Assembly (NCBI RefSeq): GCF_024496245.1
Contig: NZ_CP101740.1
Span: 2,789,501 to 2,853,500 of the forward strand
DNA from: Sphingomonas qomolangmaensis
GTDB lineage: Bacteria; Pseudomonadota; Alphaproteobacteria; Sphingomonadales; Sphingomonadaceae
Direction of reading: 5' to 3'
Length of the DNA stretch: 64,000 nucleotides
The notes under the pieces were generated by a model. It ran no database searches. It saw only the letters and a program-made list of their open reading frames with translations, and was not told the DNA's origin. Positions 1-64,000 of this stretch are shown here, piece by piece; within the stretch, counting starts at the first letter, position 1; each line of letters begins with the position of its first letter. The position numbers were made by a program, and so were the translations under genes.

Positions 1-568
1 TCGTGCGCAGGAACTCCTGTTCGCGGTCGTCGCCCGCCTCCCAGCCGCCCAGCACGCTCACTCGCCGCCCGTCGGCGAGCACGAACACCGCGACGTCGAC
101 CGCATTGGCGCGGCCATGTTCGGACAAGCGCGCGCTCCCTGCGATCGGGCGGCAGGCGAAGGTACCATAGCTTTCGATCCGCACCACGTCGCTGTCGAGG
201 ATCTGCCGCGCCGCGGGCGCGACCGCATAGCGCACCCAGTTCGAGAAATTGCGCGCCAGCGGGCAGCGCATCGATTTGAGCCCCGCCACCGGCACCCCGA
301 TATCGAGCAGCTGCACCGCGCCGATCACCATGCACCCGCCGCCGAAGTCCTGGTTGGGCAAGGTGCGATATTCGACGCGGTCGCGATTGAGATCGGCTTG
401 GCACTGCAGCGCCTCGGCGCTCGGCAGCGCGGGCAATACCGCCGCCGCACTGGCACGCGCGCGCGGCGGCGCGCTGCGACGATCGGCGCGATCGCCCCCG
501 CCATCGAAGACGCAACCGGCCAGCAAGGCGGGGAGCGTCGCAGCGAAAAGCAGGGAACGAATACGCAT
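1..568 (-). CDS. Extensin-like lipoprotein, C-terminal part outside the window
   Basis: The reading frame enters from the left edge and starts at an ATG at 568, so the C-terminus is missing. The first 20 residues form a lipoprotein signal (MRIRSLLFAATLPALLAGC), and the frame is open for 189 codons. The mature part contains C-rich and polar segments such as FSNWVRYAVAPAARQ, GTFACRPIAGS and LSEHGRANAVDVAVF. The SEHGRANAxD stretch is the hallmark of the bacterial extensin-like C-terminal domain, a DD-peptidase-like fold that probably acts on the cell wall. It is transcribed away from the polysaccharide locus and is probably unrelated to it. The family call comes from motif recognition. The exact substrate is unknown. 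Confidence 0.8.
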   Translation of the reverse strand, partial: MRIRSLLFAATLPALLAGCVFDGGGDRADRRSAPPRARASAAAVLPALPSAEALQCQADLNRDRVEYRTLPNQDFGGGCMVIGAVQLLDIGVPVAGLKSMRCPLARNFSNWVRYAVAPAARQILDSDVVRIESYGTFACRPIAGSARLSEHGRANAVDVAVFVLADGRRVSVLGGWEAGDDREQEFLRT

Positions 569-929
569 GTCGCCCAAGCTACGCCTGTGTGGTTAACCGA
601 ATGCTAATTGTTGGATTGGCGAGCGCGCATACACGCCTGATTGGCGCTAAATATTGACGACGATGCGGCTCGCTGTGCCTATTGTGCGGTGCGGCGTGGC
701 TACGGACCAATAGGCCCTTGTGGGTTAACTGCGGACCGCATATGCCGCCGGCGCACCATGGTTGCCGGGTCGATCGACCAAAGGGTAGCGAAGCCATTCT
801 AGACGAGGCCTACATGATCGTGAGGAAGCTGAGTTTAGGTTGCACGCCGCTGCTTTGCGCGGCCTCTCTGCCTTACCGCGACGTTCGGAAGGTCGCGGGA
901 TCGGTGGACGATCGCGGCAGAGGAAACTC
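569..929. other. Divergent intergenic region upstream of the CDP-sugar operon
   Basis: About 360 bp separate the extensin-like gene (minus strand) from the first gene of the polysaccharide operon (plus strand). I find no convincing gene on either strand. The region must hold the promoters for both directions. A TTGACG at 654-659 is the only -35-like hexamer I can see for the plus strand, and its partner TATTGT at 680-685 lies at an unfavourable 20-bp spacing, so I do not call a promoter. No regulator site was recognised. Confidence 0.5.
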
Positions 930-1931
930 GTGTCGTTCGTGATCCGTTTGCGCAGTGGGAAGGAGTTCGGCGCCGAGCCCGGTCAGTCCATCCTCAACGC
1001 CGCGCTCTCGCAATCGCTGGCGCTCGAATACAGCTGCCGGAACGGTAATTGCGGCGTCTGCAAGACCTCGATCATCGTCGGCGAGAGCGAGCTTCTGCGC
1101 CCCGAAATCGCGCTGTCGGCCGACGATGTCGCGGCTGGCTTCGGACTGACATGCTGCAGAACCGCAACCAGCGACATGGCGATCGGATCGGACGATCTGG
1201 CCCGGATATCGCATCTGGCGATCCGCACCCTGCCAGCGCGCATTTCGAGCATCGACCTGCTGGCACCCGATGTCGTGCGCGTGCTGTTGCGGCTGCCGCC
1301 GCGAACCGACTTCGCCTATGTCGCCGGCCAGTTCATCGATGTGATCTGGAACGGCGTTCGGCGCTCCTATTCGCTGGCTTCGGCACCGCGCGAAGACGGG
1401 TTGCTCGAGCTGCATATCCGCGCCTTTGCCAATGGCGTCCTCAGCGGCTATTGGTTCAGCCAGGCCAAGCCCAACGACCTGCTCCGGATCGAGGGGCCGC
1501 TCGGCACCTTCTACCGCCGCGACGACGCGGCCGAGCGGCTGATCTTCCTCGCGACGGGTACCGGCTTGGCGCCGGTGAAGGCGCTGATCGAGGACCTCGT
1601 CGCTTCGGCAGATTCGATGCCGCCTTCGGTCGAAGTCTATTGGGGCAATCGAACCGCGCAGGATTTCTATTGGGAGCCGGTCGATCTGCCAACCGGCGTT
1701 GCCTTTACGCGCGTACTTTCGGGTGCCGATCCCGATTGGGTCGGTGCGCGCGGGCATGTCCAGAACGTGCTGGCCGCCGGCGGGCCGGACCTGTCGAGTG
1801 CGACGGTCTACGCCTGCGGTTCGCAGGCAATGATCCTCGGCGCACAGGCCGTGCTGCGCGACTATGGGCTGCAGGATCACAACTTTCATTATGACGCATT
1901 TGTGGAATCGGGGGATTTGGATCAGTCATGA
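930..1931 (+). CDS. ddhD: CDP-6-deoxy-delta-3,4-glucoseen reductase (E3), ferredoxin-reductase type
   Basis: Supplies electrons to the E1 dehydrase encoded at 3794 during C-3 deoxygenation of CDP-4-keto-6-deoxyglucose. The 333-residue protein has a plant-type [2Fe-2S] ferredoxin domain first (C36, C41, C44 and C75 or C76, in SCRNGNCGVC), then an FAD domain (RSYSLAS), then an NAD(P)H domain (ATGTGLAPVKALIE and YACGSQ). This domain order is the one known for the Yersinia/Salmonella enzymes AscD, DdhD and RfbI. I chose the GTG at 930 because AGAGGAA lies just upstream and the ferredoxin domain begins there. A longer frame from 840 adds 30 residues that do not resemble the family. The stop overlaps the next start by 4 bases (ATGA), indicating an operon. 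The family name is secure and its role in this pathway follows from context. Confidence 0.9.
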   Translation: MSFVIRLRSGKEFGAEPGQSILNAALSQSLALEYSCRNGNCGVCKTSIIVGESELLRPEIALSADDVAAGFGLTCCRTATSDMAIGSDDLARISHLAIRTLPARISSIDLLAPDVVRVLLRLPPRTDFAYVAGQFIDVIWNGVRRSYSLASAPREDGLLELHIRAFANGVLSGYWFSQAKPNDLLRIEGPLGTFYRRDDAAERLIFLATGTGLAPVKALIEDLVASADSMPPSVEVYWGNRTAQDFYWEPVDLPTGVAFTRVLSGADPDWVGARGHVQNVLAAGGPDLSSATVYACGSQAMILGAQAVLRDYGLQDHNFHYDAFVESGDLDQS

Positions 1932-2698
1932 AAGCAGTGATCTTGGCGGGTGGTTTGGGTACCCGGTTCAGCGAAGAGACGTCGATGCGCCCCAAACCGA
2001 TGATCGAAATCGGCGGGCGCCCGATCCTGTGGCATATCCTGAAGATCTACGCGTCGCACGGAGTGAATGATTTCGTGATCTGCTGCGGGTATAAAGGGTA
2101 TGTGATCAAGGAGTATTTCTCCAACTACGCGCTGCACACGTCGGACGTCACGATCGACATGCGCGACAACACGATCGACGTACATGAGCGTCGCGCCGAG
2201 CCGTGGCGGATCACGCTGGTCGATACCGGCGAGACATCGATGACCGGGGGCCGCCTGCGTCGGGTCGCGAACTATGTGAGGGACGAATCCGAATTCTTCT
2301 TCACCTATGGCGACGGCGTCGGCGACATCGACGTGGCGGCGTCGCTTGCCTTCCACCGCTCGCACGGCAAGGCGGCAACGCTGACCGCGACCGCGCCGCC
2401 GGGCCGCTTCGGCGCACTGCGGATGGAAGGCGCCAAGATCACCAGCTTCGAAGAGAAGCCCGATGGCGATGGCGGGCTGATCAACGGCGGCTTCTTCGTG
2501 CTGAGCCCCAAGGTGCTCGACTATATCGATGACGATTCGTCGGTCTGGGAGCAGGAACCACTGCATCGCCTGTCGGCGGATGGCGAACTGATGGCGTTCG
2601 AGCATCGCGGCTTCTGGCAGCCGATGGATACGCTGCGCGACAAGGTCCATCTTGAAAATCTGTGGGAGCGCGGCGTGGCGCCGTGGAAGACCTGGTAA
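1928..2698 (+). CDS. rfbF: Glucose-1-phosphate cytidylyltransferase
   Basis: First committed step: alpha-D-glucose-1-phosphate plus CTP gives CDP-glucose and pyrophosphate. The 256-residue length is normal for RfbF/DdhA. The nucleotide-binding signature AGGLGTRFSEETSMRPKPM is at residues 8-26, and WHILKIYASHG, YGDGVGDID and NGGFFVL follow as in characterised cytidylyltransferases. The TSMRPKPM variant separates it from the thymidylyltransferase RmlA found at 25052. It overlaps the upstream reductase by 4 bases, and its stop shares one base with the next ATG, so the genes are probably translationally coupled. Confidence 0.95.
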   Translation: MKAVILAGGLGTRFSEETSMRPKPMIEIGGRPILWHILKIYASHGVNDFVICCGYKGYVIKEYFSNYALHTSDVTIDMRDNTIDVHERRAEPWRITLVDTGETSMTGGRLRRVANYVRDESEFFFTYGDGVGDIDVAASLAFHRSHGKAATLTATAPPGRFGALRMEGAKITSFEEKPDGDGGLINGGFFVLSPKVLDYIDDDSSVWEQEPLHRLSADGELMAFEHRGFWQPMDTLRDKVHLENLWERGVAPWKTW

Positions 2699-3780
2699 TG
2701 GGCCTGGTCGATCCCACCTTTTGGTGCGGGCGCCGGGTATTCATGACCGGGCATACCGGCTTCAAGGGCAGTTGGCTTTCGCTTTGGCTGCAGGACATGG
2801 GCGCGGTCGTCACCGGCTACGCGCTCACCCCTGTCGGCGAGGTCAGCTTGTTCGATGCCGCGCGGGTCGCCGACGGCATGAGATCGGTGATCGGCGACAT
2901 TCGCGATTTGGAAAGCCTGCGCTCGGCGATGGCCGAGGCCGATCCCGAAATCGTGATCCACATGGCAGCGCAGCCGCTGGTGCGGCTGTCTTATCGCGAT
3001 CCCCTGGGGACGTACGAGACCAACGTGATGGGCACCGCCAAGGTGCTCGAGGCGGCGCGTGCGATGCCCGCGCTGCGCGCGGTCGTCAGCGTGACCACCG
3101 ACAAATGCTACGAGAACCAGGAATGGGACTGGGGCTATCGCGAGAACGAACCGATGGGGGGGCACGACCCCTACAGCAACAGCAAGGGCTGCGCCGAACT
3201 GGTGACCAGCGCCTATCGCGCGAGCTTCTTTGCACCTGGCGGCCAGGTCGCTCTGGCCTCGGCGCGGGCGGGCAACGTCATCGGCGGCGGCGATTGGGCC
3301 GCCGACCGGATCGTGCCCGATGCGATGGCGGCGTTCGCCAAGGGTGAGGTCCTGCAGGTCCGCAACCCCAATGCAATACGGCCCTGGCAGCATGTGCTCG
3401 AGCCGCTATCAGGATATCTTGTCCTGGCGCAGGCGCTATGGCGCGGCGGCGCCGAATTCGCCGAAGGCTGGAATTTCGGCCCCGGCGGCGACGATGCGCA
3501 GACCGTCGCCGAGGTCATCGGCACGTTGCAGGCGGCTTGGGGCGCGGGCGCGAGCTGGCAGCACGATGATGGCGAACATCCGCACGAGGCGCGGTATCTG
3601 AAGCTGGATACGTCGAAGGCGCGCAACCGGCTGGGGTGGCGCCCGGTATGGTCGGTCGAGCATACGCTAGAGCGGATCGTCGCCTGGCACCGTAGCTGGC
3701 TGGCCGGAAACGACATGCGGGGCGCAAGCCTTGGCGAAATCAAGACCTACAGGGCTGCCGCCGTCGCGGCCCAGAAATAA
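2698..3780 (+). CDS. rfbG: CDP-glucose 4,6-dehydratase
   Basis: Converts CDP-glucose to CDP-4-keto-6-deoxyglucose with bound NAD+. The short-chain dehydrogenase/reductase fold of 360 residues begins with [17 protein letters not shown] (the GxxGxxG dinucleotide site). It then has the VTTDKCYEN segment and the catalytic YSNSKGCAE (YxxxK). The [15 protein letters not shown] and [15 protein letters not shown] stretches are typical of RfbG/DdhB. The ATG at 2698 overlaps the upstream TAA by one base. An alternative in-frame ATG at 2662 lies inside rfbF and adds residues unlike the family. The neighbours on both sides act in the same pathway. Confidence 0.95.
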
Positions 3781-3793
3781 GGGTATAGGGATC

Positions 3794-5122
3794 ATGGCTA
3801 CCACTATCGAAACCACCGAAGACCTGCGCGCACAGATCGGCGAGCTCGTCCGCAAGTTCGCCGCCCAGCAATATGCTCCCAAGGCATTCGTGCCCGGCGA
3901 AACCGTCATCCCGCCCGCGGGCAAGGTGATCGGCTCGCGCGAGCTCGAATTGATGGTCGAGGCATCGCTCGACGGCTGGCTGACCACCGGGCGGTTCAAT
4001 ACCGAATTCGAAGCCAAGCTGGGCGCGTTCCTGGGGGTGCCGCACGTTCTGACCACCACGTCGGGGTCGTCGGCGAACCTGCTCGCGCTGGCGGCGCTGA
4101 CCTCGTCCAAGCTCGGCAGTCGTGCGCTCAAGCGCGGCGACGAAGTGATCACCGTCGCTGCCGGCTTTCCGACCACGGTCAATCCGAGCGTCCAATATGG
4201 GCTGATCCCGGTTTTCGTCGATGTCGATATCCCCACCTACAATATCGATGCCAGCCGGATCGAGGCGGCGATCACCCCCAAGACCAAGGCGATCATGATC
4301 GCACACACGCTGGGCAACCCCTTCGACCTGGGCGAAGTCCGGCGGATTTGCGACGAGCACAATCTGTGGCTGGTCGAGGATTGCTGCGACGCGTTGGGTG
4401 CCACCTATAACGGGCAGCTGGTCGGCACCTTCGGCGACGTCGCCACGCTCAGCTTCTACCCCGCGCATCACATCACGATGGGTGAGGGCGGGGTGGTCTT
4501 CACGCGGTCGAACGAGCTCAAGCCGATCATCGAATCGTTCCGCGACTGGGGCCGCGACTGCTATTGCGCGCCGGGCTGCGACAACACGTGCGGCATGCGC
4601 TTCTCGCAGAAGTTCGGGACGCTGCCGCCGGGCTATGACCACAAATATGTCTATTCGCATGTCGGCTATAATCTGAAGATCACCGATATGCAGGCGGCGT
4701 GCGGCGTGGCGCAGCTCGAACGCGCCGAGGGCTTCATCGCCGCGCGGCGTCGCAACTTCGATTTGTTGACCCAGCGTTTCGCGGCGTTGGAAGAGGTGAT
4801 GATCCTGCCCGAGGCGACGCCGAATTCGGACCCTTCCTGGTTCGGTTTCCCGGTGACGCTGCGCGACGGGTGCGGCGTGAATCGCGTCGATCTGCTGAAG
4901 TTCCTCGACGGACACAAGATTGGAACCCGCCTGGTGTTCGCTGGCAATCTCATCCGCCAGCCGATGTTCGCGGGGGTCGAGCATCGCGTCGTCGGCGATC
5001 TCACCAACACCGACAAGGTGATGAGCGACACCTTCTGGCTCGGCCTGTACCCGGGGCTCGGCGCCGAACATTTCGATTTCGTCGGCGAGAAGATCGAAGA
5101 ATTCTTCGGCATGAACTTCTAA
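3794..5122 (+). CDS. rfbH: CDP-4-keto-6-deoxy-D-glucose 3-dehydrase (E1), PMP and iron-sulfur dependent
   Basis: Removes the C-3 hydroxyl of CDP-4-keto-6-deoxyglucose together with the E3 reductase at 930. The 442-residue protein has the aspartate-aminotransferase fold. Where aminotransferases carry the PLP lysine (SFYPxK), this protein reads SFYPAHHIT, with histidines at 225 and 226. That replacement is the known mark of E1 enzymes, which use pyridoxamine phosphate. A cysteine group (C256, C258, C262, C266 in [12 protein letters not shown], plus C197/C198) matches the region that binds the [2Fe-2S] cluster in AscC/RfbH. The ATG at 3794 follows the rfbG stop by 13 bp. The family is certain from these motifs. 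Confidence 0.96.
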
Positions 5123-5134
5123 GGTTCGGCGACG

Positions 5135-6070
5135 ATGCTCCTCGTCACCGGCGCCTCGGGCTTCCTCGGCGCACACGTCGTTGCCGAGGCGATCCAGCGC
5201 GGCAGGGCGGTGCGCGCCGGGATGCGGCGGTCTTCGGACCGTTCGCGCCTCGACGCGCTCGCGCCGCAAGCGCAGACCGCGTGGCTCGACTTGGATGACT
5301 CAGCGACGCTCGATGCCGCGCTGGCTGGGTGCACCGCGATCATCCACTGCGCCGCATATGGCGTCGATTATCGCCAATCGGACTTCTATACCGCGCTCGA
5401 AACCAACGTCGCGGCAACGATGCGGCTTGCCGAAGCTGCGGCGTCGCGCGGGGTCCGGCTGGTGCATGTCGGCACCTCGTACGAATATGGCACGCAGGAC
5501 GGTCTGCTGGCCGAAGACCGGGTGCTTTCGCCGACGGGAATCTATGGTGTCACCAAGGCTGCGGGAACGCTCGCGGTGCAGGACTTCGCGCGCCGCACCG
5601 GCGCCGATTGCACGGTACTGCGACCCTTCAGCATGTACGGTCCGCTCGAGGGCACGCACAAGATCGTCGCCGCGGCGATGCGCGCGAGCCTGGCCGGAGA
5701 AATGCTCGACCTGTCGCCCGGCGCGCAAGAGCGCGACTATCTGTACGTCGCCGACGTCGCTGCGGCTTGCATCGACGTTGCGACTGCCGCGACCTTTCCA
5801 CGCGGCGAGATATTGAACATATGTTCGGGCGAGGGGCTCAGCCTGCGCGCACTATTGACCGCGGCTGCCCAGGCGGTCGGCGGGAACGAAGGGGTGTTCC
5901 GCTGGGGCGCCAAGGCCTATCGACCCGCGGAGAGCATGCGAGTCGTGGGCGACCCGGCGCGTATCGCCAAGGTGCTGCGATGGAGGGCGACGACGTCGCT
6001 TGCCGAAGGCATGGCTGCCACCGCGCGGTGGGAGTTGGAACGACTGCAACGTGAAGGTGAATCGTCTTGA
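5135..6070 (+). CDS. rfbS: NAD(P)-dependent epimerase/dehydratase, probable CDP-paratose synthase
   Basis: Probably reduces CDP-4-keto-3,6-dideoxyglucose at C-4 to CDP-paratose. It is a 311-residue SDR protein with TGASGFLG at residues 5-12, VGTSYEYG, and the catalytic pair Y137/K141 in YGVTK. Sequence alone does not separate a paratose synthase from an abequose synthase (opposite C-4 configuration). The 2-epimerase encoded directly downstream uses CDP-paratose, so paratose is the likely product. It starts 13 bp after rfbH, and its stop overlaps the TTG start of the next gene by three bases. The substrate and symbol are inferred from context. Confidence 0.75.
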   Translation: MLLVTGASGFLGAHVVAEAIQRGRAVRAGMRRSSDRSRLDALAPQAQTAWLDLDDSATLDAALAGCTAIIHCAAYGVDYRQSDFYTALETNVAATMRLAEAAASRGVRLVHVGTSYEYGTQDGLLAEDRVLSPTGIYGVTKAAGTLAVQDFARRTGADCTVLRPFSMYGPLEGTHKIVAAAMRASLAGEMLDLSPGAQERDYLYVADVAAACIDVATAATFPRGEILNICSGEGLSLRALLTAAAQAVGGNEGVFRWGAKAYRPAESMRVVGDPARIAKVLRWRATTSLAEGMAATARWELERLQREGESS

Positions 6071-7098
6071 AGCTACTCATCACCGGCGGATGCGGATTTC
6101 TCGGCAGCAACCTTTCGGCGGCGGCGCTCAAGCAGGGGTTCGACCTCACGCTGTTCGACAATCTGTCGCGGCTGGGCTCGGCCGACAATCTTGGCTGGTT
6201 GCGGCAGCAGGGTCATTTCCAGCACGTCCATGGCGACATCCGCAACCCCAACGACGTGATGCGCACGATCGAGGATGTCCGCCCCGACGCGGTGTTCCAT
6301 GTGGCGGGGCAAGTCGCGATGACGACCTCGATCGCCAATCCGCGGCTGGATTTCGAGACCAACGCGTTCGGCACGCTCAACCTGCTCGAGGCAGTGCGCG
6401 CCCACGCCCCCGAAGCGACGATCGTCTACAGCTCGTCGAACAAGGTCTATGGCGACCTCGAATGGGTGGATTACCAGGAAACTGACACGCGCTATGTCGA
6501 TCCGGCGCGGCCGCAGGGCCTTGGCGAGGATACGCCGCTCGATTTCCAGTCGCCTTATGGTTGTTCGAAGGGCGCCGCCGACCAGTATATGCAGGATTTT
6601 GCACGGGTGTACGGCCTGCGCACCGTCGTCTTCCGTCATTCGTCGATGTACGGGCTTCGCCAGTTCGGCACCTTCGATCAGGGCTGGATCGCGTGGTTCT
6701 GTGCGCAGGCGGTGAAGACCAAGCACGGGCTGCTCAACGCGCCGTTCACGATCGCCGGAAACGGCAAGCAGGTGCGCGACGTGCTCGAAGCCAAGGATAT
6801 GGAGCGGCTGTATTTCGCCGCGGTCAGGCATATCGACAAGGCGGCGGGGCAGGTGTTCAACGTCGGCGGTGGGATGGACAACAGCCTGTCGCTGCTCGAA
6901 CTGTTCGGGCTGCTCGAAGAATGCATCGGCATGCCGCTCGCCTATGAAAAGCTGCCGGCGCGCTATAGCGACCAGCGCATCTTCGTCGCCGATCTGGCAA
7001 AGGCGAAGCGGTTGCTCGACTGGCAGCCGCAGGTAGGCACGCGCGAAGGCATCGCCGCCGCGGTCGCTTGGGCCGAGCAGACCGTCTCGAAAATCTGA
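6067..7098 (+). CDS. rfbE: CDP-paratose 2-epimerase (CDP-tyvelose epimerase)
   Basis: Inverts C-2 of CDP-paratose to give CDP-tyvelose. The 343-residue SDR protein is strikingly close to Salmonella RfbE as I recall it. It shares MKLLITGGCGFLGSNL, VHGDIRNPNDV, HVAGQVAMTTSI, YSSSNKVYGDLE, DFQSPYGCSKGAADQYM (catalytic Y164/K168) and FRHSSMYGLRQF. The start is a TTG at 6067 inside the upstream stop, preceded by GAAGGTGA, and no ATG is available at the family's N-terminus. This enzyme is the specific marker of tyvelose biosynthesis and fixes the end product of the operon. Confidence 0.93.
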   Translation: MKLLITGGCGFLGSNLSAAALKQGFDLTLFDNLSRLGSADNLGWLRQQGHFQHVHGDIRNPNDVMRTIEDVRPDAVFHVAGQVAMTTSIANPRLDFETNAFGTLNLLEAVRAHAPEATIVYSSSNKVYGDLEWVDYQETDTRYVDPARPQGLGEDTPLDFQSPYGCSKGAADQYMQDFARVYGLRTVVFRHSSMYGLRQFGTFDQGWIAWFCAQAVKTKHGLLNAPFTIAGNGKQVRDVLEAKDMERLYFAAVRHIDKAAGQVFNVGGGMDNSLSLLELFGLLEECIGMPLAYEKLPARYSDQRIFVADLAKAKRLLDWQPQVGTREGIAAAVAWAEQTVSKI

Positions 7099-7102
7099 TT
7101 CC

Positions 7103-8473
7103 ATGCGAACGAGCGATCTGATCCCTGCTCGCGTGCGGGAGGCGTCACGCGGTCTGCTCGGTTCTAAATGGGGACCCGTGATGATGACCGCTGGCGCAGG
7201 CTGGGTCGGTCGGATCGTCGCGGCTGTCGCGCAAATCGGCGCGATCCGTATCCTCACAGGGTTGCTAGGGGTCGACGGTTATGGCGCCTTCGCCGTCATC
7301 AGCGGATTGCTGGCCTGGTTCATGCTGGCTGATCTGGGCTTCGGCCCCGCGCTTCAAAACTACATTTCGGGTCAACGCGTTGCCGACAAGCCGGTCGGTA
7401 CGGCGATCTGGACCGTTTGCCTGGTTCTTCTGGCAGCGATGGTGGCGCTGTCGTTGCTCTGGCTTGCGGTCGCGGCATGGGCAGGGCCGGCGTTGGTCGG
7501 AAGATATGATACCGTTGGCCATCGCGAGGCGGTGTTGGCGTTCTTCGCTTTTGCCGTCGTTGCGACCGGGGCAGGGGTCAGCGCGGTCGCCATGCGGGTG
7601 GCGTTCGCCGAACACCGCGGGTATCTAGCCCATGCAATGACCGCCAGCGCGAGCGTGCTGGGCGTGCTGGGCCTGTTGATCTTTGCCCCGTGGTTCGGCG
7701 AGAACAAGCTGGTGTGGGCGCTTTTCTGCTATTTTCTTCCTGGTTGGCTGATCCCGATGTATTTCCTGGCTCGCAAGCTGGTGAAGCTGTGGGAGACCGG
7801 AGAGATAGCGGGCCTGGGGGTCAACCGGGAAGTCCTATCGCTCCTTTTTCCCGAAGCACGAAAGTTCTTGATCCTCTATGCGCTGGCCGCGCTCGTTAAC
7901 AACGTCGATTTCATTATATTATCGCAAACCGTATCGGCCGACGAGGTCGCGGTTTATGCGGTGTTCTCCAAAATATTCGTACTCGCTTTCACGATAGTCA
8001 ACAGCGTCATCGGTGCGTATTGGCCGGTAAGCGCTGAAATGGTGCACCGCCGCGATCTTAGTGGCATTAACCGCGTCATTCTGGTGTGCTTCTCCATCGG
8101 TGCGTCGGCCATATTTCTGATGGGTGCGATGCTGCTGGTCACGAGGCATTACATCGCCGACATATTGGCGCCGTCCGCCGATCTCGCCCTTCCCGCCACG
8201 CTGATCGCGTTCTTTGTGGTATATTGGATCGTGCGGGTTTGGTCCGACACCTTTGCGATGTTGGTCGTGAGCGCCAGTAAGGCCCACATCTTGTCTTTCA
8301 TTGCGGCACCGCAAGCGCTTATGAGCGTCGCGCTCGGCTATTGGGGGGCCAAGAGCTATGGCGTGTCCGGCCTGATGGTGGGGATGACGTGCGCTTTTCT
8401 TTTAACCACCGGCTGGGCGCTCCCATGGTACATGCACCGCTTTCGCCAACAGCTACATCAAGAGGCGACATGA
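7103..8473 (+). CDS. wzx: Wzx-type polysaccharide flippase
   Basis: Integral membrane protein of 456 residues with about a dozen hydrophobic segments and the MATE-like fold of oligosaccharide flippases (PST family). The N-terminus GWVGRIVAAVAQIGAIRILTG followed by DGYGAFAVISGLLAWFMLAD is typical of O-antigen/teichoic-acid exporters. It should move the undecaprenyl-linked repeat unit across the inner membrane. The gene begins 4 bp after rfbE and overlaps the next gene by 4 bases. Its DNA has more AT-rich stretches (for example around 7900-8000) than the surrounding genes, as is common for Wzx genes that move between strains. Confidence 0.88.
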   Translation: MRTSDLIPARVREASRGLLGSKWGPVMMTAGAGWVGRIVAAVAQIGAIRILTGLLGVDGYGAFAVISGLLAWFMLADLGFGPALQNYISGQRVADKPVGTAIWTVCLVLLAAMVALSLLWLAVAAWAGPALVGRYDTVGHREAVLAFFAFAVVATGAGVSAVAMRVAFAEHRGYLAHAMTASASVLGVLGLLIFAPWFGENKLVWALFCYFLPGWLIPMYFLARKLVKLWETGEIAGLGVNREVLSLLFPEARKFLILYALAALVNNVDFIILSQTVSADEVAVYAVFSKIFVLAFTIVNSVIGAYWPVSAEMVHRRDLSGINRVILVCFSIGASAIFLMGAMLLVTRHYIADILAPSADLALPATLIAFFVVYWIVRVWSDTFAMLVVSASKAHILSFIAAPQALMSVALGYWGAKSYGVSGLMVGMTCAFLLTTGWALPWYMHRFRQQLHQEAT

Positions 8474-9546
8474 CAGACGGTACAACCTCCCGGTTCGCGT
8501 TGTCGATCTGCATCCCGACGTATAACCGGGCCGCCGAACTGCCCTTCCTGCTCGATAGCATTGCAGCGCAGATTGGCGCGCTCGAGGCGCCATGGTCGCG
8601 TGACAGCGTCGAGGTGGTGATTAGCGACAATGCGTCCACCGACCATATTGCCCAAGTGGTAGAGCACTATCGATCGATCTTGCCTTCGATCGTGTTTATC
8701 CAGCACCCGCAAAATCTGGGCGCGGATCGTAACTACCTCGCGGTGGCGGAGGCTGCGGGCGGTGTCTTTTGCTGGATGATGGGAAGCGACGACAAGATCG
8801 AGGAAGGCGCGCTGTTGCGCGTGTTGGACGCCACGCTGCAATGGCCGGAAGCTGCGGGTTTCTCGGTGAACATGGTTCCGTACGACGGGGCGCTGCAGCA
8901 ACGCATTCCGCAGCACCTCCCCCCGTTTCGATGGACCGATGACCGGCTGGTTCGTGGCGCCGAGACCATTTTCCGGGAGTTCGGCATCTATTATGGCTAT
9001 CTATCGGGCCAGGTGATCCGCCGGGACTTGTGGAATTCGGTGTGCGCGACGGGTGAGCAACTGCAGTATCTCAACGCGTACGTGCATGTCCTCGTGATCG
9101 GGCGGATGTTGCAAAAAGCTCCGTCTTGGGGATTTGTCCACCATGCGTGCGTCGGTTGGCGCAGTGGCAACGACTCGTTCCTGGGCGATGGATGGGTTCG
9201 CAGGCTCGAGATCGACCTGATCGGGTATCGATCGGTGACCGTGGCGCTCTTCGGCGAGCATAGCCCGGTCGTTGCCGATATTCGCGACCAGCTCGCGGCG
9301 CGCCACAACTATCATCAATTCCGTCACGCGAAGCTGCGCGGGGAATCGCGCGCAAGCCTGGCAAGAGCGTCGCGTCTGCTCACCGCCAGCCTATGGCGGT
9401 CGCCGGTGTACTGGACCAAGTTGCTGCCGTGGATCCTCGCGCCGGGCTGGTTGACCCACGCAATCTACGAAGTCTACAAAACCCGTCTCCGCCCAACCGT
9501 GCGACGGGTCAAGTTGCAACGGGAGCGGGCGCGCATCGGGCGTTGA
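8470..9546 (+). CDS. Family 2 glycosyltransferase, candidate tyvelosyltransferase (RfbV-like)
   Basis: A 358-residue GT-A fold transferase starting at the ATG in the 4-base overlap with the flippase gene. It has LSICIPTYNR at the N-terminus, SDNASTD (residues 52-58), PQNLGADRNYLAVAEAAGG, and the nucleotide-sugar/metal motif GSDD at 105-108. The WxxGSDD context and a later GNDSF segment resemble the Salmonella abequosyltransferase RfbV, which also transfers a CDP-3,6-dideoxyhexose. Because it sits in the same operon as the CDP-tyvelose genes, I infer that it adds tyvelose as a side branch. The acceptor is unknown. Confidence 0.82.
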   Translation: MTDGTTSRFALSICIPTYNRAAELPFLLDSIAAQIGALEAPWSRDSVEVVISDNASTDHIAQVVEHYRSILPSIVFIQHPQNLGADRNYLAVAEAAGGVFCWMMGSDDKIEEGALLRVLDATLQWPEAAGFSVNMVPYDGALQQRIPQHLPPFRWTDDRLVRGAETIFREFGIYYGYLSGQVIRRDLWNSVCATGEQLQYLNAYVHVLVIGRMLQKAPSWGFVHHACVGWRSGNDSFLGDGWVRRLEIDLIGYRSVTVALFGEHSPVVADIRDQLAARHNYHQFRHAKLRGESRASLARASRLLTASLWRSPVYWTKLLPWILAPGWLTHAIYEVYKTRLRPTVRRVKLQRERARIGR

Positions 9547-9610
9547 CCCGCCTGCCGCCAAGCTGACGCCTATCCATCATAAAATCGCATTCCAGCCAAA
9601 AGGAATTCTC

Positions 9611-10471
9611 ATGGCCAATCGACTGATCGACGTGCTGCGACTTCGTAAGAACAGCGCACGCCGGCGCTTGGCTCGGCTTTTGCCCAGCAGGCACCAGAGC
9701 GGCAATATTTTCGAGACGCCGAACGGTACTTTTGCCATCCCCACCAGCGATCTCGAGATCTCACGCATCTTGCGACGCGGGCAAAGCTGGGGGCACGAAG
9801 AGGTCGAGCGGATTTGCGCGGTCGTTCCCGCCGGTTCGTCGGTCCTGTTCGTGGGCGGCCATGTCGGAACGCTTGCGGTGCCGGTTGCCCGGCGCTTCAA
9901 GGACGTCACGGTAATCGAAGCGAACCCCGAGACCTTCCGGTTCCTGTCGGCAAATATCCACCTCAATAAGGCCGATAACGTCACCCTGGTCCAAATCGCC
10001 GCGGGCGAGAAGAAGGGGGTGATCGAGTTCGTCGCCAGCAAGAACAATACCGGAGGATCGAAGCGTAAGCCCCTGGTCGCCGATCCGCGATACTATTACG
10101 ACAAGCCCGACCTGATCTCGGTAGACATGGTCCGTCTGGACGATATTCTCGAACCGCGCTTCGCGTCGATTGTGATGGATATCGAGGGTTCGGAATATTT
10201 TGCGCTGAGGGGTATGCCCAAGGTGCTGGCCGACGCGCAGACCTTGTTCATCGAATTCCTGCCGCATCATCTGGAAAACGTCGCCGGCGCTTCGGTCGAG
10301 CAATTCTATGATGCGATCGGCACCGCATTCGACCACCTCTTCGTGCCGTCCCAGCACAAGACCGTCAGCGGGCCGGCCGTCTTGGCAACGCTGAAGCAGC
10401 TTTACGACGGCGGCGTCGGCGAAGAGGTGTTGGTGTTTTCGAAAGGACCGTTGGCGGTCGGCATCACCTAA
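9611..10471 (+). CDS. FkbM-family methyltransferase
   Basis: A 286-residue protein with an S-adenosylmethionine-binding core. VLFVGGHVGTLAVPVARRF occupies the motif I position and VIEANPETFRFLSANIHLN is motif II. The FkbM-typical IVMDIEGSEYFALRGMPKVL and LFIEFLPHHL follow. FkbM enzymes O-methylate sugars or small-molecule hydroxyls. Here a methylation of the polysaccharide, possibly of a tyvelose or rhamnose hydroxyl, is the natural guess. AAGGA lies 8 bp upstream of the ATG. It is the last gene of the plus-strand operon, 64 bp after the glycosyltransferase, and is followed by a hairpin at 10592. Confidence 0.85.
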   Translation: MANRLIDVLRLRKNSARRRLARLLPSRHQSGNIFETPNGTFAIPTSDLEISRILRRGQSWGHEEVERICAVVPAGSSVLFVGGHVGTLAVPVARRFKDVTVIEANPETFRFLSANIHLNKADNVTLVQIAAGEKKGVIEFVASKNNTGGSKRKPLVADPRYYYDKPDLISVDMVRLDDILEPRFASIVMDIEGSEYFALRGMPKVLADAQTLFIEFLPHHLENVAGASVEQFYDAIGTAFDHLFVPSQHKTVSGPAVLATLKQLYDGGVGEEVLVFSKGPLAVGIT

Positions 10472-10591
10472 CGGAGCGCGGCGTTCGTCGGTCGCTCGAT
10501 AGCCGCCACGAAGTGGGGGGCGTGCATGCGAACGTTCTGCGGCGATACCGCTCTACCGCGGCGAAGTTACGCTTGTTCCAGAAGCCATTGC

Positions 10592-10632
10592 GACCGCCAC
10601 CGGGTTGGAGATCATACCGACCGGTGGCGGTC
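10592..10632. terminator. 12-bp perfect inverted repeat between convergent genes
   Basis: GACCGCCACCGG at 10592-10603 is mirrored exactly by CCGGTGGCGGTC at 10621-10632 with a 17-base loop. It lies 120 bp after the FkbM gene and 16 bp after the end of the minus-strand glycosyltransferase gene, where a bidirectional terminator would be expected. There is no clear T-run on either side, so it may act with Rho or serve as an RNA 3'-end stabiliser. Confidence 0.55.
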
Positions 10633-10648
10633 AGCGACACGGCACGCT

Positions 10649-11932
10649 TCAGGCGTTGCCGGGGTTCGGTTCGCCATCAGCTATCGCGCGGATAGCCGTC
10701 AGCACCTCGCCGGCTGCGGTGTTCCAGTCGGGCCAGGTGAACGCTGCGGCGCGCGCGCGCCAAATGTCGGGGTCGGCCTCGAACGCCGCGATCGCCGCGG
10801 GTAGCGCAGAGGCGTCGCCAACGTCGAAATAGGCGATCGCGTCGCCGCCGACCTCGCGAAAGATCGGGATGTCCGAAGCGATGACCGGGATATCGCGCGC
10901 GAACGCCTCGATGATCGGCAGGCCGAATCCCTCTACCTGTGAGGCCAGGATCACCGCATCGGTCGATCCCAGGATCGTCGCAAGGTCGCTGTCGCTGGCG
11001 TCATGGACGATTGCCAGGCGAGCCCCGCGTTCGGGGTGGTTGTCGAGCCGCGCCTTCATGTCGGGCGACGCCCATCCCAATTTGCCGATGATCGTCAATT
11101 TGCTCGGCGATCCCGTCGCCCACCGACGCTCGAACGCATCGAGTACCCGGTCATGCCCCTTGCGCGGTTCGATCGTGCCGACGATCGCGTAGCGAAACGG
11201 TCCCCCGGCGCGATGCGTTCGCGCAGGGCCGGGAGCATTGTCGTTGCCCAGGTGGAACCAGTGGATCGGTAGCTTGGGCAATCTGGCACCGAGATAGGTG
11301 CGAAGCTCGCGTGCGCTCTGGCGCGATATCGCCACGACGCCATCGCTGATCGCCAGCGCCCGGTTGAGGTGCCGTGGAAAGACCAACGTCATCAGCGACG
11401 GCATCGATTTCGGATGGGTTATCGGAATGATGTCGTAGAGCGCGCTGACGACGATGGCCCCGTCGCGGCGTGCGCTCGCGGCGGCTGCGATCGAAGAGAC
11501 GCCTGCCCAATAGGAATCTAGCAGCAGGATGGCGTCGTGCGGCCCGAAGCTCGCCGGCGCGACCTCGAGGAAGGGACGCAACAACGGCTCGAACTTGCGC
11601 TGCTTCTGCTTCGCTTGCAGCACGACATAGACCGGTGGCACGATCGTCAGCAGCTTGCCGACGAACTGCACCAACGCTCCCGCCGACCCCGTACCAGCCG
11701 CCGACCGCTGCGCCCCCAGCCGGGCAAGTCCTTCGGCATTCAGCCGATAAAACCTGCCCTCGATGCTTGCGACCGGATGGATCTGCGGCCCGCCTTCGGC
11801 TTCCAGCGCACCCAGCGCCGCCACCAGCTTGCGAACCACCCGCTCGATGCCCGTCCATTTGCCGGTGGCCAATGTCTCGGTGACATCGATATGGATCGAC
11901 CGGAGCGACGCATCCGCCGGGGATACCGTCAT
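10649..11932 (-). CDS. Family 4 glycosyltransferase
   Basis: A 427-residue GT-B protein. The C-terminal half has the family 4 donor site: FRYAIVGTIEPRKGHD, LTIIGKLGW and VILASQVEGFGLPIIEAF, in which the EGFGLPxxEA motif holds the catalytic/nucleotide glutamates. The N-terminal half contains HIDVTETLATGKWTGIERV, an arrangement seen in mannosyl/rhamnosyl transferases that act on lipid-linked oligosaccharides. The gene lies 40 bp downstream of the Wzc-type kinase gene on the same strand, so the two are probably cotranscribed. The donor sugar cannot be read from the sequence. GDP-D-rhamnose or dTDP-L-rhamnose are candidates. Confidence 0.88.
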   Translation of the reverse strand: MTVSPADASLRSIHIDVTETLATGKWTGIERVVRKLVAALGALEAEGGPQIHPVASIEGRFYRLNAEGLARLGAQRSAAGTGSAGALVQFVGKLLTIVPPVYVVLQAKQKQRKFEPLLRPFLEVAPASFGPHDAILLLDSYWAGVSSIAAAASARRDGAIVVSALYDIIPITHPKSMPSLMTLVFPRHLNRALAISDGVVAISRQSARELRTYLGARLPKLPIHWFHLGNDNAPGPARTHRAGGPFRYAIVGTIEPRKGHDRVLDAFERRWATGSPSKLTIIGKLGWASPDMKARLDNHPERGARLAIVHDASDSDLATILGSTDAVILASQVEGFGLPIIEAFARDIPVIASDIPIFREVGGDAIAYFDVGDASALPAAIAAFEADPDIWRARAAAFTWPDWNTAAGEVLTAIRAIADGEPNPGNA

Positions 11933-11972
11933 CCCGGTCGACCGCGATAGGCATGCGTCCGCCGGGCCATCA

Positions 11973-14147
11973 TCAGTGCCCGTATTTATACTCGTAATCC
12001 TGGTTGTAGGTATATCCCAGGTTACGCAGGTTCTGCTTGGTCAGCACCGCACCGACGAGGCGGCCGCCCCCCTTGCGAAGCCGCGCCACCGAGGCGCGAA
12101 GACCGCCGCGATAGTTCCGGCCCGATTCCATGATCAGCACCATTCCCTCGACATGCGCGCCGATGATCGGCGCATCGGCGAGCCCGAGGATCGGTGGAGC
12201 GTCGACGACGACGACATCGAACTGCGACCGCAGCGTCGCGAGCATTTCGGCGAAGGCCGGTCCCGACAGCAATTCGGTCGGATTGGGCGGGATCGCACCA
12301 CAGGTGACCACTGAGACGTTCTTCGTGTCGGTGGCATGCAGCACGTCTTCGAGCGCGACCTGACCCGAGAGATATTCGCTCATGCCTTGCCGGTTTTCGA
12401 CCGAGAAAGCCTTGTGCAGCGCGGGCCGCCGAAGGTCGCAGTCGATCGCGACCACCCGCTTGCCGACCCTGCCCAGCCCCGTGACGACGGCAAAACTCGA
12501 GGTCGTCTTGCCCTCGCCTGCCTGCACGCTGGTGAATGCCAGGGTGCGCGGCAGGCCGGTTCGAGACGACATCAACAGCGAGGCGCGGATGCTGCTATAG
12601 GCCTCCGATATCGTCGATTTAAGGTCGCGCAATTCGTCGCGCACCTCGCCCTTCACCTCTGGCACCGACCCCAGGAATGCCAGATCGATGCGGCGACTGA
12701 CTTCCTCGCCCGACCGCACCGTGTCGTTCAGATGCTCCGACAGGAACACTGCCGCGACGCCGCTTACAATACCCGCGAGCAGGCCGATCAGGATGGTGAT
12801 GACCGGCTTTGGCGACACCGGGTCGGTTGGAATTTGCGCCCGGTCGATCAGCTGGATGTTGTTCGGTTGCACCCCGGCTTGGGCATTCAGCTCGCGGAAC
12901 CGCTGCAACAGCGTGTCGTAAAGCGATCGGCTGGTATCGGTGGCGCGGCGCAGGATCGACAGCTGAACATTGCGCTGCTGCTCGCCCAAGGTAGCCTGTT
13001 CAAGCCCCGATATCTGGCTTTGGAACGCCTGCTCCTGCTTGAGCGCCTCTTCGTATTGCGAGCGGATCGATGCCCGGATATTGCCGGCAAGCGCCGCGAT
13101 CTGGCGATCGAACTCGGCGATCTGTGCCTTGGCCTGCAGGACGCTGGGATAGTCTTCCTTACGCACCTGCCGCTGATTTTGGTAATCGGCCTCGATCACC
13201 GCGCGCTTCTGCAACAGGTCCTGGATGGCCATGTTGCTGAGCACTTCGGGCAGCGCCATGATCCGGTCACCCTGCGCCTGGCGCCATTTTTCCTCGGCTT
13301 GGGTGCGCTTTGCGGTGGCGTCGGCATAGGCCGAGTTGACTGCGACGAGACGCGATACCGTCAACGAACGCGGCGAGGATGACTCACCGTCAGCCGTGGT
13401 GGTGCCGTTGCTCGCATCGATCAATCGCTCGCGGCTGGAATAGGCCAGCGCCGCGCGCTCGGATTGTTCGAGTTGCTGCTTGGCGTCGGCGAGCTGCTGG
13501 GTGATAAACTGGCGGGCATAGGCACTGGTGTCGTACCGCCGCTGGAGATCGGTCTTGATGTAGTTCTCGGCAAAGCTGTTGGCGAGCTGTGCGGCAAGCT
13601 TTGGATCGGGGCTGCGAAAACCAATCGTCGCAATCCGCGAATCGACTGGCAGGCTGACCGTCATGCTCTCCTGAAGGATCTCCAGAATACGCTCTTCTTC
13701 GGCCTGTCGCGGGGTCAGCACTTCGGAGGGCTTCAGTTCGCCCTCGGCATCCATCGACCGAAGGAACTGCGCATTGCCGAATAGATTTTCCGAGCGCGCA
13801 ACCGCAAGCGCGACCGAACGGCTACGAATGATGTCGAGCTGCGTCTGCAAGAAGCGCTCGCTGTCGATCGGATTGACCGAGGCCTCGCTTTCGTCGGTTT
13901 TGAGGATCCGCGACGTTTGCTCTTCGATCTTGACCGACGCGCCAGCTTGATAAATCGGGGTGGCGAGGATGAGATAGACGATGCTGATGATCAAGCAGAC
14001 CGCGATCGCGCCAAGCGTGATCCACCGGTTGCGGTAGATCGCTCCCCAGATGCGGCGCAGATCGAAATCGAACGCCCCGGCCTGGCTTTCCTCCTGATAG
14101 AGGATGTCGTCGTCGCGCTCGTGATCGAGCGTTGCGTTCAGGTTCAT
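11973..14147 (-). CDS. wzc: Polysaccharide co-polymerase fused to BY-family tyrosine kinase (Wzc-like)
   Basis: Inner-membrane regulator of chain length and export. The 724-residue protein has a Wzz domain between transmembrane segments at about 42-62 and 448-470, and a long helical coiled-coil periplasmic region (about 200-420). The cytoplasmic kinase carries Walker A (AGEGKTT, 543-549), Walker A' (VVAIDCDLRRP, 565-575) and Walker B (VVVVDAPP, 645-652). The C-terminus carries five tyrosines (712, 714, 718, 720, 722), the autophosphorylation cluster of BY kinases. Sphingan producers often split these functions over two genes. Here both parts are in one chain. It starts 11 bp after the Wza-like gene. 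Confidence 0.93.
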   Translation of the reverse strand: MNLNATLDHERDDDILYQEESQAGAFDFDLRRIWGAIYRNRWITLGAIAVCLIISIVYLILATPIYQAGASVKIEEQTSRILKTDESEASVNPIDSERFLQTQLDIIRSRSVALAVARSENLFGNAQFLRSMDAEGELKPSEVLTPRQAEEERILEILQESMTVSLPVDSRIATIGFRSPDPKLAAQLANSFAENYIKTDLQRRYDTSAYARQFITQQLADAKQQLEQSERAALAYSSRERLIDASNGTTTADGESSSPRSLTVSRLVAVNSAYADATAKRTQAEEKWRQAQGDRIMALPEVLSNMAIQDLLQKRAVIEADYQNQRQVRKEDYPSVLQAKAQIAEFDRQIAALAGNIRASIRSQYEEALKQEQAFQSQISGLEQATLGEQQRNVQLSILRRATDTSRSLYDTLLQRFRELNAQAGVQPNNIQLIDRAQIPTDPVSPKPVITILIGLLAGIVSGVAAVFLSEHLNDTVRSGEEVSRRIDLAFLGSVPEVKGEVRDELRDLKSTISEAYSSIRASLLMSSRTGLPRTLAFTSVQAGEGKTTSSFAVVTGLGRVGKRVVAIDCDLRRPALHKAFSVENRQGMSEYLSGQVALEDVLHATDTKNVSVVTCGAIPPNPTELLSGPAFAEMLATLRSQFDVVVVDAPPILGLADAPIIGAHVEGMVLIMESGRNYRGGLRASVARLRKGGGRLVGAVLTKQNLRNLGYTYNQDYEYKYGH

Positions 14148-14158
14148 GAGATTCTCAA

Positions 14159-14914
14159 TTAACGCGCGATTTGCTGGATGGCGACGAAGCCGGTGGTCAA
14201 CGTCGGCGCGATCGCCAACAAGTTCCGCATGAAGACCTTGCGTCCCGATGTCCCGACGATGACGATGTCGTCGGCCCGAATCTGGGGGTCCGCCGCACTG
14301 CCGCTCTGGATCGCGCCCAGATCGAACATGGCGGCGTAGCGCGTGTTCCCGATGGTCCGGAATACCACCACTTGTTCAACCTTGGCGACCGCGCTTACCC
14401 CCTTTGCCATGGCGACAGCCTGCAACAGCGATGTATCGCCCTGCAGAGGATACACTCCGGCCTCCTTGACCTCGCCATCAACGGTCACCTTTTGCGACAC
14501 CGATGTCTTGATCAAGACCGACACCTGGGGGTTCACCAGGAAGCGCTCGCCCAGCTTCTCTGCGATCAGCTTCGAAACCTCGGCGCTGCTCAGGCCCGCA
14601 ACGGTGATCTGGCCGATCAACGGGAAGATGATGCTCCCGCTCGCGTCGACGGGCACCTCTTCGAGCGACAGGTCTTCCTCTTGGAAAACCGATATCGTGA
14701 GCACGTCGAGCGGCCCGATCTGATAGTCGCGCCGGGCATTGGGATCCTGGCCCGCGGCGGGCATCAGTGCGTACGCCGCCGACCCCACCTCGGCGACGGG
14801 TTGCGGGCCCGACGAGCATGCCTGCAACGCGCCGAGCGCGCCGAGCGCGCAAGCGATCGCAGCCGCGCGATGGGTCGCGGCCGCATGGCGAGCACGCGAG
14901 CTGGAAATTCTCAT
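14159..14914 (-). CDS. wza: Outer-membrane polysaccharide export lipoprotein (Wza/OPX family)
   Basis: A 251-residue lipoprotein with a basic N-region, a hydrophobic stretch and the lipobox LQAC ending at Cys33. The Poly_export domain (YQIGPLDVLTISVFQEEDLS) is followed by SLBB-type segments (VTVDGEVKEAGVYPLQG and IVIVGTSGRKVFM). It should form the outer-membrane exit channel working with Wzc. I place the start at the ATG at 14914. A TTG at 14935 would add seven residues. It is the first gene of a minus-strand unit (wza, wzc, glycosyltransferase), and its promoter must lie in the 188-bp divergent gap before 15103. Confidence 0.9.
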   Translation of the reverse strand: MRISSSRARHAAATHRAAAIACALGALGALQACSSGPQPVAEVGSAAYALMPAAGQDPNARRDYQIGPLDVLTISVFQEEDLSLEEVPVDASGSIIFPLIGQITVAGLSSAEVSKLIAEKLGERFLVNPQVSVLIKTSVSQKVTVDGEVKEAGVYPLQGDTSLLQAVAMAKGVSAVAKVEQVVVFRTIGNTRYAAMFDLGAIQSGSAADPQIRADDIVIVGTSGRKVFMRNLLAIAPTLTTGFVAIQQIAR

Positions 14915-15102
14915 GATACTCGTAACAATCCTCAAGACGACCAGTGGTCGCGATCGATTTCGCTATATGGTTAGAGCGTATCGCTTGCAAGCCGCTTGCG
15001 GTGGGGTATTGCCGCGCTGCGGCGGGCGTCAGCGGCTTCTTACCACTCGATAATCTCCTTTGCTGGACATGTCGCGACCGCACTTCTAAGTCCTCGCGCA
15101 AT

Positions 15103-16536
15103 ATGCCCAGTACCCCTGTATCCGCATCCCGCACGCCAGCGTTCGGATCCTTGCTTCGCGATCCATCAGGCCAGCGACTGTTGGTCCTGGCGGTTCTGGC
15201 GGCGATCTGTGCCTTTACCGGCGGGTCTTACCGGCCAACGATGGTGTCGCTCCTCGTGCTGCGTCCCGCGCTCGTGCTGGGCATCGGGTTGATGCTGGTA
15301 TTGCCGGGCGCCAGCGATTGGAAAGGGTTACGGCCGCTCCTGCTGTTGCTGGCGTTATTCGCGGCTACCATGCTGGCCCAGCTGGTGCCGCTTCCCGCCG
15401 ATTGGTGGTCGGCACTCCCGGGGCATGATCGCTACGCCGGGATCGTGGGATTGGCCCCCGGCGTCGCGCGGCCGATGTCGCTCACGCCTGATCTGACGAT
15501 CAACAGCCTGCTCGCGCTGCTGCCGGCAATTGCGGTGATCGTCGCGTTCGCGGGCATGCGCGAAGCCGATCGCTGGCGCGCGGCGTGGATCGTCATCGGC
15601 GTCGGCGTCGCCAGCGTGATCTTCGGGGTATTCCAGACGATGGGCGGCGCCGGACCAGCCGATTTGTCGGGACAGAGCGATGAAGGCGTGGTGACCGGCC
15701 TGCTCGCCAATCGCAACCACGGCGCGGTCTTGTTGGCGCTGCTGCTGCCGGTGACCGCGATCTTGGCGCGCGCGCGCTTCGGCAGCGGTCGACTGGCCTG
15801 GGCGGTGTTCGCCGGTGTCGCGCTGATCGTTTCCCTGCTGATGCTGCTGACCGGGTCACGGCAGGGCATCGTCCTGGGGATCGTTGTATTGATCGCTTCG
15901 CTGGGGTTGCTGCTCGATCGCAAGAAGGGCGCGCCGATTCCATGGCGGATCGTCGCAGCGGTTTTGATCGTATTGGTCCTGGGGGCGGTTGCGGCGATCG
16001 CCAACGGGCGGGCGTTGTCGGTCGAACGACTGACCAGCCTCACCGATTTCGCCAACGACGCGCGATTCCGTAATCTGCCGGTGATGTTGCAGATCTGCCG
16101 CGACTTCTTTCCCTTCGGTATCGGCTATGGCGCGTTCGATCCGGTGTTTCGCGGCTACGAGCCCGAGTCCTTCCTGCATTCGACCTATTTCAACCGCGCG
16201 CACAATGACCTGCTCGAAACCTTCATGGCGGGGGGCGTGGCGGCGCTCGTTCCGGTTGCTTTACTGCTGCTATGGGTAGCGTATCGCGCGCTGGCGGTGT
16301 TTCGGAGCGAGCCCGCGCGGCGGGTATCGCTCGACCGCGCGGCGTTGTTGATCGTCGTCGTGCTGCTGGGGCAGAGCCTGGTCGATTATCCGCTGCGGAC
16401 TGGAATCATGTCGATGATCTTCGCGATCGGCTGCTGCTGGCTGGCGGTGCCGCCACGTGCGCCCGAGGCGCGGCGCGGCGCACGGCGCGGCGGCAGCGCG
16501 AAGTTCGAACACGGGAGCAGCGCGCATGGCCGATAG
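15103..16536 (+). CDS. O-antigen ligase/polymerase-type membrane protein
   Basis: A polytopic protein of 477 residues with about ten or more hydrophobic segments and the Wzy_C/O-antigen-ligase domain. This includes TGLLANRNHGAVLLALLLP, the large loop before FPFGIGYGAFDPVF, and FNRAHNDLLETFMAGG with the conserved HND. It may polymerise the repeat unit or ligate the chain to its acceptor. A second protein of this class is at 20471, and sequence alone does not say which one is the true Wzy. The ATG at 15103 starts just before the first membrane segment. The frame is open further upstream but without family character. It overlaps the next gene by 11 bp. Confidence 0.85.
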   Translation: MPSTPVSASRTPAFGSLLRDPSGQRLLVLAVLAAICAFTGGSYRPTMVSLLVLRPALVLGIGLMLVLPGASDWKGLRPLLLLLALFAATMLAQLVPLPADWWSALPGHDRYAGIVGLAPGVARPMSLTPDLTINSLLALLPAIAVIVAFAGMREADRWRAAWIVIGVGVASVIFGVFQTMGGAGPADLSGQSDEGVVTGLLANRNHGAVLLALLLPVTAILARARFGSGRLAWAVFAGVALIVSLLMLLTGSRQGIVLGIVVLIASLGLLLDRKKGAPIPWRIVAAVLIVLVLGAVAAIANGRALSVERLTSLTDFANDARFRNLPVMLQICRDFFPFGIGYGAFDPVFRGYEPESFLHSTYFNRAHNDLLETFMAGGVAALVPVALLLLWVAYRALAVFRSEPARRVSLDRAALLIVVVLLGQSLVDYPLRTGIMSMIFAIGCCWLAVPPRAPEARRGARRGGSAKFEHGSSAHGR

Positions 16537-17749
16537 CACCCCGCGGGCGAGCCTTGCCTTCCTCGCGCCCGTCGTCCTGGTCACACTCGCGGCCTTGTGG
16601 TTCGTCTCGTCGTTCACCGCGTCGATGGTGCTGGCAAGCGGTAGCCCTGCCGCGGCGCTCGCCTGGTGGCCGACCGACAGCGCGCGGAATGGCGTCGCCG
16701 GTCGATTGGTCCTCAACGAACCGTCGCCGAGCGACGCCGCTGCGGCAGTAGCGCTCAGCAACGAGGTGCTAGAGCGGTCGCCGGTTAGTGCTGCCGCAGC
16801 GCGCAACCTGGCGCTCGCCACCCTGCTGCAGGGCGATCTGGGCGCCGCGCGCCGGATCATCGCGCTGGGCGAGGGCCTTTCGCGTCGCGACGTGCCGACG
16901 CAGATGTGGTTGATCGAGGATCGGGTCCAGGCAGGCGACATCCCGGGCGCGTTGGTGCACTATCACCGCGCGATGCAGACCTCGCGCGACACGCGCGAGA
17001 CGTTGTTGCCGGTGCTTGCGCAGGCGGCGAGCGATCCGGTCATCGCGCGTTCGCTGGCTGCGACCTTCGTACGGCGTCCCGAATGGTGGTCCGATTTCCT
17101 CGGGCGCTTTGTCGCCACCACCGATTCCCCCGAATCGCTGATGCTGATCGCGCGTGGGCTTCGGCTCGATCCGCGATCGGATATCGATCGCGCACGGTTG
17201 GTAACGATCTATCAGAGGGCCGCGATCCTGGGCGACGCCGCCGGCGCGCGCGGGCTGTTCCTGCAGGTGACCGGGCAGCGCTCGCAAGCGCTGCTCGTCA
17301 ACGACGGCGGGTTCGAGCAGGGGCGCGGGATGCCGCCGTTCGACTGGGCGCTCGCCGACGAATCGGATCGCGCCGGCGTGCGCGAGACGCGGCCCGGCGC
17401 CACCGGCGCGGTTGCGCTCACGCTGACGGGCAACCAGGGGAAGGAGGTCGCAAGGCAGCTCCTGGCGCTGGCGCCCGGCCGGTATCGGCTGACCGCACGC
17501 GTCGGTGCGGTCGGTCCGGGTTTGCTCTCGCCGCCGACGGTGTCGGTGGCTTGCGCGAGTGGCGACCAGGGTCTCGTCGAAAGCAGCCGCTTTCCGCCGG
17601 CAACGGCACCCACGCCGATGGCGATGGACTTCGCGATCGATCGCGCGTGCCGCGGCCAGTGGCTGATCATCAGCTCGGCGGCCAATGTCGGTTTCTTGAG
17701 CGACGAGCCCTGGATCGACGACATTCGCGTGGTGCCAGCGACACGCTAG
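16526..17749 (+). CDS. Membrane-anchored helical-repeat protein of the polysaccharide locus
   Basis: A 407-residue protein of unknown function. One N-terminal membrane segment (about residues 10-38) anchors it, with the bulk presumably in the periplasm. Residues about 65-260 are alanine-rich amphipathic helices resembling TPR units (SAAAARNLALATLLQGDLGAARRI, here shown only in part as ARNLALATLLQGDLG). The last 130 residues are beta-rich (ALLVNDGGFEQG, RYRLTARVGAVGPG, WLIISSAANVGF, PWIDDIRVVP) and look like a carbohydrate-binding jelly-roll. GGGAGCAG precedes the ATG, which lies inside the end of the ligase gene, so the two are coupled. A role in presenting or sensing the growing polymer is a guess. 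Confidence 0.75.
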   Translation: MADSTPRASLAFLAPVVLVTLAALWFVSSFTASMVLASGSPAAALAWWPTDSARNGVAGRLVLNEPSPSDAAAAVALSNEVLERSPVSAAAARNLALATLLQGDLGAARRIIALGEGLSRRDVPTQMWLIEDRVQAGDIPGALVHYHRAMQTSRDTRETLLPVLAQAASDPVIARSLAATFVRRPEWWSDFLGRFVATTDSPESLMLIARGLRLDPRSDIDRARLVTIYQRAAILGDAAGARGLFLQVTGQRSQALLVNDGGFEQGRGMPPFDWALADESDRAGVRETRPGATGAVALTLTGNQGKEVARQLLALAPGRYRLTARVGAVGPGLLSPPTVSVACASGDQGLVESSRFPPATAPTPMAMDFAIDRACRGQWLIISSAANVGFLSDEPWIDDIRVVPATR

Positions 17750-17864
17750 CGCCGGTCTGGCAGCAGATGCGTTGCGCTCTTTAGGGCAGAGGGCTATTCT
17801 CGTTGAAAAGGGGGTATCCGCTTCGGCGGACCCCGGCGCCAGAATTCGGTCGGGGTACTCCAGC

Positions 17865-19196
17865 ATGCCAAATGTCGTTTCGCTCGAGATGAACGAGATA
17901 AATTTCGAGTTCGTCAAATCCTATGTGGCCAAGGGCGAGTTGCCGCACTTCGCCGAACTGCTCGCCAAATACGAGCTCACAGAGACCGTCGCCGAGGAGG
18001 ATTACCGGCTGTTGGAGCCGTGGATTCAGTGGCCCACGGTCTACACCGGCATGAGCTATGCCGAGCATGGCGTATTCCGCCTCGGTGATATCGTCGGCAC
18101 CACGCACGAGCAGGTATGGGAAGCGCTCGAAGCGCGCGGCGTGTCGGTGGGTGCGATATCGCCGATCAATGGCGCCAATCGGTGCGCACAGGCCGATTTC
18201 TTCGTGCCGGATCCTTGGACCGCGACCCCGGTCACCGGCGACGAAGGCCTGAAGACGCTGTCGGGGCTGGTCGGCATGGCGGTGAACGGCAACGCCACCG
18301 GCGGCGCTTCGTTGGCAAGCCTGGGCCCCAAGCTGATGCCGTTCGTGCTGCGCTTCGCGCGCCCGACATCGTGGGGCGCCTATGCCGCCTGCCTGGCGAA
18401 GGTGCGCAAATATAAATGGGCCAAGGCCGCGTTCCTCGACCGGTTCCTCGCCGATGTGTTCCTAAAGCTGCGCGCCAAGCACGGTACCCGCTACGCCTCG
18501 CTGTTCCTCAACGCGGGTGCGCATATCCAGCATCATCATCTGTTCGAGGCGGGGGTGTACCAGGGCGAAAACCGCAATCCCGACTGGTACAGCACCGCTG
18601 GCCGCGAGGGGGTCGATCCGATGCTGTTCATCTATCGAATTTACGATGGCATCCTGCGCGACGTGTTGGCGCTGGCGGACACGCGGGTGCTGATCACCAC
18701 CGGGCTTAGCCAGACCGCCAATGGGCGGACCAAATATCAGTATCGATTCAACGATCATGTCGCGACGCTGCACCGGATGGGGGTCGGCGATTTCGCGGTG
18801 AACCCGCGGATGTCGCGCGATTTCCTGCTCGAATTCCCCGACGCCGCTAGCGCGACCGCGGCGGCTGCCAAGCTGGCGGCCTTCGCCTGCGCGGGCAAGC
18901 CGTTCTTCTCGATCGAGGATCGCGGCCGCTCGCTGTTCTGCCAGATCTGCTATTTCGGTCCACCCGAAGGGCTTGCCGAGGTGACCGCCGACGGTCGAAC
19001 CTTCGACATCGCCGACGAGATTTCGCTGGTCTCGATCGAAAACGGCATCCACCAGACGATCGGCTATCATATCGACACCGCGGTGCCGCGCCGTGCCGCC
19101 GACACGCCGGCGCGCATTCCGCTGACATCGGTATTCGCACGGACGCTCGCCATCTTCCCGGGCGACGCGCCGCTGGCGCTGGCCGCCGCCGAATAA
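17865..19196 (+). CDS. Alkaline-phosphatase-superfamily (type I phosphodiesterase-like) protein
   Basis: A 443-residue protein without an obvious signal peptide. It starts with NVVSLEMNEINFEFVKSYV, where the metal-binding aspartate of the family normally sits. It contains WPTVYTGMSYAEHGVF, where the nucleophilic Thr/Ser would be expected, and a histidine cluster AHIQHHHLFEAG. The SDHG motif seen in most relatives is replaced by ITTGLSQT, so the metal site may be altered. Family members remove or transfer phospho-substituents such as phosphoglycerol or phosphoethanolamine. A role in decorating the polysaccharide is possible but unproven. The ATG at 17865 was preferred over an upstream in-frame start at 17772 because the family character begins there. 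Confidence 0.65.
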   Translation: MPNVVSLEMNEINFEFVKSYVAKGELPHFAELLAKYELTETVAEEDYRLLEPWIQWPTVYTGMSYAEHGVFRLGDIVGTTHEQVWEALEARGVSVGAISPINGANRCAQADFFVPDPWTATPVTGDEGLKTLSGLVGMAVNGNATGGASLASLGPKLMPFVLRFARPTSWGAYAACLAKVRKYKWAKAAFLDRFLADVFLKLRAKHGTRYASLFLNAGAHIQHHHLFEAGVYQGENRNPDWYSTAGREGVDPMLFIYRIYDGILRDVLALADTRVLITTGLSQTANGRTKYQYRFNDHVATLHRMGVGDFAVNPRMSRDFLLEFPDAASATAAAAKLAAFACAGKPFFSIEDRGRSLFCQICYFGPPEGLAEVTADGRTFDIADEISLVSIENGIHQTIGYHIDTAVPRRAADTPARIPLTSVFARTLAIFPGDAPLALAAAE

Positions 19197-19290
19197 TCAG
19201 CCGAGCAACCGGCGGCAGCGCGGCCCGGCGGCGGCGCTGCCGCGGGCGTCGCGCATCGGCGCCTCCATCGATTCAGCACGAAAGCACGAC

Positions 19291-20397
19291 GTGACCAGGC
19301 ATCTGAACATCATGGGCACCCGCGGTGTGCCCGCCGCGCATAGCGGCTATGAATATTTCGCCGGCCATCTGGCGCCGTACATGGTCGAGCGCGGCTGGAA
19401 GGTGACGGTCTATTGCCAGGACGACGAGGGCGAGGACGGGCTGGTCGATCATTGGCGCGGCGTCGAGCGCGTCCATTTCGTCCCCCGGCTCAAGGGCACG
19501 CCGGGGACGATGGAGTTCGACTGGAAAACCGTCCGCCACGTGGTCCGCTCGCCCGGCGTCGACCTGGTGCTGGGCTACAACACCGCGATCTTCAATCTCG
19601 TCCAGCGGCTGTATGGGCGCAAGGTCGCGATGAACATGGACGGGATCGAGTGGCTGCGCGAGAAATGGTCGCTGCCCGCCAAGGCCTGGTTCTTCGTCAA
19701 CGAATTGGCGGGCGCCAACCTCAGCAACCTGCCGATCGCCGACCATCCCGAGATGGAAAAGCATCTGCGGCCGCGCACCCTCCGGCGCACTATCGCGATG
19801 ATCCCCTACGGCGCCGATCTGGTGACCGGTGCATCGACCGCGCCGGTGACCGCAATGGGGCTCACCCCGGGCAAATACATGGTCAAGATCGCGCGATCGG
19901 TCCCCGAAAATTCGATCCTCGAGGTCATCCGCGCCTTCTCACGCCGCCGCCGCGACTGCACGCTGGTCGTGCTCGGAAAATACCAGGCCGACAACGCCTT
20001 CCACGAAGCGTGCCGCGCGGCGGCGAGCGACGAGGTGATGTTCCCCGGCGCGATCTTCGACCCCACCATCGTCCAGGCGCTGCGATTCCACGCGCGCGCC
20101 TATCTGCACGGCCACACCGTGGGGGGGACCAACCCGTCGCTGTGCGAGGCGCTGGGCTGCGGCAACGCGGTCATCGCGCACGACAACCGTTTCAACCGCT
20201 GGACCGCGGGCGCCGACCAGCTCTATTTCGCCGACGAAGATGGTTGTGCGGCGGCGATCGAGCGGCTGCTGGTCGACGACGCCCGGCTGGAACAGGCGCG
20301 CGCGGGTGCCCGCATCCGCCATGCCGAAGCGTTCACCTGGCCGGCGATCCTGCGCGCGTACGAGGATGCACTGACGGCGCTGCTGCCAAAGGTGTAG
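19291..20397 (+). CDS. Glycosyltransferase with DUF1972 N-terminal domain (rhamnosyltransferase-like)
   Basis: A 368-residue GT-B enzyme. The N-terminus LNIMGTRGVPAAHSGYEYFA is the DUF1972 signature found in rhamnosyltransferases such as streptococcal WchF. The donor half has MVKIARSVPENSILEVIRAF, LVVLGKYQADN and GHTVGGTNPSLCEALGCGN, the last holding the acidic donor-binding motif. It probably transfers a rhamnose, in line with dTDP-L-rhamnose and GDP-D-rhamnose being made nearby. The start is a GTG at 19291 with no strong ribosome-binding site. It follows the phosphatase-like gene by 94 bp and faces the polymerase gene at 20471. Confidence 0.87.
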   Translation: MTRHLNIMGTRGVPAAHSGYEYFAGHLAPYMVERGWKVTVYCQDDEGEDGLVDHWRGVERVHFVPRLKGTPGTMEFDWKTVRHVVRSPGVDLVLGYNTAIFNLVQRLYGRKVAMNMDGIEWLREKWSLPAKAWFFVNELAGANLSNLPIADHPEMEKHLRPRTLRRTIAMIPYGADLVTGASTAPVTAMGLTPGKYMVKIARSVPENSILEVIRAFSRRRRDCTLVVLGKYQADNAFHEACRAAASDEVMFPGAIFDPTIVQALRFHARAYLHGHTVGGTNPSLCEALGCGNAVIAHDNRFNRWTAGADQLYFADEDGCAAAIERLLVDDARLEQARAGARIRHAEAFTWPAILRAYEDALTALLPKV

Positions 20398-20470
20398 GGC
20401 GGACAAGGCCGGGGCAACGGTGTCGCGGCTCTTCTCGTCGTCAACCGGGTACCGTCTGGCGCCCGCGGTG

Positions 20471-21814
20471 CTATGCGACCGGGCGGGGCACTGACCTTGT
20501 AGACGCATCGGCCCGCGGACGGGCGTCGATCAGGCGCCGCTGCGGCTCGAACCGCAGGCCTACCAGCCCCGCTGCCACGCCGAAGATGATGCTCAGATGG
20601 ACCGTCGTCGCCTGCGAACAGATGACGATGAACAGAAACGCCGAGACATACGCACAATGTGCAACCGATCCGCGGAATATCCGGCGCAGCCCCGTAACCG
20701 TAAGCGCGACCAGGAAGACCGTATAGACAATGATCCCGGCGATACCCGAATCATGCAGGACGGATATGAACATGTTCGGCACCCACAGCGTATTGCGGTC
20801 GGTGGCGCCGAACTGTTTCATGATGTTGAAATTCTGCAGTCCGAAGTCACCGGGGCCGGCCCCGAGAACCGGCTTTTCCCGAAACCGCTCGAGCGCAACA
20901 TCTATGAGAAAGGCGCGCACCGAATAGGTGTCTTCGCGGCGAAGCGAGGTGTCGTAGAAATCCTGGACCTGCGTCGAGAAGACCAGGATGACCGTCAACA
21001 GTGCCACGCCCGCCCAGAGCGGCAAAAGCAGCGACTGGTTTACGCCGCGTCGCGTGGCGATCGAACGGAGTATACTGAACAGAACCGCACAGATGCCGAA
21101 TGCCAAAACCGGTACCCGCGAATTCGCTGCGAGCAGGACGAAAACCGACAGGGCAATCGGTATGATCCAGGATAGCGTGAACTTGGCACGCGCCATCGAT
21201 ACCAGGATCAAGAACCCCATCGCCGAGCCCAGTAGATTGGGCTCGCTGATGAACAACCGCATTCGACCCATGTCGTCGTACCACAGCGATATCTCGTAGC
21301 CGGCAACGCGCCCGACGATCAGCCCGATCAGGCCCGCGATGCCACTGAACCACAGAACATTCTGCACCACTCTGGCGATCGTGGCATGGGGTAGCTGGTA
21401 CCGCACGATCAACCAGAACGCCGCGGTCGGGACCAGACTGATCGCGAGCGCTGCCATATGGGCGCCGGGCGAGGCGGTTAGCACTGCCGACACGAACAAT
21501 ATGGCGTTCCACGCCAATAGCAGCAGGATCAGATCCTTGCCGGCGTACTTCGAATGATCGGACGCGATCGAGATCGACATCAACGCGATCAGCGTCAACC
21601 CTATGGCCCGCTCTATCGTCACCGGGAAACCACCGATTTCGATGCTGAGTCCGTTGCTGACCAGACCGACGATCACCGCGATGAACAACAGCCGCACGAC
21701 GGCCGGTCCGAGCCCTGACTGCCGGGGGATTGCCGTCGGCGGGTGACGCCGAGCGATACCTGCGGATGATGACCCGCGCCGGCTTACCGAACGAGGCCCC
21801 GGTGTAGTGGCCAT
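20471..21814 (-). CDS. wzy: O-antigen polymerase-like membrane protein
   Basis: A 447-residue integral membrane protein with an arginine-rich N-terminus, about ten membrane spans and the O-antigen ligase/polymerase pattern. This includes SEPNLLGSAMGFLILVSMAR, then a large loop with PVLGAGPGDFGLQNFN and WVPNMFISVLHDSGIAGII. The H-D-SG motif in the last loop is the conserved periplasmic site of the family. It is transcribed alone, convergent with the DUF1972 transferase and divergent from gmd. I favour this one as the repeat-unit polymerase because it is in a separate unit next to the repeat-unit sugar genes, but the assignment versus the protein at 15103 is open. Confidence 0.78.
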   Translation of the reverse strand: MATTPGPRSVSRRGSSSAGIARRHPPTAIPRQSGLGPAVVRLLFIAVIVGLVSNGLSIEIGGFPVTIERAIGLTLIALMSISIASDHSKYAGKDLILLLLAWNAILFVSAVLTASPGAHMAALAISLVPTAAFWLIVRYQLPHATIARVVQNVLWFSGIAGLIGLIVGRVAGYEISLWYDDMGRMRLFISEPNLLGSAMGFLILVSMARAKFTLSWIIPIALSVFVLLAANSRVPVLAFGICAVLFSILRSIATRRGVNQSLLLPLWAGVALLTVILVFSTQVQDFYDTSLRREDTYSVRAFLIDVALERFREKPVLGAGPGDFGLQNFNIMKQFGATDRNTLWVPNMFISVLHDSGIAGIIVYTVFLVALTVTGLRRIFRGSVAHCAYVSAFLFIVICSQATTVHLSIIFGVAAGLVGLRFEPQRRLIDARPRADASTRSVPRPVA

Positions 21815-22047
21815 GATCTATAGGCTCCGGTAAGCATGATACGAGCTGTCGACCACCAAGGCCCAATGCGCCGCTGCGTAGCTCAACGACCGGCTTGGCG
21901 CAATCATGCGAGCGCCACCCGCGTGAAGCGTGGCAGGGGGCCTTTGCAGCGGTACGGCTTTGGGATAACGACCACCACCGTCATCCGATCCACTTCGGCG
22001 TCGCAAGCGCTGCGCTGCCACGCCCCGAACCGCACCCTGGAGACTCA
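21815..22047. promoter_or_regulatory. Divergent intergenic region between wzy-like gene and gmd
   Basis: The 233 bp hold no credible gene. They must contain outward promoters for the polymerase gene (minus) and for the gmd-rmd unit (plus). A ribosome-binding sequence CTGGAGA lies just before the gmd ATG. No operator was recognised. Confidence 0.4.
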
Positions 22048-23085
22048 ATGTCGAAAATTGCCTTAATCACGGGTATCAGCGGGCAGGATGGTGCCTATCT
22101 GAGCGAGCAGCTGCTTGAAAAGGGCTACACCGTCTACGGCACCTATCGTCGGACGAGCTCGGTCAATTTCTGGCGGATCGAGGAATTGGGGCTGCTCGAC
22201 CACCCCAATCTCCACCTCGTCGAATTCGACCTTACCGACATGGGATCGGGCATCCGCCTGCTCGACAGCTCGGGCGCAACCGAAGTGTATAACCTGGCGG
22301 CGCAGAGCTTCGTCGGGGTGTCGTTCGATCAGCCGCTCACCACCGGGCACATCACCGGGCTGGGCGCGGCGCACATGCTCGAATCGATCCGCACGGTGAA
22401 CCCCGCGATCCGCTTCTACCAGGCATCGACGTCGGAGATGTTCGGCAAGGTCCAGGCGATCCCGCAGACCGAGGACACCCCCTTCTACCCGCGCAGCCCC
22501 TATGGCGTCGCCAAGCTCTATGCGCATTGGATGACGGTGAACTTCCGCGAGAGCTTCGGCATCTTCGGCGCGAGCGGCATCCTGTTCAACCACGAATCCC
22601 CCTTGCGCGGTCGCGAGTTCGTCACGCGCAAGATCACCGACACCGTCGCCAAGATCCATGTCGGCAAGGCCGATGTGCTCGAGCTCGGCAATCTCGACGC
22701 CAAGCGCGATTGGGGCTTCGCCCGCGATTATACCGAGGGGATGTACCGCATCCTGCAGCATGACGAGCCCGACACCTTCGTCCTCGCCACCAACCGCACC
22801 GAAACCGTGCGCGACTTCGTCTCGATGGCGTTCCGCGGCATCGATATCGACATCGAATGGTCGGGCACCGCCGAGGACGAGATCGGGGTCGATCCCAAGA
22901 GCGGCCGGACGCTGGTGCGGATCAATCCCAAATTCTACCGCCCGGCCGAGGTCGAATTGCTGATCGGCGACGCCAGCAAGGCCAAGCGGCTGCTCGGATG
23001 GGAAGCGACGACCTCGCTCGAGGAATTGTGCCGGCTGATGGTCGAGGCCGATCTTCGGCGCAACATCAACGGCACGTCGTTCTGA
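22048..23085 (+). CDS. gmd: GDP-mannose 4,6-dehydratase
   Basis: Converts GDP-D-mannose to GDP-4-keto-6-deoxy-D-mannose. A 345-residue SDR enzyme with [19 protein letters not shown] at the N-terminus, [17 protein letters not shown] (the NADP-binding RR motif), [27 protein letters not shown] and the catalytic [27 protein letters not shown] completes the signature. All are standard Gmd motifs. The ATG at 22048 has a nearby ribosome-binding site. Longer in-frame starts lie in the divergent intergenic region. The stop shares one base with the next start. Confidence 0.96.
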
Positions 23086-23927
23086 TGCGGGTGCTGGTGA
23101 CCGGCGGACAGGGGTTCACCGGCCGCTATCTGGCCGATGCCCTGGTCGCCGCGGGTCACGAACCCTCGGCGTTCGCCGCCGACGTCACCGATCGCGCCGC
23201 GGTCGAGGCGGCGGTCGATGCCGCGCGCCCCGATGCGGTCATCCACCTGGCGGCGAGCGCGTTCGTCCACTCGGACGATGTCGTCGGATTCTACGCGATC
23301 AACCAGATCGGCACCTTCCATCTGCTCGATGCGCTCGCCAGGACCGCGCCGGGCGTACCGGTGCTGCTGGCGAGCAGCGCCACCATCTATGGCAACGCCG
23401 CCTCGGGCTATCTGACCGAGGACGCGCCGTGTGCGCCCGCCAACCATTATGCCGCGAGCAAGCTGGCGATGGAGATCGGCGCCAGGCTGTGGGCCGATCG
23501 GTTCCCGATCGTCACGGTGCGGCCGTTCAACTATACCGGGCGGGGGCAGGACGAACGCTATCTGATCGCCAAGATCGTCGCGCACTTCCGGCGCCGCGAT
23601 GCGGTGATCGAACTCGGCAACCTCGATGTCGCGCGCGATTTCGGCGACGTGCGCGCGGTGGTGCAGGCCTATGTCGGGCTGATCGAGCAGCGAACCGGCG
23701 GCGTGTATAATGTCTGCACCGGCGCGGTGCATTCGATCCGCGACATCATCGCGATGTGCCAGGCAATCACCGGCCATGCGATCGAGGTGCGGGTGAACCC
23801 GGCCTTCGTGCGCGCGAACGACGTCGCGCTGCTGGCCGGCAACCCCGCCCGGCTGCGCGCGGCGCTGCCGCAATGGCAGGTGCCGACGATGCACGACACA
23901 TTGGCTTGGATGCTCGAGCCCGCCTGA
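23085..23927 (+). CDS. rmd: GDP-4-keto-6-deoxy-D-mannose reductase (Rmd-like, GDP-D-rhamnose synthase)
   Basis: A 280-residue SDR protein beginning VLVTGGQGFTGRYLADAL, with catalytic YAASKLAME and the segment VRPFNYTGRGQDERYLI, which closely recalls Pseudomonas Rmd (RPFNHIGxGQ). It probably reduces the Gmd product to GDP-D-rhamnose. A GDP-6-deoxy-D-talose synthase would look similar and cannot be excluded. The stop of gmd and the start of this gene share one base (TGATG), so the genes are coupled and work in sequence. Confidence 0.83.
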   Translation: MRVLVTGGQGFTGRYLADALVAAGHEPSAFAADVTDRAAVEAAVDAARPDAVIHLAASAFVHSDDVVGFYAINQIGTFHLLDALARTAPGVPVLLASSATIYGNAASGYLTEDAPCAPANHYAASKLAMEIGARLWADRFPIVTVRPFNYTGRGQDERYLIAKIVAHFRRRDAVIELGNLDVARDFGDVRAVVQAYVGLIEQRTGGVYNVCTGAVHSIRDIIAMCQAITGHAIEVRVNPAFVRANDVALLAGNPARLRAALPQWQVPTMHDTLAWMLEPA

Positions 23928-23966
23928 CATCGTCGCGGGCGTGCTTATGCGAACAGGGTTTAGCTT

Positions 23967-25055
23967 ATGAAGATCGGTTTCGACGCGCACGTCCTCGACG
24001 GGCGCGACCAGGGCACCAAGACGCTGATGCTGCGGCTGATCGACGCGGTCGCGCGGCGGCATCCCAGGCATCAGGTACTGGTATATGGCGAACGGCCCCA
24101 CGCCGAACTCGATTTCACCTTGCCCAATCTGCAGTTCCGCCCGACGGTCCGGCACAATGTGGTGCGCTATTTGATGCACACGCTGCCCAGCGCGAGCCGT
24201 GCCGATCGGCTCGACACGATGGTGTTCAATTTCGTGCAGTCGCCGCTGATGCGCAACGCGACGGTGATGATCCACGACATCCTGCCACAGACGCACTCGC
24301 GCTTCTTTCCGCCCAAGTTCGTCGCGCAATGCTGGGCGCTGTTCGGCATGTCGGCCTTGCTGGCAAAGCACCTGTTCACGATCAGCGAATATTCGAAATC
24401 AGAGATCCGGTCGGTCTATCCCTGGACCCGCGGCAAGACGATTTCGGTCCTGCATATCGGCGCGTCCTTTCCCAAGGACGTCTATTTCGCCGGGGATGTC
24501 GGCAACCAACCCGCCGCGTTGCCCGCGGGGACGCGCTATATCCTCGCGGTCGGACGGATCGAGCCACGCAAGAACATCCAGATGGCGATCGACGCGTTCC
24601 GGGCCGGGGCGCCCGACGACGTCAAGCTGGTCATCGTCGGTCGGCGCGAGCCCGGGATCGCGATCGATACTCACGACGATCCGCGCATCATGGAGCTGAC
24701 CGGGGTCTCGGACGCCGATCTGATCACGATTTACCGCCGCGCGGCGTTGTTCCTGTACCCAAGCGTCGCCGAAGGGTTTGGCCTGCCGCTGCTCGACGCG
24801 ATCCTCTTCGGGCTGCCGGTAATCGCGTCGCGTCGCACGTCGATGCAGGAAGTCGGGGAGGGCGGCGCCACCTTCTTCGATCCCGCCGAGGCCGACGCCA
24901 CGCAGTGGCTGGGCAACAGGATCGCCGCGCATTTCGGCGACGATCCGGTCGCGCCGCCAAGCTTCGAGACCCGCGCGGCAAAGGCGGCGCTCTACGCCTG
25001 GGACAACGCGGCCGACGAACTGGTCGCGGGCATCACCGGGCGGGCGACGCGCTAG
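23967..25055 (+). CDS. Family 4 glycosyltransferase
   Basis: A 362-residue GT-B enzyme, with [19 protein letters not shown] at the N-terminus, [43 protein letters not shown] and the donor-site motif [20 protein letters not shown]. The ISEYSKSEI and EPRKN features are common in D-rhamnosyl and mannosyl transferases such as WbdA/WbpY types. Directly following gmd and rmd, it is the best candidate for using GDP-D-rhamnose. Its stop overlaps the stop of rmlA on the other strand (shared CTAG at 25052-25055). Confidence 0.87.
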
Positions 25056-25915
25056 GCGATAGCGGCCAGGATCGCGCGGCCATAGGCCGTCTTGCTGAAC
25101 AGCCGCCCGCGCGCTTGGGCCTGGTCGCGGGTGATGAACCCCTGCTCGTAGGCGATCTCCTCGAGGCAGGCGACCTGGATGCCCTGGCGATGCTGGATCG
25201 TGCGGACGAACTCGCTCGCCTCCAACAGGCTGTCGTGCGTGCCGGTGTCGAGCCAGGCATAGCCGCGGCCCATCTGCTCGACATACAGGTCGCCCGCTTC
25301 CAAATAGAGGCGGTTGAGATCGGTGATCTCGAGTTCGCCGCGCGCCGAAGGCTTCAGCTTGGCGGCGTAATCGACGACCTTGTTGTCGTAGAAATACAGG
25401 CCGGTGACCGCAAAGTTCGATTTGGGTGTGCTGGGTTTCTCTTCCAGGCTCACCGCCTTGCCCCCGTCGCCGAATTCGACCACGCCGTAGCGCTCGGGAT
25501 CCTCGACGCGGTAGCTGAACACCGTCGCACCTTCGGTGCGCGCGACCGCGCTGGCGAGCAGGTCGGTGAGGTGCGCGCCGAAGAAGATGTTGTCGCCCAG
25601 GATCAGCGCGACATTGTCGTCGCCGATGAAGTCGCGGCCGATCGTGAACGCCTGCGCCAGCCCGTCGGGGCTCGGCTGCTCGGCATAGGATATCGTCAGG
25701 CCGAACGCGCTGCCGTCGCCGAACAGCTTCTCGTAATTGCCGATGAATTCGGGGGACGAGATGATCAGGATGTCGCGGATGCCCGCGAGCATCAGCACCG
25801 ACAGCGGGTAATAGATCATCGGCTTGTCGTAGACGGGCAACAACTGCTTGTTGACCGCGAGCGTGGCGGGGTGAAGCCGCGTACCGGTGCCGCCGGCCAG
25901 GATGATGCCCTTCAC
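25052..25915 (-). CDS. rmlA: Glucose-1-phosphate thymidylyltransferase
   Basis: First step of dTDP-L-rhamnose synthesis. 287 residues, with [17 protein letters not shown] at the N-terminus, [38 protein letters not shown] and LYFYDNKV, all standard for RmlA. The start is a GTG at 25915 placed inside the last codons of rmlD (4-base GTGA overlap). A longer frame adds 17 residues that do not fit the family. It is the last gene of the minus-strand rmlCBDA operon. Confidence 0.96.
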
Positions 25916-26799
25916 TTTGGTGTTCCGATCAGTTCGTCGAGGATGGGGGCGAGCGCCGCCTGCCATGGCGCCGGGTGGATGCCATAATCGCGGATGATGG
26001 CGCGGTGGCTGAGCAGTGAATTGGCGGGCCGGGTCGCAGGCGTCGGATAGTCGCGGGTCGTAATGCCGATCACCTCGGCGCTCGGGCCGCCGCGCGCCGC
26101 GCTCTGGGCGAAGATCTCGCGCGCGAACCCGGCCCAGGTCACCGCGCCGGCGTTGCTGAAATGATAGGTTCCCGTCGGCGCGGCAGGGTCCTCGGCCAGC
26201 CGTACCGCGATCATCGCCAGCGCCGCCGCCAGATCGGCCGCCGAGGTCGGGCTGCCGCGCTGATCGTCGACGACGCGCAGCGGCGAGGTGGTCGCGCCGA
26301 CGCGCAGCATCGTCTTAACGAAATTGCTGCCATGCGCGCTGACGACCCAGGCGGTCCGCACGATCGCATGGCGCGCGCCGCTGGTCCGCACCGCAAGTTC
26401 GCCGCCGAGCTTCGATGCGCCATAGACGCCGAGCGGGGCGACCGGATCGTCGACTTCCCAGGCGCCGTCGCGCGCGCCGTCGAAGACATAGTCGGTCGAT
26501 ACCTGGACGATCGGGATACCGGCTGTCGCGCAGGCGGCGGCGAGTGCGGCGGGCGCCATCGCGTTGACCGCCCAGGCGGTCACGCTATCGTTCTCCGCCT
26601 TGTCGACCGCGGTATAGGCGCCGGCGGCGATCACTGCGGCCCAGGGCTGCGATGCGACCATCGCGGCGATCGCCGCGGGATCGCGCAGGTCGAGCTCGTC
26701 GATATCGACCGCGGTCACCGCCCAGCCTTCGGGCCAGCGATGGCGCTGCAATTCGGTGCCGAGCTGGCCGTTGCCGCCGGTGACCAGGGCGCGCTTCAT
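25912..26799 (-). CDS. rmlD: dTDP-4-dehydrorhamnose reductase
   Basis: Final step to dTDP-L-rhamnose. A 295-residue SDR enzyme with [15 protein letters not shown], the PDVVI-like segment [28 protein letters not shown], and catalytic [27 protein letters not shown] is also typical. It overlaps rmlB by 4 bases (ATGA at 26796-26799) and rmlA by 4 bases. The start at 26799 fits the family. An in-frame extension to 26853 does not. Confidence 0.95.
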
Positions 26800-27851
26800 G
26801 CGGGCAGGCCGCGGCGCTGGTCGGCCTGGTGCCGCTCGACGATCGGGCGCCACCAGGATTCGTTGGCAAGATACCAGGCGACGGTCTTTTCGATCCCGCT
26901 TTCGAACGTCTCGGCGGGTGTCCAGCCGAGCTCGTCCTGGATGCGGCCGGCGTCGATCGCGTAGCGCTTGTCGTGCCCTGGGCGGTCGGCGACATAGCCG
27001 ATCTGCGCTGCATAGGAGGTGCCGTCGGCGCGCGGCCGCAACCGGTCGAGGATCGCGCAGATCGTCTCGACGACCTCCAAATTGCGCTTCTCGTTATGGC
27101 CGCCGACATTGTAGGTACGCCCGATCACGCCGCGCTCGAACACCGCCTGCAGCGCGCGGACGTGATCCTCGACGTACAGCCAGTCGCGGATCTGGTCGCC
27201 CTTGCCGTAGATCGGCAGCGTTTCACCCGCCAGCGCCTTGACGATCATCAGCGGGATCAGCTTTTCGGGAAAGTGATACGGCCCGTAATTGTTCGAACAG
27301 TTCGTGATCAGCACCGGCAGGCCATAGGTATGCCCCCAGGCGCTGACCAAATGGTCGGATCCCGCCTTCGACGCCGAATAGGGCGAGCGCGGATCATAGG
27401 GCGTAGCTTCGGTGAACAGTCCCTCGTCGCCGAGCGAGCCATAGACTTCGTCGGTCGAGATGTGATGGAAGCGGAAGCGGGCCTTCGCGTCACCGTCGAG
27501 CCCCAGCCAATAGGCGCGCGCTTCGGACAGCATCGTGAAGGTGCCGACGATGTTGGTCTGGACGAAGGCGCCGGGGCCGTCGATCGAGCGATCGACATGG
27601 CTCTCTGCGGCGAGATGCGTGATCACGTCGGGCTTGAACTGGGCGATCGCGGCGCGGACCGCCTGCGCGTCGCAGATGTCGCCCTGGACGAAACGGTAGC
27701 GATCGCTGTCGGCGACGCTCTGGATCGTCGAAAGCGTGCCGGCATAGGTCAGCGAATCGAAGTTCAGAACTTCGTGGCCGGTGTTCTCGATCAGGTGCCG
27801 GACCAGTGCCGAGCCGATGAAGCCGGCGCCGCCGGTGACGAAGATGCGCAT
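26796..27851 (-). CDS. rmlB: dTDP-glucose 4,6-dehydratase
   Basis: Makes dTDP-4-keto-6-deoxyglucose. 351 residues with [55 protein letters not shown] (catalytic T-D-E), [12 protein letters not shown] and [18 protein letters not shown]. These are complete RmlB signatures. It follows rmlC by 12 bp and overlaps rmlD by 4 bases. The product feeds the RmlC epimerase upstream in the same operon. Confidence 0.97.
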
Positions 27852-27863
27852 TGGGGGTGGGCC

Positions 27864-28436
27864 CTATTCGAGGTCGAGAAGCGGACGGCCATCATAGGTG
27901 AATGGCGAATTGAACGCCGACAGCGGCGGCAGCGCGGCGTCCTTGGCCGATAATTCGGGTTGCGTACCCGCGGGCAGCGGCCAGCCGATCGCGATCGTCG
28001 CATCGTCCCACCGCACGCCGCCGTCGCAATCGGGCGCGTAGAGGTCCGAACATTTGTACGAGACCTCGCAGTCGGCTTCCAGCGTCAGGAACGCGTGCGC
28101 AAAGCCGACCGGCACGAACAGCTGGTGCCCGTTGTCGGCGGACAATTCGGTACCGACCCATTTACCATAGGTCGGCGATTCGGCGCGAAGATCGACCGCC
28201 ACGTCGAAGATTCGCCCGCGAATACAGCGTACCAGCTTGTCCTGCCCGTGCGGCGGGGTCTGAAAATGCAGACCCCGCAAGGTGAAGGCGGGTGCCGACA
28301 GCGAATGATTGTCCTGCACGAAGGTACAATCGATGCCGATCGCGGCGAATGTCTCGACATTATAGACCTCGGTGAACCAGCCGCGCGTATCGCCATGACG
28401 GCGGGGGCGGATCAGTTGCACGGGGTTATCGGTCAT
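27864..28436 (-). CDS. rmlC: dTDP-4-dehydrorhamnose 3,5-epimerase
   Basis: Epimerises C-3 and C-5 of dTDP-4-keto-6-deoxyglucose. 190 residues in a cupin fold with DTRGWFTEVYN, FVQDNHSLS, TLRGLHFQTPPHGQDKLV (catalytic His), IFDVAVDLRAESPTYG, FVPVGFAHAFLTL and YKCSDLYAPDCDGGVRWDD. The ATG at 28436 marks the usual N-terminus. A much longer frame to 28577 is cysteine-rich and unlike the family. It is the first gene of the minus-strand rmlCBDA operon. Confidence 0.96.
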   Translation of the reverse strand: MTDNPVQLIRPRRHGDTRGWFTEVYNVETFAAIGIDCTFVQDNHSLSAPAFTLRGLHFQTPPHGQDKLVRCIRGRIFDVAVDLRAESPTYGKWVGTELSADNGHQLFVPVGFAHAFLTLEADCEVSYKCSDLYAPDCDGGVRWDDATIAIGWPLPAGTQPELSAKDAALPPLSAFNSPFTYDGRPLLDLE

Positions 28437-28651
28437 GGCTGGGGTTGATAGGCAAAGCCCGCTGAACAGGCAACCGCAACCGCCGGCTATCGGGGCCCTC
28501 TGCCCGTTGCAGCGTTGGTATCGACGCGGTCCCGCCACCGGTCGCGCGAAACACTCGCGTCGGGGAGTGCGGTGCACAACTTTGTTTCGCTCGGTCGCTA
28601 AATTGGGCTAACGGGTGGCGACAGCCTCGGAAAGATTGCCTATCGGGGGCA

Positions 28652-30070
28652 ATGGATTTGAAAGTGGATCAGTTGACTATCCAACGTCCGCACGGTGCAC
28701 CGGTCATGTCATCCAGCCCATTGCGCAAATTGTGGCGGCCGCGGGCGACGACGCTGCGGATGCGCATGGTCGTGAGCCTGCTGACGCTCGATATTCTTTG
28801 CATCGTCTTGAGCTTCTTGCTGGCGGCCTGGCTGCGCGATCTTTTCCTGATCGCCTCGAACTGGACATCGGTACTCAGCGTCATGCTGCCGATCTATGTG
28901 CTCGCCGCGATCAACGGCCATGCCTATGCCGCGTCGAACGTCCAGGATCCCTTCCGCGCGATCGCCAAGGGGCTCACCGCATTCCTGCTGGCGCTCAGCG
29001 CGGCGATCTTTGCAGCGTTCACCTTGAAGACGACCGACACGTTCCCACGCCTCGTGGTATCGATCGGATCGGTGTTCGCGGTTTCGACGCTCGCGATCGG
29101 TCGCTATCTTTTCGCCCGGCATCTGCAGCAGATCATTGGCGGCAACCCGTTCAGCGTGGTGTTGCTGCGCGATGGCGACGCTCCGGTTCCCACCGGTTCC
29201 TTTTCGATCATCATGGCCACCGACGGGACGTTCGATCCCGAAAGCCATGATCCCATGATGTATGATCGCCTTGCGACGTCGCTTGCGCATGCCGATCGTG
29301 TCATCGTCGCCTGCGATCCCGATCGCCGTATCGCGTGGGCGCATGCGCTGAAGGGCGCCAACATCCAGGGGGAGATATTCGTCCCCGAACTCGATGCGCT
29401 CGCCCCGCTGGGCATGGCGCGCTATGGCGACACGCCGACGCTGATCATCGCCACCGGCCCGCTCGGGCTGGTCGATCGCACCGTGAAGCGCGCCTTCGAT
29501 ATCGTCTTTGCGAGCATCGCGCTGCTCGCGCTCGCGCCCTTCTTCGTCATCGTCGCGATCCTGATCAAGCGCGACAGTCCGGGTCCGGTGCTGTTCACCC
29601 AGAACCGCATCGGCCGAAGCAACCAGATATTCCGGATGATGAAATTCCGCAGCATGCGGATCGAGGGTTGCGACGGCGCGGGGGATCGTTCGACCGGCCG
29701 CGACGACGATCGCATCACCAAGGTCGGGCGCTTCCTGCGCCGCACGAGCATCGACGAACTGCCGCAGATCCTCAACGTGCTGGCGGGCGACATGAGCATC
29801 GTCGGGCCGAGGCCGCATGCGTTGGGGTCGCGTGCCGCCGACAAGCTTTTCTGGGAAGTCGACCGGCGATATTGGCACCGTCACGCCGCCAAGCCCGGTC
29901 TTACCGGGCTGGCACAGGTGCGCGGGTATCGCGGCGCTACGCTGGTCGAGGCCGATCTCGAAAATCGGTTGCGCGCCGATCTCGAATATCTCGAGAGTTG
30001 GTCGATCTGGCGCGATTTGAAGATCATCGCGATGACCTTCCGGGTGTTGATCCATCCCAACGCCTTTTGA
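28652..30070 (+). CDS. Polyprenyl-phosphate hexose-1-phosphate transferase (initiating transferase)
   Basis: Starts repeat-unit assembly by moving a sugar-1-phosphate from UDP-sugar to undecaprenyl phosphate. 472 residues, with N-terminal membrane spans (about residues 40-130), a non-catalytic central domain, then the WbaP/PssY-type catalytic domain. That domain shows KRAFDIVFASIALLALAP, FTQNRIGRSNQIFRMMKFRS, RRTSIDELPQILNVLAGDMS, IVGPRPHA and KPGLTGLAQVRG. It resembles sphingan GelB/SpsB transferases. In those homologues the sugar is glucose, so glucose is likely here. Either ATG 28652 or ATG 28706 could be the start. Neither has a strong ribosome-binding site, though GGGGG lies immediately before the first. 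Confidence 0.9.
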   Translation: MDLKVDQLTIQRPHGAPVMSSSPLRKLWRPRATTLRMRMVVSLLTLDILCIVLSFLLAAWLRDLFLIASNWTSVLSVMLPIYVLAAINGHAYAASNVQDPFRAIAKGLTAFLLALSAAIFAAFTLKTTDTFPRLVVSIGSVFAVSTLAIGRYLFARHLQQIIGGNPFSVVLLRDGDAPVPTGSFSIIMATDGTFDPESHDPMMYDRLATSLAHADRVIVACDPDRRIAWAHALKGANIQGEIFVPELDALAPLGMARYGDTPTLIIATGPLGLVDRTVKRAFDIVFASIALLALAPFFVIVAILIKRDSPGPVLFTQNRIGRSNQIFRMMKFRSMRIEGCDGAGDRSTGRDDDRITKVGRFLRRTSIDELPQILNVLAGDMSIVGPRPHALGSRAADKLFWEVDRRYWHRHAAKPGLTGLAQVRGYRGATLVEADLENRLRADLEYLESWSIWRDLKIIAMTFRVLIHPNAF

Positions 30071-30109
30071 CCCGCCACGCGACGGCTGAGCCCGGACAAC
30101 CCTACACCT

Positions 30110-31666
30110 ATGGTAATCAGAATTTCCCCCGCAGCCGTCGCCGGCGCCGGGTCTAGCGTCGGCCTTAGCAGAAGGGCCACGCTCGGGGTTCTTTCAGGCC
30201 TGTTGCTCATTCCGCGATCGAGCGCGTCGAGCATCTTGCGACCATCGCAGGGCGGCGCCCTGCTCTCGGTGCGCAGCTTCGGGGTCACCGGCAGCCGCGA
30301 GGACGAGACGGTCGCGGTCCAGGCGGCGGTGCGCGAGGCAATAGCCCGTGCGCCCTGCACGCTTTCGTTCGACGGGCTTTCGATCCGCATCGGCGAGGTA
30401 GACGTCAGCGGGGCTGATGGGGTTACCTTCGATGGCGCGGGGGCGACGATACTGCCCGCGAGCCAGACCGGCGGGCGCTTCACCGGCCTGCATTTCGGTG
30501 CGATCGCCTTCACGCGCTTTCGGTTCGTTCAGCGGGCAGGGTGGAACTATAATGCGGCGATCGGGCTGCTGAGCGGCGAAACGGTTGTCCTTGACGGGCT
30601 GCACTTTTCGGGCTGCGGCTTTGGCGCGCATGTCCAGTCGGTGAAAATCGTCCGCTTCGACAACATCGTCTTGCGCCAGATCGGCATCTATCCGCGGCCG
30701 CGCCCGCTCGATCCCGGCCCGGCCGGCTTCGGCGCCAGTTTCGAAATCTATGGCGGTGGGCTGCGCGCGAATTTCTGCGATCAGGTGATCTTCGGCGATG
30801 CGATCGATTTCGAGAACGAGCAGCCGGCGGGCGGTCACTTGAACGACCGAACCGGTGGTCCCGGCGGTTGCACGACCTTGGCGTCCAACGATGTTGTTTT
30901 CGGCGCCGGCCGGGTCGTCAACGCCCCGGGCCAGGGCTTTGCCGCCGCGGGCGAATGGCAAGGACAGGATCTCGTGGGTCAGATGCTCGCGGGCAAATTC
31001 AATCCCCGGTTGCGCGGCCAGCGTATCGTCTTTCGTGGTTCCCGCGCGACCGGGTGCAACCAGGAGGGCTGCACCGCCTTTGGCGTAACCGATGTCGCAT
31101 TCGAAAACGTGGTGAGCTGGAACAACCGGGCGGCCGATCTGGAGATCTGGCAAAGCTATCGCGGGCGCATTTCGGGCGGACGTGCGTGGGAAGACGCCAG
31201 CGGCTCGCACCCCCTTCGCGAACCGGGCAAGCTGGCTGGGCGAGGCGCGGTCCACATCATCGATTCAAGCGACGTGGTGGTGGATGGGGTACATATCCTT
31301 CGCTCGCGGCATAACGGCATCGATGTCGGCGGCTCGCAGAAAGTGGCGATTCGAAACTGCCGGATCGATGATTACGGTATCGACGACGGCGTGAGCTATC
31401 TGGCGTCGGGTATCGCCTGCGGGCCGGGCGCCACGCCGCGCATCGCCCGGGACATCGCCATCGGACCGGGCAATGTCTTCTCTCGCAGGTCGTCGACGGA
31501 AAGCCGCGGCGCCGACATCTTCGCGCAGGATCCACGCCAGCGGCTGTACGATTGGGGGAACAGCGCCGGAAATCGAGCCGTCAGCTACGTCAACGCGCCG
31601 CAAGCGATCCGGCGGCAGCAGGCGCCGTTCTCGCCGCGTAGCCCTGCAAGCGTCGCGCGCGGTTGA
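30110..31666 (+). CDS. Exported right-handed beta-helix protein, possible polysaccharide lyase
   Basis: A 518-residue protein with a twin-arginine-like export signal (LSRRATLGVLSGLLLIP, residues 19-35). A pectate-lyase-superfamily N-terminus follows (LLSVRSFGVTGSREDETVAVQ, shown here as VRSFGVTGSRED). After it come many short beta-helix rungs such as VVLDGLHFSGCGFGAHV, IVFRGSRATGCNQEG, VVVDGVHILRSRHNGIDVG and VAIRNCRIDDYG. Sphingan loci often carry a secreted lyase (SpsR/GelR class), but this protein is shorter and could be an epimerase or hydrolase instead. It begins 39 bp after the initiating transferase gene, so it probably belongs to the same transcript and acts on the finished polymer. 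Confidence 0.72.
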   Translation: MVIRISPAAVAGAGSSVGLSRRATLGVLSGLLLIPRSSASSILRPSQGGALLSVRSFGVTGSREDETVAVQAAVREAIARAPCTLSFDGLSIRIGEVDVSGADGVTFDGAGATILPASQTGGRFTGLHFGAIAFTRFRFVQRAGWNYNAAIGLLSGETVVLDGLHFSGCGFGAHVQSVKIVRFDNIVLRQIGIYPRPRPLDPGPAGFGASFEIYGGGLRANFCDQVIFGDAIDFENEQPAGGHLNDRTGGPGGCTTLASNDVVFGAGRVVNAPGQGFAAAGEWQGQDLVGQMLAGKFNPRLRGQRIVFRGSRATGCNQEGCTAFGVTDVAFENVVSWNNRAADLEIWQSYRGRISGGRAWEDASGSHPLREPGKLAGRGAVHIIDSSDVVVDGVHILRSRHNGIDVGGSQKVAIRNCRIDDYGIDDGVSYLASGIACGPGATPRIARDIAIGPGNVFSRRSSTESRGADIFAQDPRQRLYDWGNSAGNRAVSYVNAPQAIRRQQAPFSPRSPASVARG

Positions 31667-31836
31667 GCATCTTGCGGCGGGGATTCCCGGCCAAGGCGCG
31701 ACGCGCCCTGTCGCCGACCCGCTCTACGCCCTGATGGGCATCAGCGATTTCGTCAGGCCGAACAGCTTTTGAGTCGCGATCGGTCGAGCAAAAACTTTCG
31801 CCGCTTACCCGCCCGACGGTGGCGGCCGGCGCATGA

Positions 31837-32046
31837 CGACGAGCGATCAACGGCAATCGGGAGGATGATATCGCGGAGCCGGCTGCGGCGGATCGCCGTG
31901 ACCCCATCACGCTCGCAGAGCTCTGCGCCCGAAGTGGAATTCACGGAACGAGGCTAGAGAATATGCTCGAGCGGGACGGGTGCCCCAGGCATGACGCGCT
32001 CGGCTGGATGCGCCGCAAAGCACTTGCGAGGATCGCTATCTATTGA
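31837..32046 (+). pseudogene. Possible remnant of a helix-turn-helix protein
   Basis: A 69-codon frame after a stop at 31834 has protein-like character (DPITLAELCARSGIHGTRLE, then HDALGWMRRKALARIAIY) but no start codon before an internal ATG at 31963. The ITLAELCARSGIHGTRL stretch could be a helix-turn-helix, but I cannot assign a family. If real, only the C-terminal end of a gene is left. Confidence 0.22.
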
Positions 32047-32089
32047 AACCGGAAGTCGAATGAGGGGGCGCGGTTCGTACGCTGGCCCC

Positions 32090-32122
32090 AGAGGTTCGCT
32101 AAAGTGGCAGTAGCGAACCTCT
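32090..32122 (-). terminator. 12-bp stem-loop downstream of tRNA-Thr(GGT)
   Basis: AGAGGTTCGCTA at 32090-32101 pairs exactly with TAGCGAACCTCT at 32111-32122 around a 9-base loop. On the minus strand it begins 22 bases after the tRNA CCA end, a position typical for a tRNA transcription terminator. A T-run is missing, so a different role (recombination or repeat site) is possible. Confidence 0.5.
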
Positions 32123-32144
32123 AAAGGGTCAATGTCATAGAACC

Positions 32145-32219
32145 TGGTGCTGCTGGGGAGGATTGAACTCCCGACCTCGTCATTACCAATGACGCGCTCT
32201 ACCACTGAGCTACAGCAGC
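32145..32219 (-). tRNA. tRNA-Thr (anticodon GGT)
   Basis: A complete cloverleaf on the minus strand. The acceptor stem is GCTGCTG pairing with CAGCAGC, the D-arm is GCTCAGTGGTAGAGC, and the anticodon stem CGTCA/TGACG encloses the loop TTGGTAA with GGT in the middle. The T-arm is GGGAGTTCAATCCTCCC, and the discriminator A and CCA end are encoded (32145-32148). The anticodon GGT reads threonine codons ACC and ACT. Its 3' end points toward the polysaccharide locus. Confidence 0.96.
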
Positions 32220-32310
32220 CATTCCCCGCGGCCTTGCGGGCGGGGAGGGGCCTATGTGCAGGCGAGCGGGTCATTGTCAAGCGCGGCGTGCCCGGCGTAC
32301 AGCAACGCCC

Positions 32311-32445
32311 ATGGGTACCGACGACGAGAAGAAGGCGCGGCTGGCGCAGGCGCTGCGCGACAATCTGCGGCGGCGCAAGGCGCAGGCACGCGGCGAAGCG
32401 CCCGCCGCTGTGCCGTCCGCCCCACCGCGCGAGCCTACCGACTAA
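32311..32445 (+). CDS. Small basic conserved protein
   Basis: A 44-residue protein starting at ATG 32311, with the charged core DEKKARLAQALRDNLRRRKA followed by a proline-rich tail (APAAVPSAPPREPTD). Short proteins of this composition (an acidic start, then LxxALRxNLxRRKAQxR) recur in sphingomonads next to tRNA or housekeeping genes. The function is unknown, and an RNA- or ribosome-binding role is only a guess from charge. The gene ends one base before the convergent aminopeptidase gene. A longer in-frame start at 32254 overlaps the space behind the tRNA and is less likely. Confidence 0.65.
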   Translation: MGTDDEKKARLAQALRDNLRRRKAQARGEAPAAVPSAPPREPTD

Positions 32446-32446
32446 T

Positions 32447-34243
32447 TCACCCCAAGGGCGCGCATTTCGCTGTCAACCACGCGCGGTCCTCGCCTTCGAG
32501 TGTCGGGCCGACCTTGGCCAGCACCTCGGCATGATAGCCGTCGATCCATTCGCGCTCCTGCGGCGACAGCAACGCAGGTTCGATCAGCTCGCGCTCGATC
32601 GGCACGAAGGTGAGCGTGCGGAACCCCAGCATCGCGCGATCGGCACCGGGCACCTCGCGCGGCTCGGTCAGGATCAGATTCTCGATTCGGATGCCGTATT
32701 CGCCGGCCTTGTAATAGCCCGGCTCGTTCGACAGCAGCATTCCGGCAAGCAACGGCTCGGCTGGCCCGCCGCCGGGATAATTGGGCGCGGCGATCCGCTG
32801 CGGCCCTTCATGCACCGCCAGATACGCGCCGACGCCGTGGCCGGTGCCGTGCGAGAAATCGAGCCCTGCTTCCCATAAAGGCCGCCGCGCGAACGAATCG
32901 AGCTGGCCGCCGACGGTGCCTTCGGGGAAGATCGCGGTGGCGATCGCGATATGCCCGCGCAGCACGCGGGTGAAGCGGTCGCGCATCTCGGGCGTCGGCG
33001 CACCCACCGGCACGACACGGGTGATGTCGGTGGTCCCGTCGAGATATTGGCCGCCCGAATCGATCAGGTACAGCTGCCCCGGCAGAATCGGCGCGTTCGA
33101 TTCTTCGGTGACGTGATAATGCGGGATCGCGCCATGCGCGCCAGTCGCCGAAATGCTGTTGAACGACAGGTCCATCAGCTTGCCGGTGGCTTCGCGGCAT
33201 TCGCGCAGCTTCGCCGCCGCCGACAATTCGGTCTGGCCCCCCTTGGGTGCCTCGGCCTCGATCCAGCGCAGGAAGCGCACCATCGCACCGGCATCGCGCA
33301 GCTGCGCCGCCTCATGGCCTGCGACTTCCGCTGGGTTCTTGCACGCCTTGGCGAGCAGTACCGGGTCGCGCATTGCCACCACCCTCGCGCCGCCCGCCTC
33401 GAGCGCGTCGAAGATCGCCGCGACCGACCCCGCCGGATCGGCAACCACGCGCTTGCCCGCGAACCCCGTCAGCGCGCCGGCAAAATCGCTGCGCTCGTGC
33501 AGCCGCACCGCATTGCCGAGGTGGCGGCGCACGTCGTCGGTCAGCTTGTCCGACGCGACGAACAGGTCGGCGGTCGCATCGGCATGAACGATCGCATAGG
33601 CCAGCGCGACCGGGGTATTGTCGACATCGCCGCCGCGGATGTTGAAGGTCCACGCGATCGAATCGAGCGCCGAGAGCACCACCGCATCGGTCCCGCGCAC
33701 CTCGAGCCAAGCCGCGATCTCGCCGCGCTTGTCGGCCGAGGAGCGCCCCGCCAGCGCATCGGCATAGGGCGCGAGCTTGGCGTCGGACGGCGTCGGCTGC
33801 TCGGCCCACACCCGGTCGATCGGATTGGCCTCGACCGCCACCAGCACCGCCCCGCGCGCCGCCAGCGCCTTGCCCGCCTCGGCCACCCAGGCGCTGGTGT
33901 GCAGCCACGGATCATAGCCGATCCGCGCGCCGTCGCTCGCATGCTCGGCGAGCCAGCCCGCGACGCTCTCCTGCGGCACCGGCACATAGTGCCAATCGTC
34001 GCCCGAAACCTGCTCGCGCACCTGGAGCGTATAGCGCCCATCGGTAAAGATCGCCGCCGCCTCCGGCAGCACGACTGCGGTCCCCGCCGACCCCTCGAAC
34101 CCCGTCAGCCAGGCGAGCCGCTGCGCATAGGCCCCGACATATTCGGACAGATGCTCGTCGGTGAGCGGCACGACGAACCCGTCGAGCGCATCGGTGGCAA
34201 GTTGCGCACGCAGCGCGGCAAGGCGGTCGGTATGGCTGGACAT
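32447..34243 (-). CDS. pepP: Xaa-Pro aminopeptidase (M24B family)
   Basis: Cleaves N-terminal residues before proline. The 598-residue length with two creatinase-like N-terminal domains and a C-terminal pita-bread domain matches the long aminopeptidase P1 form. Metal ligands are visible: two aspartates in LIDSGGQYLDGTTDITRV, the histidine in HGTGHGVGAYLAVHEGP, and glutamates in NEPGYYKAGEYGIRIENL. EESNAPILPGQLYLID is also typical. It is cytoplasmic. It is transcribed alone on the minus strand, and the divergent DNA behind its start contains the DUF559 element. Confidence 0.93.
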   Translation of the reverse strand: MSSHTDRLAALRAQLATDALDGFVVPLTDEHLSEYVGAYAQRLAWLTGFEGSAGTAVVLPEAAAIFTDGRYTLQVREQVSGDDWHYVPVPQESVAGWLAEHASDGARIGYDPWLHTSAWVAEAGKALAARGAVLVAVEANPIDRVWAEQPTPSDAKLAPYADALAGRSSADKRGEIAAWLEVRGTDAVVLSALDSIAWTFNIRGGDVDNTPVALAYAIVHADATADLFVASDKLTDDVRRHLGNAVRLHERSDFAGALTGFAGKRVVADPAGSVAAIFDALEAGGARVVAMRDPVLLAKACKNPAEVAGHEAAQLRDAGAMVRFLRWIEAEAPKGGQTELSAAAKLRECREATGKLMDLSFNSISATGAHGAIPHYHVTEESNAPILPGQLYLIDSGGQYLDGTTDITRVVPVGAPTPEMRDRFTRVLRGHIAIATAIFPEGTVGGQLDSFARRPLWEAGLDFSHGTGHGVGAYLAVHEGPQRIAAPNYPGGGPAEPLLAGMLLSNEPGYYKAGEYGIRIENLILTEPREVPGADRAMLGFRTLTFVPIERELIEPALLSPQEREWIDGYHAEVLAKVGPTLEGEDRAWLTAKCAPLG

Positions 34244-34286
34244 GGGACTTCTTTTGCCAGATCGAGCCCGGGCCGGACAAGCGCCG

Positions 34287-34694
34287 CTATTCGAAACGCC
34301 TGCGCCTGGTCCTCCCCTCCCTGGAAGGGAGGGGTTGGGGGTGGGTGCCGCCGAGGCACTCGGCGGCGACCGACAGGACCAACGCCGCGGCGCCTTCGGG
34401 ATTGGTCAGTACGTCATTGTTCCACAGCCGCACGACGCGCCACCCTTCGGCTTCGAGCCAGGCGGTTCGTGCTTTGTCATACCCTTCGCTGTCCTGATGC
34501 TGTGCGCCATCGAGCTCGACCGCCAGGCGCGCTTCGCGACACGCAAGGTCGATGATGTAGCCGCCAATCACCAGCTGTCGGGTGAAACGAGGGCGATACG
34601 GCGACAACAGCCGCCACAATATGCGCTCGGCTTCGGTCGCTTCACGGCGCAGCGCCCTTGCGCGGCCGGTCATCATTCTGGGGACACGTCGCAT
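34287..34694 (-). CDS. DUF559 (Vsr/MTES-like) small endonuclease-domain protein
   Basis: A 135-residue protein of the DUF559 family, related to the very-short-patch-repair endonuclease fold. It carries RALRREATEAERILWRLL, FTRQLVIGGYIIDLACRE, LAVELDGAQHQ (the catalytic-type D/E residues) and GWRVVRLWNNDVL. The last 20 or so residues (THPQPLPSREG) are translated from the repeat copy at 34311-34348, so the gene's end is inside the repeat. A mirrored repeat lies 33 bp before its start. The biological role of DUF559 proteins is not established, and the gene's enclosure in these repeats suggests a link to their movement. Confidence 0.82.
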   Translation of the reverse strand: MRRVPRMMTGRARALRREATEAERILWRLLSPYRPRFTRQLVIGGYIIDLACREARLAVELDGAQHQDSEGYDKARTAWLEAEGWRVVRLWNNDVLTNPEGAAALVLSVAAECLGGTHPQPLPSREGRTRRRRFE

Positions 34695-34763
34695 TTTGCC
34701 AGCGTAGAACGGCGCGCCTTGCGCGCCTACCCACCCCCGGCCCCTCCCTTGCAGGGAGGGGAG
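34311..34763. mobile_element. Putative 453-bp element: DUF559 gene between inverted hairpin repeats
   Basis: The left end (34311-34348) reads CTCCCTGGAAGGGAG followed by a G-rich tail ending GGGGGTGGGTG. The right end (34727-34763) is the same unit inverted (CACCCCCGGCCCC, then CTCCCTTGCAGGGAG). Just inside each end is another hairpin: GCCGCCGAG/CTCGGCGGC at 34347-34367 and GGCGCGC/GCGCGCC at 34711-34727. The pair encloses the DUF559 gene and sits between divergent pepP and oligopeptidase B. No target duplication is seen. Two empty versions lie at 61353 and 63315. Confidence 0.5.
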
Positions 34764-34807
34764 AAGCCCCTTTCGACATTGCCCCCGCCCGCGCTATGGC
34801 CGCTTGC

Positions 34808-36868
34808 ATGACCGATCTCCCCACGCCGCCCATCGCCCCGCAGCGCCCGCACAGCTTCACCGCGCACGGCCACACCATCGACGACGGCTTCGCCTGGCTG
34901 AAGGATCCCGGCTATCCGAACGTCACCGACAAGGACGTGCTCGCCTATCTCGACGCCGAGAACGCCTATCACGACGCGGTGATGGCGCCGCTCAAGCCGC
35001 TCGCCGACACGCTGTTCGCCGAGATGCGCGCGCGCATCAAGGAAGACGAATCGACCGTGCCGCAGAAGGACGGCGACTGGCTCTATTGGACCGATCACGA
35101 GGAAGGCGGCGAATATCGGCGCTGGTGGCGCAAGCCCGTTGCGGGCGGCGAACCGCACCTCTTCCTCGACGAACCCGCGCTGGCGGCGGGCAAGGAATAT
35201 TTCCGTCTCGGCGCGCTCTCGATCAGCCCCGATGCGCGGCTGATGGCTTATGCGATCGACGATAATGGCTCCGAACGCTTCGTAGCGCGGGTGCAGGATC
35301 TCACCACCGGCGAGCATTTGCCCGATGTGATCGAGGGGACGCTCGGCGAGCTCATCTGGACCGCCGACTCATCGGCCTTCCTCTACACCCCGGCGAACGA
35401 CCAATGGCGCACCGATCGGGTGATGCTCCACCGGCTGGGCGAGGCCGAGGATACGATGCTGTTCCACGAAGCCGATGAGGGCTTCCGCGTCGGCGTCGGC
35501 GAAACCCAGTCGCGGCGTTTCATCGTCATCGCCACCGGCGATCATGTGACCAGCGAAGTCTATCTGCTCCCCGCCACCGACCCCACCGCGCCTTTGCTGC
35601 TGGTCGCGCCGCGCCAGGTCGGCCGCGAATATGATGTCGACGAGCATGACGGCATGTTGTTCATCCACACCAACGATACCTATCCCAATTTCCGGCTGGT
35701 CACCGCCACGCTCGAGGCACCCGCCGAATGGACCGAACGGATCGCGCCGAGCCGCGACTTCTACATGACCCGGGTCGAATGTTTCGCCGGCTTCTTCGTC
35801 GTCGAGGGGCGCGAGGACGGGCTCGATGTGATCGAAATCCACCGCTACGACGGCAGCGCGCCGACGCGGATACCCTTTCCCGAGGCAAGCTATGTCGCGG
35901 GCGTCGGCGACAATCCCGAATATGACGTGCAGGTGCTTCGCCTGGGCTATGAATCGATGGTCACCCCGGGGACGGTGTATGACTATGACGTCGCCAGCGG
36001 CAGCCTGACCACGCTGAAGGTCCAGGAGATCCCGAGCGGCTACGACCCGGCGAAATACGCCACCGAACGGGTCAAGATCACCGCGCGCGACGGCACGCAG
36101 GTGCCGTGCTCGATCGTCTATCCCGCCGGTTTCCCGCGCGACGGCAGCGGCAAGCTCTATCTCTATGCCTATGGCGCCTATGGCTACGCCGTGCCGCCGG
36201 GCTTCTCGACCAGCCGGATGTCGTTCCTCGATCGCGGCGTCGCCTTCGCGATCGCGCATATCCGCGGCGGTGATGACCTTGGCCAGCAATGGTATCTCGA
36301 CGGCAAGCTCGAAAAGCGCGCCAACACCTTCAACGACTTCGTCGATGTCGCGAAGGGATTGATCGAGCTGGGCTTCACCGCGCCCGGCAACATCGCGATC
36401 GCCGGGCGTTCGGCGGGCGGTGAGCTGATGGGCGCGGTCGCCAATTCGGACCCCGATCTGTGGGGCGTGGTCGTCGCCGACGTGCCTTTCGTCGACGTGC
36501 TCAACACTATGCTCGACGCCAGCCTGCCGCTCACCCCCGGCGAATGGCCCGAATGGGGCAATCCGATCGAGGACAAGGCGGCGTTCGAGCTGATCCGCAG
36601 CTATTCGCCCTATGACAATATCCGCCCCCAAGCCTATCCGCCGATGTGGATCGGCGGCGGCCTCAACGACCCGCGCGTGACCTATTGGGAGCCCGCCAAA
36701 TTCGCCGCGAAACTGCGCGCGACCAAGACCGACGAGAATGTGCTGGTGCTCAAGACCAACATGGGCGCGGGCCATGGCGGCAAATCGGGCCGCTGGGAGA
36801 GCCTGCGCGAAGCGGCGGAGGAGAATGCCTTCGTGCTGTGGCAGTTGGGGGCGGAGAAGACGGCGTGA
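34808..36868 (+). CDS. ptrB: Oligopeptidase B (S9A prolyl-oligopeptidase family)
   Basis: A serine peptidase of 686 residues, the usual size, that cuts short peptides after basic residues. The N-terminal half is a seven-bladed propeller (starting RPHSFTAHGHTIDDGFAWLKD). The C-terminal alpha/beta-hydrolase domain has AIAHIRGGDDLGQQWYLDGK, the nucleophile in IAGRSAGGELMG (about residue 536), the aspartate in GGLNDPRVTYWEPAKF and the histidine in NMGAGHGGKSGR. The ATG at 34808 fits the family. Upstream in-frame starts run back through the repeat at 34727. No signal peptide, so it acts in the cytoplasm. Confidence 0.93.
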   Translation: MTDLPTPPIAPQRPHSFTAHGHTIDDGFAWLKDPGYPNVTDKDVLAYLDAENAYHDAVMAPLKPLADTLFAEMRARIKEDESTVPQKDGDWLYWTDHEEGGEYRRWWRKPVAGGEPHLFLDEPALAAGKEYFRLGALSISPDARLMAYAIDDNGSERFVARVQDLTTGEHLPDVIEGTLGELIWTADSSAFLYTPANDQWRTDRVMLHRLGEAEDTMLFHEADEGFRVGVGETQSRRFIVIATGDHVTSEVYLLPATDPTAPLLLVAPRQVGREYDVDEHDGMLFIHTNDTYPNFRLVTATLEAPAEWTERIAPSRDFYMTRVECFAGFFVVEGREDGLDVIEIHRYDGSAPTRIPFPEASYVAGVGDNPEYDVQVLRLGYESMVTPGTVYDYDVASGSLTTLKVQEIPSGYDPAKYATERVKITARDGTQVPCSIVYPAGFPRDGSGKLYLYAYGAYGYAVPPGFSTSRMSFLDRGVAFAIAHIRGGDDLGQQWYLDGKLEKRANTFNDFVDVAKGLIELGFTAPGNIAIAGRSAGGELMGAVANSDPDLWGVVVADVPFVDVLNTMLDASLPLTPGEWPEWGNPIEDKAAFELIRSYSPYDNIRPQAYPPMWIGGGLNDPRVTYWEPAKFAAKLRATKTDENVLVLKTNMGAGHGGKSGRWESLREAAEENAFVLWQLGAEKTA

Positions 36869-36891
36869 CGCAACGATCGTCCGCTATCCTT

Positions 36892-36994
36892 CGTCATGCC
36901 GGTCTTGATCCGGCATCCATGCGATCGCTTCGCCACCGGGGTTTCGCTTGTGGATGATGCCGTGCCTGGACCCCGGATCAAGTCCGGGGTGGCG
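36892..36994. repeat. Inverted pair of CCGGATC-type intergenic repeats
   Basis: Two half-units in opposite orientation, CGTCATGCCGGTCTTGATCC at 36892 and CCCCGGATCAAGTCCGGGG at 36971, lie between ptrB and lnt. They belong to the same family as 43760 and 47552. They also create a spurious upstream extension of the lnt frame. Confidence 0.75.
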
Positions 36995-37018
36995 AATGAA
37001 CCGGGGGCAGCCGCCAGC

Positions 37019-38590
37019 ATGAAGCGGATCTTCACCCGCTACCCCGGCCTCACCCTCCTCGTCACCGGCGCGATCGTCGCGACGGGCTTCGCGCCGCTCG
37101 ACCTCTTCCCGCTGACGCTGATCGGCCTCGCGATCCTGCTCTGGCTGGTCCACGAGGCGCGCACGATCCGCGCGGCACTGTGGCGCGGCTGGATGTTCGG
37201 GCTGGGGCATTTCACCGTCAACGGCAACTGGATCCAGCACGCCTTCGATTTCCAGGACAAGATGCCGCCGCAGCTCGGCTATATCGCGGTCGTCGTGCTC
37301 GCGCTGTACCTTGCCATCTATCCGATGATGGCGGCGGGACTTGCCTGGCGGCTGGCATCGCCGCGCGCGGTGGGCGATGCCGCGACCCCGCCGGGGGGCA
37401 GCTATGTGCTGGTGTTCGGCGCGGCGTGGATCGCCACCGAATGGCTGCGCGCGACGATGTTCACCGGCTATGCCTGGAACCCGATCGGCGTCGTGTGGCT
37501 GCCCTTGCTCGGCATCGCGCAGATCGCCGCGCTGATCGGCACCTATGCGCTGTCGGGGGTCACCGTCGTGCTCTCGGGCGCGCTGCTGTTGGTCGCGCAT
37601 CGCCGCTGGCGGATGCCCGCCGCGACGGTCGCGGCGCTCGCTATCGCCGCATTGGTCGCGTGGCAGGAGCCGCCCCCCGCGCCCGACGGCCCCGCCGCGC
37701 CGCGCGTCCGCGTCGTCCAGCCCAATATCGGCCAGGAGCGGATGGGCGACGGCGATTTCGAGCCCAAGCTGCTCGCCGCGATGATCGCGCAATCGGGCCA
37801 GCCACAATCCTATCCGCGGCTGGTCGTCTGGCCCGAGGGCGCGGTGAATTATTTCCTCGAGGACGGCTATCCGCGCGACTGGTATTGGAAGGGGCAACCC
37901 GCCGACACCCGCGCCGCGATCGCCTCGGTGCTCGGCCCGCGCGACATGGCGCTGGTCGGCTCGACCGCGCTCGAATTCGATCCTCGCGGCGAGCTCGCCA
38001 ATATCGGCAACAGCATCTACGCGGTCGGCCCCGACGGGTCGCTCGGCCCCAAGCGCTACGACAAGGCGCATCTGGTGCCGTACGGCGAATATCTGCCGCT
38101 ACGCGATCTGCTCGCACCGCTCGGCATCGCGCGGCTGGTGCAGGGCGAGATCGATTATCTGCCGGGGCCGGGGCCGCGCAGCCTGGCGGTGCCGGGCTTC
38201 GGCAATGTCGGCATGCAGATCTGCTACGAGATCATTTTCTCGGGCCAAGTCGTCGATCGTGCCAACCGCCCCGACATCCTGTTCAACCCCTCGAACGATT
38301 CGTGGTTTGGGCGATGGGGGCCGCCACAGCATCTGGCGCAGGCGCGGATGCGCGCGGTCGAGGAGGGGCTGCCGATCCTGCGTTCGACCCCCACCGGCAT
38401 CTCGGCGGTGATCGACGCGCAGGGCCGGCTGCTCGCCAGCGTCCCGCACCAGACCGCTGGCGCCGCCGAAGTCCCGCTGCCGCGCCCGCTGCCGCCGACG
38501 CTCTTTGCGCGCGCCGGCAACGCGATGGCCCTGCTGGTGGCCGCGCTGCTGCTGCTGCTCGCGATTGCCATCCGGCGGCGGGAGCGATAA
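37019..38590 (+). CDS. lnt: Apolipoprotein N-acyltransferase
   Basis: Adds the third acyl chain to lipoproteins in the inner membrane. 523 residues, with about seven N-terminal membrane spans (residues 1-215) followed by a nitrilase domain. The catalytic triad is visible as E273 ([11 protein letters not shown]), K349 ([16 protein letters not shown]) and C402 ([10 protein letters not shown]). A last membrane span near the C-terminus ends in IAIRRRER. The ATG at 37019 is chosen because the preceding in-frame residues are translated from the repeat at 36892. metK follows, as in many sphingomonads. Confidence 0.95.
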
Positions 38591-38595
38591 GGAGT

Positions 38596-38617
38596 CATAT
38601 AACGATAGCTTTATATC
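38596..38617. promoter_or_regulatory. AT-rich operator-like inverted repeat upstream of metK
   Basis: ATATAA (38597-38602) and TTATAT (38611-38616) form a 6-bp inverted repeat with 8 bases between them, in otherwise GC-rich DNA, 45 bp before metK. The form resembles dimeric ArsR-type operators of methionine/SAM regulators in alphaproteobacteria. No regulator gene is present nearby, so its identity is open. It may also include the metK promoter. Confidence 0.5.
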
Positions 38618-38625
38618 TTGAAGTT

Positions 38626-38640
38626 CGGCCCTTTGGGCCG
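38626..38640 (+). promoter_or_regulatory. Hairpin in the metK leader
   Basis: CGGCCC-TTT-GGGCCG forms a 6-bp stem with a 3-base loop, 21 bases before the metK ATG. It is followed by CGAGGAA as ribosome-binding site. It could stabilise the 5' end or take part in translational control. I could not match it to a known SAM riboswitch class. Confidence 0.4.
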
Positions 38641-38661
38641 GTCAGACGATCGAGGAACCCC

Positions 38662-39870
<1,209 letters not shown>

Positions 39871-39874
39871 GCGT

Positions 39875-41371
39875 TTAGGCCGGCGCCAGCGCCCCCGCGG
39901 GCAGCACCAGCCGCACCGCCAGCCCGCCCTCGTGCCAGGTCCGCTCGAGCGTGCCCCCCAGCTGGCGGATCGCGCTGCTCTCGATCAGCTTCGATCCGAA
40001 TCCCGCGGGGCGATCGCCCGGATGGATTTCCGGCCCGCCCTGTTCGCGCCACAGCAATTCGAACCCGCCATCGTCGCCGGCGATGCAGTCGAGCGTCACC
40101 CAGCCGTCATTGCCCGACAGCGCGCCATATTTGGCGGCGTTAGTGGCCAGCTCATGGTAGAGCAGCGACAGCGGCGTGGTTGCGCGATCGTCGATCTGCG
40201 GATTGGCGCCCGCCACGCGCACCCGCGATACCTCGCCCGCGCGATACGGGTCGAACAATGTCCCCAATAGCCCATGCAGCGTCACCGGCTTGCCGCTGCC
40301 ATCGGCGGCGCGCGGTCGAACGAAATCATGCGCGCGCCCCAGCGCCGCGACCCGGTCGATCAGGCTGGTCGGCAACGCCGCGGCATCGTCGGCCCCGCGC
40401 GACGCGGCATGGATCAGCCCCGACACCACCGCGAAGATGTTCTTGATCCGGTGGCTCAATTCGTTCGAGATCAGCTCGCGCTCCTCGATCGCCAGCCGAT
40501 AGCCATGCGTATCGGTCGCGGTGCCGAACCAGTGCGTCACCTCGCCGCGATCGTCGCGGAACGGTACCGACCGGATCATCGCCCAGCGTGGCTCGCCCGC
40601 GGGGTTGAGGATCCGCAGCTCGCATTCGAACGCCTCGCCGCTCGCCTTGGCGGTGCGCCATCGTTCGGTGATGAGCGCGTGATCGTCGGGGTGGATGACG
40701 CGCAGAAAGGCTTCGGCGCTGTCGAGCCCGATCGCGACCCCGGTCGCCTCGACCCAGCGCTGGTTGATCCACAGCGGCACGCCATCGGGGTTCGATGCCC
40801 ATACCAGGTGCGGCAGCGCATCGGCGAGCGAGCGCAGCCGCATCTCGCTGTCGCGCAGCGCCTTGTTCTCGCGCCGCGCGTGCAGGATCGCCGCGACGCT
40901 CGCGGCCAGGGTCGTCAGCCCCTGCGTCTGGAGCGGCGTCAGCCCGTCGCGCGGCTGGGTGTCGAGCACGCACAGCGCCCCCAGCGGAAACCCCTCGGCG
41001 CTCAGCAACGGCGCGCCGGCATAGAAGCGGACATGCAGGTCGCCGGTCACCACCGGATTGTCGGCAAAGCGCGGATCGAGCGTCGCGTCGCGCACGATCA
41101 TGATCCCCGGCGATTCGATCGCATGCGAACAGAAGGACGCCGATCGCGGCAGTTCGGCGACATCGGTGCCCACCCGGCTCAGATGCCGCTGGCGCTCGGC
41201 ATCGAGCAAGGTCACCAGCGCCACCGGCGCGCCGAGCAGCGCCGCGGCGAAGGCGGTGATCGCATCGAACCGCTCGTCGCCGTCGAAGCGATGCAGGTCA
41301 TGCGCGGCGATCGTCGCCTGACGGATCGCTTCATCGACAAAAGGCGCGGTGCCGTGCAAGACGTCCCCCAA
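39875..41371 (-). CDS. Sensor histidine kinase, GAF-PAS-HWE type
   Basis: A cytosolic kinase of 498 residues without membrane spans. A GAF domain (about 25-165, with FCSHAIESPGIMIVRDA and FYAGAPLLSAEGFPLGALCV) is followed by a PAS domain (about 180-300, SLADALPHLVWASNPDGVPL) and an HWE/HisKA_2 kinase (ELSHRIKNIFAVVSGLIHAA with the phospho-His). The kinase also has YHELATNAAKYGALS and GFGSKLIESSAIRQLGG for ATP binding. Such kinases feed the alphaproteobacterial general stress response or light responses. The PAS domain lacks an obvious NCRFLQ cysteine, so it is not a LOV domain. No response regulator lies nearby. Confidence 0.88.
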   Translation of the reverse strand: MGDVLHGTAPFVDEAIRQATIAAHDLHRFDGDERFDAITAFAAALLGAPVALVTLLDAERQRHLSRVGTDVAELPRSASFCSHAIESPGIMIVRDATLDPRFADNPVVTGDLHVRFYAGAPLLSAEGFPLGALCVLDTQPRDGLTPLQTQGLTTLAASVAAILHARRENKALRDSEMRLRSLADALPHLVWASNPDGVPLWINQRWVEATGVAIGLDSAEAFLRVIHPDDHALITERWRTAKASGEAFECELRILNPAGEPRWAMIRSVPFRDDRGEVTHWFGTATDTHGYRLAIEERELISNELSHRIKNIFAVVSGLIHAASRGADDAAALPTSLIDRVAALGRAHDFVRPRAADGSGKPVTLHGLLGTLFDPYRAGEVSRVRVAGANPQIDDRATTPLSLLYHELATNAAKYGALSGNDGWVTLDCIAGDDGGFELLWREQGGPEIHPGDRPAGFGSKLIESSAIRQLGGTLERTWHEGGLAVRLVLPAGALAPA

Positions 41372-41439
41372 TCAAAAACCCGACCGCCGTAGCGGCGATC
41401 CGATCGGTTCTTACCGCACCGCAATGGAATAGGCGAATT

Positions 41440-43641
41440 TCAACGCCGCCCCTGGCCCGGCAACCCCGCCTTCGTCTTCGCCTGCTTCCCGTAGCGCGTC
41501 TTGCGCGTGCCCGGCTTGCCCTCGTTCGATCGGCCCATCACCGGCGCCTTCTTCTGGTGGTCGGGCAGCCCCAGCTCCTCGGCCTCGAGGCTGCGGATCT
41601 CGTCGCGCAGCCGGCCCGCGGTCTCGAACTCGAGGTCCGACGCCGCCTTGCGCATCTGCTTTTCGAGATCCTCGATATAGGCGCGCAGATTATGCCCCAC
41701 CATGTGCGGGCGGTCCGCGTCGATCTCGATCAGCACGCCGTCCTTCGATGCGACATGCGCGATGATGTCGCCGATGTTGCGCTTGATCGTCGTCGGGGTG
41801 ATGCCGTGCGCGGTGTTGTAGATCACCTGTTTCTCGCGCCGCCGATCGGTTTCGTTGAGCGCGCGCTCCATACTGCCGGTGATCCGGTCGGCATAGAGGA
41901 TCACCCGCCCGTCGACGTTTCGCGCCGCGCGCCCGATCGTCTGGATCAGCGACGTCTCCGAGCGCAGGAACCCTTCCTTGTCGGCATCGAGGATCGCCAC
42001 CAAGCCGCATTCGGGGATGTCCAATCCCTCGCGCAGCAGGTTGATCCCTACCAGCACGTCGTACACCCCCAGCCGCAGGTCGCGGATCAGCTCGATCCGC
42101 TCGAGCGTCTCGACGTCCGAATGCATGTAGCGGACCTTGAGCCCCGCCTCGTGCATATATTCGGTCAGGTCCTCGGCCATCCGCTTGGTCAGCACCGTCA
42201 CCAGCGTGCGGTATCCCGCCTTGGTCGTCTTCCTGGCCTCGACGATCAGGTCCTGCACCTGCTCCTCGACCGGCTTGATCTCGACCGGCGGGTCGATCAG
42301 CCCGGTGGGGCGGATGACCTGCTCGACGAAGACGCCGCCGGTCTGCTCCATCTCCCACCCACCGGGAGTCGCGGAGACGCAGACCGTCTGCGGCCGCATC
42401 GCATCCCATTCGTTGAAGCGCAGCGGGCGGTTGTCGATGCAGCTGGGCAGGCGGAAACCATATTCGGCGAGCGTGATCTTGCGCCGGTGATCGCCGCGCG
42501 CCATCGCGTTGATCTGGCCGATCGTCTGGTGGCTCTCGTCGACGAACAGCAACGCATTCTCGGGCAGATACTCGAACAAGGTGGGCGGCGGCTCGCCGGG
42601 CATCCGCCCGGTCAGGAAGCGCGAATAATTCTCGATCCCCGCGCACGAGCCGGTCGCGGCGATCATCTCGAGATCAAAATGCGTCCGCTGCTCGAGCCGC
42701 TGCGCCTCGAGCAGCCGCCCCTCGGCGTGCAGTTCCTTCAGCCGCTCCTCCAGCTCGTGCTTGATCGCGAAGGTCGCCTGTTTCAGCGTCGGCCCCGGCG
42801 TCACATAATGGCTGTTGGCATAGATCCGGATCGAATTGAGGCTCGCCACCTTCGCCCCGGTCAGCGGATCGAACTCGACGATCTCCTCGATATCGTCGCC
42901 GAAGAAGCTGATCCGCCACGCGGTGTCGTCATAATGCGACGGGAAGACCTCGAGGCTGTCGCCGCGCACGCGAAACGCCCCGCGCGCGAACGCCGCGTCG
43001 TTGCGCTTGTACTGCAGCGCCACCAGCTTGCGGATGATCTCGCGCTGGTCGACCACCTGGCCCTTCTTCAGGTCGAAGATCATCGCCGAATAGGTCTCGA
43101 CCGATCCGATGCCATAGATGCACGACACCGACGCGACGATCAGCACGTCGTCGCGCTCGAGCAGCGACCGCGTCGCCGAATGGCGCATCCGGTCGATCGC
43201 CTCGTTGGTCGAGCTTTCCTTCTCGATATAGGTGTCCGACCGCGGCACATAGGCCTCGGGCTGGTAATAGTCGTAATAGCTGACGAAATATTCGACCGCG
43301 TTCTCGGGGAAGAACGACTTGAACTCGCCATAAAGCTGCGCGGCCAGGATCTTGTTGGGCGCCAGGATCAGCGCGGGGCGCTGCAATTCCTCGATCATCT
43401 TGGCCATGGTGAAGGTCTTGCCCGAACCCGTGACCCCCAGCAGCACCTGGTCGCGCTCGTTCGCGCGATTGGCCGCGACCAATTCGGCGATCGCCGCGGG
43501 CTGGTCGCCCGCCGGTTCGTATTCGCTCACCAGCTTGAAGGGCCGCCCCCCCTCGGCCTTGGGCGGGCGCGCGGGACGATGGGGGACGAAGCTCTGCCCG
43601 GTATCGGGTTCGGCCAAATTGGTACGGATCTGGATCGCCAT
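41440..43641 (-). CDS. uvrB: Excinuclease ABC subunit B
   Basis: Damage-verification helicase of nucleotide excision repair, working with UvrA and UvrC. 733 residues. Walker A (GVTGSGKT, 69-76), the beta-hairpin region [20 protein letters not shown], the DESH motif ([13 protein letters not shown]), SATPGGWE and the helicase motif VI ([19 protein letters not shown]) are present. The C-terminal UVR domain ([20 protein letters not shown]) binds UvrC. The ATG at 43641 is the family start. The in-frame extension to 43866 passes through the repeat at 43760. No LexA box was found upstream. Confidence 0.97.
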
Positions 43642-43759
43642 ATGTTCCGGTATATGAGGGCGATGGCGGGCGAGGACAATGGAGGGGCGGGGGGCGTTGC
43701 GCTGCTGCGTCGAGCGATGCTTGCGATGCCCATACCGACCGCTGGATAGCAGGACTTCC

Positions 43760-43787
43760 GCGTCACCCCGGACTTGTTCCGGGGTCT
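43760..43787. repeat. Single CCCCGGA-type intergenic repeat
   Basis: GTCACCCCGGACTTGTTCC and the mirrored GGGGT form one hairpin unit of the family found in pairs at 36892 and 47552. It lies between uvrB and the GIY-YIG remnant. Confidence 0.7.
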
Positions 43788-43811
43788 GCCGCGCGGCAGA
43801 TAATGCCGCCG

Positions 43812-43910
43812 ATGATTGAGCGCACGCCCTGCGTCTATATCCTGTCGAACCGCTACAACGGCGCAATCTATGTTGGTGTCATGAGCGACACTCCACAGGG
43901 CAGCGGCTGA
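43812..43910 (+). pseudogene. Truncated GIY-YIG nuclease-domain gene
   Basis: A 32-residue frame starting [20 protein letters not shown] and ending after VGVMSDT. The VYILSNRxNGxIYVGVxSD segment is the N-terminal core of the GIY-YIG (YhbQ-like) family, which is normally about 90-100 residues. Here the rest, including the catalytic Arg and Glu, is missing. The coding text ends in an early TGA, so it is a dead fragment next to the toxin-antitoxin pair. Confidence 0.75.
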
Positions 43911-43988
43911 ACTTATTCATGAGGCTACACCTCAAGCCGAAGCCCGATCGACGCAATATGAGCCGATATTGCAACAGTCACGTGCATC

Positions 43989-44006
43989 ATGTAAGTTACA
44001 TGTAAC
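43989..44006. promoter_or_regulatory. Overlapping palindromes, probable operator of the toxin-antitoxin operon
   Basis: ATGTAAGTTACAT (43989-44001, near-perfect) overlaps the perfect 12-bp palindrome GTTACATGTAAC (43995-44006). They lie 5 bp before the antitoxin ATG. This is where an antitoxin-toxin complex would bind to repress its own operon. Confidence 0.65.
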
Positions 44007-44010
44007 GTTT

Positions 44011-44253
44011 ATGGTCGGAGAAACGCTGTTGCCGACACCCGTCAGCGAACGAGTGCAAAAGCGTCGCGACGCTTTGCGTGCCGCAGGGCTACGGCCGATC
44101 CAGATATGGGTTCCCGATACCCGGCGTCCGGGGTTCGCCGAGGAATGCCAGCGCCAGGCGCGAGTGGTCGCGGCAGCCGATGCGGCGGATCACGATCTCG
44201 ACGCCTTCATCGATGCGGCGCTGGTTGATCTGGACCCCGAGGGCGAGGTTTGA
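44011..44253 (+). CDS. Antitoxin of a MazEF-type module (DUF3018-like)
   Basis: An 80-residue protein with VSERVQKRRDALRAAGLRPI and QIWVPDTRRPGFAEECQRQA, the hallmark of the short antitoxin family paired with MazF/PemK toxins in proteobacteria. The acidic C-terminus (ADHDLDAFIDAALVDLDPEG) should wrap the toxin. The ATG at 44011 follows the palindromic operator directly. An upstream in-frame TTG at 43969 would overlap that operator and is less likely. The stop overlaps the toxin's TTG by 3 bases. Confidence 0.85.
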   Translation: MVGETLLPTPVSERVQKRRDALRAAGLRPIQIWVPDTRRPGFAEECQRQARVVAAADAADHDLDAFIDAALVDLDPEGEV

Positions 44254-44573
44254 AACGCGGCGACCTGGTGACGATCGCTTTGCCCGGGGATTTCGGCAAG
44301 CCGCGCCCCGCGCTGATCATCCAGTCCGACCAGTTCGACCAGACCGGCACCGTCACGGTATTGCTGGTGTCGGGAACGCTGGTCGATGCCCCCCTGATCC
44401 GCACGACTATCGATCCGACGCCGGGCAACGGGTTAAGGAAACGGTCGCAGGTAATGGTGGACAAGGCAATGTCGGTGAAGCGCGGCAAGATCGGCGCGCC
44501 GATCGGTCGCCTCGATGCCGAGGCCATGCTGGCGGTGACGCGGGCGCTGGCGGTCTTCTTCGCTATCGCCTGA
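44250..44573 (+). CDS. MazF/PemK-type mRNA interferase toxin
   Basis: A 107-residue toxin with the conserved N-terminus KRGDLVTIALPGDFGKPRPALIIQ (given here as RGDLVTIALPGDFGKPRP), VTVLLVSG, and KRSQVMVDKAMSVKRGKIG with the catalytic-type Arg/Ser/Thr residues of MazF. It cleaves single-stranded mRNA when free of antitoxin. It starts at a TTG at 44250 inside the antitoxin stop (TTGA overlap), preceded by GAGGGCGAGG. The tight overlap gives coupled translation and keeps antitoxin in excess. Confidence 0.9.
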   Translation: MKRGDLVTIALPGDFGKPRPALIIQSDQFDQTGTVTVLLVSGTLVDAPLIRTTIDPTPGNGLRKRSQVMVDKAMSVKRGKIGAPIGRLDAEAMLAVTRALAVFFAIA

Positions 44574-44818
44574 TCAGCTCCACAACCCTGCTGTCCTACA
44601 ACCCCCCACTTCGATAAACTCCCCCCATGACTATGCTCCCCCCACCCCCAACCGGCACCCCGCTCCAACACCGCGGAGAGGGGCAATCCACGGGGGACGT
44701 AGTGTAGCTTTTGTAGCCTTCCGAGTCCGCACCGCCCCCGCGACTCGCCGAATCGCCGCCCCTCGACACACCGCCATCGCGCGCTAGTCTCGACCCACAA
44801 TCACCCGGGGGAATCCAC

Positions 44819-46144
44819 ATGCGTCATCTGCTCGCCGCCACCGCCTTTCTCGCGCTCGCCGCCACGCCTGCGCTTGCCGAGCCCGATTACGCCCCCGCGG
44901 TGAAGGCCGATTACGACAAGCAGCTCGCCAGCCTGTTCGACTGGTTCCACCGCAACCCCGAATTGTCGTTCAAGGAGGTCAAGACCTCCGCCCGCATGGC
45001 GCAGGAATTGCGCGCGATCCCCGGCATCGTCGTGACCGAGAAGGTCGGCGGCACCGGCGTGGTCGGCGTCATGAAGAACGGCGCCGGCCCGGTGGTGATG
45101 ATCCGCGCCGATATGGACGGTCTGCCGGTCGAGGAGAAATCGGGGCTGGCGAACGCATCGAAGGTGCGCCAGGTCGGGGTCGACGGGGTCGAGGCGCCGG
45201 TGATGCACGCCTGCGGCCACGACACCCATATCACCTCGATGGTCGGCACCGCGCGGCGGCTCGCGGCGATGAAGGATCGCTGGCAGGGCACGATCGTGTT
45301 CGTCGTCCAGCCCGCCGAGGAACGCGTCGGTGGCGCGCGCGCGATGGTCGCCGACGGGCTCTACACGCGCTTCCCCAAGCCCGAGTATGCGCTCGCACTC
45401 CACGTCGGCGCCGAACTGGGCTCGGGCAAGGTGACGGCATCGACCGGCATCCAATATTCCTCGTCCGATTCGGTCGACATCACCGTCCCCGGCATCGGCG
45501 CGCACGGCGCCAGCCCGCACCAGGGCAAGGACCCGATCTACATGGCGTCGCAGCTCGTGATCGCGCTCCAGGGGCTGATCAGCCGCGAGCGGATGCCGCT
45601 CACCCCCGGCGTCATCACCGTCGGCGCGTTCAACGCCGGGCTCAAGCACAACATCATCTCCGACGAAGCCAAGCTCCAGGTGACGGTGCGCGCCAATAGC
45701 GAGGAGGAGCGCAAGCGCCTGCTCGACGGCATCCGCCGCGTCGCGCGCGGGGTGGGCGAGCTCAACGGCATGGCGGCGGACAAGATGCCGGTGGTCAAGG
45801 TGATCGAGGGCACGCCGACGACGATCAACGATTCGGCGCTCGCCGAGCGGCTCAACGCGGTCATGGTCCAGGCGCTGGGGCAGGCGAATGTCGAGCCGTT
45901 CGAGCAGAAGGGCATGGGCGCCGAGGATTTCGCCTATTTCGTCCAGCCCGACAGCGGGGTGAAGGGCTATTATTTCGCGGTCGGCGGCACCCCACAGGCG
46001 GCGCTCGACGCGGCCAGGGCGGGCGGTCCCAAGATCGGCTCGCACCACAGCCCCGAATTCAAGGTCGAACCCGAACCCGCGATCGTCACCGGCACGATCG
46101 CGATGACCGCCGCGGTGCTCGACCTGATGAAGCCGGGCGGCTGA
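44819..46144 (+). CDS. Exported M20-family amidohydrolase
   Basis: A zinc-dependent peptidase/amidohydrolase of 441 residues with a Sec signal (MRHLLAATAFLALAATPALA). It shows the M20D pattern: IRADMDGLPVEEKSG, HACGHDTHITSMVGTARRL, VVQPAEERVGGARAMVADG, and GAEDFAYFVQ toward the end. GASPHQGKDPIYMASQLV is from the dimerisation domain. Relatives split N-acyl amino acids or hippurate. The natural substrate here is unknown, and the exported location suggests peptide scavenging in the periplasm. GGGGGA precedes the ATG. Confidence 0.9.
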   Translation: MRHLLAATAFLALAATPALAEPDYAPAVKADYDKQLASLFDWFHRNPELSFKEVKTSARMAQELRAIPGIVVTEKVGGTGVVGVMKNGAGPVVMIRADMDGLPVEEKSGLANASKVRQVGVDGVEAPVMHACGHDTHITSMVGTARRLAAMKDRWQGTIVFVVQPAEERVGGARAMVADGLYTRFPKPEYALALHVGAELGSGKVTASTGIQYSSSDSVDITVPGIGAHGASPHQGKDPIYMASQLVIALQGLISRERMPLTPGVITVGAFNAGLKHNIISDEAKLQVTVRANSEEERKRLLDGIRRVARGVGELNGMAADKMPVVKVIEGTPTTINDSALAERLNAVMVQALGQANVEPFEQKGMGAEDFAYFVQPDSGVKGYYFAVGGTPQAALDAARAGGPKIGSHHSPEFKVEPEPAIVTGTIAMTAAVLDLMKPGG

Positions 46145-46165
46145 CGGGCAATGTCTACCCTTGAT

Positions 46166-46262
46166 CCGTTCGTGCTGAGCCTGTCGAAGCACCGTCCTTC
46201 GTGCCGCGGACGCATCGCTTGCGGACAACAGGACAATGCTTCGACAAGCTCAGCATGAACGG
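46166..46262. repeat. Inverted pair of TGAGC-TGTCGAAGCA repeats
   Basis: CGTGCTGAGCCTGTCGAAGC at 46170 is mirrored by GCTTCGACAAGCTCAGCATG at 46238, with about 45 bp between. This widespread proteobacterial intergenic repeat sits between the convergent amidohydrolase and metallo-hydrolase genes and may end both transcripts. Confidence 0.75.
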
Positions 46263-46302
46263 TTGAGGGAGAGCCAGACTTTAAGTCTCCCGGCTGCGGC
46301 GG

Positions 46303-47490
46303 TTACGGGAGCGCCGTCACTTCCGCCGTGGTCGCACATCGCGCCAGCCGCGCCTCGTCGAGCCGGCGGGGCGCCGCCCCCAGCGCGGGCACGGTTACCG
46401 CGCTGCCCACCGCGACCGGGGCGAACCGCGCGGGGTCGATCCCGCTGCAGCGGGCGAGCGCCGCCAGCATGCGCGGCGGGGTGTCGCGCGCCTCGCTCGA
46501 CAGCTTGAACGTGCCCCAATGGATCGGCAGCGCGAAGGGCTGGCCCAGCCGGTCGAACACCCGGATCGCGTCGGGCGGGCCGACATGGCTATCGGTGCCC
46601 ATTTGCCCCGGCTGGAAGCGGAACGCGCCGATCGGCAGAATCGCGAAACGCACCGGCCCCAGCGCCGCCGCCTCGCGCGGCCATTGCCCGTCGCCAAAGC
46701 CGGTATCGCCGGCGAAGAACAGATTGCCGCCGGGCAGGGTGACGACGAAGCTCGACCACAAGGCGCGGTTGCGGTCGGTGAACCAGCGGCTGCCCCAATG
46801 ATGGTTGCGCGTCACCGCGACCTCGATGCCGGGCCGCAGCACGGTCCGCTGCCCCCAGTCGAGCCGCCGCGCGGGCACCCCGACCTGGCCGATGACGCTG
46901 TCGTTGCCCAGACTGGTGACGATCACCGGCCGATCGCGCCGCCACAAGCGCTTCAGTGTCGCCTGGTCGAGATGGTCGTAATGATTGTGGCTCACCAGCA
47001 CGAGGTCGATCTTGGGCAGGTCGTCGAAGGCGATCCCCGGCACCGTCACCCGGCGCGGCCCGAAGCCCAGCGGGCCCGCGGTGTCGCTCCAGATCGGGTC
47101 GGTCAGGATGTTGAGCCCCTGCGTCTGCACCAGCACCGTCGCATGGCCGACCCAGGTGGCGACCATCGCCTGCCCCTCGACGCGCGCCGCCGGCTTGGCC
47201 AGCCGCACCGGCACCCTGCTCGGCCATGCCGCATCGCCCTCGCCGGTGATCCGCTTCATCAGGAAGCTGGCGCGGTTGCCCCCGCCCGGCGGTGCGGCGG
47301 TCTCGCCATCGGGATTGAAGAAGCGCGCGCCGTCGAAATGCCCGGTCGGCTCGCCGCGATAATAAACCCGATCGAGGAACCGCGGCACGATCGTCACCGC
47401 AAGGCACGCCGCGACCACCGCCCACAAAAGCAGCACGCCCGCCCACCGCAGCAACCGCATACCCAACGCCATCACCAACCTTGCCGCCAT
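46303..47490 (-). CDS. Membrane-anchored metallo-beta-lactamase-fold hydrolase (UlaG/NAPE-PLD type)
   Basis: A 395-residue protein. One N-terminal membrane span (MRLLRWAGVLLLWAVVAAC region) precedes the hydrolase domain. Metal ligands are visible in WVGHATVLVQTQG, ILTDPIWSD, LVSHNHYDHLDQATLKRL (HxHxDH), FAGDTGFGDG and PIHWGTF. This order matches the NAPE-PLD/UlaG lipid or sugar-lactone hydrolases. A role in envelope lipid turnover is plausible. The ATG at 47490 is preferred over a TTG at 47523 because the first membrane segment begins soon after. Confidence 0.87.
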   Translation of the reverse strand: MAARLVMALGMRLLRWAGVLLLWAVVAACLAVTIVPRFLDRVYYRGEPTGHFDGARFFNPDGETAAPPGGGNRASFLMKRITGEGDAAWPSRVPVRLAKPAARVEGQAMVATWVGHATVLVQTQGLNILTDPIWSDTAGPLGFGPRRVTVPGIAFDDLPKIDLVLVSHNHYDHLDQATLKRLWRRDRPVIVTSLGNDSVIGQVGVPARRLDWGQRTVLRPGIEVAVTRNHHWGSRWFTDRNRALWSSFVVTLPGGNLFFAGDTGFGDGQWPREAAALGPVRFAILPIGAFRFQPGQMGTDSHVGPPDAIRVFDRLGQPFALPIHWGTFKLSSEARDTPPRMLAALARCSGIDPARFAPVAVGSAVTVPALGAAPRRLDEARLARCATTAEVTALP

Positions 47491-47551
47491 GAAAGGTCGA
47501 ACCTCAACCGACGGCAACGCCAAAGGTGCCGCAAGGCGACAAGCTTCGGTT

Positions 47552-47642
47552 CGTCACCCCGGACTCGTTCCGGGGGCCACCGGGCCACAAAGCTGCCGCT
47601 GCATGGGGCGCCGTGGACCCCGGAACAAGTCCGGGGTGACGC
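47552..47642. repeat. Inverted pair of CCCCGGA-type repeats
   Basis: GTCACCCCGGACTCGTTCC at 47553 and CCGGAACAAGTCCGGGGTGA at 47620 are in opposite orientation, about 45 bp apart, upstream of the metallo-hydrolase and downstream of the fumarase gene. Same family as 36892 and 43760. Confidence 0.75.
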
Positions 47643-47667
47643 GCAACGGTCCGAGGCAGACCCGCGT

Positions 47668-49191
47668 TCAAACCCCCGCCAGCAACCCTTCGCGCGCGAT
47701 CTTCTCGCGCCACACCAAGGGCGCGAGGTGATGGACATTCTGCCCCGCGCTATCGACCGCCACCGTCACCGGGAAGTCCTGCACCTCGAACTCGTAGATC
47801 GCCTCCATGCCGAGATCGGCGAAGCCCACCACCTTCGATCCCTTGATCGCGCGCGCCACCAGATACGCCGCGCCGCCCACTGCCATCAGGTAGGCCGACT
47901 TGGCCTCGGCGATCGCCTGCGTCGTATCGACCCCGCGCTCGGCCTTGCCGACCATCGCGAGCAACCCCTGATCGAGCATCATCCGCGTGAACTTGTCCAT
48001 CCGCGTCGCGGTGGTGGGGCCGGCGGGGCCGACCACTTCCTCGCCCACCGGATCGACCGGCCCGACATAATAGATCACGCGGCCCCGGAAATCGACCGGC
48101 AGCGGCTCGCCCGCGTCGAGCATGTCCTTGATCCGCTTGTGCGCGGCGTCGCGCCCGGTGAGCATCTTGCCGTTTAGCAGCAGCCGGTCGCCATGCTTCC
48201 ACCCCCGCACGACGTCGGGCGTCAGCGTGTCGAGGTCGACGCGGATCGCCGCCTTGTCGGGGGTCCAGTTGACGTCAGGCCATTGGTCGAGCTTGGGCGC
48301 TTCGAGATACGCCGGCCCCGATCCGTCGAGCATGAAATGCGCGTGGCGGGTGGCGGCGCAATTGGGGATCATCGCCACCGGCTTGCCCGCCGCGTGGCAG
48401 GGAAAGTCATAGATCTTGACGTCGAGGATCGTCGAGAGTCCGCCCAGCCCCTGCGCGCCGATCCCCAGCGCGTTGACCTTGTCGAAGAGCTCGATCCGCA
48501 GCGCCTCGATGTCATTTTGCGGGCCGCGTGCCTTGAGCTGGCCCATGTCGATCGGCTCCATCAGCGACTGCTTCGCCAGCAGCACCGCGCGTTCGGCGGT
48601 GCCGCCGATGCCGATGCCCAGCATCCCCGGCGGGCACCAGCCGGCGCCCATTTGCGGGATCATCTCGAGCACCCAGTCCACAATCGAATCCGACGGGTTC
48701 ATCATCTTGAACTTCGACTTGTTCTCCGACCCGCCGCCCTTGGCCGCGACGTCGATCGAGACGCTGGCCCCCGGCACCATCTCGACATGCAGGACGCTCG
48801 GCGTGTTGTCCTTGGTATTGCGCCGGGTGAAGGCGGGATCGGCGAGAATCGACGCGCGCAGCCGGTTTTCGGGGTGGAGATAGGCGCGGCGCACGCCCTG
48901 ATCGACGACCTCCTGCAAGCTGCGCGTGGTGTCGTCGAGCCGGCAGTCCATGCCCCATTTGACGAAGACATTGACGATGCCGGTATCCTGGCAGATCGGC
49001 CGATGCCCCTCGGCACACATCCGCGAATTGGTGAGGATCTGCGCGATCGCGTCCTTGGCGGCGGGCGACTGCTCGGCGGCATAGGCCTCGCCCAGCGCGC
49101 GGATGTAATCCATCGGATGATAGTAGCTGATGAACTGCAGCGCGTCGGCGACGCTTTCGATCAGGTCGGCGCTGCGGATGGTGACGGTCAT
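47668..49191 (-). CDS. fumA: Fumarate hydratase, class I
   Basis: An iron-sulfur fumarase of the TCA cycle. 507 residues, with SRMCAEGHRPICQDTGI (cluster cysteine), WCPPGMLGIGIGGTAERAV, GIGAQGLGGLSTILDVKIYD (given as GAQGLGGLSTILDVKI), HAAGKPVAMIPNCAATRH (cysteine), RGRVIYYVGPVDPVGEEVVG and TTATRMDKFTRMML. These identify the heat-labile [4Fe-4S] type with both N- and C-domains in one chain. The ATG at 49191 fits the family. Upstream in-frame sequence to 49293 does not. Confidence 0.95.
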   Translation of the reverse strand: MTVTIRSADLIESVADALQFISYYHPMDYIRALGEAYAAEQSPAAKDAIAQILTNSRMCAEGHRPICQDTGIVNVFVKWGMDCRLDDTTRSLQEVVDQGVRRAYLHPENRLRASILADPAFTRRNTKDNTPSVLHVEMVPGASVSIDVAAKGGGSENKSKFKMMNPSDSIVDWVLEMIPQMGAGWCPPGMLGIGIGGTAERAVLLAKQSLMEPIDMGQLKARGPQNDIEALRIELFDKVNALGIGAQGLGGLSTILDVKIYDFPCHAAGKPVAMIPNCAATRHAHFMLDGSGPAYLEAPKLDQWPDVNWTPDKAAIRVDLDTLTPDVVRGWKHGDRLLLNGKMLTGRDAAHKRIKDMLDAGEPLPVDFRGRVIYYVGPVDPVGEEVVGPAGPTTATRMDKFTRMMLDQGLLAMVGKAERGVDTTQAIAEAKSAYLMAVGGAAYLVARAIKGSKVVGFADLGMEAIYEFEVQDFPVTVAVDSAGQNVHHLAPLVWREKIAREGLLAGV

Positions 49192-49317
49192 GGGGCAGGG
49201 GTCCGTGCTTCGATTGGGTTGCGCGCTCGATACGAGGCCCGCGCCGGTGCGCCAAGCCGTCGATCGAAAACATTCGTCGAACCACCGCGACAACGTTGCG
49301 ACCTATTCGCATTTGCA

Positions 49318-49346
49318 TTGACAGTAAGAATGACTCGCAATAACCA
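49318..49346 (+). promoter_or_regulatory. Promoter with Fur-like site before the siderophore receptor
   Basis: TTGACA (49318-49323) and TAACCA (49341-49346) are 17 bp apart. The spacer GTAAGAATGACTCGCAA resembles a Fur box (compare GAGAATGATTCTC). Iron-repressed transcription would start near 49353, about 20 bp before the TTG start. The site also holds an ATG (49330) discussed in the findings. Confidence 0.5.
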
Positions 49347-49373
49347 TCGCCGAAACGACAAGGGGTTTCGGTC

Positions 49374-51716
49374 TTGGTTTCATCTTCCTCGGGCGCGGCA
49401 TTGCCCGCCTTTCTCGCGCTTTCGTGTGTCGGCGCGCTGGTTTCCGGTCCTGCTTATGCTGCCGACCCCGTCACCGACGATCGCCCGCAAACGCGGCAGG
49501 AACGTCGCGATGACCCGCAGCGCGACGACATCGTCGTGACCGGCCTCCATGAAAAGGACACGCTCGAAAGCCCCAAGGCGACCGCGCCGTTGCTCGATAC
49601 CCCGCAGACGATCACCGTCATCAGCGACCAGACGCTGCGCAAGCAGAACCTGCTGACGCTGCGCGATGCGTTGCAGACCGTTCCCGGCATCACCTTCGGC
49701 GCGGGCGAAGGCGGCGGCGGCTATGGCGACAGCATCAACCTGCGCGGCTATTCGGCGAACAACGACATCACCCAGGACGGCGTGCGCGACACCGCGCAAT
49801 ATAGCCGCACCGATCCGTTCAACCTGCAGCAGATCGAAGTGTATAACGGCGCCAATACCGTCTTCAACGGATCGGGATCGGTCGGCGGGACGATCAACCT
49901 GGTGTCGAAGGTGCCGCAGGCACGCGACCTGACGATCATGTCGGCGGGGATCGGCACCGACCAATATTATCGCGCCTCGGTCGACAGCAATGTCCGCGTC
50001 AACGATCTGGTCGCGGTGCGGCTCAACGCGATGGTCCATCGCAACGACGTGCCCGGCCGCGACGTCGAACAGTTCGAGCGCTGGGGCGTCGCACCGTCGA
50101 TCACGATCGGCATCGACGGGCCGACCAGCCTGACGCTCGCCTATGTCCACCAGCAGGACGACAACGTCCCGATCTTCGGCAGCCCCTATTATGCCGCCGC
50201 GGGCGGGGTGCCTGAGGGGATCGACGATGCGGACTATTTCGGCATCGCCAATCTCGATTCGCAGCGGAGCGAAGTCGATCGGCTGACCGCCACCTTCACT
50301 CACCAACTGAGCGACGCGCTGACGGTGCGCAACCTGACGCGTTACCAACGGGTGTCGCAACCCACCGTCACCAGCGCGCCGCAGGGGACCTTCTGCCTGT
50401 CGACCGGCCTTACCCCGCTCGGCGTCGCATGCCCCGCCGGTCAGAACACCCCGGGCTTGTATTATCCCAGCGGTCCGCGCGGACTGGTGCGCGATCAGCT
50501 GAACGACCTGCTCTACAACCAGACCGACCTGACGCTGGTCTCGGGCACCGCGGGCCGGCTGCGCAACACCCTGGTGGTCGGCGCGTCCTATGCGCAGGAA
50601 GATTATGTGCTGGTGACCGCCAATCTGCTGCGCAATCCGGGCGGCGCATTGCCCAACCCCGCGCTGCCGCCGATCGCGATCGGCGATCCGAGCACCGACT
50701 ATACCGGCCCGATCAACCGGATCGTCACCGGCCGCTCGCAGGGCGATAGCCGATCGACCGCGGTCTACGCCTTCGACACGCTCGAGATCGGCGAGATGTT
50801 CGAGGTGAATGCCGGGGTCCGCTGGGAGCAGATGGACGCGGTGTTCCGCGCCGACACCTATGCGACGCCGGCAACCGGTGGCGCGATCACTCGCGGCACC
50901 GACCAGCTCAGCGACGAAAACCTGTTCAGTTATCGCGGCGGTGTCGTCTTCAAGCCGGTGCCCAATGCCAGCTTCTATGCAAGCTATGGCAATTCGAAGA
51001 CGCCGAGTTCGGCGACGGTGCGGCTGGGCTGCACCACCGCCTGCGATGTCGCTCCCGAAACCGGCGAAAGCTACGAGATCGGCGCCAAGGCTGATTTGTT
51101 CGGACGCCGGCTCCAGCTGACCGCGGCGGTGTTCCGCAACGAGCGTACCAATTTCCGCGTCGCGACCAACGATCCGGTCGCGCCTTCGGTACAGGTGCTC
51201 GACGGCCGCTCGCGCGTCGACGGCATCGCGCTGGGTGCGTCGGGCAACATCACCCCCGCCTGGAGCATCTTCGCCAACTACACCTATCTGAAGGGCGAAA
51301 TCCTGCAGAGCGTGTCGGACTTCTGCCTCGCCAATCCGGGGGCGGCCAATTGCGGCAATTCGGCCGGTCTGCCCGATCCGCAGGCGGGCAACGTCCTGAT
51401 CCAGACCCCCGATCATTCGGGCAGCCTGTTCACCACCTATACGCTGCCGTTCGGGCTGCAGCTCGGCTACGGCCTGACCTATCAGGGCAGCTTCGCGCTC
51501 AACCAGTCGTCGCTCGCCGCGCCGATCCAGCTCGAGGGCGAGGATTTCCTCACCCACCGCGCCTTCCTGTCCTATGCCTTTGCCGGCGGGCTGACCGCGC
51601 AGGTCAACATCCAGAACCTGACGAACGAGCGTTATTATACCGGCATCCGCAACAATGGCTGGGCGACGCCGGGCGATGCGCGGTCGGCGGTGCTGAGCGT
51701 GTTCTACAGTTTTTGA
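49374..51716 (+). CDS. TonB-dependent siderophore receptor
   Basis: Outer-membrane iron-siderophore importer of 780 residues. A plug domain (TPQTITVISDQTLRKQNL, LRDALQTVPGITFGAGEGGG, INLRGYSANNDITQDGVRD, VEVYNGAN-type segment, GSVGGTINLVSK) precedes a 22-strand barrel that ends in VLSVFYSF with the terminal Phe. DDIVVTGLHEKDT is a TonB-box-like N-terminus. The only in-frame start after the stop at 49341 is the TTG at 49374, preceded by AAGGGG. Its signal peptide (ALPAFLALSCVGALVSGPAYA) lacks a basic N-region, which is found in another frame from 49330. It is paired with a PiuC gene, like fiu-ybiX in E. coli, which suggests catecholate siderophores. Confidence 0.9.
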   Translation: MVSSSSGAALPAFLALSCVGALVSGPAYAADPVTDDRPQTRQERRDDPQRDDIVVTGLHEKDTLESPKATAPLLDTPQTITVISDQTLRKQNLLTLRDALQTVPGITFGAGEGGGGYGDSINLRGYSANNDITQDGVRDTAQYSRTDPFNLQQIEVYNGANTVFNGSGSVGGTINLVSKVPQARDLTIMSAGIGTDQYYRASVDSNVRVNDLVAVRLNAMVHRNDVPGRDVEQFERWGVAPSITIGIDGPTSLTLAYVHQQDDNVPIFGSPYYAAAGGVPEGIDDADYFGIANLDSQRSEVDRLTATFTHQLSDALTVRNLTRYQRVSQPTVTSAPQGTFCLSTGLTPLGVACPAGQNTPGLYYPSGPRGLVRDQLNDLLYNQTDLTLVSGTAGRLRNTLVVGASYAQEDYVLVTANLLRNPGGALPNPALPPIAIGDPSTDYTGPINRIVTGRSQGDSRSTAVYAFDTLEIGEMFEVNAGVRWEQMDAVFRADTYATPATGGAITRGTDQLSDENLFSYRGGVVFKPVPNASFYASYGNSKTPSSATVRLGCTTACDVAPETGESYEIGAKADLFGRRLQLTAAVFRNERTNFRVATNDPVAPSVQVLDGRSRVDGIALGASGNITPAWSIFANYTYLKGEILQSVSDFCLANPGAANCGNSAGLPDPQAGNVLIQTPDHSGSLFTTYTLPFGLQLGYGLTYQGSFALNQSSLAAPIQLEGEDFLTHRAFLSYAFAGGLTAQVNIQNLTNERYYTGIRNNGWATPGDARSAVLSVFYSF

Positions 51717-51726
51717 GACATGTGTA

Positions 51727-51847
51727 CCGTTCGTGCTGAGTAGCCGCTGAGCTTGTCGAAGCGGCGTATCGAAGCACCCGCCCGCTCGGGGCAAAGTCCT
51801 TCGATACGGGTCTTCGCCTTCGCTCAGCCCCTACTCAGGACGAACGG
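51727..51847. repeat. Expanded inverted repeat of the TGAGC-TGTCGAAGC family
   Basis: CCGTTCGTGCTGAG at 51727 and the mirrored CTCAGGACGAACGG at 51834 frame a region with further internal copies (GCTTGTCGAAGC, CTTCGATACGGG). It lies between the siderophore receptor and piuC, so the two genes may be separated by an RNA hairpin. Confidence 0.65.
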
Positions 51848-51881
51848 TTATGTTTCGGACCACAAGCACCAAAGGATTCCC

Positions 51882-52565
51882 ATGCTGATCGCGATCCCCG
51901 ACCTGTTCGACGCCGCCGGGGTCGCACGGCTGCGCAGCCTGATCGACTCCGGCGACTGGATCGACGGCAACGCCACCTCGGGCCCCCAATCGGCGCTCGC
52001 CAAGCGCAACGAGCAACTGGCCGAGGGCAGCGCCGCAGCCCGCGAGGCCGGAGGGCTGGTGCTCGATGCGCTGGGGCGTTCGCCGCTGTTCATCGCCGCC
52101 GCGCTGCCGGCAAAGGTCTTCCCGCCCTTGTTCAACCGCTATGCCGGCGGGCAGGCGTTCGGCGCGCATATCGACAATGCGATCCGGATCCAGCGCGGCA
52201 GCGACTTTCGCATCCGCTCGGACCTGTCGGCGACGCTCTTCCTCGCCGATCCCGCTGAGTATGATGGCGGCGAGCTGGTCATCGAAGATCGCTTCGGCGA
52301 ACAACGCGTCAAGCTGCCCGCGGGGCATATGGTGCTCTACCCGGCATCGTCGCTCCACCGCGTCGAGCCGGTCACGCGCGGAGTGCGCGTGGCGTCGTTC
52401 TTCTGGCTGCAATCGATGGTGCGCGACGACGCCGCGCGGCGGCTGTTGTTCGATCTCGACCAGTCGGTCCAGCGGCTCGGCGGCCAGCTTGGGCAGGGCG
52501 ACCGTTCGGTGATCGAGCTGACCGGGGTGTACCACAACCTGCTGCGACGCTGGTCCGAGGTGTGA
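51882..52565 (+). CDS. piuC: PKHD-type Fe(II)/2-oxoglutarate hydroxylase
   Basis: A 227-residue dioxygenase with the iron ligands in [14 protein letters not shown] (H, D) and [20 protein letters not shown] (H), and the R for 2-oxoglutarate. [20 protein letters not shown] and [20 protein letters not shown] complete the PiuC/YbiX pattern. Such enzymes accompany siderophore receptors and may modify the siderophore to release iron. The ATG at 51882 follows AAGGA. In-frame starts further upstream lie in the repeat at 51727. A strong terminator follows at 52571. Confidence 0.93.
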
Positions 52566-52570
52566 CCACC

Positions 52571-52600
52571 AAGCCCTCTCCCCATAGGGAGAGGGCTTTT
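52571..52600. terminator. Rho-independent terminator after piuC
   Basis: AAGCCCTCTCCC pairs with GGGAGAGGGCTT (12 bp, loop CATA), followed by TT. It lies 6 bp past the piuC stop and 6 bp before the end of the convergent glutamate dehydrogenase gene, so it can serve both. Confidence 0.85.
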
Positions 52601-52605
52601 GAGCC

Positions 52606-55600
52606 TTACCGCCCAAGCAGCACCCTGGCCTGACCAGCGATCTGCGCCAGCATCGCCGCGCTCGGCGCCGGCGCGCGCCGCGCGCGCTGCACCAGCGCGG
52701 CGAATTGCTCGACCCGCGGCTTGTTCGCGCGCAGCCAGCGATCGACCGCCGCCTGCGGATCGGCACCGCCCGATCGGCCGATGAAATCGAGCCGCAATTG
52801 CTGGAAATCGCGCGCCAGCCCCGCGATCAGCAGCCGCTCCCACGGATCGCCCGAGCTGACGCGCGCGGCATTGGCCTGCGCCCAATCGAGCCCCAGCGCG
52901 CGCCCCAAATGGGTGAAGGCGCGCGTCAGCACCGCTTCCTCGATCCCGAGGCGTGCGCTCAGGTCGGCCAGACCGACCGCACCGTCCATCTCGAAGATCC
53001 GCACCACCTTGCGCACCAGCGGCTTGGGTGCGCCGACGCCCTCGAGCCGACCGGCGATCCGGCTGCTCTGCGCACTCGCCTCGTCGAGCAGCAATTCGCG
53101 CGTCTTCTTGTCGAGATCGGCGATGCCGGGCTTCAGCCGCGCGACCAGATCGGCGGGGCTGGTGCCGCTCGGCGCAGTGCGCAGCAGATCGGCCATCTGC
53201 GATCGCACCGCCACGGCGACCTCCTCGAGCAGCGCGAGCCGCGCCGCCTCGGGCATCGCGGCGGTCTCGATCTCGGCCCATAGCCCCGGCAGCCCGAACA
53301 GCTGTTCGGCGGCGACGAAGGTCGCGGCGATGTCGGCCATCGCCGCGCCCTCTTCCTCGGCGAGCTCGAAAGGGTGGAGCACGCCCAGCCGGTTGACGAT
53401 GCGGTTGGCCAATTTGGTCGCGACGATCTCGCCGCGCAGCCGATGCTCGCGGATCGCAGTCGCGAACTTGCGGCGCATCTGCGACGGGAAGGCGGCGACC
53501 AGATCGGGCTCGGTCGCTGCATCGGTCGCGAGCGCAGATTGCTCGATCGCTTCCTGTAGCGCCAGCTTGGCGGTGGCGAGCAGCACCGCGAGCTCGGGCC
53601 GCGTGAGCCCGCGCCCTTCCTGGGCGACGCGCAACAGGTCTTCGTTGCTGCCAAGGCCCTCTACCACGCGGTCGAGCTTGCCCGATGCCTCGAGGATCTC
53701 GATCAGCCGCAAATAGCTCGGCACCGTCACCGGGCCGTCGGCTTCCATGAACGACAGCGCCAGCGTCTGCAGGCGGTTGTCCTCGAGCACCAAATGCGCG
53801 ACCTCGTCGGTCATCGACACCAGCAGATCGTCGCGCTTGGCGAGCTTGAGCCGGCCTTCGGTCACTTCGCGGTTGAGCGCGATCTTGATGTTGACCTCGT
53901 TGTCCGAACAATCGACGCCCGCCGAATTGTCGATGAAGTCGGTGTTGATCCGCCCGCCCTTGGCCGAAAACGCGATCCGCGCCGCCTGGGTGACGCCCAG
54001 ATTGGCGCCTTCGCCGATCGCCCGCGCGCGCAGCTGCTCGGCATTGACGCGGGTCCGGTCGTTGGCGGGATCGCCGACATCGGTGTGGCTCTCGTGCGCC
54101 GCCTTCACATAAGTGCCGATGCCGCCGAACCAGATCAGGTCGGCGGGCGCCTTGAGGATCGCCTGGATAAGCGTCGTCGGATCGAGCGCCTCGTCCTCGA
54201 CGCCCAGCATCTCGCGCACCTGCTTCGACAGCTTGATGCTCTTTTCCGAGCGCGCGAACACCCCGCCGCCCTTCGAGATCAGCTTGGGATCGTAATCGGC
54301 CCAGCTCGACCGCGGCAGCGCGAACAGCCGCGCGCGCTCGTCCCACGATGCCGCGGCATCGGGGGCGGGGTCGAGGAAGATGTGGCGATGGTCGAACGCC
54401 GCCTGCAGCCGGATCGTCTTCGACAGCAACATGCCGTTGCCGAATACGTCGCCCGACATGTCGCCACAGCCGACGACGCTGATCGGATCGGCCTGCACGT
54501 CGACGCCCATCTCGGCGAAGTGCCGCTGGACCGAAACCCACGCGCCCTTGGCGGTGATCCCCATCGCCTTGTGGTCATAGCCCTTCGACCCGCCGCTGGC
54601 GAAGGCGTCGCCCAGCCAGAAGCCGCGCTCCTGCGCCAGCGCGTTGGCGACGTCGCTGAAGGTCGCGGTGCCCTTGTCGGCGGCGACGACGAAATAGGGG
54701 TCTTCGCCGTCATGGATGACGACGCCCTCTGGATGCACTACCGCGCCCTCGACGATATTGTCGGTGATCGACAGCAGCGAACGGATGAAGATGCGATAGC
54801 TTTCGGTGCCCTCGGCCAGCCAGGCGTCGCGGTTCGCGGGCGACGGCAGTTGCTTGGGATAGAAGCCGCCCTTGGCGCCGGTCGGCACGATCACCGCGTT
54901 CTTGACGCGCTGCGCCTTCATCAGTCCCAGCACTTCGGTGCGGAAATCGTCGCGCCGGTCGGACCAGCGAAGCCCACCGCGCGCGACCGGGCCCGCGCGC
55001 AGATGGATGCCCTCGACGCGCGGGCTGTAGACGAAGATCTCGCGCCACGGCAGCGGTTGCGGCAGCCCGGGCACCAGCGCGCTGTCGAGCTTGAACGCCA
55101 GCGCCTCGTTGGCGGCGGGCGCCCAGGCGTTGGTGCGAAGCGTCGCCATCACCACGCCGCGATAGGTGCGCAGGATACGATCGTCGTCGATCGCCGATAC
55201 CTGGTCGAGCCCCGCGTCGATCGCCGCGGTCGCCTTCTCGATCGCGGCGTCGGCACCCTTGCGCGCAGACGGGTCGTGCGCCGCGGCGAAGCGCGCGATC
55301 AGCGCGCGCGTCACCTTGGGCGCGCGGTGCAGCGCGTCGACGACGGTCGCCAGGCCATAAGGCAGCCCGGTCTGGCGCAGATAGCGGAACCAGGCGCGCA
55401 GCAGCACCACCGATTGCGGCGCCATTCCGCTCTCGACGATCAGCCGGTTGAAACAGTCGTTCTCGGCGCGGTTCTCGAGCACCGCGCGGATCGCCGCCTC
55501 GACCACCGGGGCATCGAGATTGCGCTCGGCATCGGGCGCGCGCGGGATCTGGACCAGGAAGTCGTGGATCACCGGCGAGCTGTCGTCGATCAGGTCGGTC

Positions 55601-57231
55601 GGCACTTCCTCGATCACGCGGAAGCCGAAATTCTCGAGCACCGGCACCGCATCGGACAGCGGTAGCGCGCCGCCGGTGCGATAGATCTTGATGCGGAAGA
55701 CATTGTCGTCGAGTTGCTCGTCGGCGATGATCCGCACCTGCCGGGCGTCGTGGTCGGCAAGCTCGGCCAGCCGCAGCACGTCCTGGGCCGCCTGCTCGGC
55801 GGTCGTCATGTTGCGGTAATTTGCCGGGAAGGTAGCGGCGTAGCGCAGCGCCAGCCGGGTCGCGCGCGTCGGCGCCACTTCGGTCAGCGCCGCTTCGACT
55901 GCGGCGTTCCAGCCGCGCATCATCCGCACCAGCCGCGCATCGAGCGCCGCGACATCGGGCATCCGCCCGTCGCCGCGCAAATCGAGCGTGTAGCGGATCA
56001 GCGCGATCTCGCCATCGTCCACGCTGATCGTCCAGTTGAGGAGGCTGGCGTTCGCGGCATCGGTCAGCATCGTGCCGATCGCGGTGCGCCGGGCAGTCGA
56101 CAGCTCGTCGCGCGGCAGCCAGACGAAGCCGAACAGGTGGCGACCAAGCGTGCTTCTGACCAGCACCAGCTTGGGGCGCGGGCGATCGGCGACCGACATC
56201 GAGGTGAGCGTGAGCTGCTCGAGCGCCTCGACGGGGAAGGCGGTGGTCAGGTCGTGCGGCAGCGCGGTGAGCGCATGCTCCATCGCCTTGCCGGTATGCC
56301 CGCGCGGATCGAAGCCGAACCGGTCGACCAGGCTGCGCAGGTTCGTACGCAGCCGCGGCACCTCGTTGGCGCTCGCATGCAGCGCGGCGCTGGTCCACAG
56401 CCCCGCATGGATCGACAGGCCGACCACCTGGTCGGCCTCGCGCACCGGCAGCAGCACCAGGTCGAGCGGCACGCGGCGATGCACCGTCGCGATGCAGTTC
56501 GACTTGAGCAACAAGGGCGCCGCGCCGCCGCGCTCGAACCATTCGATCGCCAGCAGCCGCGAAGCCTGCGCCAGCAACGGGACGTCGAACTGCTGCGAAG
56601 CGATGCCTAGCGGCGTGGTCGCGCGGCCGTCGCGATACCAGGTCTCGTGCCCAAGCAGCGTCATCTTGCCCGACAGGAACCAGCGCAACAGCGCCGCGCC
56701 TTCGTCGTCGGCGGTCTGGTCGGCATCGGCGGCGATCGCCGCCTGCAGCGCGGGCCAGTCGTTCACCGCCTGGCGGACATGGCGCAGGTTGCGCTCGAGC
56801 TCGGCCATCAGTTCGCGGCGCGGCTTGGCGTCGATCCGGTCGGTCTCGATATAGATCATCGATTCGCGCGCGCCCGCTGCGTCGATCTTGTCGAGCGTGC
56901 CGTCCTCGGTGCGGACGACCGGCAGCACGGGGTGGATGATCCGCTCGATCGGAATGTCGTGCGCGGCGATCGTCGCGGCGATCGAATCGACCAGGAAGGG
57001 CATGTCGTCGTTGACGATCGCCAGCCGCATTCGGCGAAGCTCGCCGCGGTTGAAGGTCTCGATCGCGATCGTCGGGGTGCCGGGCGGCCGCTCGCTCGCG
57101 GTCTCGACGACGAAGCGCACCGCATCGGCGCGGTCGGCAGCGCCGAAGCCTTCGAGTTCTCCTGGGAGCGCGTGTTCGAACAGTCGCGCGTCGATCGCCT
57201 TGGTCAGCGATTTGCTTGCTTGCTTCAACAT
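52606..57231 (-). CDS. gdhB: Large NAD-specific glutamate dehydrogenase
   Basis: Deaminates glutamate to 2-oxoglutarate. At 1541 residues it belongs to the 180-kDa L-GDH class, which has N-terminal ACT-like regulatory domains, a catalytic core and a helical C-terminal domain. The catalytic region has GPVARGGLRWSDRRDDFRTE (substrate lysine/Arg region), MKAQRVKNAVIVPTGAKGGF, VAADKGTATFSDVANALA and SVVGCGDMSGDVFGNGML (dinucleotide binding), then VNCSDNEVNIKIAL-like text read here as VDCSDNEVNIKI. The ATG at 57231 (MLKQASKSLTKAID) is the likely start. An in-frame ATG at 57267 adds 12 residues. It is a single-gene transcript. Confidence 0.95.
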   Translation of the reverse strand: MLKQASKSLTKAIDARLFEHALPGELEGFGAADRADAVRFVVETASERPPGTPTIAIETFNRGELRRMRLAIVNDDMPFLVDSIAATIAAHDIPIERIIHPVLPVVRTEDGTLDKIDAAGARESMIYIETDRIDAKPRRELMAELERNLRHVRQAVNDWPALQAAIAADADQTADDEGAALLRWFLSGKMTLLGHETWYRDGRATTPLGIASQQFDVPLLAQASRLLAIEWFERGGAAPLLLKSNCIATVHRRVPLDLVLLPVREADQVVGLSIHAGLWTSAALHASANEVPRLRTNLRSLVDRFGFDPRGHTGKAMEHALTALPHDLTTAFPVEALEQLTLTSMSVADRPRPKLVLVRSTLGRHLFGFVWLPRDELSTARRTAIGTMLTDAANASLLNWTISVDDGEIALIRYTLDLRGDGRMPDVAALDARLVRMMRGWNAAVEAALTEVAPTRATRLALRYAATFPANYRNMTTAEQAAQDVLRLAELADHDARQVRIIADEQLDDNVFRIKIYRTGGALPLSDAVPVLENFGFRVIEEVPTDLIDDSSPVIHDFLVQIPRAPDAERNLDAPVVEAAIRAVLENRAENDCFNRLIVESGMAPQSVVLLRAWFRYLRQTGLPYGLATVVDALHRAPKVTRALIARFAAAHDPSARKGADAAIEKATAAIDAGLDQVSAIDDDRILRTYRGVVMATLRTNAWAPAANEALAFKLDSALVPGLPQPLPWREIFVYSPRVEGIHLRAGPVARGGLRWSDRRDDFRTEVLGLMKAQRVKNAVIVPTGAKGGFYPKQLPSPANRDAWLAEGTESYRIFIRSLLSITDNIVEGAVVHPEGVVIHDGEDPYFVVAADKGTATFSDVANALAQERGFWLGDAFASGGSKGYDHKAMGITAKGAWVSVQRHFAEMGVDVQADPISVVGCGDMSGDVFGNGMLLSKTIRLQAAFDHRHIFLDPAPDAAASWDERARLFALPRSSWADYDPKLISKGGGVFARSEKSIKLSKQVREMLGVEDEALDPTTLIQAILKAPADLIWFGGIGTYVKAAHESHTDVGDPANDRTRVNAEQLRARAIGEGANLGVTQAARIAFSAKGGRINTDFIDNSAGVDCSDNEVNIKIALNREVTEGRLKLAKRDDLLVSMTDEVAHLVLEDNRLQTLALSFMEADGPVTVPSYLRLIEILEASGKLDRVVEGLGSNEDLLRVAQEGRGLTRPELAVLLATAKLALQEAIEQSALATDAATEPDLVAAFPSQMRRKFATAIREHRLRGEIVATKLANRIVNRLGVLHPFELAEEEGAAMADIAATFVAAEQLFGLPGLWAEIETAAMPEAARLALLEEVAVAVRSQMADLLRTAPSGTSPADLVARLKPGIADLDKKTRELLLDEASAQSSRIAGRLEGVGAPKPLVRKVVRIFEMDGAVGLADLSARLGIEEAVLTRAFTHLGRALGLDWAQANAARVSSGDPWERLLIAGLARDFQQLRLDFIGRSGGADPQAAVDRWLRANKPRVEQFAALVQRARRAPAPSAAMLAQIAGQARVLLGR

Positions 57232-57306
57232 GGGCCTGCGTATGCGCCCCGTTTCCGCGCCACTCAAGCGTTGTGGCAGCCCCGACCTGCTCGGCAGGGC
57301 CGGAAA

Positions 57307-58599
57307 TCAGCCGCCGGTGCTGCGGATCGCCTTTTGCGTAAGCCCAGCCGAATCGTCGATCCGCGCGACGACGTCGAGCATCCCGTCGCTGCCCGCGCGT
57401 GCGAGCAGCAGCACGAACTCGTCGTCACCCGCGGCGATCGCCACCTGCGCGATCGGCGCACGCGTCCGCAGCGTGGCGGCTGCCTTGTCGAGCGTGTCGG
57501 GCTTGGCCGCCGGCCGCCGCGCCGCGCGTTCGGCGGCGACCAGTCCCTTGATGCCCCCCGCCGCTCCCGCGAGGAACGCAGCGAAGTCGGCGGGTGCGAC
57601 ATCGTTGCGCCGCGCATGCATCAGCACGCAGGCGAATTCGGTCAGCCGCGTCTTGTCATATTCCATGCCGAGCACGAGCTTGATCACCGGCGTCATCGGC
57701 GCGCGCGCCTGCGGCTTCAGTCCCCAATCCTCGAGCAGGTCGGCATAGCCCTCGGGGTCCTTGTCGGCGGCCGCGGCAAAGGCATAGGCGTGGTTGAGCG
57801 TGCGATACAGCGCCGCGCGCGATCGATTGCTCGATACCCGCAATTCCTCGGCGCAGGCGCGCGCATGCGCCAGATAGTCGCTGAGCTCTGCGTCGGCGTC
57901 GAGATCGCCGTCGAGATCGGGGTCGTCATGCTTGGCCGGCGGCTCCTGCGCCGCCGGCTCGAACCCGCCGCTCGGTCCATCGGCCCAGGCGGGGGCGGAG
58001 GCGGGCGCACGCGGCGTCTCGCGGCGCGCGGCGTCGAGCTCGGCGTTCAACTGCTCCTGCGTCTCGGCGTCGACCAGTTCCTTCCAGTTGATCACGCCAT
58101 AGATGAAATCGATCGTGTCGTCGTCGGACGAGAAGGGCATCAGGATGCCGCGATACAGCGTGTTGTACCCGCGCTGGCCGACGAACTCGGCCTCGAAGCC
58201 GATCGGCGCGCGGTTGGCGATGATCTGCAGATAATGGTCGGTCAGCCGCGACAGCAGCGATCGGCTGGGTACCTGGCTGATATGCGTGATCGACGAATCG
58301 ACCAGCGTCTCGTCGCGCAGCGCGCGGCCCAGATACTGGATCGCCGGATCCTCGATCCCCATCGAGAAATCGAGCAGCACGCTGTTGGGGCCGAAATCGG
58401 CGATGTTCGCGGGATCGAGATCCTCGATCGAGGGATAGGCGCGCCCGTCGAGCAGCGAGACCCAGTGATTATAGGCGCGCACATGCATCCGCCGCTCATC
58501 GGTGCCGATCTCAGGTGGCCGGTCGCTGCCGCCATCGGTTGCCGATTCGGTGACGCCATCGCCCTCGATCCGGCCCGCTCCGCTATGCGCCATGTCCAT
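57307..58599 (-). CDS. PAS_5-type domain protein of unknown function
   Basis: A 430-residue soluble protein. The N-terminal part (about 45-210) has HVRAYNHWVSLLDGRAYPSI, DLDPANIADFGPNSVLLDFS and RSLLSRLTDHYLQIIANRAP, the pattern of the alphaproteobacterial PAS_5 (PF07310-like) domain. A linker rich in Pro, Ala and Asp follows (about 215-265), then a helical C-terminal region without recognised catalytic motifs. Relatives often lie near envelope or cell-cycle genes, but no partner is evident here. Start at ATG 58599 (MDMAHSGAG). An alternative ATG is at 58593. Function is unknown. Confidence 0.8.
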   Translation of the reverse strand: MDMAHSGAGRIEGDGVTESATDGGSDRPPEIGTDERRMHVRAYNHWVSLLDGRAYPSIEDLDPANIADFGPNSVLLDFSMGIEDPAIQYLGRALRDETLVDSSITHISQVPSRSLLSRLTDHYLQIIANRAPIGFEAEFVGQRGYNTLYRGILMPFSSDDDTIDFIYGVINWKELVDAETQEQLNAELDAARRETPRAPASAPAWADGPSGGFEPAAQEPPAKHDDPDLDGDLDADAELSDYLAHARACAEELRVSSNRSRAALYRTLNHAYAFAAAADKDPEGYADLLEDWGLKPQARAPMTPVIKLVLGMEYDKTRLTEFACVLMHARRNDVAPADFAAFLAGAAGGIKGLVAAERAARRPAAKPDTLDKAAATLRTRAPIAQVAIAAGDDEFVLLLARAGSDGMLDVVARIDDSAGLTQKAIRSTGG

Positions 58600-58782
58600 G
58601 TCGTCGTATCCCCACGCGGCCCGTTCGCAATGCCGGTTGCGCTGCTTGTGCAGCATGCGTGGTAAACGATGCGTAAAGCCGCCTGCGCGATCGCTGCGCG
58701 ATCGGCGGCAACGCTTTGGCAACGCTTGTCAGCCATAACCGCGACTGCTAAGCGCCGCCAACACGACGGCCTTGGCCATCGC

Positions 58783-58858
58783 GCCGCCTTAGCTCAGTTG
58801 GTAGAGCATCGCATTCGTAATGCGGGGGTCACAGGTTCGAGTCCTGTAGGCGGCACCA
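58783..58858 (+). tRNA. tRNA-Thr (anticodon CGT)
   Basis: A complete cloverleaf. The acceptor GCCGCCT pairs with AGGCGGC, the D-arm is GCTCAGTTGGTAGAGC, and the anticodon stem TCGCA/TGCGG encloses loop TTCGTAA with CGT in the middle. The T-arm is CACAGGTTCGAGTCCTGTA, and the encoded CCA is at 58856-58858. It reads the threonine codon ACG. It lies 44 bp before corA. Confidence 0.96.
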
Positions 58859-58902
58859 TCCCATCCAGACGGCGCATTGTCCGCCAGCCGGGATACCCCG
58901 CC

Positions 58903-59871
58903 ATGACCGTCGTTGCTGCCTATCTCTATCGCGACGGCAAGCGCATCCGCGAGGTATCGATCGAGGAAAAGATCGACAGCCCGCGCGAAAAATCCGAATT
59001 CGTCTGGATCGGCATCGCCGACCCGACCGATGACGAGCTTCGCATCCTGCAGGATCGCTACGGCCTGCATCCGCTGGCAGTCGAGGATGCGATCAAGGCC
59101 GATCAGCTTCCCAAGGTCGATATCTACGAGGACCAGCTGTTCGTCGTCGCGCGCACCGCCAGCCTGATCGACGGCGATATCGCCTATGGCGAGACCGCGA
59201 TCTTCGTCGGCCACAGCCACATCATCACCGTCCGCCACGGTTCGGCACGTGCGCACAGCGCGCTGCGCGACCAGCTCGAAGCCTCGCCGACGTTGTTGAT
59301 GCACGGCGTCGACTATGTGCTGCACGCGGTGCTCGACTTCATCGTCGACGGCTATCTGCCGGTGGTCGAATCGGTTGAGGACGAGGTGCTGGCGATGGAA
59401 CAGCGCACCGTCGATCATTTCCTCGAGCGCCACGAGATCAACCGCATCTTCGCGCTGCGCCGCGAACTGATCCGCTTCCAGCGCGTGCTCGGGCCGATGA
59501 GCGAAGTCGCGGGCAAGCTGGTACGGCTCGATCTGCCGTGCATCGATGCCGAGACGCGGCCCTATTTCAGCGACGTGCTCGATCATATCCGACGCGTCGC
59601 GACGATGGTCGACGGGCTGCGCGAAGTGCTGAACTCGGTGTTCGAATTCAGCAACCTGCTCGAACAGCAGCGCACCGGCGCGATCACCCGCCAGCTCGCC
59701 GCTTGGGCGGCGATCCTGGCGGTGCCGACCGCGATCGCGGGCATCTACGGCATGAACTTCGAATACATGCCCGAGCTCAAGACGCGCCACGGCTATTTCG
59801 TCGTGCTCGGGGTGATCGCGGTGATCTGCACCGCGCTGTATGTCCGCTTCAAGCGCGTGCGCTGGCTGTGA
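58903..59871 (+). CDS. corA: CorA-type magnesium/cobalt transporter
   Basis: A pentameric inner-membrane channel for Mg2+. 322 residues, with a large cytosolic domain (starting TVVAAYLYRDGKRIREVSIE) and two C-terminal membrane helices. Between them is the signature IYGMNFEYMPEL (GMN selectivity motif), and a basic tail RFKRVRWL follows. LRRELIRFQRVLGPM and QQRTGAITRQLAAWAAILAV belong to the stalk and first membrane helix. ATG 58903 is the natural start. The frame also runs back through the tRNA gene. Confidence 0.95.
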   Translation: MTVVAAYLYRDGKRIREVSIEEKIDSPREKSEFVWIGIADPTDDELRILQDRYGLHPLAVEDAIKADQLPKVDIYEDQLFVVARTASLIDGDIAYGETAIFVGHSHIITVRHGSARAHSALRDQLEASPTLLMHGVDYVLHAVLDFIVDGYLPVVESVEDEVLAMEQRTVDHFLERHEINRIFALRRELIRFQRVLGPMSEVAGKLVRLDLPCIDAETRPYFSDVLDHIRRVATMVDGLREVLNSVFEFSNLLEQQRTGAITRQLAAWAAILAVPTAIAGIYGMNFEYMPELKTRHGYFVVLGVIAVICTALYVRFKRVRWL

Positions 59872-59963
59872 ACTCGCGGCAACAGGCTTAACGCCCCCTC
59901 AACGCCTGCCGCGCTAGCGTCGCCGCGATGCGCCGCGCCGTCCCCCTTCCGATCGCCTGAGCG

Positions 59964-61313
59964 ATGCGCGATCTCGCCTTTGTCGGGTTTCTCGCGCTGT
60001 TGCTCGGCTTCGGGCTGAAGCGGCCGTTCATCATCGTGCTCGGCTATGTCTATATCGACCTCGTCTCGCCGCAGCGGCTGTCCTATCATTTGCTGTCGAG
60101 CGTCCCGATCTCGCTGATCTTCTTCGCCGCAGCGTTGCTCGCCTGGATCGCGGTCGATCCCAAGGACGGCACGCGCTTCAGCGTGCGACAGGTGTTGATG
60201 ACGTTGCTGCTCGGTTGGGCAGGGTGGACGCTCAAGGATTCGGACTTCCCGCTCGATGCCGCCGAGAAGTGGGATTGGGTGTGGAAGACGCTGGTGTTCG
60301 CGATCTTCCTGCCGCTGACCTTGCGCACCAAGTTGCGGATGGAGGCGCTGCTGATCTTCATGATCCTGGGTGCCGGATCGATCATCATCACCGGCGGGAT
60401 CAAGACCCTGGGGTCGGGCGGCGGCTATGGCGTGCTCAACCTTGGCGTCACCAACAATGCCGGGCTGTACGAAGGCAGCACGATCAGCGCGGTGGCGATC
60501 GCGATGATCCCGCTGATCCTGTGGACGATGAAATACCAGACGATCTTCGCGCAGGATCGGATGGTGAAGGCCTTTGGCTGGGCGCTGATCTTCGCCTGCC
60601 TGCTGATCCCGATCGGCACCGAGGCGCGCACCGGCCTCGTCTGCATCGCGGTGCTCGCGGTGCTGCTGCTGCGCGACAGCAAGCGGCGCATTTTGTATCT
60701 GGGGCTGCTCGCGGCGGCGGGCGCGGCGGCGGTGCCGCTGCTGCCCGACAGCTTCACCAAGCGGATGGACACGATCCAGGGCTATGAGGAAGACCAGTCG
60801 GCCAATACCCGGGTAATGGTGTGGGCCTGGACCTGGGAATTCGTGAAGGAGAACCCCAGCGGCGGCGGCTTCGGCGCGTATCGCCAGAACCGGCTGATGG
60901 TCGACACCCGCGTCCCCACCGAAGCCGGCGCCGACGCGCCGGTCGAAGTGCTCAAGACCGTCGATGCCGGGCGCGCCTGGCATTCGAGCTATTTCGAGGT
61001 GCTCGGCGAGCTCGGCTGGCCGGGCTTCATCCTGTGGGCGCTGCTGAACCTCATCGGCCTGGTGCGGATGGAGATGCTGCGCTGGCGCTACGCCAAGGCG
61101 CTCCCCGAAGATCGCTGGATCTGGCAGCTCGCGGCGGCGCTGCAGGCGGCGCATGTGATCTATCTGGTCGGCTCGCTGTTCCTTAGCCTCGCGTTCCAGT
61201 CATTCTTCTACATGTGGTTCGGCCTGCAGATCGCGCTCGACAGCTACGCGGCAAGGCAGCGCAAGGCGGCGGCCAGCGTCGGCTGGCGCGCGAAGCCCGC
61301 GACTTCTTCCTAA
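59964..61313 (+). CDS. Exosortase-system-type O-glycosylation ligase (Wzy_C family)
   Basis: A polytopic membrane protein of 449 residues matching the putative O-glycosylation ligase family that accompanies exosortase A. Typical segments are RDLAFVGFLALLLGFGLKRP, IVLGYVYIDLVSPQRLSY, GGGYGVLNLGVTNNAGLYEG, LIPIGTEARTGLVCIAVLAV and HSSYFEVLGELGWPGFILWA, the last with the conserved periplasmic His. It should transfer a polyprenyl-linked glycan to protein or another acceptor. No exosortase or PEP-CTERM protein gene is in this window. A hairpin terminator follows its stop. Confidence 0.85.
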   Translation: MRDLAFVGFLALLLGFGLKRPFIIVLGYVYIDLVSPQRLSYHLLSSVPISLIFFAAALLAWIAVDPKDGTRFSVRQVLMTLLLGWAGWTLKDSDFPLDAAEKWDWVWKTLVFAIFLPLTLRTKLRMEALLIFMILGAGSIIITGGIKTLGSGGGYGVLNLGVTNNAGLYEGSTISAVAIAMIPLILWTMKYQTIFAQDRMVKAFGWALIFACLLIPIGTEARTGLVCIAVLAVLLLRDSKRRILYLGLLAAAGAAAVPLLPDSFTKRMDTIQGYEEDQSANTRVMVWAWTWEFVKENPSGGGFGAYRQNRLMVDTRVPTEAGADAPVEVLKTVDAGRAWHSSYFEVLGELGWPGFILWALLNLIGLVRMEMLRWRYAKALPEDRWIWQLAAALQAAHVIYLVGSLFLSLAFQSFFYMWFGLQIALDSYAARQRKAAASVGWRAKPATSS

Positions 61314-61315
61314 AG

Positions 61316-61339
61316 CCCTCTCCCGCAAGCGGGAGAGGG
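61316..61339 (+). terminator. Hairpin terminator after the O-ligase gene
   Basis: CCCTCTCCCGC pairs with GCGGGAGAGGG (11 bp with a two-base loop, or 9 bp with loop GCAAGC), 3 bp past the stop. Only two T residues follow. Confidence 0.65.
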
Positions 61340-61352
61340 TTGGGCCGCAATT

Positions 61353-61480
61353 CCCCCCTCCCTGCAAGGGAGGGGTCGGGGGTGGGTCGAGTGCTCGACT
61401 ACGGCCAGCCTAATCTCTCGGGGACGACAGTATCCCCCGGACCACACCCACCCCCAACCCCTCCCTTGCAGGGAGGGGCG
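61353..61480. repeat. 128-bp element with inverted CCCTCCC hairpin ends (empty form)
   Basis: The left end CTCCCTGCAAGGGAG plus GGGGGTGGGT (61359-61386) is mirrored by ACCCACCCCC and CTCCCTTGCAGGGAG (61447-61476). The 53-bp inside starts GAGTGCTCGACTACGG, shared with the element at 63315 in reverse orientation. It lies between convergent genes and could end both transcripts. Confidence 0.7.
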
Positions 61481-61485
61481 TTAAT

Positions 61486-62112
61486 TCAAATCACCACCAT
61501 GTCGCTGCCATAATGGTGCCACGCGAAGATCGCCGCCGCCCCACGATACGGGCGCCACGCCTCGGCCACCTCGCGCGTCACCGGCTCGCTCGGCCGGGCT
61601 TCCATCCCCAATATCCGCCCGACCTCGATCTGCACCGCCAGGTCGCCCGCGGGCCAGATGTCGGGCCGCCCCTCGGCGAACAGCAGGTAGATTTCGGCCG
61701 ACCAGCGCCCGATCCCCTTCACCTTCACCAGCTGCGCGATCGCCGCCTCGTCGTCCGCCGGCAGGTTCGCCAGATCGAGTTCGCCGCTCGCCACCAGCGC
61801 GCACAGGCTGCGTGAATAGCCCATCTTCTGGCGCGAGAGACCCGCACCGCGCAGCATCTCGTCGCTCGCCGCGGCCCAGGCGGCGGTGTCGCCGGCATCG
61901 CCCCCCAGCGTCGCCTCGATCTTCTTCCACACCGAATCGGCCGCCTTGGTGCTCACCTGCTGGCCGACGATCGTGCGCAGCAGCGTCTCGTGCCCCGGTT
62001 CGCGGATGCGCGGCGCGGGATAGCCCGCGCGCGCGATCGCCGCAGCGAACGCGGGTTCGATCGCCGCGAGCGAATCGAGGTCGGCGCGCAGCCGCTCGCC
62101 GCTCAGGCCCAC
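61486..62112 (-). CDS. DNA-3-methyladenine glycosylase, AlkA-like (HhH-GPD)
   Basis: Base-excision repair glycosylase of 208 residues for alkylated purines. The helix-hairpin-helix is in LVKVKGIGRWSAEIYLLFAE (K-G-I-G-R-W), with the catalytic aspartate in IWPAGDLAVQIEVGRILG. TLLRTIVGQQVSTKAADSVW is the family's early signature, and AWRPYRGAAAIFAWHHYG ends it. The start is a GTG at 62112, with AGGTGACCTTGG upstream. A longer in-frame start exists at other phases but lacks family character. Divergent from the ferredoxin gene. Confidence 0.9.
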   Translation of the reverse strand: MGLSGERLRADLDSLAAIEPAFAAAIARAGYPAPRIREPGHETLLRTIVGQQVSTKAADSVWKKIEATLGGDAGDTAAWAAASDEMLRGAGLSRQKMGYSRSLCALVASGELDLANLPADDEAAIAQLVKVKGIGRWSAEIYLLFAEGRPDIWPAGDLAVQIEVGRILGMEARPSEPVTREVAEAWRPYRGAAAIFAWHHYGSDMVVI

Positions 62113-62178
62113 CCAAGGTCACCTTGCGGAGCGCACGTCGGCGCGGCATGGACGGTGCGAATCGTACAGGAGACCCCG

Positions 62179-62496
62179 ATGCCCAAGCTGATCGTCGTGA
62201 CCCGGAGTGGAGAAGAGCGCGAAGTCATGGGCGAGGTGGGCCTTTCGGTGATGGAGGTCATTCGCGACAACGGCTTCGACGAGCTGCTGGCCTTGTGCGG
62301 CGGTTGCTGTTCGTGCGCCACCTGCCACGTCCATGTCGACCCGGAATTTGTCGACAAACTCCCGCCGATCGGCCCCGACGAGAACGACCTGCTCGACAGC
62401 TCGCTCGAGCGCGACGCGCAATCGCGGCTGTCGTGCCAGCTGCAATTCACCCAGGCGCTCGACGGGATGCGCGTGCGGATCGCCGCCGAGGACTGA
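62179..62496 (+). CDS. [2Fe-2S] ferredoxin, adrenodoxin type
   Basis: A 105-residue electron carrier. The cluster ligands are C40, C46, C49 (CGGCCSCATC) and C86 (RLSCQLQF), the C-x5-C-x2-C plus distant Cys of the vertebrate/bacterial adrenodoxin type. SLERDAQSRLSCQL and DELLALC are typical. Two extra cysteines (C43, C44) sit in the cluster loop, where most relatives have Ala/Thr. Such ferredoxins serve P450s, Fe-S assembly or ring hydroxylases. The partner is not in this window. AGGAGA precedes the ATG. Confidence 0.92.
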   Translation: MPKLIVVTRSGEEREVMGEVGLSVMEVIRDNGFDELLALCGGCCSCATCHVHVDPEFVDKLPPIGPDENDLLDSSLERDAQSRLSCQLQFTQALDGMRVRIAAED

Positions 62497-62512
62497 AGCC
62501 CCCGGACGCCGT

Positions 62513-62689
62513 TCATTCGTCGCGCTTGGCCCCGTCGAGCGCGGTGGCCAGGCGCGCCGCGTCGGCGGTTTCGGCGGCCTTTTGCGCCTTGGTGCGCCCG
62601 AACCGCGCGCGATTGGCGTCGGCTTCGGCGGCGCGCGCGATCTTGTCGCGCGCCTTGCGGAAGCGGTTGAGATTGGTGACTTGCGCCAT
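62513..62689 (-). CDS. DUF4169 family small protein
   Basis: A 58-residue basic helical protein beginning MAQVTNLNRFRKARDKIARA and continuing ADANRARFGRTKAQKAAE. This matches the DUF4169 pattern (xVNLxxxRKxxxRxxxExxAxxNRxxFGRTKAEK) common in alphaproteobacteria. The function is unknown. It is transcribed toward the ferredoxin gene and away from ssb, sharing the 64-bp gap before ssb. Confidence 0.88.
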   Translation of the reverse strand: MAQVTNLNRFRKARDKIARAAEADANRARFGRTKAQKAAETADAARLATALDGAKRDE

Positions 62690-62753
62690 CGCTTTGCTAT
62701 AGCGCTGCTATGCGCGCCCGCCTATCGGGCGCCCCCACCTTTCGGAGCGAATC

Positions 62754-63308
62754 ATGGCCGGCAGCGTCAACAAGGTAATCATCGTCGGCAATCTGGGCCG
62801 CGATCCCGAATCCAAATCCTTCTCGAACGGCGGCAAGGTGGTGAACCTGCGCATCGCCACGTCGGAGAGCTGGAAGGACAAGAATACCGGCGAGCGCAAG
62901 GAGAAGACCGAATGGCATTCGGTCGCGATCTTCAACGAAGGGCTGGCCAACGTCGCCGAGCGTTTCCTGCGCAAGGGATCGAAAGTGTATATCGAAGGCG
63001 CGCTGCAGACGCGCAAATGGCAGGACGCGCAGGGCCAGGACAAATATTCGACCGAGATCGTGCTGCAGGGCTTCAACAGCGTGCTGACGATGCTCGACGG
63101 GCCGCAAGGCGGTGGTGCCGGCGGCGGTGGCGGTGCGGGCGGTGGCAGCCGCGGCGGCGGCGACTGGGGCGGCGGCGGTGACGAGTTCGCCGGCCAGTCG
63201 TCGCGCGGCGGCGGCGGCGGCGGCGGTGGTCGCTCGAGCCCGCCTGCCAAGTCGAACAACGACTTCGGCGGCTTCCCCGACGACCTGGACGACGACGTGC
63301 CGTTCTGA
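62754..63308 (+). CDS. ssb: Single-stranded DNA-binding protein
   Basis: Replication and repair protein of 184 residues. The OB-fold domain (residues 1-110) starts [20 protein letters not shown] and contains [20 protein letters not shown] and [19 protein letters not shown] Gly-rich linker follows ([20 protein letters not shown], about 118-165), and the acidic C-terminal tip ends DDLDDDVPF, which binds partner proteins. A GC-rich hairpin (GCGCCCG/CGGGCGC, 62714-62732) lies in the leader. Confidence 0.97.
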
Positions 63309-63314
63309 CGCTTT

Positions 63315-63442
63315 GCCCCCCTCCCTGAAAGGGAGGGGCCGGGGGTGGGTAGGGGCCTGAAGCTACGGCCTCGGCAATCGCCCCGGGCACCGTATCGCGA
63401 GCACTCCACCCACCCCCGACCCCTCCCTTCCAGGGAGGGGAG
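63315..63442. repeat. 128-bp element with inverted CCCTCCC hairpin ends (empty form)
   Basis: The left end CTCCCTGAAAGGGAG plus GGGGGTGGGT (63321-63350) is mirrored by ACCCACCCCC and CTCCCTTCCAGGGAG (63409-63438). The whole is as long as the copy at 61353. Its right interior, read in reverse, begins GAGTGCTCG like that copy. It lies between convergent ssb and metW. Confidence 0.7.
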
Positions 63443-63445
63443 TCA

Positions 63446-64000
63446 TCACCGCCGCAGCAAGAACACCGCGTGCTCGGCGCGGAAGTTCGCGGCGCTCGCG
63501 CTCGTCGGGCGGCCCTTCGACAGGAACCAGCTCCCCTCGACTGCGATGTCGCGCTCGCGCACGAACGACCGGAAATCGTCGATCGTGACGTGGTGGATGT
63601 TGGGCGTGGCGTACCATGCGACCGGCAGCAGCTGCGTCACCGGCATCCGCCCGCCCCACAGCAACGACGCGCGCACCCGCCAATGCGCGAAATTGGGGAA
63701 CGACACGAACGCCCGCCCGCCGATCCGCAGCAGATGCTCGAGCACGCGATCGGGATGCCGCGTCGTCTGCAGCGTCTGGCTGAGGATCGCATAGTCGAAG
63801 CTGTTGTCGGGATAGTCGGCCAAATCGATATCGGCATCGCCCTGCACCACCGACAGCCCACGCTCCATTGCGGCGGCGACATTGGTCGGATCGAGCTCGA
63901 GCCCGCGCGCATCGACGCCCGCGCTATCGCGCAGCGCCGCCATCAGCGCCCCGTCGCCGCAGCCGACATCGAGCACCCGCGTGCCCGGCGCGACATTGCG
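63446..64000 (-). CDS. metW: Methionine biosynthesis protein MetW, N-terminus outside the window
   Basis: SAM-methyltransferase-fold partner of homoserine O-acyltransferase MetX. The 184 residues present show VLDVGCGDGALMAALRDS (motif I), VVQGDADIDLADYPDNSFDY, AILSQTLQTTRHPDRVLEHL, RAFVSFPNFAHWRVRASLLW, and NIHHVTIDDFRSFVRERDI, the standard MetW sequence. The frame is open through the right edge, where metX would normally be found further upstream on the same strand. Confidence 0.95.
   Translation of the reverse strand, partial: RNVAPGTRVLDVGCGDGALMAALRDSAGVDARGLELDPTNVAAAMERGLSVVQGDADIDLADYPDNSFDYAILSQTLQTTRHPDRVLEHLLRIGGRAFVSFPNFAHWRVRASLLWGGRMPVTQLLPVAWYATPNIHHVTIDDFRSFVRERDIAVEGSWFLSKGRPTSASAANFRAEHAVFLLRR

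What the first reader, a model, noticed from the sequence alone, without database searches (positions are those of the whole stretch)
930..9546. Complete CDP-tyvelose pathway in a sphingomonad-type polysaccharide locus
Six contiguous genes supply every step from glucose-1-phosphate to CDP-tyvelose: cytidylyltransferase, 4,6-dehydratase, E1 with its His-for-Lys change and cysteine cluster, E3 reductase, a C-4 reductase and the 2-epimerase. They are followed by a flippase and an RfbV-like transferase. This set is known from Salmonella group D and Yersinia O-antigens. I know of no sphingan with tyvelose, so the polymer may be new.
Basis: partly seen in the sequence, partly recalled or inferred. 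Interest (0 to 1): 0.75.

Follow-up and report, generated by a model that had tools for sequence, protein, structure and literature searches.

The report
Tyvelose-making genes in a sphingomonad
A Sphingomonas-type bacterium carries the gene set for making the rare sugar tyvelose, described so far mainly from Salmonella and Yersinia, with one step entrusted to a different branch of enzyme, inside what looks like an export locus for a surface or secreted polysaccharide.

Summary
Window 930-9546 has eight intact, tightly packed genes in the published Salmonella order ddhDABC-prt-tyv-wzx-wbaV. RfbF, RfbG and RfbH pass NCBIfam cut-offs; RfbH keeps H220 and four cysteines; E3 is 33% identical to RfbI. 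The 6067 protein is a CDP-tyvelose 2-epimerase by score (PDB 503 and 465 bits, next 128), residues and tree.

Correction: the C-4 reductase (5135) is not an RfbS orthologue (23%). It belongs to a second clade, sister to RfbS/RfbJ, that fills the same slot in 7 of 12 RfbE loci with a visible neighbour, two of them outside the window's class. It is the only match to RfbS in this genome, so it most likely makes CDP-paratose; its stereochemistry is inferred.

The locus continues with Wzc, Wza, Wzy-like proteins, rmlABCD, gmd/rmd-like genes and a WcaJ-like primer: Wzx/Wzy export type, not a canonical sphingan cluster. The cassette is rare (epimerase in 1 of 396 genomes drawn from the order) but not unique: S. 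guangdongensis has it. No sugar chemistry was tested.

The parts
930..1931 (+). E3 / DdhD (RfbI-like) [2Fe-2S]-FAD reductase, GTG start
   Evidence: Fer2 + FAD_binding_6 + NAD_binding_1; 33% to Salmonella RfbI over 334 columns; 52-53% to the gene in the same place in S. guangdongensis and Hoeflea
1928..2698 (+). RfbF / DdhA glucose-1-phosphate cytidylyltransferase
   Evidence: TIGR02623 464 bits, cut-off 300; 70% to Salmonella RfbF
2698..3780 (+). RfbG / DdhB CDP-glucose 4,6-dehydratase
   Evidence: TIGR02622 500 bits, cut-off 278; 59% to Salmonella RfbG
3794..5122 (+). RfbH / DdhC = E1, CDP-4-keto-6-deoxyglucose 3-dehydrase
   Evidence: NF011936 735 bits, cut-off 423; PDB 3bcx 738 bits; 74% to Salmonella RfbH; H220 and Cys193, 251, 253, 261 kept
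5135..6070 (+). C-4 reductase of 'class B', probable CDP-paratose synthase, not an RfbS orthologue
   Evidence: 23% to RfbS; sister clade to RfbS/RfbJ; same slot in 7 of 12 RfbE loci with a visible neighbour; AlphaFold2 pLDDT 97.2
6067..7098 (+). RfbE / Tyv, CDP-tyvelose (paratose) 2-epimerase, TTG start
   Evidence: PDB 9rl0 and 1orr; 61% to Salmonella RfbE; VAM 83-85, SNK 124-126, Y164, K168, Q205; clade
7103..8473 (+). Wzx-like O-unit flippase
   Evidence: 29% over 430 columns to the flippase in the same place in Salmonella; 35-36% to S. guangdongensis and Hoeflea
8470..9546 (+). GT2 glycosyltransferase, candidate tyvelosyltransferase (WbaV/RfbV-like)
   Evidence: PF00535; 30% over 271 columns to the Salmonella GT2 in the same place; 40-43% to Hoeflea and S. 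guangdongensis
9611..10471 (+). FkbM-family methyltransferase, possible O-methylation of a repeat-unit sugar
   Evidence: TIGR01444 73 bits, cut-off 37.7
10649..11932 (-). GT4 glycosyltransferase
   Evidence: PF00534
11973..14147 (-). Wzc-type chain-length regulator and tyrosine kinase
   Evidence: TIGR01007 161 bits, cut-off 108
14159..14935 (-). Wza-type polysaccharide export protein
   Evidence: PF02563
14944..16536 (+). Wzy_C polymerase or ligase
   Evidence: PF04932
19291..20397 (+). GT4 glycosyltransferase with DUF1972
   Evidence: PF09314, PF13692
20471..21814 (-). second Wzy_C protein
   Evidence: PF04932
22048..23085 (+). GDP-mannose 4,6-dehydratase (Gmd)
   Evidence: TIGR01472 443 bits, cut-off 415 (ORF from 21895); start at 22048 counted from the translation
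23085..23927 (+). SDR, probable GDP-4-keto-6-deoxymannose reductase (Rmd-like)
   Evidence: general SDR families only; position directly after Gmd; start counted
23967..25055 (+). GT4 glycosyltransferase
   Evidence: PF13692
25052..28577 (-). rmlA, rmlD, rmlB, rmlC: dTDP-L-rhamnose genes
   Evidence: TIGR01207, TIGR01181; PF04321, PF00908
28652..30070 (+). WcaJ-like priming sugar-phosphate transferase
   Evidence: PF02397; TIGR03025 304 bits, cut-off 296
30110..31666 (+). right-handed beta-helix protein
   Evidence: PF13229

Best explanation
Genes 930-9546 are a complete 3,6-dideoxyhexose module of the ddhDABC-prt-tyv-wzx-wbaV type. RfbF makes CDP-glucose, RfbG dehydrates it to CDP-4-keto-6-deoxyglucose, RfbH with the E3 reductase removes the C-3 oxygen, the 5135 reductase reduces the 4-keto group to CDP-paratose, and RfbE inverts C-2 to give CDP-tyvelose. 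The GT2 at 8470 adds tyvelose to a lipid-linked repeat unit, the flippase at 7103 carries the unit across the membrane, and the neighbouring Wzy-like, Wzc and Wza proteins build and export it, probably as an exopolysaccharide or capsule. Shown here: gene content, order, family membership and active-site residues. Inferred: the C-4 configuration made by 5135, the sugar transferred, and the destination polymer. New against the Salmonella plan: the C-4 reductase comes from a separate sister clade of RfbS/RfbJ, and the module sits in a Wza/Wzc export locus of a sphingomonad. The confidence given is for the pathway up to CDP-tyvelose; that the sugar goes into an exported polymer rather than LPS I put at about two in three.
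For: Curated models for RfbF, RfbG and RfbH; RfbE by PDB hits, active-site residues and tree; E1 residues; E3 homology. Same eight-gene order as a Salmonella record, S. guangdongensis and Hoeflea. The slot before rfbE holds a class A or class B reductase in 12 of 12 loci with a visible neighbour: B in 7, A in 5. A, B and the Qipengyuania reductase form one side of a branch against 10 other SDRs, support 100/99. 5135 is the only match to RfbS (E <= 0.001) in the 3.43 Mb genome. 21 of the 52 closest relatives of 5135 share the exact longest-contig length with one of 119 listed RfbE-type proteins, against a mean of 0.3 after random offsets. None of the 14 positions that separate RfbE with B partners from RfbE with A partners is one of the named active-site residues. 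One flippase only was recognised among the genes scanned in the locus, and Wzc and Wza lie 2.4-5.4 kb beyond the module.
Against: 5135 is only 23% identical to RfbS; its best solved matches are MoeE5 (single sequence and fold) and a UDP-glucose 4-epimerase (profile), and class A itself holds both C-4 outcomes (proteins named paratose and abequose synthase), so homology cannot fix the stereochemistry. Two Azospirillum plasmids carry both a class B and a class A reductase near one RfbE. In G583 no rfbH was found beside the reductase. The TyvE of Thermodesulfatator acts on CDP-glucose (PMC13098431, PMC7851689), so family membership does not fix the substrate. The genome has further Wza, Wzy and flippase genes elsewhere; the flippase search there missed the window's own flippase, so it is no full census. 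No chemistry.
Confidence: 0.8

Rival explanations
1. The module makes CDP-tyvelose, but the sugar goes into LPS O-antigen (or another cell-bound glycan) rather than an exported polymer. This rival shares the pathway with the best explanation and differs only in the destination.
For: In the passages read, bacterial tyvelose is placed in O-antigens (PMC3715488, PMC13098431, PMC7725333); three Wzy_C proteins lie in the window, one of which could be a ligase; the module's gene order is that of an O-antigen cluster.
Against: Wza and Wzc export genes lie in the same locus, the set-up used by exopolysaccharides and capsules.
Confidence: 0.25
2. Class B reductases set the opposite C-4 configuration, so the pathway goes through CDP-abequose and RfbE turns it into CDP-3,6-dideoxy-D-lyxo-hexose, a sugar that I know (by recall) from no polymer.
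For: Class B is a separate clade, and the related class A gives either outcome (prt against abe, PMC3715488 passage).
Against: RfbE here keeps the residues of enzymes whose substrate is paratose, including Gln205 that contacts the C-4 hydroxyl (PMC13098431 passages); no named active-site residue separates RfbE with B partners from RfbE with A partners.
Confidence: 0.05
3. The end sugar is paratose or a CDP-mannose-type product: RfbE is idle, or acts on CDP-glucose as the Thermodesulfatator enzyme does.
For: TaTyvE acts on CDP-glucose, and CDP-3-deoxyglucose is no substrate for it (PMC7851689); Salmonella group A keeps a dead tyv gene (PMC3715488 passage).
Against: RfbE is open and keeps its residues, and RfbG, E1 and E3 would be pointless for CDP-mannose.
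Confidence: 0.07
4. An ascarylose-type pathway.
For: A Qipengyuania plasmid has rfbF-G-H, an RmlC-like 3,5-epimerase, a related reductase, wzx and a GT2.
Against: No 3,5-epimerase lies in the module here; the RmlC found (27864-28577) lies with rmlA, D and B; an RfbE is present instead.
Confidence: 0.02

Closest known systems
Salmonella group D ddhDABC-prt-tyv-wzx-wbaV segment (compared through a serovar India record, L012 and L022)
   Same: Same eight genes in the same order; RfbF 70%, RfbG 59%, RfbH 74%, RfbE 61%, E3 33%, Wzx 29%, GT2 30%
   Different: C-4 reductase from another clade (23%); Wza/Wzc export locus with gmd/rmd-like genes and a WcaJ-like primer
CDP-tyvelose 2-epimerases 1orr (S. 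typhi) and 9rl0 (Thermodesulfatator atlanticus)
   Same: 465 and 503 bits over nearly the whole length; VAM, NK, Y164, K168, Q205
   Different: Against the residues named for 9rl0, Thr124 is Ser and Gly197 is Leu
The same cassette in Sphingomonas guangdongensis (L004, L019) and a Hoeflea MAG (L005)
   Same: Eight genes, same order, class B reductase
   Different: Flippase only 35-36% identical; two GT2 genes in tandem in S. guangdongensis
Sphingan clusters and promonan (PMC11340318)
   Same: Wzx/Wzy-type genes; rml genes as in sphingans
   Different: No ABC transporter domain among the genes scanned; a 3,6-dideoxyhexose module is present; promonan itself is reported to hold Glc, Gal and GlcA

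Membership tests
CDP-tyvelose pathway | RfbF, RfbG and RfbH by curated models | tested here: met
CDP-tyvelose pathway | E1 with His220 and the four cysteines | tested here: met
   kept in 7 of 7 RfbH proteins aligned; that the cysteines bind the cluster is recalled
CDP-tyvelose pathway | E3 with 2Fe-2S, FAD and NAD domains | tested here: met
CDP-tyvelose pathway | 2-epimerase in the RfbE/TyvE clade with its active-site residues | tested here: met
CDP-tyvelose pathway | C-4 reductase producing the paratose configuration | not testable with these tools
   slot and partner suggest it; stereochemistry needs an assay
RfbS (Prt) CDP-paratose synthase | membership of the RfbS/RfbJ clade | tested here: not met
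   23% identity; separate clades, A 99/97 and B 99/97, within one wider group 100/99
ddhDABC-prt-tyv-wzx-wbaV module | eight genes in that order | tested here: met
   the C-4 reductase is of another clade
WbaV/RfbV transferase | GT2 next to wzx, homologous to WbaV | tested here: inconclusive
   30% over 271 columns, E 5.6e-29 in a small database; the donor sugar was not testable; that the Salmonella GT2 is WbaV rests on its place
Wzx/Wzy export locus | Wzx, Wzy, Wzc, Wza and a priming transferase together | tested here: met
   the flippase rests on homology to the Salmonella one, as no NCBIfam cut-off was passed
Canonical sphingan cluster | ABC transporter genes and dTDP-rhamnose genes in the cluster (implied by PMC11340318) | tested here: not met
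   rml genes present; no ABC transporter domain in the called genes of 930-31666

The most novel reading that the evidence does not exclude
Class B is an independent lineage of CDP-sugar C-4 reductase whose product is not CDP-paratose, so the cassette, with its RfbE-type 2-epimerase, makes a 3,6-dideoxyhexose not yet described (3,6-dideoxy-D-lyxo-hexose) and builds it into an exported sphingomonad polymer.
Probability: 0.05. Interest if true: 0.7.

Novelty: new variant of a known kind. Interest (0 to 1): 0.42.

Why it matters
[quoted passage not shown] pseudotuberculosis (PMC7725333, passages). Here the full cassette stands in a sphingomonad, in a Wza/Wzc export locus, and with a reductase clade that searches by RfbS identity would miss. 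If confirmed it gives another source of tyvelose enzymes and polymer (CDP-paratose and CDP-tyvelose could not be obtained in PMC7851689), and shows that the module is more widely spread than the enteric O-antigens suggest.

Tried and rejected
RfbE as a UDP- or dTDP-sugar enzyme: rejected by score gap and tree. 5135 as RfbS orthologue: rejected. A first tree with 26 metagenome relatives of class B rejected 'A plus B plus the Qipengyuania row, without those relatives' as one clade (p-AU 2e-05); that test was badly posed, because the relatives lie inside the B side; without them the group stands at 100/99. In one search the deep fork joining A and B has weak support (82/72), and the 10 or 11 control SDRs are ones at hand, among them no RmlD or GDP-fucose synthase. 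A second loose motif (Gly-x-Gln, then Asp and an aromatic residue) did not discriminate: it also hit 2 of 11 controls. Structure of 5135: a confident model, but the nearest solved folds (MoeE5, GalE and RmlB types) are about equally near and say nothing on stereochemistry. The search with the class A profile was swamped by Salmonella sequences. Literature, open papers only: tyvelose + Sphingomonas 1 paper, not on a sphingomonad; dideoxyhexose + Sphingomonas 0; '3 6-dideoxy' + Sphingomonas + exopolysaccharide 0; tyvelose + Alphaproteobacteria 2; a mixed search with 197 papers, of which I saw 30. tRNA: none upstream, a tRNA-Thr at the far end of the locus.
Full report
WHAT IS THERE. The six pathway genes and the two that follow are present, open and packed head to tail: neighbours overlap at 1928/1931, 2698, 6067/6070 and 8470/8473. 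RfbH begins at ATG 3794 and the GT2 at ATG 8470; there is no start codon at 3791 or 8458, where I first cut them. RfbF, RfbG and RfbH pass NCBIfam equivalog cut-offs. E3 has the three expected domains and is 33% identical to the Salmonella gene in the same place, which the record's table leaves unlisted.

THE EPIMERASE. The 6067 protein matches two solved tyvelose epimerases at 503 and 465 bits, the next solved relative at 128. Against the residues named for the Thermodesulfatator enzyme in PMC13098431 (seen: abstract and passages) it keeps VAM 83-85, Asn125, Lys126, Tyr164, Lys168 and Gln205; Thr124 is Ser and Gly197 is Leu. Three relatives at 43-46% from Bradyrhizobium, Azospirillum brasilense and Isosphaera plasmids have VAV instead of VAM and fall outside; the other named residues they keep. 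In a 24-row tree the protein sits in a 10-row RfbE clade with Salmonella RfbE (100/99), away from RmlB, Gmd, RfbG and others; eight outer branches of that tree are long.

THE REDUCTASE. This is the one place where the Salmonella plan is not followed. 5135 is 23% identical to RfbS and passes no specific model. I read the neighbours of the RfbE loci at 57% identity or more that searches gave: twelve show the gene before rfbE. It is class A (RfbS/RfbJ-like) in Salmonella, three Selenomonas loci and G583; class B in the window, S. guangdongensis, a Hoeflea MAG, two Azospirillum plasmids, and G1047 and G1081, which are listed as same phylum and so not of the window's class. Two Limnobacter loci end inside rfbE and show nothing, and an archaeal hit at 31% was not counted; the second copy of the S. 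guangdongensis locus (L019) was not counted twice. In G583 no rfbH was found beside the reductase. In a 26-row tree classes A (8 rows) and B (7 rows) each have 99/97, and A, B and the Qipengyuania reductase together stand against 10 other SDRs at 100/99. A loose pattern (aromatic-Gly, a few residues, Arg-x-x-Glu) hit 5 of 5 class B rows tested, 6 of 8 class A rows, the Qipengyuania row, 11 of 26 metagenome relatives and 0 of 11 control SDRs. A profile comparison of A and B gives 100% probability over 282 columns, as any two SDRs might. RfbS finds one match in the whole 3.43 Mb genome, the 5135 gene. So 5135 belongs to the wider group of CDP-3,6-dideoxyhexose C-4 reductases but not to the RfbS clade. 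The RfbE proteins that go with class B form one group (80/89, modest), and none of the 14 positions separating them from the others is a named active-site residue, as expected if the reductase was exchanged once without a change of product. 21 of the 52 closest relatives of 5135 share the exact longest-contig length with one of 119 listed RfbE-type proteins, against a mean of 0.3 (maximum 3) after random offsets; equal length suggests, but does not prove, the same contig.

THE LOCUS. Beyond the module come an FkbM methyltransferase, GT4 transferases, Wzc, Wza, two Wzy_C proteins, Gmd with an Rmd-like SDR, rmlA-D-B-C, a WcaJ-like primer and a beta-helix protein, then a tRNA-Thr and genes of other kinds (peptidases, apolipoprotein N-acyltransferase); upstream lie topoisomerase I and an M16 peptidase. 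That is a Wzx/Wzy export locus with CDP-tyvelose, dTDP-L-rhamnose and a GDP-6-deoxyhexose as predicted donors. It is not a canonical sphingan cluster by the features in PMC11340318 (seen: abstract and passages). One flippase was recognised among the genes scanned; two genes of the locus have no Pfam match and cannot be excluded. The genome has other flippase, Wza and Wzy genes at 0.64, 2.62, 3.07-3.09 and 3.19 Mb; the family search for flippases there did not list the window's own, so it is no full census. G+C is 0.60-0.62 over 6-10 kb against 0.66 for the window, but 12-14 kb is equally low.

HOW RARE. RfbE at E <= 1e-100 occurs in 1 of 396 genomes drawn from the order, at E <= 1e-90 in 2 of 385 of the class and 3 of 398 of the phylum, the window's own genome counted each time. 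The 5135 protein occurs in 2 of 295 genomes of the genus at E <= 1e-50 (the window's and G819) and in 1 of 396 of the order at E <= 1e-40. G819 is S. guangdongensis to judge by its contig length of 1,465,339 and its content. In metagenome-rich protein data the epimerase is common: 7,827 of 8,000 scored candidates have E <= 1e-100. A class-B protein of S. sanguinis at 63% is listed too.

WHAT IS KNOWN. PMC3715488 (passages) gives the Salmonella order ddhDABC, prt-tyv, wzx, wbaV, says that Yersinia pseudotuberculosis has the same pattern, and that abe and prt share 56% of bases while setting the two opposite C-4 forms. PMC7725333 (passages) calls these sugars rare and found primarily in Salmonella and Yersinia. 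A Campylobacter capsule with 3,6-dideoxy-heptoses is in print (PMC10440746, search listing only), so 3,6-dideoxy sugars in capsules are not new as such. An Azospirillum brasilense proteome paper lists a 'putative CDP-tyvelose-2-epimerase' (PMC4264754, passages); the A. brasilense rows listed here are the 43% relatives (20 of 1,658 records listed). No paper that I saw joins a sphingomonad with a 3,6-dideoxyhexose.

VERDICT. The finding is right in substance. It is a new variant of a known kind: a known pathway, a different clade at one step, and a new host and locus type.

Noticed in passing
L021:5218-12349 (Qipengyuania spongiae plasmid): rfbF-G-H followed by an RmlC-like 3,5-epimerase, an SDR related to the C-4 reductases, wzx and GT2: an ascarylose-like 3,6-dideoxyhexose cassette in another member of the Sphingomonadales, with no E3 listed beside it.
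   Followed up: partly
L013:9045-14925 and L014:9045-14978: Two Azospirillum plasmids carry both a class B reductase (before rfbE) and a class A reductase (downstream), also with no E3 listed in the stretch.
   Followed up: partly
L006 and L007 (Selenomonas ruminantium ATCC 12561): Two separate RfbE cassettes in one genome, both with class A reductases; the one in L007 is followed by wzx and GT2 as in Salmonella.
   Followed up: partly
window 32145-32219: tRNA-Thr directly beyond the right end of the polysaccharide locus.
   Followed up: no
window 16457-17749 and 17772-19196: Two proteins of the locus without any Pfam match at E <= 1e-4.
   Followed up: no
window 59964-61313: A third Wzy_C protein, with DUF5935, 28 kb outside the locus.
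   Followed up: no
L004:12354-14413: S. guangdongensis has two tandem GT2 genes (51% identical to each other) where the window has one, and a Gmd 77% identical to the window's further on.
   Followed up: no
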